A stretch of DNA of 64,000 bases from Ampullaceana balthica. Taxonomy: Eukaryota > Mollusca > Gastropoda > Lymnaeidae. The notes beneath the pieces were generated by a model. It was given only the letters and a program-made list of their open reading frames with translations. It was not told the origin of the DNA and ran no database searches. The stretch is taken from the NCBI GenBank assembly GCA_944989445.1, contig CALYLW010000038.1, forward strand, positions 1,785,313 through 1,849,312. Reading direction: 5' to 3'. Positions 1 to 64,000 of this stretch are shown one piece after another; within the stretch, counting starts at the first letter, position 1; each line of letters begins with the position of its first letter. A program made the translations under genes and the position numbers.

Positions 1-35
1 ATAGTTTCCGTTCCTTGAAGATGTCTTAACCGAGA

Positions 36-245
36 CTAGTGATTGCAAACCTATGGCGCGCGTGCCACAGTCGGCACGCAGAGCCTCATCAGCTGGCACG
101 CGATTAAAATTTTACTTCCTTAATCAAACCAGCTAATGCAAACCCCCATTTTCGGGTTTTATTGGAGTTTTGGCACTTTGCTATAAATAAGTGGGTTTCG
201 GTTGAATCTTGGGCACGCGCGGCCTCAAAAAAGCTTCGCCACCAC
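36..245. mobile_element. hAT-like MITE, ~200 bp (copy 1)
   Basis: The stretch from CTAGTGATTGCAAACC to GCTTCGCCACCACT is a diverged copy of the element at 28014-28202: both contain GCGTGCCACAG, GGCACGCAGAGCCTCATCAG and a GGGCACGCG block near the right end. Ends are imperfect inverted repeats. Nothing else is visible from 245 to 520. Confidence 0.6.
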
Positions 246-520
246 TAACCCACACCCTTCTCCACACCAAAAGTGGCTTGCTTGATTGGTTGAGTTCATT
301 GCCCAGATTTATTTACCCATCTCTTGTTCTGTGTCCACGTTGGGCTCTGTCTTAGCCGGGGGAAGTACATGTATTGACATCAAGTTTTTAAATGTGTTAA
401 TATTATGTTGGTAGTGGTTAGTGACAAGTATTGGACTTAACCTTAGAACCAAAGTAGGTTTTACAACACCCACCCCAGCCCTTCTGGTTTCCTTGCGGAC
501 ACAATAAAATATTTTTTATC

Positions 521-1479
521 AGATTGATTATGTAACATATGTTAGATTGATTATGTAACTTATGTTAGATTATGTAACATATGTTAGATTGATTATGTAA
601 CTTATGTTAGATTGATTATGTAACTTATGTTAGATTATGTAACATATGTTAGATTGATTATGTAACATATGTTAGATTGATTATGTAACTTATGTTAGAT
701 TATGTAACTTATGTTAGATTGATTATGTAACTTATGTTAGATTGATTATGTAACTTATGTTTGATTGATTATGTAACATATGTTAGATTGATTATGTAAC
801 TTATGTTAGATTGATTATGTAACTTATGTTAGATTGATTATGTAACTTATGTTAGATTGATTATGTAACTTATGTTAGATTGATTATGTAACTTATGTTA
901 GATTGATTATGTAACTTATGTTTGATTGATTATGTAACATATGTCAGATTGATTATGTAACTTATGTTAGATTATGTAACTTATGTTAGATTGATTATGT
1001 AACTTATGTTAGATTGATTATGTAACTTATGTTAGATTGATTATGTAACTTATGTTAGATTGATTATGTAACTTATGTTAGATTATGTAACATATGTTAG
1101 ATTGATTATGTAACTTATGTTAGATTATGTAAATTATGTTAGATTGATTATGTAACTTATGTTAGATTGATTATGTAACTTATGTTAGATTGATTATGTA
1201 ACTTATGTTAGATTATGTAACTTATGTTAGATTGATTATGTAACTTATGTTAGATTGATTATGTAACTTATGTTAGATTATGTAACTTATGTTAGATTGA
1301 TTATGTAACTTATGTTAGATTATGTAACTTATGTTAGATTGATTATGTAACTTATGTTAGATTGATTATGTAACTTATGTTAGATTGATTATGTAACTTA
1401 TGTTAGATTATGTAACTTATGTTAGATTGATTATGTAACTTATGTTAGATTGATTATGTAACTTATGTTAGATTGATTC
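521..1479. repeat. 19/23-bp minisatellite (TTAGATTGATTATGTAAC units)
   Basis: About 44 units alternate between a 23-bp form and a 19-bp form that lacks one GATT. The array ends only 45 bases before the acceptor of the SLC46-like exon at 1525. ATG and TAA recur in all frames and there is no long open frame. Confidence 0.95.
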
Positions 1480-1524
1480 TCTATTACAGTTACGTTAGTA
1501 AACAATTTATTTCCATTTATTTAG

Positions 1525-4500
1525 ATCAAGAAAAGTTTTACCATGTACCTGAGAGATTTTACAGCAGGCAAGGGAAGTAATCGCCTTGGCAAGCGGAGAA
1601 TCGTTCTAACTGTCTTTACCCTGACAGTGGCGGTTAACTTTTCACTCCCGGGAGTGCAGGTCTGTGAACACATTTTTCTATATTGCATTTTGTACAAGAA
1701 TTGGAAGTGCAGCATATAAGGCATTAGTTTAGTGCACATGTTTATTGTAGAGCTGCATATTATTCACAATGGAAAACAGTACATACTTTAAAGCAGTGCT
1801 TCTCAAAGTGGTGGTCCACGAACCTGTGTCGGTCCGTGGGCCATCCACCGCCGGTCCGCAGAAGTTCTAAAAAAATAGGACAGAAAAAATTGTCAGAGCA
1901 GGGAAAATAGTGCACCGGTCCCTGGTGAAATGGAAAAAATTCCTGCCGGTCCGCCATTCTAAAAAGTTTGAGAAGCACTGCTTTAAAGCACTTAATGGTA
2001 TTGCTTTTTATGATTGACTTATGACATTTTGGTCCCTTACACTGTTACCTAGATGTGATACAAGCGCATATAGGGCATCAAGTTGACACACATTTGCTGT
2101 GTCACATAGAATTCATGAATAAGATAAGATAAGATAATAAGATATTTTTTGGTTAGGCCCGTACTTTGTACCACGATTTAATGAGCAGCAGTATCATAGA
2201 TTGCACAATTATCCAGGTAACAGGTAACCTGTCTGTTGGTCAAATTAACCTTACTATAAACCAGTGTTGCTCAATTATTTTCTGTCACGCCCCGCAATAG
2301 GAAGAAGAAAACCTTTCGCGCCCCTCGCGCCACAGTTAATAGCATAATTTGTCTAATAAATTTTTATAAGTACATGTACACCATTTCGTGCCCCCTTTAG
2401 GGAGCCTCGCGCCCACTATTTGAGAAACACTGCTGTAAACAGACCAGATCAAACACAGTTTTTATTAAATCCTTTATATTAACTCGTGGTGTCTGCGGCG
2501 GACCTTGCTTGCTTGCTTGCTTGCTTGTCGCCAAAACTTTTGATCGATTTTTAACCCACTTGCTCGCAAGATAGCGAGCTGAAATTTTGCAGGCCTTTTC
2601 TTACCGATGATAAAAACAATGTATCAAAATTTCAGATCGATCGCATGTACCGTAATTAAATTATTGATTTTTTAGATTATTTTATTTATTCCTATGTATC
2701 ATGCTATTTTTTGAGATAGAGCGTCGCGGTGCGTATTATATTGAACAACCTTTCTGTCGCGCAATAAGGTGCGTATTTTACTGACAACACTTTTTATAAA
2801 CCTATTCCTGATCGGTGCGCATTATATTAAACACGTTTTACGACACAACTGCAATTTTGTATTTTTGGATGGTCTTGCGCTGCGTGTTATAATGAACATT
2901 CTTTTAGTTACGTCTCATACGTAAAGGATTTATAGTCAAAAACTTGGTTTTTTACGGGTTGTTTTTTTCTTTTTAAATATACTGCAATAGTGTATAATAT
3001 TTAATTTTGTTTTACAGAAACTTGATTCTGAAAGAAAGAGTTTATAAAACTGCGGTGTTAAGGGGGTTGAGGATATATTATTATAGTTCAGCAAAGAAGG
3101 GTTTTGGTTGTACTAACTGCCACTCTTATAAAGAAAAAATGTGCCACATGAAAATATTTCTTTGTTTTGTCAAGTAACGTAAGTAGTTGGGAAGTGCACT
3201 CATTACTCATTTCAAATGGTTCAAAAACAATCAAAGGTGGGGGGTTGTATTTCTATTATTTTAAAAATGTATCCCATTGTGTTGAATGTTCAAATCCCAT
3301 TGTGTTGAATGTTAATACCCCATTGTGTTGAATGTTCATATCCCATTGTGTTGAATGTTCATATCCCATTGTGTTAAATGTTCATACCCCATTGTGTTTT
3401 GAATGTTCATATCCCATTGTGTTGAATGTTCATATCCCAGTGTGTTGAATGTTAATATCCCATTGTGTTAAATGTTAATATCCCATTGTGTTGAATGTTA
3501 ATATCCCATTGTCTTGAATGTTCATATCCCATTGCTTTGAATGTTCGTATCCCATTGTGTTGAATGTTCATATCCCATTGTCTTGAATGTTCATATCCCA
3601 TTGCTTTGAATGTTCGTATCCCATTGTGTTGAATGTTCATATCCTATTGTGTTGAAGGTTCATAATGTTAAATTGTACAACCTCTGAATGTTATGTCTCT
3701 ATTTCTTTCAGAATCTGTACTTGATGAAATATCCTATCTGCTGGGGTGCTACAAAAGTCTTGACCTTCGGGGGTGTCTCGATGGTCTGTAACTGGGTGGC
3801 CATCTTGATTCTGCTCACTTTGCTGCAGAGGGTGTTCAAAATGGCCGACCGCCACGTCGCGATCATCGGTGTGATCTCCAGTGCCGCCTCCTGTCTGTTC
3901 ATGTCGTTGGCCGTCAATGACGTCATGGTCTATGAAGGTGAGGGTCGTTGGATAAGAATCTGGATGAAAAAGCCAAGAGGAGTTTACAAAACTATTGTCT
4001 TCACTGTTGAAACTACTTCTGTGTCATTGTCATCCCTGTCTATCTGTGTCATTCCTGTATGTCTTTGTAATCCATGTCTATTATTGTCAACCCTGTCTAT
4101 CTTTGTCAAGCCTGTTCATCCTTGTTATCCATGTCTATCCTTGTTATTCCTGTCAGTGGCTGTGTTAAACATCATGACAAGGTCCATCATCCCTATGCTG
4201 AGGTCAGTCATCACAGGTTTGGCAGACCCCACAGATCAAGGTAAGAGAACCTCTGGTTGATCAATACATTCGTTTAAAATCTAAGTATCGCTCTTATTGA
4301 TAGACTAGAAATGTTTCAAAATATAATTTGAACCTCTCTTTAATAAAACAATTAAATGCTTGTAATTATTATGTTTTTATGTAAGCTTCCCATTTAAAAA
4401 AAAATTACTGGTTTAGTTAAACAATGAATATATATACATTTGTAATTATATCAATATCAATAATTACTGAACACTTGATAATGATATATTTACATTTTAT

Positions 4501-5978
4501 TTGATGTTCTTTAAATTTTATTCCCTATATTTAATATACAGTGAATTTATCTGGCTTTCTAGATGTATTTCATTCTATGCAATGTCAATGATATATTTAA
4601 AATACATTTTTTTAATTTAACCATTTTCACCCCTGCATTAGATTATGTTGGTGGGTCACCCTTTCTCTACCGCCTCAATTGTCCACTTCCTGTGATCACA
4701 TATCCCATCTGGCTTTTGTTTACACAGGTGCAGTGTATGCTGGGATGGGATGCATAGAAACAATTGGCGCAAGTCTCTTCAGCTTGGCTGCCAATCGTAT
4801 TTTCTATGTGACACTGACAACATGGGCTGGGCTGATCTTTGCACTCTTTGCAGTCCTTATGGTGATAGCACTGGTACTTCTCATGTAAGTCAAGCCATTG
4901 GTCTAATGGGTTCAAGGTCACTGGCTGGGAGGTCATGGTTAAAGGTCATGTTTTGTAGACCACAGGTTAAGGGTTCATGGCTGTTTTGATTTTAAATTCT
5001 TCATCTTCTTTGTTAAACTTTTGAAGAGGCTTCAATATAATTACATTTTTTAAAGATAGTTAAATGATTTGTTAAAATGATTGATACGTTTAAACTAAAA
5101 ATGATTTGTTAAAATGATTGATACGTTTAAACTAAAAATGATTTGTTAAAATGATTGATACGTTTAAACTAAAAATGATTTGTTAAAATGATTGATACAT
5201 TTAAACTAAAAATGATTTGTTAAAATGATTGATACGTTTAAACTAAAAATGATTTGTTAAAATGATTGATACATTTAAACTAAAAATGATTTGTTAAAAT
5301 GATTGATACATTTAAACTAAAAATGATTTGTTAAAATGATTGATACCTTTAAACTAAAAATGATTTGTTAAAATGATTGATACAATTAAACTAAAAATGA
5401 TTTGTTAAAATGATTGATACATTTAAACTAAAAATGATTTGTTAAAATGATTGATACCTTTAAACTAAAAATGATTTGTTAAAATGATTGATACGTTTAA
5501 ACTAAAAATGATTTGTTAAAATGATTGATACGTTTAAACTAAAAATGATTTGTTAAAATGATTGATACGTTTAAACTAAAAATGATTTGTTAAAATTTGT
5601 TTAAACTAAAAAAATAACATGCACAGTTTGAGCCATAGAGTATAAACATGTGTCCTATAAACATGTGTCCTATAAACATGTGCCCTACAAACATGTTTCC
5701 TATAAACATGTGTCCTATAAACATATGGCCTATACAAACAAAGCCTATAAATTATAAACATTTGGCCTATATAGCCCATAAATATTTTCCTATAAACATA
5801 TGGCCTATAAACAAATGGCATGTTTTTATTTGATATCTAACTGATCATGTTTTATTCATATTTCCCCAGTGTCCTTAATGTTATGGTGGCAAAAGAGCAA
5901 CGATCCCATTTACATAACAATCAGCCCATTAATGGTCATTACTCACCCATACAACCGGAGCCTGACCCATCGTGGTAA
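1525..5978 (+). CDS. SLC46-like MFS transporter, 3' half (five exons)
   Basis: I assemble exons 1525-1659, 3712-3937, 4157-4240, 4728-4884 and 5870-5978, each bounded by AG and GT; phases 0, 1, 1, 2 agree and total 236 codons plus TAA. The product is the C-terminal half of a major-facilitator protein: a basic cytoplasmic stretch before the first helix (IKKSFTMYLRDF, GKRRIVLTVFTLTVAV), the segment LYLMKYPICWG followed by hydrophobic helices, the loop ADPTDQG, helices beginning AVYAGMGCIE, and a short polar tail ending DPSW. The loop resembles the DPEEQG-type motif of SLC46 proteins (PCFT/SLC46A3 family), which move folates or related solutes with protons. Substrate is not predictable here. The 5' exons lie upstream of the window. 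The family call comes from remembered motif patterns, not a search. Confidence 0.8.
1794..1980. mobile_element. hAT MITE, 187 bp, perfect 8-bp target duplication
   Basis: Ends CAGTGCTTCTCAAAG and GTTTGAGAAGCACTG are inverted repeats and the element is flanked by CTTTAAAG on both sides (1786-1793, 1981-1988). The same family, same length and opposite orientation, is at 43243-43429. It lies in an intron of the SLC46-like gene. Confidence 0.93.
2262..2432. mobile_element. hAT MITE, 171 bp
   Basis: CAGTGTTGCTCAA at the left pairs with TTTGAGAAACACTG at the right; flanks CTATAAAC and CTGTAAAC differ at one of eight bases. It lies in the SLC46-like intron 1660-3711. Confidence 0.85.
2460..2975 (-). 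repeat. ~500-bp dispersed repeat with TATAAAGGATTTA ends (copy 1)
   Basis: This is an inverted single copy of the unit arrayed at 62790-64000: shared blocks include GATCGATCGCATGTACCG, GCGCAATAAGGTGCG, CTGATCGGTGCGCA and GGATTTATAGTCAAAAAC. Both ends carry ATAAATCCTTTA in inverted orientation. It has a GCTT microsatellite near 2508-2527. No coding capacity is seen, so it is probably a non-autonomous element. Confidence 0.8.
3271..3664. repeat. 23-bp minisatellite (ATCCCATTGTGTTGAATG)
   Basis: About 17 units of 23 bp, with recurring GTCTTG and GCTTTG variants arranged in pairs, end 47 bases before the acceptor of the exon at 3712. The open frame across it is repeat-derived. Confidence 0.93.
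5061..5612. repeat. 37-bp minisatellite in the SLC46-like intron
   Basis: About 15 near-identical 37-bp units containing GATTTGTTAAAATGATTG; the main variable site is the base after GATAC (CGTTT, CATTT, CCTTT, CAATT). Confidence 0.95.
5642..5818. repeat. 15-bp degenerate minisatellite (TATAAACATGTGTCC)
   Basis: About twelve diverged units with core CCTATAAACAT just upstream of the last SLC46-like exon. Confidence 0.85.
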
Positions 5979-6150
5979 AACAAGAAGTAGAACTGACCCA
6001 TCATGGTAAAACAAGAAGTAGAACTGACCCATCGTGGTAAAACAAGAAGTAGAACTGACCCATCGTGGTAAAACAAGAAGTAGAACTGACCCATCGTGGT
6101 AAAACAAGAAGTAGAACTGACCCATCGTGGTAAAACAAGAAGTAGAAAGT
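5963..6150. repeat. 31-bp minisatellite starting inside the transporter's last codons
   Basis: Six units begin GACCCATCGTGGTAAAACA. The first unit encodes the last residues DPSW and supplies the TAA stop at 5976-5978; the other five form the start of the 3' UTR. Confidence 0.92.
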
Positions 6151-7100
6151 CACCTCAGAACTTCTCACTTCTGATGCCATTTCTGATAACTCATCCTCAA
6201 GACCTCGGGTTGCGTTGCACCATTTTCAGTTCAGAGGCTTTTTTCTCCACTCAGGTCTTTTTGAATGTTGTGTAGAAAATGAAACAGATCAAAACTCCTG
6301 CTTTATCATCGGTCGGCATCTTAAACTAAGGATCACAGTTGTGGAGCTATAAGGGGAGATAAAGAAACATTCCTTTTTTTCTTCAAATAAACAAATATGA
6401 CTAGGCATTCACATCTTAATGAATTGTTAAACTGCCAAAATCTGGGATCATAAACATTTTTCATTTAGAGAAACTTCGCTCCTCATACAATACCACAATT
6501 ATTGTAACAAAATTTTGGCACAGAGGAAAAGTCATCCTGAGAGAGCCATGAATTTGTGACTAGGACAAGGGGAAATAATTGCTTGTCTACATCAATACAG
6601 AGTTATGAATTGGGACATACTGGTGAAGATCAGTGCAGACTGATGACATGGGACTTAATTTCTGCTTCAAAGTGGAATGTTAAAGTAGCCATAGATTTCA
6701 ACACCGCGAAACAGGAATATCAGGGCCATTGTGTGACATCCTGAAACCCCTTTAAACATTTGTGAGTTGTGTCCCTGTATTTAAAGTGGAAAGTAAAAAT
6801 TTTTCCTTAATACAGCTTAGGGATGTTTTTACAGGGCCCTCTGCAGGGGTTGCGGCGCCCGCACAAGGACTCTCAGGGATGATTTCAAAGTGTATGGATA
6901 ATGGACGTTGTTCCTACTATAACCTAGTGGTAACGAAATAAAAGCCAAAGATAAACCAAATGGTCAACAATCGGTCAACATTCATCTTCAGGAAGTTCAG
7001 CCATAACTTCCACTCCAGGATGGGGGGACTTATGGGCTGACTTTTTGTCTTGGGCAGTTGCATATGCAACAATATTTATGTTAGATTTTTTTATACTTTA
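6151..7100. other. no coding feature seen; probable 3' UTR and downstream DNA
   Basis: Follows the SLC46-like stop codon and contains the AATAAA at 6386. A short GC-rich patch at 6830-6880 looks like transposon debris. No exon-like segment was recognised. Confidence 0.4.
6386..6391 (+). terminator. candidate polyadenylation signal of the SLC46-like gene
   Basis: AATAAA lies about 410 bases after the TAA at 5976-5978. It is the first canonical signal I see downstream; the intervening 3' UTR begins inside a 31-bp minisatellite. Position alone supports it. Confidence 0.35.
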
Positions 7101-7109
7101 CCAGATAAC

Positions 7110-7345
7110 ATGAAATGCAAGAACAAACACATACAAGTTTTCCTTCTTCCCGTCCGGAATTCGGGCGTGGAATGGGTTGCCTGAAGAAACCAGGAAAACC
7201 AACACTTTATCAGCATTTAAATCTCTAATAAAAATGCAGGACTAAACACAAACCATAGATAAGCGTAGGACGCAATAATCTTCTGTATAGAAGGAGCGTC
7301 TGTAAACAGATAAGATAAGATAAGATAAGATAAGATAAGAAATGA
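7110..7345 (+). mobile_element. 3' end of a Jockey-type LINE (severely 5'-truncated)
   Basis: From CAAGAACAAACACATACAAG to the (AGATA) tail, this matches the 3' UTR of the LINE at 37700-38890 almost base for base (GGCGTGGAATGGGTTGCCTG, AGGAGCGTCTGTAAACAG). The tail is a microsatellite of AGATA units, which is typical of non-poly(A) LINE tails. Confidence 0.88.
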
Positions 7346-7574
7346 TGTGATTCTATGTGTATTTATGTGCTTCAGACTTACATCAGATGAATTCATATGT
7401 TGTTAGTGCCCATCAAAAAAAAACAACTGTAGTTACAAAATTTTTAAAGATACTTACAGACCTTTCTATTTTACTGCACCCCATTAATATTTTGTTAGTT
7501 TGTTAATATGTATTATATTCCCTCATCTTTTCTTGTGTCTTGTATATAATTACTTTGTGCAATCAGGGTTATTC

Positions 7575-8160
7575 ATTAATTTTTAGTTATAATTCATCGG
7601 CATCCTTCTGTCTCGAGGGACCATGGTGCACCACCGTTGGGTTGGGTTCCATTTCGTCGTGTGGCTGAGCAGTCCTATCATTGAGTGACAGTCTTTTCCA
7701 CAGCTTTTGCACACGAGTTCTGTGCTTCCCAATATTTTGTCCTTTCTCCTAGCTCTTCTGTCCGTAGCCTCCTCCATCCTTCTTTCCTCGGTTGCTATGA
7801 CGCCCTCATGGACAACTGTGCGCCACGTAGATCTGTCTTCTGCTTTGTATTCTCAGTCACTTGTGTTTATTCTGGCGGCTTTCATATCTCTCTGGCAGAC
7901 ATCTTTAAATCGGGGACGTGGGTGACCTGTCTTCCTCTTTCCCAATGCCAGTTCTCCATATAGGAGGTCCTTGGTGATACGACCCCGGGCTCATTCTTTT
8001 TACATGTTCTAGCCATCTTAGGCGTCTTTCACTAAGGATTGACAACATGCTTTGGATATTGGCACACATCAGGACCTCACTATTTGTCACTTTGTCCTGC
8101 CATTTTAAGCCAAGGATGCGACCCACGCACCTCAAGTGGAAGCTATTAAGCTTGCGATTT
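7575..8160 (-). pseudogene. LINE reverse-transcriptase C-terminal fragment
   Basis: The minus strand at 7583-7777 encodes CKSCGKDCHSMIGLLSHT, the CxxCGRDCHSRIGLxSH knuckle found near the end of many LINE ORF2 proteins. At 7905-8135 it encodes ILGLKWQDKVTNSEVL and ERRLRWLEHVKRM, the segment just upstream in the same protein class. The two are separated by frameshifts, so this is a decayed fragment. Confidence 0.8.
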
Positions 8161-8261
8161 TTAGTTATAACATCACTGCTACTGATACTATGATAGTTAA
8201 TATGAAATATGTTATATGTGTGGCTTCTACTGTCTCAAAATTAAGATGAAGTAACAATTAC

Positions 8262-8452
8262 AAGGAAAGAGGGCATGGTGGTCCAGCAGCATGCGCGTTT
8301 TTTGGTGTACTGAGTCATGGGTTCGTCTCCGTGAGGGCAGGGACAAGTTTCCATGGCTTAAGGATGGCCCTGAGCCAGGGATTGTGCAAAAAGGAGCCAG
8401 AATGATCAGAATATGAATCATGGGCCCTAAATAAATAGAAGAAGAAGAAGAA
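8262..8452 (+). mobile_element. tRNA-derived SINE-like element
   Basis: TGGTGGTCCAGCAGCATGCG resembles an A box and GGGTTCGTCTCC a B box, about 45 bases apart; the 3' end is a (GAA)n run at 8440-8452. No similar copy was found in this window. Confidence 0.5.
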
Positions 8453-8459
8453 TTCAAGC

Positions 8460-11050
8460 TACCATATTTATCTAGTCATAAAAACTTTTAAAGTCAGGAA
8501 AAGCTTATTAAAAAGCCTACTTCTAAAGTGATCACAAAAGGCAGACGTGTTATTGATGGACTGTTATAACAGGTATTATCTTTGAATGAAATAGTGCAGT
8601 ATTGCAAGAATTTAGAATGAACATAAATATATGAATGTCAATATAAGCTATCAATAAAAATATATAAAATGTGTCAGGGTCAAAACAAAAGAGACCTCCC
8701 TCATATCTTAATGATTAGTATTATTTTCCTGCTGGAGATTACACAAATAAGCAAACCAAACACTGTACATAAATATCAAGTAGAGATTTATTTCTTTATT
8801 GCTTTCTTGAAAAATTGATCCAAAATTATTTTTACAAAACAAATAATTTGTTGAAAACATCTTTAGAAATTAATTGATATTATGCAGTTGTTACTGATTT
8901 ACGTGATTTCATATTGTCTGACAATTTTTTTACAATCATGGAGTCTTAAACTGTTGCATTGGTATTCTTGTGCAGAGTTTTTTTGTTTTTTTTTAAAGTA
9001 CAGAAACTCATGAAATAAGGTTACGGAAAAAAACGCTGGGAAAAAAGCACTGTTCTTGTGGATGTACAAAAGCATGTTAGTTAACTGTGAAGTTCGATTC
9101 ATTTTAAAATTTCATTTTCAAAAATGTTTATAAGGGGTCTATGACCTTTAATAGCCCCATGAAAAAAATGATTAAGAACACTTGGCTATAAAGAAATTTC
9201 ATATCAATCTTTTACATTTTGCATGCATCAAAAAATATATGTTTTCACATTTCTACATGATTTTTGACAACTTCATTATAACTATGTCTGAAGATAATAT
9301 GTCATCTAAACAGTGTTTGTTTTTAACCTCCACCAGATTGAACATTTCCAATAACTGGCTGGTTTCTACATTTGATCACAGTATTTTGATTTATAAAACA
9401 TTGCTGTATTATAATAAATGTTGGTGTTAAAGTGAATACATTTTATTGGGACACTCAGTATATTTCATTTTCAAATCATTTAATGCTTGAAAAATAATAG
9501 ATATTTTAAAAATTAAGTACCTCTCATACAGAATATCATCACAAATAAGGAGATCCATTCTGTTAATAAACATTTTATTTACAAAAAATATAATTTTACA
9601 AATTTAATAAATCTCATGCTCTTAAATGCATTAGAAGATACATGTATTCTAAAGTAGTCTAATGGATGCTGGTAGGATGCTTAAGAATACTCATCATTCA
9701 TCCCTGTGAATTTTCTCTGAATTAAATAAATTTATATAACTTATTTTCATATTTTCAAAAATGCGTAAGTGCTACGAATTAAATAGTGAAGTAAGAGACA
9801 CTTTAACAAATAACAATTGCTAGACCATGTAAAAGTGTGGGGTTTTTTTTTCAAAATCAAAGTAATTACAATACAAACTTTATGAAAAATTTTGCCTAAC
9901 CGTTAATACTGTTAAAACTATTTATCTTAAAGACATTTTTTAAAAATTATTTAATGCATAGGTTTTTAAAGCTAACTTGTTCTTTAATATGGCCATATGT
10001 ACTATAAGAATTTAAAAAAAATTTTTGAATAATATGATACCATAATACTGACTCCTGAAAAAACGAAAAAAAATTGAGGGCAGATATGTAAAGTATTTAA
10101 CACTTACAATGTTTAATGAATAATAATTTTCATTACATCAGTGCCAAATTCTTTCTGAGAAATATTACTCATGAATTCTTTTACACCTGACGGCAATTTA
10201 ACCTTTTCAATCTTTTTATTTAAGTTGAATACATAAAATATTAAATTAAAACAAAATAATAATCAGGTTGAAATTTTAAAAAGTTATTTTTAATATTTTA
10301 CTAATAATACCTGCTCACAATAAAAAATTATACAAAATGACTTAACTCACATATTCAAATTTTAATCAATGTATGAAGTGGAAACTAAATTGTTATTTAT
10401 TGTTTGAAAAACATTGTCAGTATTGTTATTACTCATTTACAAGCAATTAGTTATGGTAAGTGGTGGGATAGGAAGCAAACAGACAATTTTTGTATTTCAT
10501 CTTCAAAATGTGACAAGCGTTTGCACATTTCCAGGCCAATGAAACCAAATGTTTAGCTTTCCATAATTAAAATTGGTCTCTTATGAAACAGTGGTCCATG
10601 TTGACTAACATTAAGTTTCTTAACGTGTAGTGTCTAAACCGGAAAATTAGACCTTTGAACTAATGAAGCAGCTTTAAACAGTAAAAAAATTATTTTCAAC
10701 TACATGTAGCTCAATCAAGAATAGGTATCTTAAAATAGTCAATGATTATGTTAATAATTGTAATTATTCATTTAAATTAGATTTCATTCAGATATAATAT
10801 TAATATATTTAAGACCACAATAAGACAAATATGCATTTTAATATTGAGAAAGTGAAATAAATTAGTTTAATATAAATGATTTCATAAATAAATATTTTTG
10901 CTTAGACAACAACAACAAAAATTAATTTATTTACAAATAATTTTGTGGAAGCTTCCCGTCATCTGTTTCTGCACATGAATATCACAAGGAGGGGAGAAGG
11001 TAAGCAACTCAGTTTAAACACGATAATAAATAAAGACATTAACGTTAGTT
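8460..11050. other. AT-rich DNA without recognised genes
   Basis: Long runs of A and T, many short frames, no splice-bounded conserved segment. The distal 3' UTR of the TMEM196-like gene could extend here. Confidence 0.4.
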
Positions 11051-11053
11051 CCC

Positions 11054-11059
11054 TTTATT
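11054..11059 (-). terminator. candidate polyadenylation signal of the TMEM196-like gene
   Basis: TTTATT on the plus strand reads AATAAA on the gene strand, about 85 bases past the stop codon. It is the nearest canonical signal. Confidence 0.4.
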
Positions 11060-11142
11060 TGAGCCCCCCTATTCCATTATTGCTTGTGCGTTCAGTCGGC
11101 CACCTGTCTGTCTCACTGTGACGTGTTGAACCTGAAGCTGGT

Positions 11143-14100
11143 TTAGACAGCTGTCAGTTCATCATTATCATCAACTGGCTTGGTGACAACAACGATGTCT
11201 TTCTGTCCCAGCACCTGTAGTGCAATGTCATACATTAAATTGCATTACGAGTAAAAATCATATGTTAATTTTGATCATTTTACACAGTTAAAAAAATATA
11301 TGTTTAGTTAAAACCATTTATGCAATAAAATAATTGACAAATTATATATTTTAATCAAAGTTTGACATAAAAACAAATTAACACCTAACACCATTTTAGT
11401 TTATAGAATTACCTTGACATAAAACATTCCATCTCTCTGTTTACTAAGTTCTTCCTTGGCAACACGAGCAATTCTACAGCTGAGAATAATGGCGGCCATA
11501 CAGACTATTATCTCTGTACCAGCTGCAGCCAAAGACAGAAATATGAGGACATCCTGAAATATAGTGACATACAATAATATAAAGATCATTTAACGTATGT
11601 ATGTACATTCTGTAATTTGTGTACATCCTGTAATATATCGAAATCATGAAATATGAGGTCATTCTTTAATTGATGGACATCTCTTAGTGTTACATCCAGC
11701 ACTAGAAAAGTCAGTTTATTTCTTTTAATGTCAAAATTAAGTAATCTTCAACATCTATTTGATTCTAATAATAAATATAAAAATTGTTAACAGGATCTGA
11801 ACAATTTAAAGTATTTAAAGGAAAAGTCACAAATGATATTATAATTGTCTTTGATCCACTTGGTTAAATGCAACAAACTCATCCTGAATGACTCATTGAA
11901 CCATTCAATACCTCAGACAATATATTTGTGTGTGGGAGTTGTTTGAACAAATTTTATGTGGGTTTCTAATACAAATTTTTCAAAAGTTTATGAAATTTAT
12001 TTACTGCAAACATAATTAAATTAAACTTGAAGTGTCAAATGTTGTCGACAGCATAAAACTAATCAAGGACCAGAAACTGAAGTTGAAGTAAATGATCATA
12101 TTGGATATTTATGTTTAATATGCCAAAAATAATTCTTCAATGACTTTTCAAGTTTTTTCATCTTTAAATTTTCACCTTAGTGATAATGGAGTTATGGAAA
12201 ACCGGAGAAAATGTCCCTCATAACTAGATAACTGAAATAAAATGTGTTTCACAATCTCCTACACAAACCAGGGCTTTGGAATAAGAGTGGCAAGGAAATG
12301 ATTGTATTTTCAGAATTCTTCCAAGTTCACTTAAATTGACAGTCAAGTTAACACTGGCTCACGCAAATCACTTTGATTCTGTCAAATAAAATGATCTAAA
12401 AATGAGCCTTCAGCCACTAGCAGCTGAAATAGACAGAAAGTATTTTCATTTAGACCATTGTTCAAAGCTTAGTCAAGGAATTTGAGAGGATAAAAGGCCC
12501 TTACCTTTTTCTCCTTCTGGAAGGTGTGTCCGTCCGTAGTATGGTTGACCAGTCCAACCCTGAGCAGCTGTATGCTGACCACAGCCACCACCATTGATAC
12601 GACAGAGAAAGCTGTAAAACACATGATCTGGGGGGTGGGGGGGTGGAGGTGAGGTTGTAAATAAATTAATTTGCCACAAGAAAAACTTATAACAGAACAG
12701 CAAACAATATATTTTACATTGGATTTCATGAGATTGAAATATAATTGTACGATTGTATGATTGTATGATTGTATTATTGCACATTGACTGAGATTTAAAG
12801 GATCAAATCAAACCTATCCTTCCCACCTTGAACCAAAAGCTTAATTATTCTGTGTCTCACATGATTTCATAACCAGGTTTTGTTAGAAGCCAACTCACCA
12901 CATACGAAGACTTTCTTCTTGCGCACCATATTCCCAGGATGCCAGCTACTAAGAACTGAGAGGATGAAAACACAATTAGATTTACATTGATAAAACTACA
13001 ATCAGTAAGAAACTTCTTTGTCGTTTATCATTTCCATAAATGTATCATATATTAAAAAGAAAAGCTATTTTGTCTTTAAAATGTTGATGGAAAGAATAGA
13101 GAATAGAAAAAGGTGCCTTGCTAAAAATCTGACAGACCAATGAAAAAACTAATCTGCTTAGACCTATCAAAGAAATTATTAATTTTTTAAGATATTAGAA
13201 AAACTGACTAATAATATAGCCTAGATATATCAAAGAACTGACTTATCTATCTAGAACAATCAAATAACTAACTAATCTACCTAGACCAATCAAATAACTG
13301 ACTTATCTACATAGACCAAACAAATAACTAACTAATCTACATAGACCAATCAATTAACTAACTAATCTACCTAGACCAATCAAATAACTAACTAATCTAC
13401 CTAGACAAATCAAATAACTAACTAATCTACCTAGACCAATCAAATAACTAACTAATCTACCTAGACAAATCAAATAACTAACTAATCTACTAGACCAAAC
13501 AAATAACTAACTAATCTACATAGACCAATCAATTAACTAACTAATCTACCTAGACCAATCAAATAACTAACTAATCTACCTAGACAAATCAAATAACTAA
13601 CTAATCTACCTAGACCAATCAAATAACTAACTAATCTACCTAGACCAATCAAATAACTAACTAATCTACCTAGACCAACCAATTAACTAGCTAATCTACC
13701 TAGACCAATCAAATAACTCACTAATCTACCTAGACCAATCAAATAACTAACTAATCTACCTAGACCAATCAATTAACTCACTAATCTACCTAGACCAATC
13801 AAATAACTAACTAATCTACTAGACCAATCAAATAACTAACTAATCTACCTAGACCAATCAATTAACTCACTAATCTACCTAGACCAATCAAATAACTAAC
13901 TAATCTACTAGACCAATCAAATAACTAACTAATCTACCTAGACCAATCAATTAACTAACTAATCTACCTAGACCAATCAAATAACTAACTAATCTACCTA
14001 GACCAATCAAATAACTAACTAATCTACCTAGACCAATCAAATAACTAACTAATCTACATAGACCAATCAAATAACTAACTAATCTACCTAGACGAATCAA

Positions 14101-15637
14101 ATAACTAACTAATCTACCTAGACTATTCAATTAACTCACTAATCTACCTAGACCAATCAAATAACTAACTAATATACCTAGACCAATCAAATAACTAACT
14201 AATCTACCTAGACCAATCAATTAACTAACTAATCTACCTAGACCAATCAAATAACTAACTAATCTACCTAGACCAATCAAATAACTAACTAATCTACCTA
14301 GACCAATCAAATAACTAACTAATCTACCTAGACCAATCAATTAACTCACTAATCTACCTAGACCAATCAAATAACTAACTAATCTACTAGACCAATCAAA
14401 TAACTAACTAATCTACCTAGACCAATCAATTAACTAACTAATCTACCTAGACCAATCAAATAACTAACTAATCTACCTAGACCAATCAAATAACTAACTA
14501 ATCTACCTAGACCAATCAAATAACTAACTAATCTACATAGACCAATCAAATAACTAACTAATCTACCTAGACCAATCAAATAACTAACTAATCTACCTAG
14601 ACCAATCAATTAACTCACTAATCTACCTAGACCAATCAAATAACTAACTAATATACCTAGACCAATCAAATAACTAACTAATCTACCTAGACCAATCAAT
14701 TAACTAACTAATCTACCTAGACCAATCAAATAACTAACTAATCTACCTAGACCAATCAAATAACTCACTAATCTACCTAGACCAATCAATTAACTAACTA
14801 ATCTACCTAGACCAATCAAATAACTAACTAATCTACCTAGACCAATCAAATAACTCACTAATCTACCTAGACCAATCAAATAACTAACTAATCTACTAGA
14901 CCAATCAAATAACTAACTAATCTACCTAGACCAATCAATTAACTAACTAATCTACCTAGACCAATCAAATAACTAACTAATCTACCTAGACCAATCAAAT
15001 AACTAACTAATCTACATAGACCAATCAAATAACTAACTAATCTACCTAGACCAATCAAATAACTAACTACTCTACCTAGACCAATCAATTAACTCACTAA
15101 TCTACCTAGACCAATCAAATAACTAACTAATATACCTAGACCAATCAAATAACTAACTAATCTACCTTGACCAATCAATTAACTAACTAATCTACCTAGA
15201 CCAATCAAATAACTAACTAATCTACCTAGACCAATCAAATAACTAACTAATCTACCTAGACCAATCAAATAACTAACTAATCTACCTAGACCAATCAAAT
15301 AACTAACTAATCTACCTAGACCAATCAATTAACTAGCTAATCTACCTAGACCAATCAAATAACTAACTAATCTACCTAGACCAATCAAATAACTAACTAA
15401 TCTACCTAGACCAATCAAATAACTAACTAATCTACATAGACCAATGAAAGAACTGACTTATCTACATAGTACAATTGAAGAACTTACAAATCCGCCACTC
15501 CAGATGGGAGACACTCTATGAGCCAGCCACACGTCTGCTTTGATGCTACTGATGACCCCAACAATGACGCTCAGAAGTCCGAGGAAGATGTGGCAGCCGG
15601 ACACGACGTGAACTGACGTTTCTACGACCCTGATCAT
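11143..15637 (-). CDS. TMEM196-like four-pass membrane protein, five exons
   Basis: On the minus strand I read exons 15637-15488, 12955-12899, 12627-12505, 11553-11413 and 11214-11143, all in phase 0 with GT/AG borders, giving 180 codons plus TAA. The start ATG has an in-frame TGA seven codons upstream, although a CAG just before it could also be an acceptor. Four hydrophobic helices fall one per exon: HIFLGLLSVIVGVISSI (about residues 16-32), then SPIWSGGFFLVAGILGIWC (43-61), CFTAFSVVSMVVAVVSIQLL (72-91) and VLIFLSLAAAGTEIIVCMAA (112-131). The pattern SPxWSGxxFLxxGIxGIxCAxxK and an Arg/Glu-rich tail after helix 4 match TMEM196, a vertebrate tetraspan protein of poorly known function. MS4A or TMEM255 relatives are alternatives. 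The C-tail ends acidic (PVDDNDELTAV). Intron 1 is almost entirely minisatellite. Confidence 0.82.
13190..15465. repeat. 30-bp minisatellite with ~480-bp higher-order repeat
   Basis: About 75 units with core CTAGACCAATCAAATAACTA fill intron 1 of the TMEM196-like gene. Rare variants recur at regular distance: CTACTAGACC near 13905, 14383 and 14892; ACATAGACC near 14053, 14533 and 15013; AATATACC near 14170, 14650 and 15130. A block of about 16 units has thus been duplicated as a whole. Confidence 0.95.
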
Positions 15638-15654
15638 TTCGGTGCTCTGCGGTG

Positions 15655-16027
15655 GTCAGATCTCTTGGCTGTATGCTGGTCAGATCTCTTTGCTGTACAG
15701 TGGTCAGATCTCTTGGCTGTAGGCTGGTCAGATCTCTTGGATGTACAGTGGTCAGATCTCTTGGCTGAAGGCTGGTCAGATCTCTTGGCTGTACGCTGGT
15801 CAGATCTCTTGGCTGTACAGTGGTCAGATCTCTTGGCTGTAGGCTGGTCAGATCTCTTGGCTGTACAGTGGTCAGATCTCTTGGCTGAAGGCTGGTCAGA
15901 TCTCTTGGCTGTACGCTGGTCAGATCTCTTGGCTGTAGGCTTGTCAGATATCTGGGCTGTACGCTGGTCAGATCTCTGGGCTGTACGCTGGTCAGATCTC
16001 TTAGTTGTATGCTGGTCAGATCTACTG
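15655..16027. repeat. 24-bp minisatellite (GGTCAGATCTCTTGGCTG)
   Basis: About 16 units directly upstream of the ATG of the TMEM196-like gene. As 24 is divisible by three and the unit lacks stops in some frames, long open frames exist on both strands; I treat these as artefacts of the repeat. Confidence 0.94.
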
Positions 16028-16109
16028 TTAGGTAACGTAAGACATCAATGATAGTTACATGATGTATCAATATTTAATACACGAGACTTTGATGTTTGTT
16101 AGATGAGAC

Positions 16110-16400
16110 ATTAACTTTTGTTACATGAGAAATCAATGTTTGTTACAAGAGACATTAATGCTTGTTATATGAGACAGGAATGTTTGTTACGTGAGTCATC
16201 AATGTTTGTTACAAGAGACATTAATGCTTGTTATATGAGACAGGAATGTTTGTTACGTGAGTCATCAATGTTTGTTACAAGAGACATGAATGTTTGTTAC
16301 AAGAGACATGAATGTTTGTTACATGAGACATGAATGTTTGTTACATGAGACATGAATGTTTGTTATATGAGTCATCAATTTTTGTTACATGAGTCATTAA
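16110..16400. repeat. 21-bp minisatellite (ATGTTTGTTACATGAGAC)
   Basis: About 13 units with a CAAGAGACATTA/CATGAGACATGA variation; a 63-bp block of three is duplicated (16140-16200 and 16203-16263). Confidence 0.92.
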
Positions 16401-16672
16401 CTTATAAATTTTTCTATTACACTCTATAAGATGCACCATCATTTGTTCACATTACGCCACAAAATGTGTGTTGTTTTTGTGGCATTTCGAAGCGTCATAA
16501 AATTGGTCCGAGACCCCACGTGATTAGTTCATTGTTCTGATCGTGTTATAATAGACACGTTTGATGTGTGCTCAACCAACAACAATATCGATTATTGACA
16601 TTCTTTTTCTCTAATTATAAAGCGTTTTAAGGCAAAGTACAGAGATGTCTTGATGGTACCATCTACTTAGAC

Positions 16673-16880
16673 CAGTGGTTCTCAACCTGTGGTCCGCGGA
16701 CCACTAGTGGTCCGCGGAGATGTCCCTGGTGGTCAGCGAGGATGAAATTTTAATTTATATTCAAAGTATAATTATCTATAAATTTCCTGCATGGGAGTAG
16801 CAAAATTTTTAGTAGTGGTCCGCGGCTAAGACACAAATTTTTCAAGTGGTCCTTGAATCTCAAAAGGTTCAGAACCACTG
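16673..16880. mobile_element. hAT MITE, 208 bp, perfect 8-bp target duplication
   Basis: CAGTGGTTCTCAACC and GGTTCAGAACCACTG are the ends; ACTTAGAC flanks both sides (16665-16672, 16881-16888). Near the left end there is an internal palindrome around GGTCCGCGGACCACTAGTGG. Confidence 0.95.
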
Positions 16881-17059
16881 ACTTAGACAATCACCGTCGA
16901 ATATGATCTGCATCATAGAAAGCTTCCCAGGCTCATGGATTCAGACATGAAATTTTGTATGCGAGTGACTTTTGTACAGGTCGTGGCGAAATGACTTAAA
17001 GATGGCGATTGATTTCTTTTGTTCAAAATGAGCTAACCTACAATCTCTCTCGCTCTCTC

Positions 17060-17098
17060 CCTCCCCTTCTCTCTCTCTCTCTCTCTCTCTCTCTTCCT

Positions 17099-17142
<44 letters not shown>

Positions 17143-17165
17143 CTATCTTGTGTGTGTGTGTGCTT
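17060..17165. repeat. (CT)n, (AT)n and (GT)n compound microsatellite
   Basis: Adjacent runs of CT, AT and TG dinucleotides. Confidence 0.95.
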
Positions 17166-17369
17166 GTGCTTATGTGTCTTTCTCTTTTCCGACCTTGATG
17201 GTCTATGAGGCCAGTGAAGCAGCGTTCACGAGTTTCTGTAGCCACCACGCACGAGAGAATTGTGAGGCTGTCACAATTGAGAGCCGCAATTTGCTTTAAT
17301 GGCAGGTACCTATCTCAGTAAATGGATAACAGGCTAACCCATACCCTGTTTACATGTTATCCATTTACT

Positions 17370-17545
17370 AATCTATAAGCCTGATTGCAGTCCCACCCCC
17401 CTTATGTTCAGTACCTATCTCAGCTGGTTGGACTCGGGGGGCACCCTTATAACCAGGGGAACGGGTCCCAGTCTTTACCGAGACTCGACCCCGGGAGCCA
17501 TTGGATTGTGAGGCGAGCACGCTGCCGTGCCCCCATTTCAAGATG
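17370..17545 (-). mobile_element. tRNA-derived SINE-like element
   Basis: Read on the minus strand it starts GGGGGCACGGCAGCGTGCTC (A-box-like) and has GGGGTCGAGTCTCGG (B-box-like) about 35 bases on, followed by a unique tail. Short frames in it are not genes. Confidence 0.6.
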
Positions 17546-17760
17546 TACCACAAGCTAATCCAGATATACCCCAAGCTAATCCTGATATACCTCAAGCTAA
17601 TACAGATATACCCCCAAGCTAATCCAGACCAACCTCAAGCTAATCCTGATATACCTCAAGCTAATACAGATATACCACAAGACAATCCGGATATACCGAA
17701 AGCAATTTAAATATACCCCGATATAATCCAGGCGTACATCAAGTTAATTCATATATACCC
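17540..17760. repeat. 21-bp minisatellite (CAAGCTAATCCAGATATACC)
   Basis: About ten diverged units; identity falls off to the right. Confidence 0.88.
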
Positions 17761-19290
17761 ACCCCCCCCCCACGGTAATTTAGATACTTCCCAAATTAAT
17801 TCACGTTTACTCCAATCTAATCCAGACACATCGCAATCTAATGCAGGCATATCCCAATCCAAGCTAGTTATCCAATACATCTTTTATCCCAAGCGAGACA
17901 AATGGCCAACGAGATTATTTAAGATTCTCCACGTCGCCCCTCTTGGCAAATGTCTTGTCGCCGAAAAACCGTTATTGTGTTACCAACAGATGCTCAGAGA
18001 GAAGCTAACCGGAAATCAATTTGCAGAGTTTGGGGGCGGGGTGGGGGTGCCAGGCTAAAACGATCAAACAAGAAGAGCTTGGGGGTTGGGTGAATTCGGT
18101 GCGGCGCACGCCAGTTTGAGTTGTTCCCAGGTCTGGGGATGAAGGGGCGCCTGCAGACGGGATAGATTTGCCGAACAAATTCTTAAGTTTCTAACTATTT
18201 TTTTTGTGTGGATCATTAGAGATGTGAAGACGTGCAGTTCGGGATTAGTTGTATGTGCGGGGTAGATTGTATAAGGCGTGTTATGTGATATAGACTAGTT
18301 TATATGTGGGGGATAGAGTTTAGGTTTGTTCCGTGTTTTAGTGTTACAGCTTTAGTTTAAATGTGGGATAGATTTTAGGTTTGCTCTGTGATTTAGACTA
18401 GATTATGCGTGCTGTAAAATGTACTGGTCAACTTGTGAAGTGCGATAGCGGGATCGACGCATGTTTATCATGTTTAGCTCTATCTGTGAGTCACGTATTT
18501 CATTGTTTCCATGTTAGATAGATTTATCGGTTAGGTTTGTGCATAAAATACTCGTCTCTTCATATGTGTATACACTAACATAAAATATGAGGCCCTCAAG
18601 CGACTACCATGTCAATATATTCACTATACCGATTGCACACACACACACACGATACTATTAAATAGTTATAGATGTAACTTATTCGGGTTGTCATTGTTTT
18701 ATCGATTTTCAAATTCGGTAAGAAATTTAAAATCGAGGAAGCTTAAGTTTCAGATGGAACTAAATAAATGTCAATCTGCATCGAATTGTTCGCCCACTAA
18801 TACAATTATTTTAATAATCATTACTTTGCGCCCACGTTTATATTTTTCCCCCCTCACCTCCTTTGAAAATGTTCAAATATTGTTTTGTTTTTTTTTAAAT
18901 ATGTTTTTAAGTTCACTTTTTAACTAAAATCGTTACTTTTCTAAATCAAGATTTTTTAAAAACAGTTATTTAATTTAACCCCAGAATGAGACAAAATATT
19001 CCAGCCATGTCCAGCGTTGAGGTCTCGTTAGTATTTTGATAATCTCCCCTAAGTGGCGGTCTTTAGACGTCACTAACCTGTTGACTTCTCGATGAGTTTC
19101 CTCAACCCCCCCCCCTCCCCGCCGCCCGCTTGGGTTAAATCCCAGCAATCATCTATCTCATTAGACAGTCTGTGGACGCCCGCATTTGTTAGTCTCCCGG
19201 CGCCCCCAATAAAGCACCCCCATGGAGTTTCTGATAAACAGCCGTGAGGGTGAATCTCGATACGGAAATTAGGGCGTGTGTAGGAGCGAA
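17761..19290. other. no gene recognised
   Basis: Mixed composition with homopolymer C and G runs. No conserved protein segment or paired transposon ends were found. Confidence 0.4.
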
Positions 19291-19299
19291 TTCCATTTC

Positions 19300-19560
19300 A
19301 AAATATCAGCGCCAATGGTCGAGCTAAGAACAGTTGGATACTAGACATTGGGCATACACCAATGGCCAAAATGACGTTAAATTTGGAATAATTTGATTTT
19401 TGGGCATACACCAATGGCCAAAATGACGTTAACTTTGGAATAATTTGATTTTTTGGGCATAAACCATTGGCCAAAATGACGTCAAATTTGGAATAATTTG
19501 ATTTTTGGGCATACACCAAGGGCCAATATTGGTTAAATTTTGAATACTCTGACACTGTGC
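19300..19560. repeat. ~62-bp tandem repeat, four units
   Basis: Units share GGGCATACACCAATGGCCAA and ATTTGGAATAATTTGA; the last unit is diverged. Confidence 0.88.
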
Positions 19561-19617
19561 ATACACAGATGGACAAAGTTTGTTTTAAAGAATATTATCG
19601 GACGTTGGTCGGACACT

Positions 19618-19728
19618 TCGACCCCGGACGATTCGACCCTGCCGATTCGACCCTGCCGATTCAACCCTGCCGATTCGGCCCTGCCGATTCGACCCTGCCG
19701 ATTCGACCCTGCCGATTCGACCAAGAAG
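19618..19728. repeat. 14-bp minisatellite (CCCTGCCGATTCGA)
   Basis: Seven units, the first altered (CCCGGACGATTCGA). It adjoins Helitron-like sequence. Confidence 0.92.
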
Positions 19729-19784
19729 CATCGTTGCCACCCCCTTTTTTTCTCTTTCTTTTCATCCCACTACGCTTGCCAACT

Positions 19785-19985
19785 GTGATTGTCGACCCCA
19801 TCGAGGGTCATTCCTCATGCTTACTGGCACAGACTTCTATCTACTTCTTCTATGGCATCCGTCCATCCTCATGGGATGATGGCGTTTCCTCCTGCTCCTC
19901 TACCCCCCTTCCCCTTTCTCCTGGCCCTTTTCTCCTCGCTCCTGGCACAGACTAATTTAGATGAATTATATAAATATATATAGAG
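19785..19985 (-). mobile_element. Helitron fragment (minus orientation)
   Basis: GTCGACCCCATCGAGGGTCA resembles the GACCC-CGAGGGTCATTC block near the 5' end of the Helitrons at 25613-26137 and 48599-49580, and its outer edge has the same TATATATA-rich start on the minus strand. Its middle is unrelated and the 3' hairpin is absent. Confidence 0.5.
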
Positions 19986-20094
19986 AGAAGAACAGATAAT
20001 TTTACTGTATAAGAGATACAACACAGCAGGAACATGAAACACAGCAGAAACAAAACTGTCATTTCTATCAGTATCCTAGAATAGATAGATGTAA

Positions 20095-20355
20095 AAACAA
20101 AGTTTTTGACTATAAATCCCTTATACATGAGACGTAACTAAAAGTAGTGATTATGTTTACACGCGACATTTACAGACTGAAACAGAATTATCTCCCCTGG
20201 TTTTAAAACCGGGCGCAGGGACGGTAGGGGGTGTGAACATCGACGGTCGGCGTCAACACGTGAACTGAACTGGCACGTGAACGAATTATAAACATATAGT
20301 CGGTTCGGATAGTCCGATCGCTTAAACTTACAAAGCAAGTTAATATAAGGGATTT
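20095..20355. mobile_element. truncated arm of the fold-back family
   Basis: It repeats the arm start (AAACAAAGTTTTTGACTATA, AAATCCCTTATACATGAGAC) and ends TTAATATAAGGGATTTAAAT, next to the complete fold-back. Confidence 0.7.
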
Positions 20356-20369
20356 AAATTAAACAACCC

Positions 20370-21225
20370 GTAAAAAACAAAGTTTTTGACTATAAATCCC
20401 TTATATATGAGACAGAACTTAAAGTATTGATTATGTTCAAATGTGACAAACATTTACAGACTGAAACTGAGTGAATTCCACCTGGTTAAAACACGAGATG
20501 TGGTCACCGATGGCTGGCGTGAAGTCAAGTGACCCGTAAAATGTAAACAATAGCGACTGCTACATATAGTTTTATATAGATAAGCTAAAAATGCATTAAT
20601 TTAATTACGGTACGTTCGATCGATCTGAAAATTTGATACGATGCATTGTTAGGTGACACGAGTCTATGCGCCGAATTTCAGCTCGATGGCATCACGGGAA
20701 GTGTGTCATTTTTAAATCCCTTATATTAACTTCGCGGCCGTCTCTGTCGTCATCTCATCATCTCATGGGCGGGCGGGCGGAAAAAACAAAAGTCGAAATT
20801 GACCCACTTCCCGTGATTCGATCGAGCTGAAATTTGGCACACTGACCCGTCTGACCTAACAATGCATCGTATCAAAATTTCAGATCAATCGAACGTACCA
20901 TAATTAAATTAATGCATTTTCAGTTTATCCTTATATGAGGTATGTAATTCAAATTCACGGTTTGTTATTGTTTTTTTCCCACGTGAAAGTTTGAGTTGAC
21001 GCATTGAGGCGACCCATCGAAGCGACGGGGTGCTTTTGTTTACATTTTACGTGTCACGCTGAGCTCGGTCAAGCGAATCGGTGACCAGACTTCCCCAGGG
21101 TTATGAAGCAAACTTGAGTTAAGACAGATTCAGTCTGTAAATGTTTGAAAATAATCAATACTGTTAGTTATGTCTCATATATAAAGGATTTATAGTCAAA
21201 AACTTTGTTTTTACGGGTTTGTTTT
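20370..21225. mobile_element. fold-back element with ~350-400-bp inverted arms
   Basis: The left arm starts CCCGTAAAAAACAAAG and TTTTTGACTATAAATCCCTT; the right arm ends with the complement, GGATTTATAGTCAAAAACTT and TTTTTACGGG. Inner blocks also pair (AATTTCAGCTCGATGG with GATCGAGCTGAAATTT; GATACGATGCATTGTTAGG with its complement near 20862). The centre is near 20750. Arms share the GGATTTATAGTC end with the repeat at 2460 and 62790. Confidence 0.82.
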
Positions 21226-21659
21226 ATTTACTATTGTTTTTCCGCCCGACGACGAACGACAGAGAGACAGAGACGGCGGTGAAGTTAATATCAGGGATTT
21301 AATAAAACCATGAACTCTTCTAATGACATCAATTATTTCAATTTCATGTTATTTTTTCCTCTAAGGGTGAACACTATTTACCAATGAAGTCATCGCAAAC
21401 TTTGCAACGCAACTAAACAAATATTAGAACTATAAACACGTCTAAACACAGCATTTATCTTAAATTAGCTTTCAATTACTTTCCTATGTCCACACGCACG
21501 ACCTTTGATGGAATCACTGCTACTAACGTGTGTACCCAACGATTATTTAAGAATATTTTCTGGGTCTACATGAGCTTGCTTTACAAAAGTGCATGTATTT
21601 GATCAGAAGGACTACACCATATGGTGCTGATATTTCGGGTGATATCTCAAATTGGTAAT

Positions 21660-22150
21660 GTCACTGTGACCACGACTAGTGGCTACAACAAAGATTATGT
21701 CAAGGTTGAGTGGCTACAACAAAGACCAAGCCACGGTCGACTGGCTACATCATAGTATGTCACAGCAAAGACTATGTCATGGTTGAGTGGCTATGTCAAA
21801 GCATGTCACATCAAAGACCATGTCACGGTTGAGTGGCTGCATCAAAGTATGCTACAACAAAGACCATGTCACGGTTGAGTGGCTGCACCAAAGTATGTCA
21901 CAACAAAGACCATGTCACGGTTGAGTGGCTGCATCAAAGTATGCTACAACAAAGACCATGTCACGGTTGAGTGGCTGCACCAAAGTATGTCACAACAAAG
22001 ACCATGTCACGGTTGAGTGGCTGCACCAAAGTATGTCACAACAAAGACCATGTCACGGTTGAGTGGCTACATTCAATAATGTCACAACAAAGACCATGTC
22101 ACGGTTGAGTGGTCTACATCAAAGTATGTCCCAACAAAAACCATGCCGCG
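21660..22150. repeat. 46-bp minisatellite (AGACCATGTCACGGTTGAGT)
   Basis: About ten units, most regular between 21790 and 22110, decaying at both ends. Confidence 0.92.
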
Positions 22151-22514
22151 GTTGAGTGGTTACAACATAGTACGTCGCCGCTAAGACTACGTAACGGCAG
22201 CGTTGCCTACCACCATTTTCCAACAAACACTGGGTCACAGCAGAACGGAAATGAGCTCGTTGTCATTATTTTTCGCACTAGAAACTCAGACATCAACGAT
22301 GAAAGGAGAATTATTTTGCCCCAAAGATGATTGACAATAATCATTGATTTCGTTTAATGCTTGGCTGATGGTTTCTCACCGAGGCTCGGTAGAAGTAGGT
22401 CAGGTGCATACTCGTGAAATAATTTTGTTGACAGTGTGGATGTCCCGGGGAGGAGAAAAGGGGGGGGATGGGTCGGCTGGGATCATGGCAGGTAGTAACA
22501 TGATAAACAGTACG

Positions 22515-22725
22515 TATTCGTGACGTCATCACTAGACTGGTGTATGTAATACAATCGTGACGTCATAACTAGACTGGTGTGTGTAATACAATCGTGACGT
22601 CATCACTAGACTGGTGTATGTAATACAATCGTGACGTCATCGCTAGACTGGTGCATGTAATACAATCGTGACGTCATCACTAGACTGGTGTATGTAATAC
22701 AATCATGACGTCGTTACCAGATTAG
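22515..22725. repeat. 37-bp tandem repeat with a CRE palindrome in each unit
   Basis: Units contain AATCGTGACGTCATCAC. TGACGTCA is intact at 22521, 22558, 22595, 22632 and 22669, exactly 37 bp apart, and the sixth unit has TGACGTCG. The consensus CRE is the binding site of CREB/ATF bZIP proteins. Whether it is functional is unknown. Confidence 0.9.
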
Positions 22726-22928
22726 AATATGTTACACAATCTCGAGGACATTAGTAAACGGGTGTGTTTCCCTCAAATATGATGTCATCAGAAACGGGTG
22801 TATGTTGCAGTGTTGACGTCCCGTGTTGTTGTTGCTGCCAAGGATCTCTCTGATAGCAGTGTTGTTATTTAAAGGTAATGTAAATTAACGGGTTACGTAA
22901 TTCAATGCAGCAATGACGTCGTCAGACT

Positions 22929-23348
22929 TGGGAGGTCCATAAATGACGTCACACACCAAGAGAGTGGGGGGGGGGTCACATCTTTGTGACGATCTGTGAC
23001 GAGGTGGGGGGATGTGTTTAAGAACTGTGACGCCGCATCAAAACGCGCAACTTTAAATAAAAGTTCCACTTAAATATTCGATTGCTTACCATTTATTAAA
23101 TGACGTTTTCAATAGCATCACGCGTGTTACGATATTAGAGTGCAGCCTTACAATGAATATATACTTTAATGACAATAAAGTGATTTGACACATGCTCCTT
23201 TTCAAATAGGAAATACAGCTTTTAATTATTTTGCAAAGCTTTGTGACGTCATATTTTTTTGTCTAACTTTTTGTGACGATGTGTGACGAGAAAAGGGGGG
23301 GGGTGAAAAATCGGCAAAAATCGCGTTACATCTTTTACGGACGGCCCC
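22929..23348. mobile_element. GGGCCGTCCATAA-type DNA element (diverged copy)
   Basis: Begins GGAGGTCCATAAATGACGTC and ends TTACGGACGGCCCC, the inverted ends seen better at 28876-29144, 37174-37440 and 39382-39807. The interior shares a stretch around GCATCACGCGTGTTACG, CTCTAATATCG-type sequence with the copy at 39382. Confidence 0.65.
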
Positions 23349-24640
23349 GTGTTGTAACGTGCGATGTAACCATAGAAAAGCATCAAGTAGCACCAACTAG
23401 GAGAATATTTCCTGTTACATTTGTATCGTGTCGCTCCACTGTATTGATTAGGCTGGGAGACTCACTGACAATGGACTTGTGCATTAAGAGTGTTGTCATA
23501 TTAATCTTTCATAAGCATCAAACTAAAGATTTTTTTTTAAAGAACAGAACAGAAGCGTCACTAGGGTTGGTCTCACCCCACACAAGTGCGGTAGCTCATG
23601 ATGTCACCCCCCCCACACACACACACACACACAACTTACGCCATAGACCTCCTCTGAGTCTGCATGTGCCAATTAAAAGGGAAACATACAGAATTTCAGC
23701 CTTTGGTGTCAATCCTTGTGACGGTCTCACCCGTTGAGGTCCGCACTCGCTTAGTGTGACCACTGAGGGTGAATGTTTCAAATCATCATGGATGTTAATA
23801 TTGCAGCTCCTTTAAATTTCTAAATCCTAGTTCAGATGCCATAGCTGATTTCCAATGTCACTCCAGTCGGACCAAGGCTTTTGACCCCCCCCCACCACCC
23901 CCACACACCGCTTAAATTTTATTTTTTTACAGTTGACGTAACCACCCTATAGCACGCCCCCCTTCTCTCAATTACTGACTCATTTAGTCTCCGGCATACT
24001 TGATCGCTGCCCACTAACATGCAATCTTAATGACGCGACCAGCAACCCTAACACTAGTTCAAAACATTTAAAAGTTTAACGAGTTGTTTATTTAACTGGC
24101 GAAACAAAACTATTTCCCAAATGATTTCGAATGCGGGCCACAAAATCGAATTCAGCGAGCTAAAAATAAGTTTTAAATGGCAGAACCTGGTCCCGTTGGC
24201 CTTTATTTTACGACATTCTTACAACTTGAGCAAATATTAGAGTTTCGACATAGGCATTGTGGGTTAAAAACAAAACAACTTGTTTATGGCTGATTGCTAG
24301 GTGTCTGGTAATTTGAAGCAGAAGTGATTTTCATGGGTCAACGTTGCTTGCTCTTTTTGATGATTCCTGGATACGTTTGAAATTATGCTTCATGTACAGA
24401 CATTGTAACCAGGATAATACTGGCCATGTCTAGCTGCATAGTCAAAGTGGACATGCTAATACTGGCCATGTTCTAGCTGTTTAGTCAAAGTGGCCATTAT
24501 AATACTGGCCATGTCCTAGCTGAATAGTCAAAGTGGCCATGTAAATAAAGTCACATAAATTACATCTTAGTTTCGTTGGTCCGTGTGCAATAAATAAATT
24601 AATTAACTCATGTGCAAAGTTGTGCAGCATTATTTTTTTT
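23349..24640. other. no gene recognised; short tandem repeats
   Basis: Includes a CA microsatellite at 23615-23632 and three copies of a 42-bp unit with TACTGGCCATGT at 24415-24545. No conserved coding segment found. Confidence 0.4.
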
Positions 24641-24649
24641 ACTGTGCAA

Positions 24650-25080
24650 TCTTATATAATAAAAGGCAATGTTCTGTCCGTTCTGTCCGGTCATCGATAG
24701 CAATTGGTCCCTCAAACACATATGACTCCTACAGCCAATCATATTGAACACGTTTACGCGGACGTTCAAAACGAGTTATTTTTTGGTGCAGTATTTCTTC
24801 CAAGACTTTATTTTGAGTTATGCGCGTTTGGGATTTATAGTCAAAAGCTCTGTTTTTACGAGTTATATATTTTAACTATAATGAATAGTATTTTTGACGT
24901 GATGCACATGTATGCCGGTCGAGACGGCTGTTGGAGGGAAGTTACAACATGCCACCGAAAAGTGGCGGAACGTCCTTGGACGGGCTTTGTTGCTCGTATT
25001 ATATATTCCGCAAACACACATATATTAATTATCCTGCTTCGCAACATCGGACAGAAAGCTTATAATAGAGAACAATGATC
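24650..25080 (+). mobile_element. Helitron 5' portion (TCTTATATAATAAAAGG family)
   Basis: Starts A|TCTTATATAATAAAAGGC, a usual Helitron 5' end, and matches 61718-61905 over its first ~190 bases (CCCTCAAACACATATGACTC, TTTCTTCCAAGACTTTATTT). A 3' hairpin with CTAG was not located, so the right edge is approximate. Confidence 0.65.
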
Positions 25081-25162
25081 AAATGGATTTAGTATAGGTC
25101 TACCCATTCCAAAGTTGGAAATTTTTTCTCTACCAACAGCAAATCTTATAGTATGTTAAGAT

Positions 25163-25373
25163 CAGAGGCGGCGTTAGGTTCGTGCAAGGCCTGGTGCAAA
25201 AATGACCCCGCGGGGCCCCCTAGATTAGATCAATTCTTGCGCAAACTCAGTAGTGCAGTATCTGCCGGCTCTTTTGTTACTAAAATATAGACTTAGGTCT
25301 GAAACGCGGGGCCCCCCCTAAGCGCGGGGCCTGGGGCGATTGCCCTAACTGCCACCCCCAAAGGCCGCTCCTG
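25163..25373. mobile_element. hAT MITE, 211 bp, perfect 8-bp target duplication
   Basis: CAGAGGCGGCGTTAGG and AAAGGCCGCTCCTG are the ends; GTTAAGAT flanks both sides (25155-25162, 25374-25381). Confidence 0.93.
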
Positions 25374-25612
25374 GTTAAGATAGGCTCCTTGAGCAACATC
25401 CCACGATATAGTTTCAGCTTTTCAACCAAGAATGATGTCTCGTGCAGTTAGATGGGTTTCATCTTATTGCCTTTTGAGGGTGAGGGTCGTGCGCTGTTGT
25501 CCGCCTACGTTTACCGCTAGATCAGGGTTGTCCGAACTGTTTGCAAGTAGGGCCGTATTCCATTGTGAAAAAGTATGCACTGGCCGGATTAATAGGATAA
25601 AATAAAATGATA

Positions 25613-26137
25613 CTAGATACGCCCCGCGGCGTAGCATATGCCACAGACTTGCTCATGGATAGGGCAAATAAAAGGGGGAAAGAACGGACACAAACTACGG
25701 CACGGAGAAATCAAAACAACGCGAGTGAACGTCGGTTGGGAGGGGGGAACCACCGACGCATTGTTGGTCTCGAGACATTGGCACTAAGGCTATCAACCTG
25801 CCCGCCACGCTTCACCACATTAGCTTGCCAACCATAAACTGTGATTGGCCGACCCTAGCAAGGGTCAGCCATGTTGGCATTAAATGGGAAAATAACGGGC
25901 ACAAACATATATTTTTAAAAAATAAAAATAAAAAAACGTTTTTGCTGGAGCTTGAACCCAGGACCTTCCGCGTGTACGGCGGGCGTGATAACCACTACAC
26001 TGCGAATCTCATGTTATTTTGTGAAGGAACATCGCCAGTGAACGCAAGAACCATTGTTGGTCTCGAGACATTGTTCGACCCCAGCGAGGGTCATTCGTCA
26101 TGCTCGTTTGCACATACTCGCTTTGGTGAATTATAGA
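25613..26137 (-). mobile_element. non-autonomous Helitron, 525 bp
   Basis: On the minus strand the element runs from TCTATAATTCACC to a GC-rich hairpin and GGGGCGTATCTAG, and sits between A and T as Helitrons do. It is colinear with 48599-49580. At 25940-26010 (minus strand) it contains TGTAGTGGTTATCACG and GGTCCTGGGTTCAAGC, a tRNA-Val-like D arm and T arm. No Rep/helicase is encoded. Confidence 0.85.
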
Positions 26138-26322
26138 TACGCCGAGACTGAGCTACAGTCTTTTTTCATTATTTGATTTTTGTTTTTTTAGTTTGTAATT
26201 CGTAAGAGTGATATTTTGTGGAGGGAAAAGTGGACAGTACTATCGCGATTTATGAGACTTTATAAATATCTAATTTCATCATTAGACAGTACTAAAATTG
26301 GATAAATAATGGAAAAAGTTTG

Positions 26323-26324
<2 letters not shown>

Positions 26325-26411
<87 letters not shown>

Positions 26412-26412
26412 T
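26325..26412. repeat. (TA)n and (TTTA)n microsatellite
   Basis: TA run followed by a TTTA run; a hAT-type element is inserted at its right edge. Confidence 0.95.
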
Positions 26413-27175
<763 letters not shown>

Positions 27176-27654
27176 ACGTCATATTGTGTTTTGTTTCAGA
27201 ATTACTTATTTGAATCGACTTTTAATGTAATCTAGAATGATTTTTCTTGATAAAAAATCGGAAATGCCTTGTTGGAAATTGCGTTTAAATACTCATTCGA
27301 GTTTTTATTTCTTGTTTTAAATAGAATTCTATATCTTGATGAGCATTTTCTCAGTACTGGTGAACACTATATTTATCAATTAAAACTTAAATTGGTATTA
27401 AGCCATTTCCTTTGTTATCACATTTCAATAGTCAACTGACAGAAGAGATACACAATTTTCTGGGGTAATTGTCAAAATGATATTGCCATGACGGAATTGA
27501 CAATTGAAAGCTCCTATTTCTATAAGAATGCAGCGATAATCACATGCAGTCTTCAATAGTTCTTTGTATATAACACCGTGTTTGGAAGACTGGAATAGCA
27601 CAGCTTCACCATGTGTTGATTCATAAAGAACATCCTCATAGATCGTCTTTGCAT

Positions 27655-27990
27655 AAGGGGAGAATAAAACGATAGACTTAAGATATACATTGTTCTATGG
27701 TGGAAATGAAACGATAGACTTAAGATATACCTTGTTCTATGGAGGAAATGAAACGATAGACTTAAGATATACATTGTTCTATTGAGAGAATGAAACGATA
27801 GACTTAAGATATACATTGTTCTATGGAGGAAATGAAACGATAGACTTAAGATATACATTGATCTATTGAGAGAATGAAACGATAGACTTAAGATATACAT
27901 TGTTCTATGGGGAGAATGAAACGATAGACTTAAGATATACATTTTTCTATGGAGAAGAGGAAACGATAGACTTAATATATCGATTGATTT
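27655..27990. repeat. 42-bp minisatellite (GATAGACTTAAGATATAC)
   Basis: Eight units, with diverged relatives of the unit continuing around the MITE at 28014 (to about 28330). Confidence 0.93.
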
Positions 27991-28013
27991 ATAGAGAGAA
28001 TGAGACGATAGAC

Positions 28014-28202
28014 CAGTGATGACGAACCTATGCCACGCGTGCCACAGACGGCACGCAGAGCCTCATCAGCCCGCACGCGACTAAAATATTACTTTCTTAA
28101 TCAAACCGCTTTGCTGGCACTTTGCGTTGGCATCTTGCTATATATAAGTAGGTTTTAATTGAATTTTGGGCACGCGGCCCCAAAAAAGGTTCGCCATCAA
28201 TG
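28014..28202. mobile_element. hAT-like MITE, ~189 bp (copy 2)
   Basis: CAGTGATGACGAACC and GGTTCGCCATCAATG are near-perfect inverted ends; flanks CGATAGAC and CAATAGAA match at six of eight bases. It is inserted within the decaying edge of the 42-bp minisatellite. Confidence 0.8.
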
Positions 28203-28629
28203 CAATAGAATGTACAATATCCATTGATCTAGCTAGAGAATGAGACGATAGATTTTGAGATATCCATTGATCTGTAGAGAGAATAAGACGATAGATCGTG
28301 AGATATCTATTGATCTATATCCATTATTGATCGATAGTTTATTTTTAACTGTGTCTACAATCAATCATTACTATTGATATTCTTTCAGATCGATTTTTTA
28401 TTGAAAACTTGAGCGTACAACAATGTACAGAGGCATCTTGGAAACAAAGACAACAATCGACACAACGAAGAAATACCGGGGCATTCATACATCGTGGGGA
28501 GGGGGGGACACATCGAGAGGACCTCGGGCTGTGAAATAATGCCAGCAACTTTCGAATACCGACGTCACCATCAACAACATTTGATGTAACAACATCTTCA
28601 TCTGAACATTAACTTAACAATGATCTATG

Positions 28630-28870
28630 GCTGGAGTAAGCGGCCAGGGTAAGTGGCCAGGGTAAGTAACTATATATATGGTAAGTGGATAGTGTAAGTT
28701 ACTAGAGTAAGATGCTAGGCTAAGTGGCCAGAGTAAGAGGCAAGGGTAAGTGGCTAGAGTATAATGTAGCTAGGCTAAGTGGTAAGTGTAAGATGCTATA
28801 AAGGTGGCGAGGGTTAGTGGCTATGATAGGGTGAGGATAGGCAAGAGTAAGTGGCTAGGTAAGTTGCTAG
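28630..28870. repeat. degenerate GTAAGTGGCTAG repeat, left part
   Basis: Many imperfect 12-14-bp units; the same repeat resumes at 29145-29395, so the element at 28876 split the array. Confidence 0.8.
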
Positions 28871-28875
28871 GTTAA

Positions 28876-29144
28876 GGGGCCGTCCATAATGTACCTCACG
28901 CTATTTTTGACAATTTTTAACTGCCCCCCTTCCCCTGTCACAAATTGTCACACATCTCGGACCCTCTAAGGTACGTCACACTTTAGACCAAAATTTTTAT
29001 TTTTTATTTACAAAATAATCAAAATTTAATATAAAACAGCGTGACGTCACACATGGCCGGACCCCCGTCCCCCTTTCAAACACTGTCACACTTTCTTACG
29101 CCCCTTCCCCCCTCTGGAGCGTGACGTACTTTATGGACGGCCCC
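28876..29144. mobile_element. GGGGCCGTCCATAA-type DNA element, 269 bp
   Basis: Perfectly inverted ends (GGGGCCGTCCATAATG, then TTATGGACGGCCCC) flanked by TAA on both sides. It interrupts the GTAAGTGGCTAG repeat, which proves insertion. Superfamily uncertain; three copies here have 3-bp duplications. Confidence 0.88.
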
Positions 29145-29395
29145 TAAGTGACCAGAGTAAGTGGCCGGGGTAATTGACTGGTGTGAGTTGATAGAGTAAG
29201 TGGCTAGAGTAAGCGGCGCGAGGTAAATGACAATGGTAAGTGGCTAGTGTAAGTAACTAGAGTAAGTAGACAGGGTAAGTGGCTAGTGTAAGATGCTATG
29301 GTAAGTAGTAGGTGGCTAAGGCTATTGGCTAGGGTATGTGGCTAGGGTAAGTGATTAGTGTAAGATGCTAGAGTAAGTGACTAGGGTTAATGGTT
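29145..29395. repeat. degenerate GTAAGTGGCTAG repeat, right part
   Basis: Continuation of the array at 28630 beyond the transposon. Confidence 0.8.
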
Positions 29396-30889
29396 AATTC
29401 TAAAAGCTTTACATATCTGGCTAATTCTGATAGGTGGCCAATTCTAACTGCCTTTACAGCTGCATGGCTAATTCTAACAGCCTTACAGCTGGCTAACTTT
29501 AGCGCTTTCTTATTAATGCTGGTTATTTCAAACCAATTCTAATTGCATTGTTGACTGTCTTAAAACTGGCTAACTATAGCCTTCCTATCAATGGCACAGC
29601 AGGCTAATTATTACACATTATGGCAGTGGCGTAGCTAGAGGGGGGCGGTGGGGGCGGTCCGCCCCGGGCGGCACACATTTTGAGGGCGGCATTTGTGGGC
29701 ATTTGAAACGTATTGCCATTTACGACAGGCATCCTTTTTCTATTGAAGGGGGAAAACCAAGGTGGAACAAAAATATTAGTAATTTCTAGTCTTAATTAAC
29801 GGAATTCGCACAACGTGTGTTTGATTACATAGTGCATGATATAACTAACGCAAAACCGTTCAAAAACTTTTAATCGCTCAAAGAAGGTAACGATTTGTTT
29901 GGAAATTTAACCGGTATAAGTCACAGATGACGATTTTATTTAAAAAAATACTTCACCGCTGGGCCGAATAATATGTGCTATCAATATTGCCACGACAGTT
30001 TTTACGTGGAATTTGGACATTCGCATGGAGGTTCAAATATTGTGTTTAACTTGAAAGTAGTAATTTATATTACTGTTTCAGTTTTCAGAAAATATTATGA
30101 AAAATTAAAATTTGTTTTGTGTTTATTGCATTAAAGAAGCACAAATAATTTGTGTTTTTCATTAAAATACGGTTATTCATTCAAATTAATTTAATTAAAG
30201 TAATGTGCAACTAATTTGAATTCGTCTATTTTAAGGAAAATAATTAAGATTTATGACAAGAATATGAAAATATTCAAAGTTCTCTGTTATTAAATACCAC
30301 AAAATCGGCATAAATAATTTCGAAAAAGACATACTTTAAAATTTCAAGCGTCTTGGAAAAATTGACATCTGAAGAAGTAACCAGTAAAACGAGATCAGAT
30401 GCTGGAATTTTACTCAGTTCAATTAAATCTTTTTCTTTTCTATGTTATCCGTCATTTCTTTTCAAAATTAATGCAAAACCATTGCATGGACCAAATTGAT
30501 GTGCTAATAGATAAAGATGTTATATCAGCCAAACAATTTGTGAAGAGTTGAAGATATCAACTGAACGTGGAGTTAGAAGGAGAAAAAAAAGACTGGGGAA
30601 AATTAAGTAGACGTGGTTCTATCTTTAGAAAAAGAATTACAACGAGAAATAGTTTTATCCATGGATGCAATTATAAAAGAACGCTTTGATGAGTTGCATA
30701 TTCTTGCAAGAAAATATTCGTAAATAATACCATGCAATCTACTAAATCAGTGGTTCCTAACCTTTTGGGGTCCATGCACCCCTTCAGATGCCCAAAAAAG
30801 TTCATGCACCCCCTCATGAAACTTCCAGAAAATGCATAATAAACTATGTTTATTTTAGGAACACACCAGTTTTGACAATAGGCAACAGG

Positions 30890-32500
30890 AAATATAGTGA
30901 GATATCTGCTGCTTCATATGATCAATCAGCGATTTAAATCTCGGGACTGTTTTGGACAAAGCAACTCTCATGTCATCCTCTGCATTCAACTTATTCTTTG
31001 TCTCTGTTTTAATCGTCAAAAGTGTGGAGAATCCTGCTTCACAGAGATAGGTTGTGGCAAATGGAAGGAGAGTCAGTACTTCCCTTTTGGCTAGTTGTGG
31101 TCACCAAAATTCAATCAAGGTTTTGCAACTGAAGGCACTCCTCAGTACTTCTCTGGTTCTCAAATCAATCAGGTTATCTTTAGCAAGGTCACTGTCATCA
31201 ATGTTGTCCTAGTCACAGAGAAAAGGATTGCGAATCAAAAGGTCTTTCTTAGCAATTTATTTGACAGAAATTCCCATCAAAGGACCTTGCAATGTTGAAA
31301 TGTGCTCTAAAATTTCCCCTTTGATGTTGTCAGGCAGAGATCCCTCAGTGCTTCCTTCTGCAGCAGATATTACAACTTCATCCAAGAGTGAAAGTTGGCC
31401 AAGTTGGACTTTTCTAGTCGTCGTTGGAATAGTTGCAGTTTGTTAAGGAAGACTTGCAATCTCTCAGTAGCATCCATTACAGTCACAGCAGGTCCTTGGA
31501 GAGATGCGTTCAACTCATTCAAGGTGGAGAAGATGTCAGCCAGGTATGCCAAGTAATGAATAAAATTTGGACAGTCAAACTTGTCAGCAAGGTCACTCTC
31601 TTTTTCTCGCAAGAAAATGGCAAGCTGCAATCTCAGTTCTACTAACCGAGAAAGTATCCATCCACTGGACAACCAGCGCACCTCAGTGTGGTAGAGCAGA
31701 ACTTAATGCTCAGAAACCACCTCCTGACAGAACAACTTGAAGAGGCAGTGGTTCAAGGCATATGAGCGGATAAAATTTACAACTTGGACTGCAGTAGAAA
31801 GAACTGACTTCAAGGTTGGAGGTAGAGTTTTGCATGCCAGGGCCTGACGATGAAGAATGCAGTATGTAGTGACAATATCTGGAACTTCTTTCTTTACCAG
31901 GGCTGAAAATCCTGACTTATTACCGAGCATAGAGGGAGCACCATCTGTAGAGGGAGCACCATCTGTAGAGGGAGCACCATCTGTAGAGGGAGCACCATCT
32001 GTAGAGGGAGCACCATCTGTAGAGGGAGCACCATCTGTAGAGGGAGCACCATCTGTAGAGGGAGCACCATCTGTAGAGGGAGCACCATCTGTAGAGGGAG
32101 CACCATCTGTAGAGGGAGCACCATCTGTAGAGGGAGCACCATCTGTAGAGGGAGTACCATCTGTAGAGGGAGCACCATCGGTAGAGGGAGTACCATCTGT
32201 AGAGGGAGCACAATCTGTAGAGGGAGCACCATCTTAAAGAGAGCACCATCTGTAGAGGGAGCACCATCTGTAGAGGGAGCACCATCTGTGCAAATTGAAG
32301 ACATTCATGAAGTCCAGTCAAACTGGTTTTCAGTGAAGAATGTCCTGAATAGCTGCAGCACATCAGTAGCTTTGGTAGCAGCTATGAGTGGCTTACAAAA
32401 AAGAAATTCCTCCTTCAGCAATCCACTGTGAACATATCTCACAAATACAAGAAGCTGACTGCAGTGTGCTACATCAGTGGATTCACCCAGCTGCATTAAA
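30890..32500 (-). pseudogene. hAT transposase pseudogene with amplified CTDGAPS motif
   Basis: In minus-strand order: a segment with YVHSGLLKEEFLFCKPL (32305-32496), then CTDGAPS, a long (TDGAPS)n tract, then MLGNKSGFSALVKKEVP and CILHRQALACKTLPPTLK (31703-31930), VRWLSSGWILSRLVELR and YLADIFSTLNELNASLQG (31370-31681), and finally LPFATTYLCEAGFSTLL near 31000. This order matches SCAND3/ZBED5-type hAT transposases. A one-base loss in one repeat unit near 32235, and stops near 31100, inactivate it. Confidence 0.88.
31930..32289. repeat. 18-bp minisatellite within the hAT transposase
   Basis: About 20 units of AGAGGGAGCACCATCTGT; on the coding strand each is one TDGAPS hexapeptide. Nearly all units are identical, with three point variants and one 17-bp unit near 32233-32245. 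Confidence 0.95.
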
Positions 32501-33774
32501 TGAATTATTTTAATTACAAATCAGCAAAACTCTTGGAAGAGTTTCATGGAAAACTTTTCAACTTAACCCGACAACTAGACTTGGCTGAATTTCTTCTCTC
32601 TTTGATGATTAGATTTCGCTGTTATTTTCCACTCACCCTGACGAAAGTGAGAGGGTCACCGTAAGCCATATATCTAACGTATTTGATGACAAAATCAAAT
32701 TATTTTTAGAAAAGTGTGACGTAAAACATGAAATTCCGAGGGAGGAATACGTAGCGCGGAACCATTCATTTTGCAAAAATGTTTTTCCGTCAATTTTTCA
32801 CATTCGCAGAAAGATGCGCGAACGAGTATCGTCTATCTATCAAAAAGGTTGTATATGGGCGCCCTTTGACGCGGCAGGCCTTGCTTATGGTTTACATTTT
32901 CAAATAATTAGTTTTTTTTCTTGTTTTTCCTTCTTCTTTTTTTTTCTTCCTCTTTTTCTTTTTTTTCTTTGAATCGTTCATGCACCCCCTGGAACCTGCT
33001 CATGCACCCCTTGGGGGTGCATGCACCACTGGTTAGGAACCCCTGTACTAAATGAAGCAAATGAACATCAAATAAATTATTTTATTAACATTGATAAAGA
33101 ACAGTTGAATAGTGAAAGAAAAAGGATCCGTGTTTTACGGCTGTACCTACACTACAGGAAGAGGCATTATGAATTATGTTAGAAAAACGTGGTTAAACAG
33201 AATAGATTGGAAAATTCTGTACCCAAAATTTTAATTTTGCTAAGAATTTTTTCAGCAATTGCTATCACGGTCGCTAGTTGTGAAAGGAGCATCTCCGATC
33301 TGAAGTTGATAAATTATCTTCGTTCCCCAATGAGCGATTTAAGACAACAAAATCTGCAATATTATCCATAGAACAAGATATTACAAATAATTTTAATTTT
33401 GATAGCATAACACACGATTTTTCTATAATGAAAGTTTAAAAAGTAAATGTATAAATATGTTTACATACTAGTGTATTACGCGGAAATTGTATTTAAAGTT
33501 ACGAGTTTTGACGCGACGTAACATTTCTTAACCCCCACCCCTTGTCACACATCGTCACCTCCCAAAGTGTGTGACGTCATTTATGGACGGTCCTTAAAAA
33601 GGGCGGCAAATAGGAGACCGCCCCGGGCGGCAAAAGTTCTAGCTACGCCACTGCATTATGGATTGCAATTTTAACCTTCTTATAATTTATGAATTGATTA
33701 TAGTATAGCTAGCTAACTATAAACTTGTTACATTATATTTTTAAATGTTTTTATTATGTAGTTATAACTAATAG

Positions 33775-34712
33775 ATACACATTGACATATATTTTGTGTT
33801 GCACTAATAGATATATTTTGTGTTGCACTAATAGATATATTTTGTGTTGCACTAATAGATATATTTTGTGTTGCACTAATAGATATATTTTGTGTTTCAT
33901 AAATAGATACATTTTTGTTCACTAATAGATATATTTTGTGTTGCACTAATAGATATATTTTGTGTTGCACTATTAGATATATTTTGTGTTTAACTAATAG
34001 ATATATTTTGTGTTGAACTAAAGGATATATTTTGTGTTGCACTATTAGATATATTTTGTGTTGCACTAATAGATATATTTTGTGTTTCATAAATAGATAC
34101 ATTTTGTGTTCACTAATAGATATATTTTGTGTTGCACTAATAGATATATTTTGTTTTGCACTAAAGGATATATTTTGTGTTGCACTAATAGATATATTTT
34201 GTGTTTAACTAATAGATATATTTTGTGTTGAACTAAAGGATATATTTTGTGTTGCACTATTAGATATATTTTGTGTTGCACTAATAGATATATTTTGTGT
34301 TTCATAAATAGATACATTTTGTGTTCACTAATAGATATATTTTGTGTTGCACTAATAGATATATTTTGTTTTGCACTAAAGGATATATTTTGTGTTGCAC
34401 TAATAGATATATTTTGTGTTGCACTAAAGGATATATTTTGTGTTGCACTATTAGATATATTTTGTGTTGCACTAATAGATATATTTTGTTTTGCACTAAA
34501 GGATATATTTTGTGTTGCACTAATAGATATATTTTGTGTTGCACTAAAGGATATATTTTGTGTTGCACTATTAGATATATTTTGTGTTGCACTAATAGAT
34601 ATATTTTGTGTTGCACTAATAGATATATTTTGTGTTGCACTAAAGGATATATTTTGTGTTGCACTAAAGGATATATTTTGTGTTGCACTATTAGATATAT
34701 ATTTTTTTTCCA
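33775..34712. repeat. 24-bp minisatellite (ATAGATATATTTTGTGTTGC)
   Basis: About 39 units, with AAAGG and TATTAG variants and rarer TTCATAAATAGATACAT units that recur at about 33895, 34085 and 34305, indicating block duplication. Open frames on both strands are repeat artefacts. Confidence 0.95.
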
Positions 34713-34718
34713 CTAATA

Positions 34719-34904
34719 CAGTGGTTCTTAACATAGCTGTAGGTACTGAACCCCACCAGTTTCACCTAACCCTTATTAATAGGCAAAAATAGGCGCGTCA
34801 TCACTAATCATGTGAGTCGGGTGTGGGTCTTGACCTCCGCCGAACCCCAGAGACTGACTCCCCGAACCTCTGGGGTTCGTTTGAACCCAGGTTAAGAACC
34901 ACTG
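34719..34904. mobile_element. hAT MITE, 186 bp, inserted in the 24-bp array
   Basis: CAGTGGTTCTTAAC and GTTAAGAACCACTG are the ends; flanks CACTAATA and CACTGATA differ at one base. Repeat units continue briefly beyond it (34905-34985). Confidence 0.93.
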
Positions 34905-35439
34905 CACTGATAGAATATATTTTATGTTGCACTAATAGACAAATGTTGTGTTGCACCAATAGACTATTAATTGTGTGTTGCACTTTTTGACAGTTTAGCG
35001 GTGCGCTAATGGTGATGACAGTGCCACAAAAATGGCCAACGCGAGTTGAGCGCGTGCTGTCAAAGATTAAACCTGGAATATTCTCGTCTTACGTCTGCAT
35101 GACAGTCATTGATTTCTGCTCATTATCCTTCTACCTGGAGCGTGAACTAATTCGATAAGCAGCTCTCTGACATTTTTTGAGTTTTTTAAATTTTGGAGTG
35201 GGGGGAATGGGGGGGGGGCTTTATTTCGAGATTTTTCAATTATAGGAGGTGAAGAAATTTTAAGTTGTTTTAACCAAAACCATCTTATCTAGAATGGTCT
35301 CAAATTATTAGTTGGGGGTCAAAGTGCACAGAAAATGTGATGAAATTTTCCAAATTCATCCTCCCAAACAAATAACTTCCCCATAAGAAACTTTCCCTTC
35401 CTTGGGAAATCCACCGCCACCCTCTCTTTTTTTTGAACA

Positions 35440-35690
35440 GCAGACTATAGCTTTATATTTCCTCTACCTATAGCTTTATATTTCCTCTACCTATAGCTTT
35501 ATATTTCCTCTACCTATAGCTTTATATTTCCTCTACCTATAGCTTTATATTTCCTCTACCTATAGCTTTATATTTCCTCTACCTATAGCTATATATTTCC
35601 TCTACCTATAGCTTTATATTTCCTCTACCTATAGCGTTACATTTCCTCTACCTATAGCTTTATATTTCCTCTACATATAGCTTTATATTT
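35440..35690. repeat. 23-bp minisatellite (TATAGCTTTATATTTCCTC)
   Basis: Eleven nearly identical units. Confidence 0.94.
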
Positions 35691-35736
35691 CCCAAGCTGC
35701 GTCTCTGAATAGCGGACTGTAGTTCAAAGATCTCTC

Positions 35737-35903
35737 CAAGGTTCGTTGGTCCGTGTGCAAAGTTAAAAAAAAACACGATCTGCAAGGTTGCACAAGATCC
35801 ATTTTTGTGCAATATTTTACAAATTTGCTGCGCAGTAATTTCTAAACTGCTGTGCTGTGTCGGTCAGATATCTGCGCAGCCGCGCATCTTAAATGGAACA
35901 TTG
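35737..35903 (-). mobile_element. hAT-like MITE (CAATGTTCC-TTTAAG family)
   Basis: Read on the minus strand it starts CAATGTTCCATTTAAG and ends with ACTTTGCACACGGACC; the relatives are at 50862-51045 and 58643-59008. Target duplication not clear. Confidence 0.65.
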
Positions 35904-35959
35904 CTTTACTTTTATACTGCCCAAAGCTAATCCTCTGAATAGTTTAATACATTTGTATA

Positions 35960-36150
35960 CTGCCCCAAGCTACGCCTCTGAAAAGAGGACTGTAGTGGTA
36001 TACGGCCCCAAGCTATGCCTCTGAAAAGAGGACTGTAGTGGTATACGGCCCCAAGCTACGCCTCTGAAAAGAGGACTGTAGTGGTATACGGCCCCAAGCT
36101 ACGCCTCTGAAAAGAGGACTGTAGTGGTATACGGCCCCAAGCTATGCATC
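35960..36150. repeat. 43-bp tandem repeat (GGTATACGGCCCCAAGCTA)
   Basis: Four to five units with GAAAAGAGGACTGTAGTG. Confidence 0.92.
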
Positions 36151-36364
36151 TGAATCGAAGGCTTCATATGTATGATACCCGAAGCTACGCCCCTGAATAA
36201 AGGACTACCTTTGTATCTCTACACCACATTGTGGTGGCGTATTTGATGTGTTCCTCCCCACAGAAGCTAAAATAAACACTGTCCAGTGAGAATCGTCTTA
36301 AGTCAACGAGGCTGGAAGAAATTGCAAGTATCGATCCCTCTGGTCAGATGGGGGGGGGTCACAT

Positions 36365-36957
36365 CTGATTGTTGGTTGGAGGTCAAGTCTGCTAGTTGGT
36401 TGGAGGTCAAGTCTGGTAGTTGGTTGGAGGTCAAGTCTGCTAGTTGGTTGGAGGTCAAGTCTGGTAGTTGGTTGGAGGTCAAGTCTGCTAGTTGGTTGAA
36501 GGTCAAGTCTGGTAGTTGGTTGGAGGTCAAGTCTGGTAGTTGGTTGGAGGTCAAGTCTGCTAGTTGGTTGAAGGTCAAGTCTGCTAGTTGGTTGGAGGTC
36601 AAGTCTGGTAGTTGGTTGGAGGTCAAGTCTGCTAGTTGGTTGGAGGTCAAGTCTGGTAATTGGTTGGAGGTCAAGTTTGCTAGTTGGTTGGAGGTCAAGT
36701 CTGCTAGTTGGTTGGAGGTCACGTCTGCTGGTTGGTTGGAGGTCAAGTCTGCTAGTTGGTTGGAGGTCAAGTCTGCTAGTTGGTTGGAGGTCAAGTCTGG
36801 TAATTGTTTGGAGGTCAAGTCTGCTAGTTGGTTGGAGGTCAAGTCTGCTAGTTGGTTGGAGGTCAAGTCTGCTAGTTGGTTGGAGGTCAAGTCTGGTAAT
36901 TGGTTGGAGGTCACGTCTGCTGGTTGGTTGGAGGTCAAGTCTGCTAGTTGGTTGGAG
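36365..36957. repeat. 24-bp minisatellite (GGAGGTCAAGTCTGCTAG)
   Basis: About 25 units; variation is mainly CTGCTAG versus CTGGTAG. Four frames stay open through it only because the unit is a multiple of three without stops. Confidence 0.95.
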
Positions 36958-37173
36958 CAAGAATCCCATAGCTCCACCGGCGTCTCGCTAGTTGAGAGCC
37001 GCGCCATATGTCCGGCGAGCACCATCCTGCGGTATTTGTATAGGTGATTTGAAACATGTTAATTCTGCATTTTCTTCACACTCCTTCACCCCTTGTCTTG
37101 ACCTCAAAAGAAATTTGTTATTAAAACACAATGTGTGTGGGTGGGGGGGGGGACAAAGACTTGCGGCTGAAAG

Positions 37174-37440
37174 AGGGCCGTCCGTATAGTACGTAAGGCT
37201 ATTTTTGACCATTTTTAACTCCCCCTCCCCCTGTCACAAATCTCGGTCCGGTCCTGTCCCCCCCCCCTAATGTACGTCACACTTTCGAACACATTTTTTT
37301 AAAATAAAAAAATAATTAAAATTGAATATAAAACACTGCGACGTCACACATGGCCGGACCCCCTCCCCCTGTCACAAACTGTCACACTTTCTTAGACCCT
37401 CTCCCCCCTCTGGAGCGTGATTTGCTTTATGGACGGCCCC
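37174..37440. mobile_element. GGGCCGTCC-type DNA element, 267 bp
   Basis: Inverted ends AGGGCCGTCCGTA and TTATGGACGGCCCC flanked by AAG on both sides; same interior CACACATGGCCGGACCCC as 28876-29144. Confidence 0.85.
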
Positions 37441-37617
37441 AAGGTAGAAAGAAAAAGTGTATGAGGCAATATTTTAGGGACCTAAAGTTGTGACATAAAC
37501 CAAAAAAAAGAAAATGGAAACGATTATTTATTTTGGATGCTTGAGGCACAATACCGACAGTAGGCCTGCTGCTATCGGTGGCAGCTCTAAGTGAATGGGA
37601 TCTATTAAATGTTATTA

Positions 37618-39372
37618 ACATGGCCGCACGCAGGGGGTGGGGTTCGTACGTTCGAACGAACCCCCTTTTGCGAATGTGTGCCCTTTTTTGAAGAAAAAAA
37701 TAGATCTTGACATTATTGACAAAAATGATCAAATAGATACAATATTACTAGACTTCTCAAAAGCATTTGACAAAGTTCACCACCTTAGTTTACTTAAAAA
37801 ACTTAACTACTTTGGAATCTCAGGTTCCTTACATCACTGGATCCAAGACTTCCTTTTGGGCAGGGAGCAAACTGTAATAATTAATGGATCTAAATCTGCA
37901 CCAATAAAGGTTAACTCAGGAGTTCCACAAGGAACTGTGCTAGGTCCCTTACTCTTTTTAATTTATATAAATGATTTACCCAACAACATCTCAACAGGTA
38001 CAAAAGTTAGGTTATTTGCTGATGATTGTATAATCTATAGAACAATTAAATCAGAACAAGACAGCAAAATTTTACAAAAAGACTTAGATGAATTGATAAA
38101 ATGGGAAACTAACTGGAGTATGTCTTTCCACCCAGAAAAGTGTCAACTGTTAAGAGTAACAAAGAAAAAGAAACAAATAAATTCAAAATATTACATTCAT
38201 GGAAAAGAACTGACCCAAACTAAAGATGCAAAATACTTAGGAGTCTTAATAAATGAGAAACTATCATGGAATCCCCATGTCAATGAAGTTATTAAAAAAT
38301 CAAACAAAACCTTAGGCTTTATAAAAAGAAACTTTAACAAATGTAAAAGAGATATAAAACTAAAATGCTACCTCACTTTGGTGAGACCTGTACTAGAATA
38401 TGCATCTTCTGTATGGGACCCATCCACCAAAGAAAACATTGATAAACTAGAACAAATTCAAAAAAGAGCTGCCAGATTCATTACTGGAGAATATTCGAAA
38501 CTGACAAGAATAACACCATTAGTTAAATCATTAAACCTTGAAACACTAGAGGATAGAAGAACCAAGAGCAAAGTAGTAATCATACATAAAGCAATTAATT
38601 CTAATTTAGAAATACAACACAAAGATAACTTAATACAACCCTCAGATAGACATAAGGATAAAAACACCTTTCTTATTCCGTAGCAAGAACAAACACATAC
38701 AAGTTTTCCTTCTTCCCGTCCGGAATTCGGGCGTGGAATGGGTTGCCTGAAGAATCCAGGAAAACCAACACTTTATCAACATTTAAATCTCTAATAAAAA
38801 TGCAGGACTAAACACAAACCATAGATAAGCGTAGGACGCAATAATCTTCTGTATAGAAGGAGCGTCTGTAAACAGATAAGATAAGATTGAGAGATTTTGG
38901 GATCACACTACAGAATATGAGGGGCCAGTGTTATGATGGCTCTGCATCTATGTCGGGCGCTGTCTCAGGAGTTCAAGCGCATATTCTGCGAGAGGCTCTT
39001 TGATGGTGTACACACACTGCAGCATTTATGGCTTAAACCTAGTGATCATCTTATAACAAAATTTGTAAAAACGGCCTATCACACACGAAAACAATACGCT
39101 AACAGACCGAGTGCTTAACACAAAATAATATATCAGGGCGTAAGTGCCGGCTCACTAATGCATTTCCAGGGAAAATGGAGTTATCCTTTCTGCGACACTC
39201 CTTATGCGAATCTTCGCTCGTTAAGGGAGCAACTTACTCCATAAAAATGTTGCTCGTTACGCGAAAATCTCGTTATGAGAGGTGCTCGTTATGAAAGGTT
39301 TGTCTTATTGTAACATGAAATGCCTTCGCGACAAGTTTACGAACCCCCCTTAAAAAAGTCTGGGTACGGCCT
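37618..39372. mobile_element. DNA element disrupted by the LINE
   Basis: Left end GGCCGCACGCAGGGGGTG with GGTTCGTACGTTCGAACG; right end TACGAACCCCCCTTAAAAAA then GTCTGGGTACGGCC. These pair imperfectly as inverted ends, suggesting one element holding the LINE. Boundaries are approximate. Confidence 0.45.
37700..38890 (+). mobile_element. 5'-truncated Jockey/CR1-type LINE with reverse transcriptase
   Basis: An open frame to the TAG at 38681 encodes the RT core: LLDFSKAFDKVHH, SGVPQGTVLGPLLFLIYIND, the catalytic FADD at about 38017, and KYLGVLINEKLSWNPHV, then a thumb with YLTLVRPVLEYASSVWDP. RT copies LINE RNA at the target. The endonuclease and 5' RT fingers are missing. The first residues (before about 37690) come from the host element, not the LINE. 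The 3' UTR ends in an AGATA tail and matches 7110-7345. The frame has no internal stop, so insertion is recent. Confidence 0.92.
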
Positions 39373-39381
39373 TGAGTTATA

Positions 39382-39807
39382 GGGGCCGTCCATAAATGTC
39401 TTCACGCGATTTTGGACGATTTTTCACTCCCCCCTCTCCCCCCCCCCTTCGCCACGCGTCGTCAAAAAAAAACTTAGACCCCCTCCAATATGAGGTCACA
39501 AAGCTTTGCACCCCCCCCCATAAAAGCTGTATTTCTATTTGAAAAAGAACATGTTTGAAATCACTTTTTTGGCATTTAAGTATGTATGGTGTAAGGTTGC
39601 ACTCTAATATCGTAACACGCGAGAGGCCATGTAAAACGTCATAAAATAAATTGTAAGAAATCAAATTTTAATATTTAAATTTAAGTGGAACTTTTATTTA
39701 AGTTGTGAGTCTTGATGTGACGTCACATTTCTCAAACACCCCCTCCCCCTCGTCACACATCGTCACCCCCTCCCCCTATATGCGTGACGTCATTTTTGGA
39801 CTGCCCC
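39382..39807. mobile_element. GGGGCCGTCCATAA-type DNA element, 426 bp
   Basis: Inverted ends GGGGCCGTCCATAAATG and TTTTTGGACTGCCCC flanked by ATA on both sides; a longer member of the family at 28876. Confidence 0.82.
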
Positions 39808-39849
39808 ATAGTGCATATCAGGTCTTTGAGACCTATCGAGTGTAAAGTG

Positions 39850-40510
39850 TCTATAGTGTATATCAAGCCTATTACATCTATCAAGTATATAGGGTATATC
39901 AATTCTATTAGACCTATTGTTTTCAGTGTATTTTAGTCTATTTGATCTATCGAGTGTATACTATATTATATATAAAGTCTATGAGATCTATTAACAGTAT
40001 AATGTATATCAAGTCTATTAGATCTATCAAGAGTATATTGTATCAAGTCTATTAGATCTATCAAGGGTATATTGTATCAAGTCTATTAGATCTATCAAGG
40101 GTATATTGTATCAAGTCTATTAGATCTATCAAGGGTATATTGTATCAAGTCTATTAGATCTATCAAGGGTATATTGTATCAAGTCTATTAGATCTATCAA
40201 GGGTATATTGTATCAAGTCTATTAGATCTATCAAGGGTATATTGTATCAAGTCTATTAGATCTATCAAGGGTATATTGTATCAAGTCTATTAGATCTATC
40301 AAGGGTATATTGTATCAAGTCTATTAGATCTATCAAGGGTATATTGTATCAAGTCTATTAGATCTATCAAGGGTATATTGTATCAAGTCTATTAGATCTA
40401 TCAAGGGTATATTGTATCAAGTCTATTAGATCTATCAAGGGTATATTGTATCAAGTCTATTAGATCTATCAAGGGTATATTGTATCAAGTCTATTAGATA
40501 AGATCAATCA
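39850..40510. repeat. 34-bp minisatellite (TCTATTAGATCTATCAAG)
   Basis: A core of about 14 virtually identical 34-bp units (40040-40490) is flanked by diverged units. Confidence 0.95.
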
Positions 40511-41169
40511 AGTGTATAGTGTGTATCAAGTCTATCAGATCTATTAAGTGTACAGCGTGTCTTAAGTCTATGAGAACTTTAGTGAATATCAAGGCTCATC
40601 AGAATATCTCTTCATGGTTGCTAGTGACAGAATACTGGCATCGCTGTTATGACTGTCGTGTCTACACAATCTAGTGACAGCGTAATAATAATGTCAGATG
40701 ACTGTCACTGTCACGTTCACACAAAATTATCGCGTGATCTATTATTTTTTTTTGGGGGGGGGGAGGGGCAATATCCATACATTGATTTCCCCTTGCTACG
40801 GATGCGATCTAACTAATCCCTTGGATTCGCAAAATAATGAACAGTGTGCAATAATTGATGGATTAAAAAGATTGCCAGGAAATGCTCTTGTGAGCATATC
40901 CCCTCGCGTGATGTCGACATGAAAATCTGGCACGCCACAAGTTCTCCCACAGAATTAAATGGAAAAATAACGAAACAAAATTAAAACCGAGGCAAACTTT
41001 TTTTAAAGTTGTTAAGCGTGTGCTGAAAAATAAAAGAAATAAATATTTGTCAAATAATCGGACTTAGATTTTAAAAAAACGTTAAAAAAACGTTGACGTG
41101 AATTTAGTTTCAGATTATTTGTTGTATCCGAAATGAAAAAGGTTGTAACAGATAATCCGTGTTTTCACG

Positions 41170-42085
41170 TCACTTCTTCTTCTTCTAAGTATTCTTTTGG
41201 CCTGAGACTTAGTCTCTTAAAACCTTGGCTAATACCTGGGCAACCTGCTTCATCTGCTGAGCAGTGCCATATAACATTGTCTTCACGTGGGACTCTTTTG
41301 CCTCCCTAACCTCCTCGGCTATGTCTAACGCGGGACACGAAGTTAACAGGTGTAGTACTGTTTCAGAGGCTTGGCTGCAATGACGGCGGTTCCAGTCACT
41401 GTTATGGTCTAGCCCGGGGGTCGGGAAACTTTTTGTCTGAGAGAGCCATAAACACCAAATATTTTGAAAAATAATTATGCGAGAGCCATATGTTATGCTT
41501 AATACTAAAAATTCAAGTAAATATGTGCATTTTGTGTAATTTCAAAACTAAAAATAAAATAATTAGCCTATGTCTTTGAATTCTTTTAATAACATTGTTA
41601 TCCTGTTTTTTTTTAAATATGCAATTTAGATCAAAGGAGTCTGAATACTGAAAAACTTTTTTAAAATTATCGAACATTTGTCTGAGAGCCAGATGTAGCC
41701 ATCAATAGAGCCACATCTGGCTCGCGAGCCATGGTTTTCCTACCCCTGGTCTAGCCTGTTGAAATGAGTTGGTTGGGCAGTGCTCTGTTCGAGTTTGAGT
41801 CACTAAACTCTGGATTTTGCAACTCAAACTCCCTCACTGGCCCGATCGACTTGGCCTGGACATGTTAGCGAATACCCCCCCTGGCAGTCGTATTGTCAGC
41901 CCACTCCTGGTACCACTTGTTCCTGAAGTTGTCCATTAGCCAGGTCTTTGCCCCGAGATAAGTGACTGGGACGTCTGGTTGGGGCTGGGCTGCCCCGGTT
42001 TTTGTCAGGGAGTCTGCTTTCTCATTGCCGTCAACATTCACACGGCTCGGGATGCACTGCACTGTTACCTTACCTCCGAGTATTT
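41170..42085 (-). pseudogene. LINE RNase H and 3' end, interrupted by a MITE
   Basis: The minus strand at 41865-42062 encodes CIPSRVNVDGNEKADSLTK and GAAQPQPDVPVTY, an RNase H C-terminal block (IPxHxGxxGNExADxLAK). Downstream, split by the MITE at 41415-41748, come remnants of the LINE C-terminus and a (GAA)n tail at 41175-41187. Stops are present. Confidence 0.82.
41415..41748. mobile_element. hAT MITE, 334 bp, perfect 8-bp target duplication
   Basis: CGGGGGTCGGGAAACTTTT at the left and TACCCCTG at the right; GTCTAGCC flanks both sides. It contains GAGCCACATCTGGCTCGCGA. A sister copy is at 52470-52757. Confidence 0.92.
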
Positions 42086-42089
42086 ATTT

Positions 42090-43234
42090 ATTTTTCTTTG
42101 TAGTCAGTGGCTAATTTCTCGGCCCGCTTTGGGCGACGCCAATCTTTACTACACCATAATTAAAGCTACCAAGAGTGCCGATGAAAAGCCCCCGCCTTCA
42201 ACCCCTTAGTTGCGCCGCTGAACCCGGTAGCAATGATGAGTGTCAACAAACATTAAATATACGGTAAATTTGATAACCAAAACTTGAGATGTTTCGAAAT
42301 TTGATTGAATTATTTTTTTTTATTGAATGTAACTTATAAAATACAAGATGTAAGTGATATTAAAATAAATATATAATGATACGAAACATCTAGCACACCT
42401 GAAAAAGTTTTACTTATTACCGGCAATTACTGCGCAAAGGACATTAAATCTGCTCAAAACGGTCTAATCAGCCATAAGTGCACTCCGGCAAAGTTCAAAA
42501 CATACATAGCATAACGTGATTAAAGTGGCCCTCGTCGATTTTGACTGACGGACTATATATTCACTATAGGGTTTTCAGACAAGACAAGCAGACTCACTAT
42601 TAATAACTAGTGTATCACCCGTCAAAAATGACGGAAGTTTTCAAAATAAATACACATCAGAATAACAAATAATGTAATACAGAACTTTCATTTATTTTAT
42701 TTATTTGTATTTTATTCATTTATTTTCATATTGAACAATTTTATGCGGAATGTTCGAAAAGAGTTATTTTTGGTGCAGTAATTTGGTGCGCTGCTTTCTA
42801 AAATTAGTAGCGTCACAGACAGGACGGGACGGACATGACATACATTGCAAATTATGTATGTTGATACTTAAGTCTTTGTGCGATAGACGGGATTTGTATA
42901 CCACTTGCGAAGGACAGACATATCTTTCAATTAGCGTCTACCCCCGAACATTGTGTTGCGAGGATATTGAGAACATTCAGTAGTCAAGTTATGGATATAA
43001 ATTTTATAAATTCATATGTTGTTAAGGAGTACGTCTGGGACCGACTCCAGATGACGGCCCTGCAAATCAGGTTCAATGTTGTTTCGTTATATTTAGCTCA
43101 AAATCATTATACATTTTAAACAACCGTGTTACACTGAATACACTGAATAGATTATAGACTGATGACTAGAAAATAAACTGACCCTTGACCCACGGGGATG
43201 ACAGTGAGCAGTTATTTCGAAGGTTCACATTGTG
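42090..43234. other. no gene recognised; Helitron-like debris
   Basis: GAAAAGAGTTATTTTTGGTG near 42757 resembles part of the Helitron at 24650 and 61718. No other feature could be supported. Confidence 0.35.
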
Positions 43235-43242
43235 ATTTACAT

Positions 43243-43429
43243 CAGTGCTTCTCAAACTTTTTAGTATGGAGGACCGGCAGGAATTTTTTCCATTGCACCA
43301 GGGACCGGTGCACTATTTTCCCTGCACTGACAATTTTTTCGGTCCTTTTTTTTGAGAACATCTGTGGACCGGCAGCGGATGGCCCAAGGACCGACACTGG
43401 TCCGCGGACCACCACTTTGAGAAGCACTG
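43243..43429. mobile_element. hAT MITE, 187 bp, perfect 8-bp target duplication
   Basis: CAGTGCTTCTCAAACTT and CTTTGAGAAGCACTG; ATTTACAT flanks both sides. Inverted relative to its sister at 1794-1980. Confidence 0.94.
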
Positions 43430-43439
43430 ATTTACATGG

Positions 43440-44460
43440 TGCGTGCTTAGATGCCATCAAGTTTGATGAAGATGTGTGGTGCCCGTTGTGCTGCATGATA
43501 ATGATTATTTTTCTCTCATTCCAGGAAATAAAATTAAAGTTAAACAACAACAACAACAACAAAAAACCCGAAAGAAACGCATTTAAAGATAAGCAATGTT
43601 TACTGTAAGTTTGGGCGGAAAATGAAACATTCACTACAAAAAACTTTGGCACCCGGGGCGGACCACTCATTCTCACTTTGCCTGCGTTAAAGTAAAGGCC
43701 TGTTCACACGTACAGATTTCGATCAAAACTTCGTCTTTTCACAACTTTCAAAATGTTTTTGCATTATGACAGGAGCTAAAAATAAATAATGAGTTCGCGA
43801 ATTAATATAGTGCATTGCGCAAGGTTTCCGCGGTTATTTATCAAATTTTGATAAAAAATGTGTACGTGTGAACTTTTTTTTATAATTTTTTTAATTTTTT
43901 TTTATTTTTTTAAAAATATTTTGGGGGGGGGGTTGGGGTGGGGGGAGGACGGTTATTCCCAAACTATAATCTCGAACCTGACTGTTAGCTTAAATCACTG
44001 GCGCGATATTCTCCCCCTTTTAACTCACAGGTCAGGCAATCCATGGAAGATTATTTTAAACATCAACAACAAGCAATGGCACAAACACACGCACAAAACT
44101 CACGTTTTTGGTTATCACGTTTTTGACTGACGTTTTCGAAGCTGACTTATGAAAAATTTAAACAGATGGTTCCACACAATGTTCCAATGTCAAGTCTTGG
44201 CACGACATGCAGTTACAATTTAATAATGTGAAGTGAAGATCGCCAGAAAAATCAACAACACTGTGAAATCTTCAGCACCGCTATTGGCCACGATGATGAC
44301 ACAACAAGACTTCCAAGCGCGAGACTGTGTGACGTTAGTATATCGTTGTATGCTACCAAAGGTACACAGATCTCCTTTTAAAACCCAGTCTTGGGGGTCG
44401 TGCGCTAACGGGTGGGCTCACGGGCTGCTGTCATGTGTACTGTCCAACCTCTACCCGACA
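43440..44460. other. no gene recognised
   Basis: Contains a (CAA)n run near 43545 and T-, A- and G-homopolymers near 43875-43945. No conserved coding segment. Confidence 0.4.
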
Positions 44461-44469
44461 CGCATCAGT

Positions 44470-44670
44470 TGTCATTGAATGACGACCACGACGGTGGTCA
44501 CAGGATATTCTCACTTGTCGCGAGCACGGGGCGCAGGACGAGGGCTGGCACACGAGTAGCACACGAATCTCACTCGCAGCCCGGATGACGTCGGGCGGGG
44601 GCTGCTCGTGCGGGTGTGGGTGAGCGACGGCGGTCAGGCATCGCGTGCCGGCCGGGAATGGGGCCATCGA
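44470..44670. promoter_or_regulatory. GC- and CpG-rich stretch upstream of calpain exon A
   Basis: This 200-bp stretch is far richer in G, C and CpG than anything within 10 kb (for example GCGAGCACGGGGCGC and GTCGGGCGGGGG). It lies about 1.1 kb before the first calpain exon and could be a CpG-rich promoter. No TATA box or start site can be placed, so this is only a candidate. Confidence 0.3.
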
Positions 44671-44699
44671 TTAGAGGAGGATGCAATCAGCATTGGCGG

Positions 44700-44990
44700 G
44701 TAGTAGGGTGGTATGGTGGTGGTGGCTAATCGAATGGGGTGGTGAGATGGGGGTGGTGGTGAGATGGGGAGATGGGGGTGGTGGTGAGATGGGGAGATGG
44801 GGGTGGTGGGGAGATGGGGGTGGTGGGGAGATGGGGGTGGTGGTGAGATGGGATGGCGGTGAGATGGAACGATGATGCGGTGGAATGGGATGGTAGGGCG
44901 CTCGTTGGGATGGTGGCGGCTAATCGAAACGGGGAGGCGAGATGGGGTGATGGGATGTTGGTGAGATGCTTCAGTGGAATGGGATGGTAT
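44700..44990. repeat. G-rich minisatellite (GAGATGGGGGTGGTGG)
   Basis: Imperfect 16-25-bp units, strongly G-biased on the plus strand, about 0.75 kb upstream of calpain exon A. Runs of GGGG and GGGGG could form G-quadruplexes. Confidence 0.88.
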
Positions 44991-45733
44991 TGTGGCGTCC
45001 TAAGAATTTTCTGAAATGTTATCGGGATGGCCTGGTGAAATATGACGGTGGTTTGGTGTTCACAATGGCTGGTGGTGTCATGATGACAGGAAATGGTTAT
45101 TTCGTTCGAGGGAGTGTTTAGAGGAATCAGGAAGTTGAGTGCTGGTTGGATTGAGGGGGGAAGGGGGACCGTTAAATCCTTAGATCTTGATTGAACAATT
45201 CGTTACTTTGATCGATTGATCAAATGAATGAATGTGCTGCACTTGTGTGTTACTGCGTGGTGAAGAAGTCGGAGTTAATTTCAAAATGTTTTCCCAGAGT
45301 CTTTGGGGCGTAACACGAGAGATATGGCCACGGGGGCACCCCACCATCCCTATGGGGTCAGCCTTGCATATATCGAAAACATTGCCAGTGATATTCATAT
45401 TTGTGAAATTTTTAGTCTAAAAATAATGTTCGCTAATTTGCACATGAATGCGGCTACGTGTCCTTTTCGACTATTTACGTTAGTTTGTTGATATTTACGT
45501 CACGCTTGTAATTACTTCCGGTTAAGACACATTTTGTCAGAAAAATAAAAACTTTTAGTTTCTGCAGGCATGAATTGCCATCATATTGTTTAAACCTATT
45601 CACACGGAGCAACAACAACAAAACAAACAAAAAAAAACACCACAAAACGGAATCGTTGTGTTGATGGTAGTATAGCATATGCACACAAGATACATAAGTC
45701 ATAAGTTAGACATACAAGAAATGACGCTGCATC

Positions 45734-46342
45734 ATGGGGTGTGGTGGTAGTGTGCTGACGTGTTACTCCAGCGGTGCAGCACAGAGGCGGAGACACACCG
45801 AACCAGCCATTCCCACCAACGCTCACCCCACAATCACGATTCGCTCCCCTCGGTCTGGCCATGACCACCACCAGGGGAGCGTGTCGCCGATGAGGGTCAC
45901 CACCAGAGGGCGTTCGCACAGCGCGCCCATCTTTATAGACAGTAAAACGAAAGACGAGCTGTTGGAAAATAAACAAAGTCTGGCCAAGGATCAGCCACCA
46001 TCCCTGCCCGCTAAGAATGACTTGCAGAAACAGCAGCCTTTAAAAGATGCCTTTCCCGACCCGGTCGCGGAAAAGAAACCGTCTTCAAAACTGACGTCGA
46101 ATTCAAATGTTACCCCGCAGACGTCGGTCTGGGACCAGACTCAGGTCAAGAGTGACGTGGGACAGACATCCGTCAGCAGCAGGCAAAGTTGTGCTCCTGG
46201 CAACTACATCCACGTCATTCCGTCTACGCCCACAGTTGAGCGAAGGGTCGTGCCTGTCCAAAAAGATGGTTTTCAAGTTCAAAGGCGAGAAACAAAGCAA
46301 GAGAGCATGAAAGATGGGGCAAAACTTGTCACAATTTTAATT
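45734..46342 (+). CDS. calpain alternative first exon A (MGCGGS N terminus)
   Basis: The exon opens ATGGGGTGTGGTGGTAGT, coding MGCGGSVLTCYSS, and runs 203 codons to donor GTAAGC at 46343 in phase 0. Gly2 with Ser6 fits the N-myristoyltransferase consensus and Cys3 (with Cys10) is a likely palmitoylation site, so the product should be membrane-anchored if Met1 is the start. The remainder is polar, rich in Ser, Thr, Pro and basic residues, with no domain I recognise, and is probably disordered. Codon use is more GC-rich than the surrounding intergenic DNA. The donor choice is mine; it is the first good GT after which the frame becomes low-complexity. Confidence 0.7.
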
Positions 46343-49300
46343 GTAAGCATCTTAACAAAAGGCATTTTCGGTTGTTTTTCGTGTTTTTTTGTTGTTGTTG
46401 TTTTTTTAAATAGCGTTATGTCTAAAATTGTTTTATTTTTAACCAGATTCTGCATCTAAATTAACTAAATCTTTTCTTTAAAAAAATTTTTTTTTGAAAG
46501 TTTAAAAAAAAATTATACAGTTGGTTAACACTTTCTGGATAGGACAAGGTTAACTGACATATATAATTTATAATAGGCTAGAGTGAAATATATACTTTAT
46601 CTGGGTAAGGGACATTTTCATACGCAACTAATCTACTCGTGGCAAAACTGCTGTTTAATATTCTCATAAACCTACTGTCATTGCGAAACATCATAAGTTG
46701 AAGTCGCATTTCCTCCGACGTCACAGCTCTAATTTAAATGACTTCTCGTTCTGAAGTGCGACTGTGGACACTGGTCATCAGGCCAGTCGTGGCTTTTATT
46801 AGTTTTAGACCCTCTTCCCGTCCCTTACCCCGCCACGTTTCAGCTGTTGAGATGTTCTTAGTTCTACCGGCATTCAAATTGTGAAATTTTCTCACCGTAT
46901 CACTACTTAAGAATCCGTTTGTAAAAGGAAAAAAAAACAACAACTCAATGATAACAGGGTCCGACGAGATGGCACTGCATCTGGCAACGTCATAAATATA
47001 ACTTGGTAACTCGTTTATTTATATTTAGAGACATTACGCTGCCACACGATCACCGCATTGCACATTATTTAACTGTACTGCATTCATTTAACGTTAAGTT
47101 TGTGGGATATGTTTTACTATTATGCAATGACCCTATAATGCGTGTGATGTGGAATTTTAGGAATATAAAAATTGGGTCTATATTATCCATATACTTTATA
47201 CTGTGCCAAGATAGTGTGCGGTTATACTAAGTGTTTATCGATTATTACTGTCTTCAATGAATTTGCTCGATTGCTTTTTCTGAACTGAAATGTTTTCATT
47301 GGATACGCCCGATAGTAAATTGTGTAGTCAAGCCGTAACAATGTTTGGTTTCTGAAGCTTGTATATGTTAATATGTACGAAACTTGAGCTTTTTTTTTCC
47401 AATGGGATGTGCCAGTAGTCATGACCATTCTTGGGCGAAGATTCCGGAGGTTTCAAATTCAAATGAAATTGTTATCAATGGTGAACAAGTATCAGTGTCA
47501 GTATCTGCTCTAAGTGAAGTTAAACTTAAACTTATGTTACAGGATGAGAAGTTGCAGAGAACAATGATTATACGAGATGATACGATACATACATTCCCCA
47601 CCTTCCCAGATAGTATCCCGAGTAATACTTCAAAAGTGCAGCAACATTACTTGGATTCGAAAGGAAGCCAGGTCACTGGATATTCCGGCCATTCATTTTC
47701 GGATTATTCTGATGCAAGTTATTCATATGCAACTTCGGTATGTAAACTATGTAAAATTTAGTTTTTGGCCTATGTCTATGTTACTATGTAAATAATGTAA
47801 TGTAGTAGCCAGTTATTTAGCATATCACAGCTGTATTTCTTACTCTGAATTCTGGAAGCTTTAAAATTTAAGTTATAAGTAGAATTTGAAGAAATGAAGT
47901 CACAATATTAATATTTAACTAGGGCAGCGGAGCTACATATACTTTTCTACCTTCTTGAACATCTTGAAAGAAGTATGTTGTAGTAAAAACTCCATGAGTA
48001 ATAGTTATATGGTATTACCATTGGCTGGTTTCTTATGCTAATTGCATGACTCATTTTGGCCTACTGGGGAAAAATGGTTGTACCAACGGCTGATATGATA
48101 ACTTAACCAATAGTGGGCATGTCCCACGAGGAATCAAAATAAAAATACAGCAACATTGACGTGATGGAATCAGGCTGGTTAACACTGGTGGTATGGTCAG
48201 GCAGTGGGCAGAATCAAACAAATTAGTTTGGAATCATATGTGATAGGCTCATTGAATGGCATGCGTTAGTTAAAGGATTAGCCTAAATAGTGATAGTGAT
48301 AGTCATAGTCATAAATGTTGAATATCTGTCTGCAAGTTAGGTTAGGCTAATTCAACTAATTGAGTATTATTGTTAACTAAAAGTAAAAGACTAAAATTTA
48401 GACATCATTCATTTATAGGTTGACCATTCGGTCTTAGTATGCTGTGGTATGATGTCAATATCCTTAATTAGTAATATCATTCATAGGCCAGGCACTATGA
48501 TAGGCTATTTGTTTATGTCAGTTGTATTTGAAATTTTGAGCTGGAATGCCTAGTAGGCCTATGAGATAGGCCATAGAACCAAATAATGGACTTTAAAATC
48601 TATATATATAATTCTCTTCGTGGTCGGACCCTGCGAGGCAACAAGAAGCTGCATGTGCAACAGAGCGTGACGAATGACCCTCGCTCGGGTCAACTAAACA
48701 CTGTTGGCAAGCGTGGTGGGATGAAATGAAAAAAAAAGGGGGGGGTGGGAGTGGGTGGCAACAATGCACTTGCGTTCACTTGCATTGTTCCTTCACAGTA
48801 AATGTGAGATTCGTAGTGTACTGGTTATCACGTCCGCCTCATACGTCGATGGTCCTGGGTTCAAGCCCCAGCGAAAACATTGTTTTTTTTTAATTTTTAA
48901 AAATGTCTGTTTGTGCCCGTTCTTTTACCCCTTTATTGCCAACACTAGCTGATTTAGTTACGGGTGAAGACTTCCTGAAAGACACAGTTGTCAAAATGGG
49001 ATGGGTTTGGGCAAACGACTGTGATTGAATGAAAAGAAGGAATTCTGGAGAGACCCGCGGCGTAGCATACGCCGCAGACTTGCTCATAATAGACAGTGCA
49101 AAGAATGGATGGGGGTTGAGAGTACAGACACAAAAAGCAGCACAAAGTAAGTAAAAAAATAGCGAGTAAGCATGGAGACAAGCACACTGAGGTTGTTGTT
49201 ACCCGCCTCCCATTTAATACGACCATCCCTTAAACATAAACTGTGATTGGCCGACCCTAGCGAGGGTTAGTCATGTTTAGGGTTGTTAATTGCGTGTTGT

Positions 49301-52300
49301 TGTTTTCTGTTGTTTTTTTAAAACCGATTATCGATTATGTAACTCTGATTTTAAACCGATTATCGTTTTATAGCTGACTTCATAGAAGTTAGGGGTGTAC
49401 CGAATTTCTCCTGCAAACGTCTAGAAACCAACAATGAGTTGGCAGTCCCCCCCCCCAAACCGACGTTCACTCGCGTTGTTTTGATTTCTTCGTGCTGTAG
49501 TTTGTGTCCGTTATTTCTCCACTTTCTTTGCACTCTCCATGAGCAAGTCTGCGGCGTATGCTATGCCGCGGGGCGTCTAGTTAGATATTAATTTAAATTG
49601 TTTGATTTCTGACACATATTTTTTTAATTTTTTTGTGTGGACATTTTATTCATTTTGCAAAGAATGGATCGCAAAATTAATGTTACGATTTTAAATACAA
49701 ATTTAAACACACTCCAAATGTACATATTCAACTAAGACTTGTTTGAAGTCATCGTTTGTTTTTTTATAGATTTATAAATATTTATATTTTCACTTGTCAC
49801 TCGTATGATCATTATCGATAGTTGGATTAAATTAGCAGAAAATCAGAAATCCTTTAAAAATTTAATATTCTCTAACTCAAAACAATGACATGAAGTTGAA
49901 ATACTAAAATGTATTATTCAATTCTGTGAGCTGACATGTTGCAGTATTATTAGTCCCACTCTTGATTACCCCAAAATCTCCCATCTTAAACTTAAACATT
50001 TTGGTACCGCCTAGCCCTTGATATAAAAAAAATCTGATTTTTATTTATTATAACAATGCCAATAGAATTTCGCCTTTTTGTATCCCTTTGTAAAGACAAT
50101 GCTGTTCAGTTTCAATTTTAATTGTTACTTATGCAAACACAATTTTTTCAACCTATTGCAATGTGATAAGACTCAAGAGGAATATGAGGAGGTCCTTTAT
50201 AGCCTGCGGCCTGGACAGGTCTACAAAGACCCAGAATTCCCTGCTAACAATGAAGCTTTATATTTGAACCCCAGGCAACAAGTTTTTGGTGATATACAGT
50301 GGCTGAGACCTCAGGTATGAACTTCTATTGAACTATGAATTAAATGTGACAATCAATTATATTGATCACCTTGGAATCAGAATGGTTGCTTGGAAGTTGC
50401 TAGAATTTTTATTGATTTTTAATATAAAGCTCTCATATATTGTTTCATGATTATGGTCAATGAATAATGTTGGTATTTATTAGTGCTGTTAACGATTAAT
50501 TTAAATTTAATCTTTAACTTTGGAAAAATTAACGATTAATTAATCCTAAATCGTTAATTTCGATTAAAGCCAAAAATTTTAATTTATGGTGTCATAAGAA
50601 CATTTATTAAATGTACTTGTCGAAAATCGAAATAACACTGGAATGTCTTCTTTATATGTCATCTTTTAACCAACAACGCAAGAAGACAAGTGTATTGACA
50701 TTATTTGGTTTAAGTGATTGGCGGGTCTTATTGACAATATAATTCAGCCGAGCTGAACAATCGTTCACATACCTTTAAATTGTCTCAGCTGAAGTTTCCG
50801 ATACTGTAGTGGATGTTTGGTTTGCAGGTGATATGTAAGCGAAGTGTTAGAACTATGGTAGCAATGTTCCCTTTAAGCAGCGCGGCTGCACAGATATTAG
50901 ACCATCGCCACGCAAGAGTTTAGAATCACCACGCAGCAAATTCTGTAAAATATTTCACCAAAAATTGACGTGCAACTTTGCACGGAAGTTTTTTTTAAAA
51001 ACTTTGCACACAGACCAACGAAGCTTAGACTTAGAAGGAACATCACATGGTAGGCAAAAGATTTCTCTCAATGGACACAATAACCCTTATTAACATTTTG
51101 AACATTCACATCAGTCAATAGTTTAAAACCAAAATGTTCGTGTAATCGTCCGGAAATTAGTTTATATTTATCGGCCGAAATATTTTGACTTCCAGTAAAT
51201 TTATAAGTGGTGGTTCGATGAATCGTTAAAATTTTTTAACGATTAATCGAGAACTTAATTGTTAATTTCCGCAGCCCTAGTATTTATGGATCATCACATA
51301 TTTACTTTAATATAACTTATTTATACACATATTTAATCAAAAAAATAATTTTTACCTTCATTTTTAAATAACATAATTTTTTTAACCTATTTGGCAGAAA
51401 CACCTAACTCTGCCTTTTAAATGTTAGGTTATATAAAAGCTAGATCATTTGAATTTTTGTTTATAAATCCTCCAAAAAGCTCATCAATTAAATTTTTTAA
51501 AGGAAATCCTTGGTGACAAATTTTATCCAGAGTTTGTGATAGATGGTGTTACACAAGGTGATATTAGGCAAGGCATTCTGGGAGACTGCTGGTTTTTGTC
51601 ACCATGTGCAGCTGTTTCCAAAAGAAAAAAAATAATGAGCAAGGTAAACAATCAATTTAAGCCATTAGTATAAGATTTTTTATTTTTTAAAAATATATAA
51701 TTTAAATAAATAAATATGTATAGATTAAAACAATATGTAAATATTTTTACTTATTGGTTGATAAAAATCTTAAACAATACTAATTTGCATTGTTTGTATG
51801 TTATTTAAAATATGCAATAATGCAAAAACAAATACTTTTAAATAGTATGTCTATTTGAAAATTCTATAAAATTATCATCAAAAATAAATTGGAAAATAGT
51901 GGGTGTTTCCTTATATAAATGTTATTCATGAAGATTCAGTGGCGTAGCTAGACCTTTTGCCGCCCGGGGCGGTCTCCAATTTGCCGCCCTTTCTAAGTAA
52001 ATAGTATCATGGTTTTTATAAATTAATAAACATAAATAAATAATTGTAATTGAAACAAAGTAAAGGTGGCGAACATTTCTACGATTGAATGCCATATTTA
52101 AGTTAGTGGCAATAAAGGAGACCAAATAAGATGTTATACCTATAAATACATATTTTTATAAAAATACGAGATAATTTTTTTTAAAGGTTACAAGAAAGTT
52201 ACTGAGGTTGCACCCCTCCCAATGAGACAAACGTGTTCCAAATTTACACCAAAAAATTAAATTACCAATTAGTATGGTTTTATTTTGTATTTATAAATAA

Positions 52301-55300
52301 ATGATTTAATTATATTTTTACAAAAAAATCGTGTACATTAGTATGTAAACATATTATTTATACATTTATTTTCTTAACTTTCATAGTAGAAAAATCGTGA
52401 ATTATGCTATCAAAATTTAAATAACTTGTTATATTTTGTTCTATGGACAATATTGCAAGATTTTGTAGTCTTAAGGGTCGGTAAACTTTTTGTCTGAGAG
52501 AACCATACATTATTTTTAAAACTAAAAATTCCAGTAAATGTGTGCATTTTGTGTAATTTCAACACTAATAGTACCATAATTATGTCTCTTAATTCTTTTT
52601 AATATCATTGTTATGAAGTTTATTGTTTATGCAATTCAAAGGAATCTGAATAAACGTTTTTTTTAAAAAGAATAGTCGAACATTTGTCTGAGAGCCAGAT
52701 GCAGCCATCAATAGAGCCACATCTGGCTCGCGAGCCATGGTTTCCCAACCCCTGTCTTAAATCATGCACTCATTGTGGAACGAAGATAATTTTCTATCAA
52801 CTTCAGTTTGGAGAAGCTCCTTTCACTACTAGCGACACTGATAACAATAATTGTTATAACAATTCTTAGAATACAAAATACACAAACAAATTGTGCAATG
52901 AAAACAATATACATGTATTTAAGCTTTATTTATAAACTAATACGACAAGCGGGCCTTTCCCTCCATTTTTCCAACGCAATGCCTCTTTTTGTAGTATAGG
53001 TACAGCCACAAAACCTGGATCTTTTTTCTTTCATTATGGAACTGTTCTTTATCAATGTAAATAAAATCAGTTATTTGACATTCAATTTCTTCACTTAGTA
53101 GGTTACATGGGATTATACATGAATATTTTCTTACATGGACATGCAACTGATCAAAGAGTTCTTTTAATTCCTTTATAATTCGATCCATGGATTAAAACAT
53201 TTCTCATTGTACTTCATGTTCTAAAGATAGGACCATGTCTTGTGAATTTTCCCCACTCACATGTTTTTCCCTTCTAACTTGGCGTTTCCTTTATTTTCTA
53301 CAAAGTAAATAAACGATTCAACAACTTTAACTTCGCCAACATCAATAACTATGTATCTTTTAATTTGACTAGTTTAATATTTGTGGGAAATATCTGGAGA
53401 GCTGTCAAATATCATACAAAAGTTTTTAGCTTACTTTATTTGGTCCATTATTGTTTTTCTCGCTGCACCTCTCAATAGGTCTATGAATTCATTTTGAATC
53501 ATTTTCCACAAATAGGAGACACTATATTTATTACCCATCTTAATTTGTACTAAATGTTCACATAATACTGGGTCGTACTTGGCCAACAAGTCCAAAAGCT
53601 CTAGAAAATGTCCTATATTTTTAATTGAATTGATGTCTTCCTCATGAATACTTTCACGATGACCTCTCAACGCCAAATTTTGTTTAGCTAAGAATCTAAT
53701 TATATCAAGTATTGTGAGAATTTCCTTTCATTTTTTCTTATTTCTTTATCAATATTCTGTTGTTGTAGATTATCAAAAGTTGCACCATGTCCAGTTCTTA
53801 TTTCTAATTTCTTCCATTGGGAAAATGATCAAATCTGCAGTAGACTCAACTCGTGTTGACTTATTCAGTAGACTCAACTCATGTTGACTTATTCAGTAGC
53901 CTCAACTCGTGTTGACTTATTTTGAGATTAAATTTCCACTATTTGTTAAAACTATTTTCCGTGTTAAAATTTGATTGGAAAAAATCACCAAACAGATGAC
54001 AGCAAAAAAAATATATAATTTTGTTCAATGGTGAATACACCATCCACGATCTTAACAAATTTTCACCATTATGCAAAATTTGGGAAAAAACAACAATCGC
54101 GATTAATCTTTCTTGTGAAAAATCGTAATAATTTTCACTAAAATAGACTAATTCAAACTATCTAAACATTACTTTAATAGGATATGCACAAAATTTTTAG
54201 TGAATAAACGTATTTTAATGAAACACACACATTTGGTTTGTGCTACTTTAATGAAAAAAACAAACAAAAAGAAAAAAAATAATAATAATTTTTAATAAAT
54301 TACCTTATAATAATTTACTGAAACTTAAACAGTAATATAAATTACTACTTGCAAGTTGTACACAATATTTGAACCACAATGCCATGTAGGTACTTTTTCG
54401 CGTTTCATTCTGTGCATGTCAAAAATCCACGCAATAACTGTCGTGGCGATAATAATAGTATATTCAGTCCAGCAGTGATTTGTTCTTTGTGTTTTTTTCT
54501 TATAAAAAGCGTCATCTGTGATGTATACCGCTTAATTTTCAAAACAAATCGATAACATTTTTAAATGATTTTAAATTTCTTAACGGTTTTGCGTTAGTTA
54601 TAACAAACAGTATGCAATAAAAAAAATGTCTTGAGAATCCATTAATTACGGCTCGAAAGTAAGAATATTTTATTTTCACCCGGGTTTTCCTCTCTCAAAA
54701 GAAAAAGGGCGGTTGTCCGAAAGGGCTGTACTTTTCAAATGCCCCCAAATGCCGCCCCCAAATCGTGTGCCGCCCGGGGCGGACCGCCAATGTGAAGATT
54801 TATAACTGTGGTTACATTGTATTTTAGAAACTTGGCAGTCATTCTTTAAGAGTTATCAAAGATGATGGCTAATAAGGCCATCACATCTAAGACAAGTAAT
54901 CTAATGAGATATACTTTTTCTGAAAACTATTTTAATGACTTTAATAGGATATGAGTGAGCGAAGTTGAGATAAATATAGTGCAAGGTTGAGATTAATATA
55001 GAGAAAGGTTGAGATTAATATAGAGCAAGGTTGAGATTACTATAGAGCAAGGTTGAGATTGATATAGAGCAAGAATGTGATAAATACAGGGCAAGGTTCA
55101 GACTAATTTGATTAAAATACAGAGCGAGCTGGAGATAAATAATGGTATTTCAAGGTTGAGGTAAATATTATAATGAATATAGAAAAAGCTTATGATAAAT
55201 ATAGAGCTATGTTACGATGAATATAAAGCAAGCTTATCACTTACATGTATATAGAGCAAAGTTTTTATATATATTTGAAAGTCAAAACACTTAAAAATAA

Positions 55301-58300
55301 ATATAAGCAATTTCAAATTTCGCAAACTGATAAAAAGAATAACTTTGAAATACATAACAAGTTTTTAACAAGATTTTAGTCAAGCAGACCAATTAATTAT
55401 TTTCATCAATTTTTTTTTCAAGATCATTCCAAAGAATCAGGTTCTCGCAGGCCCTGAGTATAGAGGTGTTGTTCGCTTCTTTTTCTGGCGATTTGGTCAA
55501 TGGGTACAGGTGATAATTGATGACCGCTTGCCTACTGTGAAAAGAAAATTGATTTTCGGCAGATGTACCCACCCTAGAGAATTCTGGGTTCCTCTGGTTG
55601 AGAAAGCATATGCAAAGTGAGTTCTTTAAGAGTAAGTTTTTTGTCATCAATTTAATAGGTTAAAGAAAGCAATAACTGAGAATACATAACATCTTGCCAA
55701 CAAATCAGAATATTATGTTTCATTTATTATTAAAAAATGTACACAATTGTGGTACACTGCAGAGATTCTCACCAGAATTTCAAAATATCTCTATAATTCC
55801 TAAAAGTATATTTAACTAATGTGATCTTTAAAGTTAAGGTTCAAGGCCTCACTTAAAAACAGTAAAAGATTCTTATAGAGTAATTTAACTTCTAGTTAAC
55901 GGTAAACACTCTTTAAATAGAGCACAACATTACTTGGGTATGCAGAGGTGAATTTTACACCCAAACATCACGGGGCAGGCACTAGTCTATTTGAAGTTAT
56001 TTAGCCCACTACATTGATATTTCTTTAAAGTTTGTCATAAGTTGGTTCTTTACCAGACTTTATGGCTGTTATGAGGCTCTGGGGGGCGGGATCACGATGG
56101 ATGCCCTTGTTGACCTAACGGGGGGACTGGCTGAGAGATTTGAACTCGTAGACTATGACCCATCATTGTTCAGGTTTATCCACACAGCACGTCGAGCTGG
56201 AGGTTTCATTGCATGCTCACGGAAGGTTAGTTTCACAATTGTAGTACCCTTATGTTACAAACATTTTTACAAGACATTTTATTCACAAAGATTATATATA
56301 TCTAGGAGCAGTGGATTTACATAAATTTCAAGATTAGGGAACCTTCTCATAATTTTTACATCCCTAAAAATACATTTTTGTGTTACTAAAGGTGGGACAC
56401 ACTCTAAAAAATTGAACACATAGATAAAACAAATGCCCCTTCACAATTTGTTCAGTCGAAGCAAAAAAGTTGTGCACATCACAAAAACGTTCAAATTAAA
56501 TTGAGGGACTTAAAAACCAGTATTTAATTATATTTCTTCATATTTCAAACACTTTGATCTTGAATAAAAGGAAATAATAAGTGTAAATGATATTGAATTG
56601 TGACTTGTAAGTTTAGTGATCATTGAATTACTTTCTTTATCTTCCTTAAGGGAGACTGGAAATTGTCCAATGTGGCAGATCCAAATGGATTGATTCCTGG
56701 CCATGCTTACACAATTATTAACACATTAGTGGTAAGGTTTGTTTTCATGTATCAACAGTATGTAAAATTATTTCAGTAGAAGTCAACTTTTTGTGATTTG
56801 CTAAATACATGTATTGTACACAACCATTTCCAATAAAATATCAATTGTGTTGTTCGTCCATCGTGGTCAATATCAATATCAATTGTAATTACATGACAAC
56901 ATAACGTATACTCAAAGATGATCTGATAAAAAGGATGGGTTTACTCCAGTGATGCCAACTTAAAAATTTTATGTAACAATATTGGAACAAAAAAATAGTG
57001 TATACATATTTTTTCTTCTTATAAATTTTCTCACATTTACAAAAACTAAGCGTATGATTATTTTTAAAAATTTAATTGGAAAAAGATGTGTTTAGGATCA
57101 TACTTAACATCATGGTAGACTATGAGTAGCCTTGAAGATGTGTTTAAGATCATACTGAACATCATGGTAGACTATGAGTAGCCTTGAAGATGTGTTTAAG
57201 ATCATACTGAACATCATGGTAGACTATGAGTGGCCTTGAAGATGTGTTTAATATCATACTGAACATCATGGTAGACTATGAGTAGCCTTGAAGATGTGTT
57301 TAAGGTCATACTGAACATCATGGTAGACTATGAGTAGCCTTGAAGATGTGTTTAAGATCATACTGAACATCATGGTAGACTATGAGTGGCCTTGAAGATG
57401 TGTTTAGGATCATACTGAACATCATGGTAGACTATGAGTAGCCTTGAAGTTGGCTGGGAGGGGAAGCGTACTTCTAACATTTTTATTGTCTTTAATTTGT
57501 TCAGCTGAAGCACAAAATGGGAGAAGAAAAACTGCTGTGCATAAGAAACCCTTGGGGAGATGGAGCCAAGTGGAAAGGGTCTTGGAGTGACCAGTAAGGA
57601 GAACTTGGTTGGTTTAACCAAATTATATTCAAAACTTTACAACATAGCTTTATTTTTTAAAATATATTTTGGGGTCAGGATCAGAGTTGCACCAATTCAT
57701 TGCTAATCACATTGTCACTGATTAACCAGTACTCAGCTTTTGAATATCCTCATTAGCACCGTGATGTTAGAAAAGGATATTCAGAGATGAGATGTCGGCA
57801 AACTTGGCTTTATTGCTACTTGATATTTGCTATAGAAGTTGAACCAGCCTTTGTCAGAATCTCTGGCACATATTCGCTGTCTTACCTCAATTTTACACCT
57901 TTCTACTGCATCTTTGTCAGTGCTTATAAAACAAATGTTGCGATTTTGCTTTTCTTTTTCTCAAAAGGTTCTTACAGTTATAAGGTTCACATAATATAAA
58001 ATGCAAGGTAAAAATTATCAATCAGTAACATTCTAATGAAAATCAATTTACCCTGGAAGGGATTGTGGAGATATGATAAATAAAGTCAATCAAGATCTTG
58101 GTCCTGTAAATTTCTTGAAAATATTTCTTGCATGTCCTTTCAATGGATGGAGAGGTAAACAAGTAAGCTAGTCAGTCTTATAACAGACACAAATTGGAAG
58201 CTTACAATCACTTCAATCCAATGAAAACATTTTTCCAATATCCCCAACCACACAGTTATTGAAAACTTTAAACCATATGTCAGCTTTTAATAAATATGTG

Positions 58301-61300
58301 TTTTGTCTGGAATCAACATTTTGTAACTTAACTGTGCAGTGACGTCAACTGGCAGTGGGTGGACGATGACGTCAGGGAGAGTATCCTTGGCAAGCTGGAC
58401 AGTGCAGAGTTTTGGATGTCCTTTAGAGACTTCTTTCAGCAGTTTGGCGAAGTGACCATTTGCCATCTGAGCCCAGATTTTGATGGAGATGGCACACCAG
58501 ATGTTGTAGGTAAATGCAAACCATTGAATAGTCATAAGTAATGTCAGTAGAGGAGCAAGGTAAGATTAGGTCTAGAGGGGAAAACAAAGCAATTAAAAGG
58601 ATGTGCGTGTTTTTTTATAAGCCCATTCTTCAGCAGACGTTGAATGTTCCATTTAAGCTGCACGGCCGTGCAGATGACCGACGCCACGCATAATTTAAAT
58701 TTGACCATGCAGTAAGTTTTTAACAGGATAAAATAATATCTGTGTTTATGGGGTGTAAAATTTGGGGGGCCGGGTAATGGATGCTGCGAAACTTTGCACA
58801 TGAGTCTGTTATTTTGCACATGAGTCTGTTATTTTGCGCATGAGTCTGTTATTTTGCACATGAGTCTGTTATTTTGCACATGAGTCTGTTATTTTGCGCA
58901 TGAGTCTGTTATTTTGCGCATGAGTCTGTTATTTTGCGCATGAGTCTGTTATTTTGCACATGAGTCTGTTATTTTGCACATGGACCACCTAACCTCAGAG
59001 AGAACATTACAGACAATGCAAAATAAACTATTTGAAATATGTATTTGTTCCCAAGTCATTTATATCATTGATATTCTGAGCTCTTACCTACCAACCAAAT
59101 ATTCATGTGTACTGTGTCTGAAATACCATTGATATTCTGAGCTCTTACCTGCCAATCAAATATGCGTGTGTACTGTCTCTGAAATACCATTGATATTCTG
59201 AGTTCTTACCTGCCAATCAAATATACATGTGTACTGTGTCTGAAATACCATTGATATTCATGAGTTCTTACCTGCCAATCAAATATACATGTGTACTGTG
59301 TCTGAAATACCATTGATATTCTGAGTTCTTACCTACAAACCAAATATGCATGTGTACTGTGTCTGAAATATCATTGATATTCATGAGTTCTTACCTGCCA
59401 ATCAAATATACATGTGTACTGTGTCTGAAATACCATTGATATTCTGAGTTCTTACCTACAAACCAAATATGCATGTGTACTGTGTCTGAAATACTGCAAA
59501 AATGAAAACAACTGATTGAGACCACTGAACAATGCTTTAACATGAAATAATAAATCAAACTTGATTAATGAATAGCTTTACTTCTGGTTACAATTACAAT
59601 GAGTAAAGTTTTGATCATAACAAAGTTAGATAATTTTAGTAGCTGATAATATGTCAACTAAACTTGTGTTGTTATTTCCCCTTGTTTCTCCAGGCCACAC
59701 AGAGATGATCTGGGGTGAGTGGGTCCTGGGTAAAACAGCTGGGGGATCAAGAAACAATTTAAACAAATTTGCAACAAACGACCAATATCTGCTCAGCTTG
59801 ACTGAAACAAGTGAGAAGCTGTTATAAAAGAAATTATTCCAGTCATCTCATTATTTAAACATTTGTTTATAAAGACGTATTTAAATGTCGTAGGCCAGTT
59901 GAAGGGTATTGGTCTGTGTAGAGTGCTCTCCAGCACATAAACATGAAATTGGTTACTTTTTCAAATTATTTAGGTTTCAATATAATGAAACTAGGAAAAT
60001 ATAAAATTTATATTTATATAGTCTTTTGATGATGAATTTTTTTTTAAAGGAGGGGATGGTCTTGCCATTGAAGGCAAACAAAACATTGTGATATCTTTAA
60101 TGCAAGAGCATCGTCAGATCAGCAGAAATATCAAGCCCATGATGTATCAGATTGGCTTCTTCCTGTACCAGGTGACTTAACTTATTCAATAAGGAGGGTG
60201 TGTCTGGCAGTGTAATGACATTAGATTTGTCATAGAGTCCGCCAGTGCAATGACATTAGTTTTGTCATAGAGTCCACCAGTGTAATGTAGGGCTGTTATT
60301 GATTAATTTAAATTTAATAGTTAACTTTTGAAAAATTATCGATTAATTATTGGATAATTTCGATTAAAGCCAAAAATAGAAATTTATGACGTCATTAAAC
60401 TGAACATTTCTCAAGGATATTGAAAATTAAGAATATTTTGAAATAAATTTTATGACAATGTGTTGATACTTGATCGGATGTTTCTGCTGAAATGTGGTAC
60501 GTCAGCGATGTATTTGATCCTTTAAAAGAGAATTGTTTATGGCAGTGAACACAGTAAACTTTTTCACCATCTTCGACTTTGCCATCCACAGTTAGCTTAA
60601 AAACAAAATATTTGCTCAACTTTCTAATTATATGTTTAAATTTAACTGCGCTGAAGCTGTCAGCCATTTTTTAGTTGACGTCTGCCAGTCCACATAAAGT
60701 AATAAAATAAATTATAATATTACGCGGGAGAAGTTTGTACGTAAAAAAATATATAAATTATTATTAATTATTAATTATTTATTAATAAAAAAAAATTTAA
60801 TATTATAAATATTTTCTTTAATTTTAATCTAATTTTTATCAATTAAAATAATTTTAATCGATAAAAAAATTTAACGATTAATCGAGAAATTAATCTTAAT
60901 TTCCGAAGCCCTAGTGTAATGACATTAGATTTGTCGTAGTCTGCCAGTTTATGGTATGGATTGTTTCAGTATGTCAGTCTGTGTAATGAGATGGTTTATG
61001 TCATAGTGTCTCTGTAAGTTTTAAAAAAAAAGAATTTGAACCTAGCTGTTAGTCCAACACTAACCATGTTGTGCTGTTTCATCATTAACTTTAAAATATG
61101 CTTGTTCTAAAATTCTAACCTGATTTGAGATTATGATCACTTACTGAATTTGTAAGTATTTCTTTTCTTTATCTCTTTATATTTTCAGACAAATGATCGA
61201 CTCTATAAATTACCTCTTCAGTATTTTCGCTTTAATTCAGAATATGCCAAAACCAGTTTTTTCATCAACTACAGGGAAGTGAGTGGACGGTTTGAATTAG

Positions 61301-61404
61301 ATCCTGGATGCTACGTCATCATTCCAAGTACTTTTATTGAGGACTGTCCATCTCATTTCTTGCTCAGGGTATTTGGGGAGAAAAGGTTCTCCTTAAAAGG
61401 GTAA
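45734..61404 (+). CDS. calpain cysteine protease (catalytic core plus CBSW), with two alternative first exons
   Basis: Shared exons are 50171-50314, 51503-51643, 55423-55616, 56057-56225, 56651-56731, 57505-57593, 58340-58509, 59694-59810, 60050-60171 and 61189-61404; phases agree throughout and encode 480 residues. Either first exon 45734-46342 (203 codons) or 47402-47737 (112 codons) joins in phase 0, giving 683 or 592 residues. Catalytic residues are Cys in QGILGDCWFL (codon 51587-51589), His in GLIPGHAYTI (56702-56704) and Asn in IRNPWG (57547-57549). CBSW/domain III follows, from FWMSFRDFF to HFLLRVFGEKRF. Calpains are calcium-dependent intracellular proteases that cut regulatory proteins at limited sites. 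A TAA closes the frame at 61402, but GTAATT at 61401 could be a donor to penta-EF exons beyond the window. Introns carry several transposons and minisatellites. Confidence 0.88.
47402..47737 (+). CDS. calpain alternative first exon B (MGCASS N terminus)
   Basis: ATGGGATGTGCCAGTAGT codes MGCASSHDHS; 112 codons run to donor GTATGT at 47738 in phase 0. Gly2, Cys3 and Ser6 again form a dual-acylation signal. The rest is Ser/Tyr-rich and ends SDASYSYATS. It shares no obvious similarity with exon A beyond the first six residues. It cannot simply be spliced after exon A: the nearby acceptor-like AGs (47414, 47417) would give stops in the phase-0 frame. I therefore read it as an alternative promoter/first exon. 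Confidence 0.72.
48599..49580 (+). mobile_element. non-autonomous Helitron, 982 bp, in calpain intron
   Basis: Starts A|TCTATATATATAATTC and ends with hairpin GCGGCGTATGCTATGCCGC, then GGGGCGTCTAG|T; the A|T host site and CTAG end are diagnostic. At 48806-48880 it contains a tRNA-Val-like module (TACTGGTTATCACG, GGTCCTGGGTTCAAGC). An inverted partial copy of its own family (GACCCGCGGCGTAGC near 49053) makes it longer than the 525-bp copy at 25613. Confidence 0.9.
50171..51643 (+). CDS. calpain exons 2-3: start of protease core with catalytic Cys
   Basis: Exon 50171-50314 codes TQEEYEEVLYSLRPG to WLRPQ, the usual pre-catalytic calpain stretch (Y-DPEFPA, then W-RP). Exon 51503-51643 codes EILGDKFYPEFVIDG then the active-site block QGILGDCWFL. 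Both exons are whole-codon. The intron between them (50315-51502) contains an 799-bp hAT element at 50481-51279 with a nested MITE. Confidence 0.9.
50481..51279. mobile_element. hAT element remnant, 799 bp, in calpain intron
   Basis: Ends TAGTGCTGTTAACG and CGCAGCCCTA; GTATTTAT flanks both sides (50473-50480, 51280-51287). Related to 26413-27023 and 60288-60913. Confidence 0.88.
50862..51045 (+). mobile_element. MITE of the CAATGTTCC family nested in the hAT
   Basis: Ends CAATGTTCCCTTTAAG and CTTAGAAGGAACATC; same internal GCACACAGACCAACGAAGC-type right end as 35737-35903. Confidence 0.65.
51937..54792 (-). mobile_element. hAT transposon (ZMYM1/DUF4371-like) in calpain intron 3
   Basis: Left end CAGTGGCGTAGCTAGACC; TGAAGATT flanks both sides (51929-51936, 54793-54800). 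The right end CGGACCGCCAATG lacks about 25 terminal bases compared with 29624 but the target duplication is intact. The minus strand encodes transposase fragments: HRESIHEEDINSIKNIGHFL and LLDLLAKYDPVLCEHL (53431-53676), then MDRIIKELKELFDQLHVHVR (52937-53188). The catalytic core between them is missing. Confidence 0.92.
52470..52757. mobile_element. hAT MITE nested in the intronic hAT
   Basis: GGGTCGGTAAACTTTTTGTC at the left and GGTTTCCCAACCCCTG at the right, with GAGCCACATCTGGCTCGCGA inside: a sister of 41415-41748. TCTTAA flanks roughly match. Confidence 0.82.
54950..55240. repeat. degenerate ~24-bp repeat (AGCAAGGTTGAGATTA)
   Basis: About ten imperfect units with ATATAGAGCAAGG, between the intronic hAT and calpain exon 4. 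Confidence 0.8.
55423..57593 (+). CDS. calpain exons 4-7: rest of catalytic domain with His and Asn
   Basis: Exon 4 (55423-55616) has WRFGQWVQVIIDDRLPT and EFWVPLVEKAYAK; exon 5 (56057-56225) LYGCYEALGGG and DLTGGLAERFEL; exon 6 (56651-56731) the His block GLIPGHAYTI; exon 7 (57505-57593) the Asn block CIRNPWGDGAKWKGSW. These are the standard PC1/PC2 landmarks, in order and with none of the catalytic residues altered, so the enzyme should be active. Confidence 0.9.
57080..57455. repeat. 52-bp minisatellite in calpain intron
   Basis: Seven units with ATCATGGTAGACTATGAGT end about 50 bases before the acceptor of exon 57505. Confidence 0.94.
58340..61404 (+). CDS. calpain exons 8-11: end of PC2 and CBSW domain
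   Basis: Exon 8 (58340-58509) has WVDDDVRESILGKLDSAEFW and CHLSPD; an acidic DFDGDGTPD stretch follows. Exon 9 (59694-59810) has WVLGKTAGGSRNN and DQYLLSL, exon 10 (60050-60171) VISLMQEHRQ and IGFFLYQ, exon 11 (61189-61404) FINYREVSGRFELDPG, CYVIIPSTF and FLLRVFGEK, all typical of calpain domain III. The frame ends FSLKG-stop unless a donor at 61401 is used. Confidence 0.85.
58643..59008 (+). mobile_element. CAATGTTCC-family MITE with an internal 20-bp array
   Basis: Starts AATGTTCCATTTAAGCTGC and ends GGACCACCTAACCTCAGAG with AGAACATT. Ten 20-bp units TGAGTCTGTTATTTTGCACA fill 58800-58985 and look like an amplification of the element's own GCACATG-G right end. Confidence 0.72.
59050..59495. 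repeat. ~61-bp tandem repeat in calpain intron
   Basis: About seven units containing ACCATTGATATTCTGAG and GTACTGTGTCTGAAATA; alternation of unit types (CTGCCAATC, CTACAAACC) suggests pairwise duplication. Confidence 0.92.
60288..60913 (-). mobile_element. hAT element remnant with BED finger, 626 bp, in calpain intron
   Basis: Ends TAGGGCTGTTATTG and CGAAGCCCTA; GTGTAATG flanks both sides (60280-60287, 60914-60921). The minus strand from 60667 encodes MADSFSAVKFK, KVYCVHCHKQFSFKG and SNTSLTYH, the same BED finger as at 26666. No catalytic domain. Confidence 0.92.
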
Positions 61405-61419
61405 TTGGATAAAACTAAG

Positions 61420-61655
61420 CAAAGGATTTTTTTTTGGTGTCCCATAACCTTGTGGTCGGAGGGGGTTCTAATGTTTCCATTAGAGCTTTCTCAGGGCTTG
61501 GTAGACCTTGGAGGCGCCCATCTCCTCTCCAGGTCAGCGGAGGACTTTTTAGCGATAGTCATTCATCAACATTTTTATTGTGGCTTTGACGTGGGCTAGA
61601 TCCCACGCCATTCAGCTTGTGAAGCAAGCACACTATTGACTTCGCTATCCAGCAA
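61420..61655 (-). mobile_element. tRNA-derived SINE-like element
   Basis: On the minus strand it starts near GGATAGCGAAGTCAATAGTG (A-box region) and GTGGGATCTAGCC (B-box-like), and ends in a run of A at 61429-61436. It directly follows the last calpain exon seen. Confidence 0.5.
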
Positions 61656-61717
61656 AGGATAGTTACCCTCTAACTGAATTCAACTTACATGAACATTAAC
61701 TTTTGGCTCTTGAGTCA

Positions 61718-61905
61718 TCCTATATAATAAAAGGCAATTTTCTGTCCAGTCATCTATAGCGATTGGTCCCTCAAACACATATGACTCCTACAGCCAATCA
61801 TATTGAACACGTTTAGGCGGACTTTCAAAACGAGTTATTTTTGGTGCAGTATTTCTTCCAAGACTTTATTTTGAGTTATTCGCATTGGGATTTATAGTCA
61901 AATGT
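61718..61905 (+). mobile_element. Helitron 5' fragment
   Basis: A|TCCTATATAATAAAAGGC start; nearly identical to the first ~190 bases of 24650. Confidence 0.7.
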
Positions 61906-61949
61906 ATAATATAAAAACAAGGTATTAGTATCAGTAGGCCTGACAGGAC

Positions 61950-62790
61950 GCAGTGGCGTAGCTAGGGGGGTGCAGGGGGAGACATATGTCCCCGGGCGCC
62001 ACGTTAGTGGGCGCCAAAATGAGTATTAACATTAATTATTTAGATTTATTTTGATGTAAACTAATGTATTTCAAGTACGTTTGCAAGATTGAAATTTGGA
62101 GCTCCATAAATATCTTCTTTACAAACCAGTTGGCAAGCATGATTTTGGCCCCATTGAGCATTAAGGGGCGCCATGTGGATTTTTAAACTAAAAAAGTAAC
62201 CATTAAAGAATAATTTTTAGGTTTTGTTCCGATACATTCCAAAGACGCAGCAAGCCTTGAAAGGGTTATCGTAGAGAAAATGAAATATGATAACATACCT
62301 CTAGCCGACTGTCGGTCACAATAACATAATAATGCTTATGTAATGACTGGGGATATATCCGGCCTTCAACGGCGAATATGTGCCAGAAATCACAGAGCAT
62401 TGTTTGCAAACTGTGACAACCACAGCTTAAACTCAGCTAAACATAGGGTTGCCAGACGTCCGGCAGAAGGAGGTACATGTCCTCCTTTTTAGCTCAATGT
62501 TCTCCGTCTGGTAGGTAAAGCTAAAATCGTTTAAAATGTCGGGCTTCTCTTACATTTTATATTAAAATTTTTATGTATCGTTTTTAAAACTATTACATCG
62601 TATGTTTACTTAAAATAAAAATAGATTCTGGCTATTTTTAAAACTTACAAACCAAGTCAAGGACGAAAAATCTAGTTCTAGTTTAAAAAAATATCGCAGT
62701 CATTGAAAATGAAATGGAAGAAACAGCAGTATTGGAGGTTATGAGCCGTCTTCACACAACATTGTAAGTTTTGAATTTTAAAAAAAAGTA
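61950..62790. other. transposon debris, no gene
   Basis: CAGTGGCGTAGCTAGGGGG at about 61953 is the left end of a hAT related to 29624; AGGGTTGCCAGACGTCCGG near 62446 starts another short element. No matching right ends were fixed. Confidence 0.5.
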
Positions 62791-64000
62791 AAAAAAACAA
62801 GTTTTTGACTATAAATCCTTTATGTACGAGACGTAACTAAAAGAATGTTCATTATAATACGCAGCGCAAGACCATCCAACAATACAAAATTGTAGTTGTG
62901 TCTTAAAACATGTTTAATATAATGCGCACCGATCAGGAATATGTTTATAAAAAGTGTTGTCAGTAAAATACGCACCTTATTGCGCGACAGAAAGGTCGTT
63001 CAAATAATACGCACCGCGACACTCTATCTCAAAAAATAACATGATACAGAGGAATAAATAAAATAATCTAAAAAATCATTAATTCAATTACGGTACATGT
63101 GATCGATCTGAAATTTTGATACAAAGTTTTTATCATCGCCACCAAACTGCCTGCTAAAGTTTTGGCGACAAGCAATCAAGGGTGCAGACACCACGAGTTA
63201 ATATAAAGGATTTAATAAGAAAAACCCGTAAAAAACCAAGTTTTTGACTATAAATCCTTTATGTACGAGATGTATCTAAAAGAATGTTCATTATAATACG
63301 CAGCGCCAGATCATCTAGAAATACAAAAATGCAGTTGTGTCGTAAAACATGTTTAATATAATGCGCACCGATCAGGAATATGTTTATAAAAAGAGTTGTC
63401 AATAAAATACGCACCTTATTGCGCGACAGAAAGGTTGTTCAATATAATACGCACCGCGACGCTCTATCTCAAAAAATAGCATGATACATAGGAATAAATA
63501 AAATAATTTAAAAAATCAATAATTTAATTACGGTACATGCGATCGATCTGAAATTTTGATACATAGTTTTTATCATTGCCTCCAAACTGCCTGCTAAATT
63601 TCAGCTCGCTGGCTTACGATGAAGTGGGTTAAAAATCGATCAAAAGTTTTGGCGACAAGCAAGGGCGGGCGGTCGGGCGGTCGGCCGCAGACACCACGAG
63701 TTAATATAAAGGATTTAATTTTTTTTAAACGTAAAAAACCAAGTTTTTGACTATAAATCCTTTATGTACGAGATGTAACTAAAAGAATGTTCATTATAAT
63801 ACGCAGCGCCAGATCATCTAGAAATACAAAATTGCAGTTGTGTCGTAAAACATGTTTAATATAATGCGCACCGATCAGGAATATGTTTATAAAAAGAGTT
63901 GTCAATAAAATACGCACCTTATTGCGCGACAGAAAGGATGTTCAATATAATACGCACCGCGACGCTCTATCTCAAAAAATAGCATGATACATAGGAATAA
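62790..64000 (+). repeat. tandem array of the ~500-bp dispersed repeat
   Basis: Three units start at about 62792, 63227 and 63729, each with CAAGTTTTTGACTATAAATC, ATGCGCACCGATCAGGAATA and GCGCGACAGAAAGG; the first is internally deleted and the third runs off the window. A single inverted copy is at 2460-2975. Unit junctions are TTAATATAAAGGATTTAA next to CGTAAAAAACC. Confidence 0.9.

What the first reader, a model, noticed from the sequence alone, without database searches (positions are those of the whole stretch)
45734..50314. Two alternative calpain first exons that each encode an N-terminal acylation signal
Seen: exon A starts MGCGGS and exon B starts MGCASS; both end in phase 0 before the same acceptor at 50171; the rest of the two exons is unrelated. 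Established: Gly2 plus Ser6 fits N-myristoyltransferase, and Cys3 next to Gly2 is a usual palmitoylation site. Inference: two promoters make two calpain isoforms with different N-terminal regions, both delivered to membranes. Textbook animal calpains are not N-myristoylated, so an anchored pair would be unusual and could confine the protease to membrane substrates.
Basis: partly seen in the sequence, partly recalled or inferred. Interest (0 to 1): 0.85.

Follow-up and report, generated by a model that had tools for sequence, protein, structure and literature searches.

The report
Membrane-anchored snail calpain, two N-termini
A freshwater-snail gene for a calpain protease appears to have two interchangeable first exons that both begin with a fatty-acid attachment signal, and that signal turns out to be common to a little-noticed family of calpains without EF-hands found in many animal groups.

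Summary
Exon A (45734-46342, MGCGGS) and exon B (47402-47737, MGCASS) both end in phase 0, can join the acceptor at 50171, and are unrelated to each other. They are the window's only MGCxxS starts; 200 shuffled windows gave none with 112 or more open codons. The shared exons encode an intact calpain core plus C2-like domain.

Exon B is well supported: a Lymnaea stagnalis protein has it, MGC included. Exon A is open and reaches a good donor, but two searches found no relative, so its use as an alternative start is inferred.

"Unusual" needs changing. Of 83 full-length hits without a penta-EF-hand domain, 64 start MGxxx[S/T], residue 6 being Ser in all 64; 0 of 21 EF-hand-bearing hits do. Named carriers span nine phyla. 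Where Cys is missing at residues 3-6 (14 of 64), 11 have three or more Lys/Arg nearby. This looks like an ancient lipid-anchored calpain family, which the papers I found do not describe.

In this snail and its kin the second catalytic-core Ca2+ site is eroded.

No transcript, acylation or localisation data were available.

The parts
45734..46342 (+). Exon A: candidate first exon, 203 codons, MGCGGS start, Cys3 and Cys10, ends phase 0
   Evidence: Open frame with in-frame stop upstream and GTAAGC donor; no relative found
47402..47737 (+). Exon B: first exon, 112 codons, MGCASS start, ends phase 0
   Evidence: Same sequence type and MGC in Lymnaea P0001, score 320 against 30.8 +/- 5.5 for shuffles
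47610..47737 (+). Possible internal exon (3' part of exon B) to which exon A could splice in frame
   Evidence: Acceptor ending 47609, pyrimidine fraction 0.80, frame kept into exon 2
50171..50314 (+). Exon 2, first shared exon, phase 0 at both ends
51503..51643 (+). Exon 3, with catalytic Cys (GDCWFL)
55423..55616 (+). Exon 4
56057..56225 (+). Exon 5
56651..56731 (+). Exon 6, with catalytic His (GHAYTI)
57505..57593 (+). Exon 7, with catalytic Asn (RNPWG) and a changed Ca2+ site 2 residue (Lys for Glu292)
58340..58509 (+). Exon 8, with a changed Ca2+ site 2 residue (Ser for Asp321)
59694..59810 (+). Exon 9, domain III
60050..60171 (+). Exon 10, domain III
61189..61400 (+). Exon 11, end of domain III; a short last exon is expected beyond, not found in the window by one pattern

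Best explanation
The gene encodes a PEF-less calpain (catalytic core plus C2-like domain) that is tethered to membranes from birth. Met1 is removed, Gly2 is myristoylated by N-myristoyltransferase, and Cys3 is then palmitoylated, holding the protease on the membrane by a long, poorly conserved and probably disordered linker. The lipid anchor replaces the EF-hand domain and small subunit as the means of bringing the enzyme to its substrates. The gene has two start exons, A and B, each supplying its own anchor and a different linker (203 or 112 residues), so that two promoters can make membrane isoforms that differ in reach and partners while sharing one catalytic body. Shown: exon structure, reading frames, catalytic triad, the motif in most full-length PEF-less relatives, conservation of exon B. 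Inferred: use of exon A, two promoters, acylation, localisation, disorder of the linker, and that the doubling has a function.
For: Gene model with eleven coding exons per isoform in frame; Pfam core plus domain III; Gln, Cys, His and Asn of the active site intact in the window. Exon B conserved in Lymnaea including MGC. 64 of 83 full-length PEF-less hits start MGxxx[ST], all 64 with Ser6, against 0 of 21 PEF hits, Fisher p 2.6e-11; five more have the motif at a later Met, four of them at residue 23 or before and one at 42. On a tree of 69 rows (68 of the 120 hits plus the window), 58 PEF-less rows, the window included, form one side of a branch with SH-aLRT 100 and run from lancelet to molluscs. 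Among the 64, 50 have Cys at residues 3-6; of the 14 without, 11 have at least three Lys/Arg in residues 2-20, so the second membrane signal looks swapped rather than lost. Precedent: P. falciparum calpain is myristoylated at Gly2 and palmitoylated at Cys3 and Cys22, and this places reporter constructs at the plasma membrane (PMC2746569, abstract and passages). Precedent for alternative N-termini from two start sites: Aplysia AplCCal1 (PMC5650170, section 16).
Against: Exon A has no detectable relative. Codon-usage score is low for A (-0.07) and for B (-0.05) against +0.11 for the body on which it was trained, so it supports neither. The shared acceptor is weak. Exon A could instead splice into the 3' part of exon B at 47609, which has a better tract and keeps frame. 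14 of 83 full-length PEF-less hits have no such motif within their first 60 residues; some may be gene-model errors, some real loss. The fewest changes of the motif label on the 69-row tree is 13. P. falciparum calpain was localised to the nucleolus when tagged at full length (PMC2746569, abstract), so an acylation signal need not mean a fixed membrane place.
Confidence: 0.6

Rival explanations
1. Only exon B is a real first exon. Exon A is an open frame by chance, or an exon of another transcript, and the gene has one N-terminus, acylated like the rest of the family.
For: Exon B alone is found in Lymnaea; exon A has no relative at E <= 10; of the named close relatives looked at, none showed two N-termini in the list.
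Against: No MGCxxS start with 112 or more open codons in 200 shuffled windows; frame open by chance in 15 of 5000 shuffles; good donor in phase 0; GC 53% against 34-39% in the flanks. The protein database is clustered at 90% identity and Lymnaea shows one model, so a second isoform could be hidden.
Confidence: 0.27
2. Exon A is a real first exon but joins the 3' part of exon B (acceptor ending 47609), so that B is partly a shared exon and the isoforms differ less than the reader thought.
For: Acceptor with pyrimidine fraction 0.80 against 0.50 at 50171, in frame from A into exon 2; the 3' part of exon B is well conserved with Lymnaea.
Against: Eight in-frame AGs exist in exon B, so one good-looking site is not much evidence; no transcript.
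Confidence: 0.15
3. The MG start is not acylated in vivo. The N-terminus matters for something else, such as N-terminal stability or autolysis, and the enzyme is soluble.
For: No lipid data; some relatives lack the motif (19 of 83 at Met1); Aplysia AplCCal1 is inactivated by N-terminal cleavage (PMC5650170, abstract), so calpain N-termini can have other roles.
Against: Ser6 in 64 of 64 motif carriers and the Cys-for-basic exchange are hard to explain otherwise.
Confidence: 0.12

Closest known systems
Lymnaea stagnalis predicted calpain (P0001)
   Same: Body 92% identical over 479 columns; same first-exon sequence type as exon B with MGC
   Different: Annotated with 5 extra residues before MGC (MFLYT) and without exon A; only one isoform was seen
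Bilaterian 'Truncated' calpains (named in PMC5650170, section 15 part 1)
   Same: Catalytic core plus one C2-like domain, no PEF; Lottia, Crassostrea, Aplysia, Limulus, Strongylocentrotus and Branchiostoma are named as members
   Different: That paper has no occurrence of myrist-, palmit- or acylat- in its main text; I did not match its AplTRUNC1 accession to the Aplysia hit P0004
Aplysia AplCCal1 / AplCCal1alt
   Same: Mollusc calpain with two N-termini from two start sites
   Different: Classical calpain with a PEF domain; the alternative N-terminus starts MSNYY, read from its cloning primer, not MGC
Plasmodium falciparum calpain
   Same: Shown to be myristoylated at Gly2 and palmitoylated at Cys3 and Cys22 (PMC2746569)
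   Different: Said to belong to the calpain-7 family (PMC3583800, abstract in listing); long N-terminus with a nuclear signal; the shared acylation is convergent (inference)
Kinetoplastid calpain-like proteins (recalled)
   Same: Acylated N-termini (recalled)
   Different: Protist proteins of other architecture; not examined here
Src-family kinases and G-alpha-i (recalled)
   Same: MGCxxS dual acylation, or MGSxxS plus basic residues
   Different: Unrelated proteins; only the signal is alike

Membership tests
Calpain family C2 protease | Calpain catalytic domain with Cys/His/Asn triad | tested here: met
   PF00648 E 1.3e-94 over the full profile; triad present
Calpain family C2 protease | C2-like domain III | tested here: met
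   PF01067 E 5.1e-35
Classical calpain | Penta-EF-hand domain at the C-terminus | tested here: inconclusive
   None in the translated exons; the Lymnaea orthologue ends GPLLSR right after domain III, but the window's own last exon was not found
PEF-less bilaterian ('Truncated') calpains | Placed with PEF-less relatives and away from PEF calpains | tested here: met
   58-row side of a branch with SH-aLRT 100 (quick tree, 69 rows, 10 of the 21 PEF hits as outgroup)
PEF-less bilaterian ('Truncated') calpains | Same clade as the published AplTRUNC1 | not tested
   Accessions of hits were not compared with XP_005105403.1
N-myristoylated proteins | MG start with permitted residue 3 and small residue 6 | tested here: met
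   Exon B by pattern; exon A read from the translation; the pattern (PROSITE PS00008 form) is recalled
N-myristoylated proteins | Lipid actually attached | not testable with these tools
   Needs labelling or mass spectrometry
Genes with alternative first exons | Two transcripts with different first exons and a shared acceptor | not testable with these tools
   No RNA reads; the own-genome search did not complete

The most novel reading that the evidence does not exclude
PEF-less calpains are an ancient bilaterian family of lipid-anchored proteases in which a myristate plus a palmitate (or a basic patch) took over the targeting role of the EF-hand domain. In lymnaeid snails the gene doubled its anchor exon, giving two membrane isoforms with different tethers, while the second Ca2+ site of the catalytic core decayed, so that control may have shifted from calcium towards membrane placement.
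Probability: 0.35. Interest if true: 0.75.

Novelty: new variant of a known kind. Interest (0 to 1): 0.55.

Why it matters
Calpain biology is built largely on soluble, EF-hand, two-subunit enzymes (general knowledge). A family found from lancelet to snail whose members mostly carry an MGxxxS start would be a separate, membrane-resident branch, open to a simple test (G2A mutant, N-myristoyltransferase inhibitor). It would bear on the activity and regulation of truncated calpains, which PMC5650170 calls an open question (section 20). The two-exon arrangement in this snail would give a natural pair of isoforms with one catalytic body and two anchors, useful for asking what the linker does.

Tried and rejected
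Rejected: that A and B arose from one another (score no better than shuffles, 145 of 500). Rejected: that the paper on Aplysia AplCCal1 already describes this gene; its alternative N-terminus starts MSNYY and the enzyme has a PEF domain. Weak and not used: exon A against the long planorbid N-termini (Bulinus score 71, shuffles 45.8 +/- 7.6, 2 of 200 as high; Biomphalaria 47, 108 of 200). An apparent match of exon A to Lymnaea's exon B (57, shuffles 31.4 +/- 5.3, 0 of 200) was not upheld by exon A against the window's exon B; it was not pursued further.

A first count by a simple Cys pattern (50 of 68) was replaced by the alignment-based count, because the pattern missed several sequences. One search's 84 rows include the window's own isoform B; the 83 and 64 used here leave it out. 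Of the 120 listed hits, 21 PEF rows served as control and 16 others were dropped before the count: cut short, no Met start, catalytic Cys column empty, or 480 or more residues after the Cys (listed; one of the 16, P0039, does start MGSGQS). Rows are not independent: P0016/P0054 and P0061/P0063 have identical aligned bodies and N-termini.

Limits: the homologue search scored only 7991 candidates and listed 120 of 1880, so presence or absence of the family in vertebrates, flies, nematodes or cnidarians was not tested. ARAGORN found no tRNA. No structure was predicted.

Literature: nine of the ten searches were about calpains with acylation, invertebrates or truncation, the tenth about Ca2+ ligands. 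None of the listed titles or abstract starts describes an acylated animal PEF-less calpain. The lists were capped: 25 of 38 papers, 12 of 60, 3 of 23,984 (uninformative). PMC3315469 and PMC3563603 have no occurrence of myristoyl-, palmitoyl- or acylat- in the main text (word search only). Only open-licence PMC papers are held.

Full report
What was checked. The window is animal DNA from a freshwater snail close to Lymnaea (inference: best hit L. stagnalis, 82% identity over the whole isoform B query; 92% over the aligned body; family Lymnaeidae). The calpain gene lies on the + strand. I rebuilt it exon by exon: exon A 45734-46342 or exon B 47402-47737, then 50171-50314, 51503-51643, 55423-55616, 56057-56225, 56651-56731, 57505-57593, 58340-58509, 59694-59810, 60050-60171, 61189-61400, with GT/AG borders and one open frame. 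The protein matches Pfam PF00648 (1.3e-94) and PF01067 (5.1e-35), and m-calpain 1kfu (5.5e-103). The last few codons were not found in 61401-64000 by one pattern for the Lymnaea ending.

Is it more than chance? MGCxxS occurs twice on both strands of the 64 kb, and both are these exons. Over 200 dinucleotide shuffles of the window the motif appears 0.36 times per window, and never with 112 open codons. Each MGC is the first in-frame ATG after an in-frame stop. An unseen upstream exon could add residues before MGC only by splicing in at an AG between that stop and the ATG. Exon A has none there (AG ends at 45718, next at 45750); exon B has one, ending at 47388, without a visible pyrimidine tract before it.

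Exon B is well supported. Lymnaea has MGCTTSHEHSW...FSDFSDASYSYATS at the same place, alignment score 320 against 30.8 +/- 5.5 for shuffles. Exon A rests on its frame, donor, base composition (GC 53% against 34-39% around it) and start motif. Its frame stays open in 15 of 5000 shuffles of itself. Two searches with it, one under the whole isoform's length limits (residues 1-225) and one for shorter proteins (residues 1-203), scored 633 and 130 candidates, none at E <= 10. A fast-evolving exon missing from single-isoform annotations would give the same result, so this is absence of support, not refutation. Exon A could also run into the 3' part of exon B at 47609|47610, in frame and with a better acceptor tract than 50171.

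The larger finding is in the relatives. Of the 120 listed hits (of 1880), 83 have no EF-hand domain in the Pfam column, start with Met, have the catalytic Cys aligned, at least 95 residues before it and fewer than 480 after it. 64 of these 83 start M-G-[not E,D,R,K,H,P,F,Y,W]-x-x-[S/T], and residue 6 is Ser in 64 of 64 although Thr was allowed. 0 of the 21 hits with EF-hand domains do (Fisher p 2.6e-11). The sequences are related and a few rows are duplicates, so that p is only indicative. Five further hits, Lymnaea P0001 among them, have the motif at a later Met (residues 4, 5, 6, 23 and 42), which could be annotation; 14 have none in the first 60 residues, four of which still start MG. Carriers named include molluscs, an annelid (Owenia), a nemertean (Tubulanus), a bryozoan (Watersipora), a brachiopod (Lingula), arthropods, echinoderms, a hemichordate (Ptychodera) and a lancelet: nine phyla. 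Two other annelids in the list do not fit (Ridgeia MGPINS; Capitella MCCSPQ, a short model).

Tree. On a quick tree of 69 rows (the window plus 68 of the 120 hits, chosen by me), built from the columns after the first exon, 58 PEF-less rows form one side of a branch with SH-aLRT 100, with arthropods and lophotrochozoans in separate groups and the deuterostomes outside them. One row without an EF-hand hit (Arctopsyche, 543 residues after the Cys) falls among the PEF calpains. The fewest changes of the motif label is 13, so losses or gene-model errors are not rare.

The make-up of the motif argues for membrane anchoring. 50 of 64 have Cys at residues 3-6 (42 at Cys3). Of the 14 without, 11 carry three or more Lys/Arg in residues 2-20; nine of these rows are named bivalves and two are unnamed. 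Mean Lys/Arg is 3.1 without Cys and 1.4 with. This is the same trade as between palmitoylated and basic-patch Src-type starts (recalled). Between the start and the catalytic Cys lie 123-460 residues, and the part before exon 2 scarcely aligns outside Lymnaea, as expected of a tether. Exon A has Cys3, Cys10 and three Lys/Arg in residues 2-20; exon B has Cys3 and one.

Ca2+ sites. By the ligand list in PMC4057710 (table passage), the side-chain ligands of site 1 (Asp96, Glu175 in calpain-2 numbering) are intact in the window. In site 2 Glu292 is Lys and Asp321 is Ser, while Asp299 and Glu323 are kept. In the 100 non-PEF rows aligned (99 hits plus the window), Glu292 is Glu in 95, Lys in 4 (window, Lymnaea, Bulinus, Biomphalaria), gap in 1. 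Asp321 is Asp in 93, gap in 2 and Ser, Ile, Pro or Asn in 5, four of which are this snail and its kin (window, Lymnaea, Biomphalaria, Physella). All 21 PEF rows keep both. The catalytic triad is kept. Relaxed or altered Ca2+ control in these freshwater snails is an inference.

What is known. P. [quoted passage not shown] The Aplysia survey names a bilaterian Truncated family with core plus C2L and has no acylation words (PMC5650170: outline, sections 15 part 1, 16 and 20 read, the rest by word search). PMC3315469 and PMC3563603 have no such words in the main text. I found no paper describing acylation of animal PEF-less calpains in the searches named under Tried and rejected. Subscription papers, in particular older crustacean calpain work, were not seen.

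Verdict. The claim that acylation is exceptional in animal calpains is replaced by a broader one: it looks like a family trait. The doubling of the first exon is plausible (about 0.65-0.7 that exon A is a real calpain start exon, by either splice route) but unproven.

Noticed in passing
window 57505-57593 and 58340-58509 (exons 7 and 8): Core Ca2+ site 2 ligands Glu292 and Asp321 (calpain-2 numbering) are Lys and Ser here; at least 93 of 100 non-PEF rows and all 21 PEF rows keep them, and most changes fall in Lymnaeidae, Planorbidae and Physidae.
   Followed up: partly
bivalve relatives such as P0018, P0022, P0028, P0044: Bivalve members start MGSxxSK with a basic patch in place of Cys3, a Src-like second membrane signal.
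   Followed up: partly
P0049 Scylla, P0085 Penaeus indicus: Decapod gene models whose N-terminus is not MGC although close relatives (Portunus P0056, Penaeus vannamei P0051) start MGCGxSQ; they could be non-acylated alternative starts or annotation errors.
   Followed up: no
P0020 Potamilus and P0038 Sinanodonta: The catalytic Asn column reads Ser in both of these mussels; could be misalignment or an altered triad.
   Followed up: no
window 57083-57449, 58793-58982, 59062-59494: Tandem repeats of 52, 20 and 61 bases in calpain introns; arrays are common over the whole window, for example 13207-15469, 30-base unit, 75.6 copies.
   Followed up: no
window 60395-60670 (-), 52762-52929 (-), 37619-38683 (+): Transposon remnants: BED zinc finger and hAT dimerisation region (both inside calpain introns) and a reverse transcriptase frame upstream.
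   Followed up: partly
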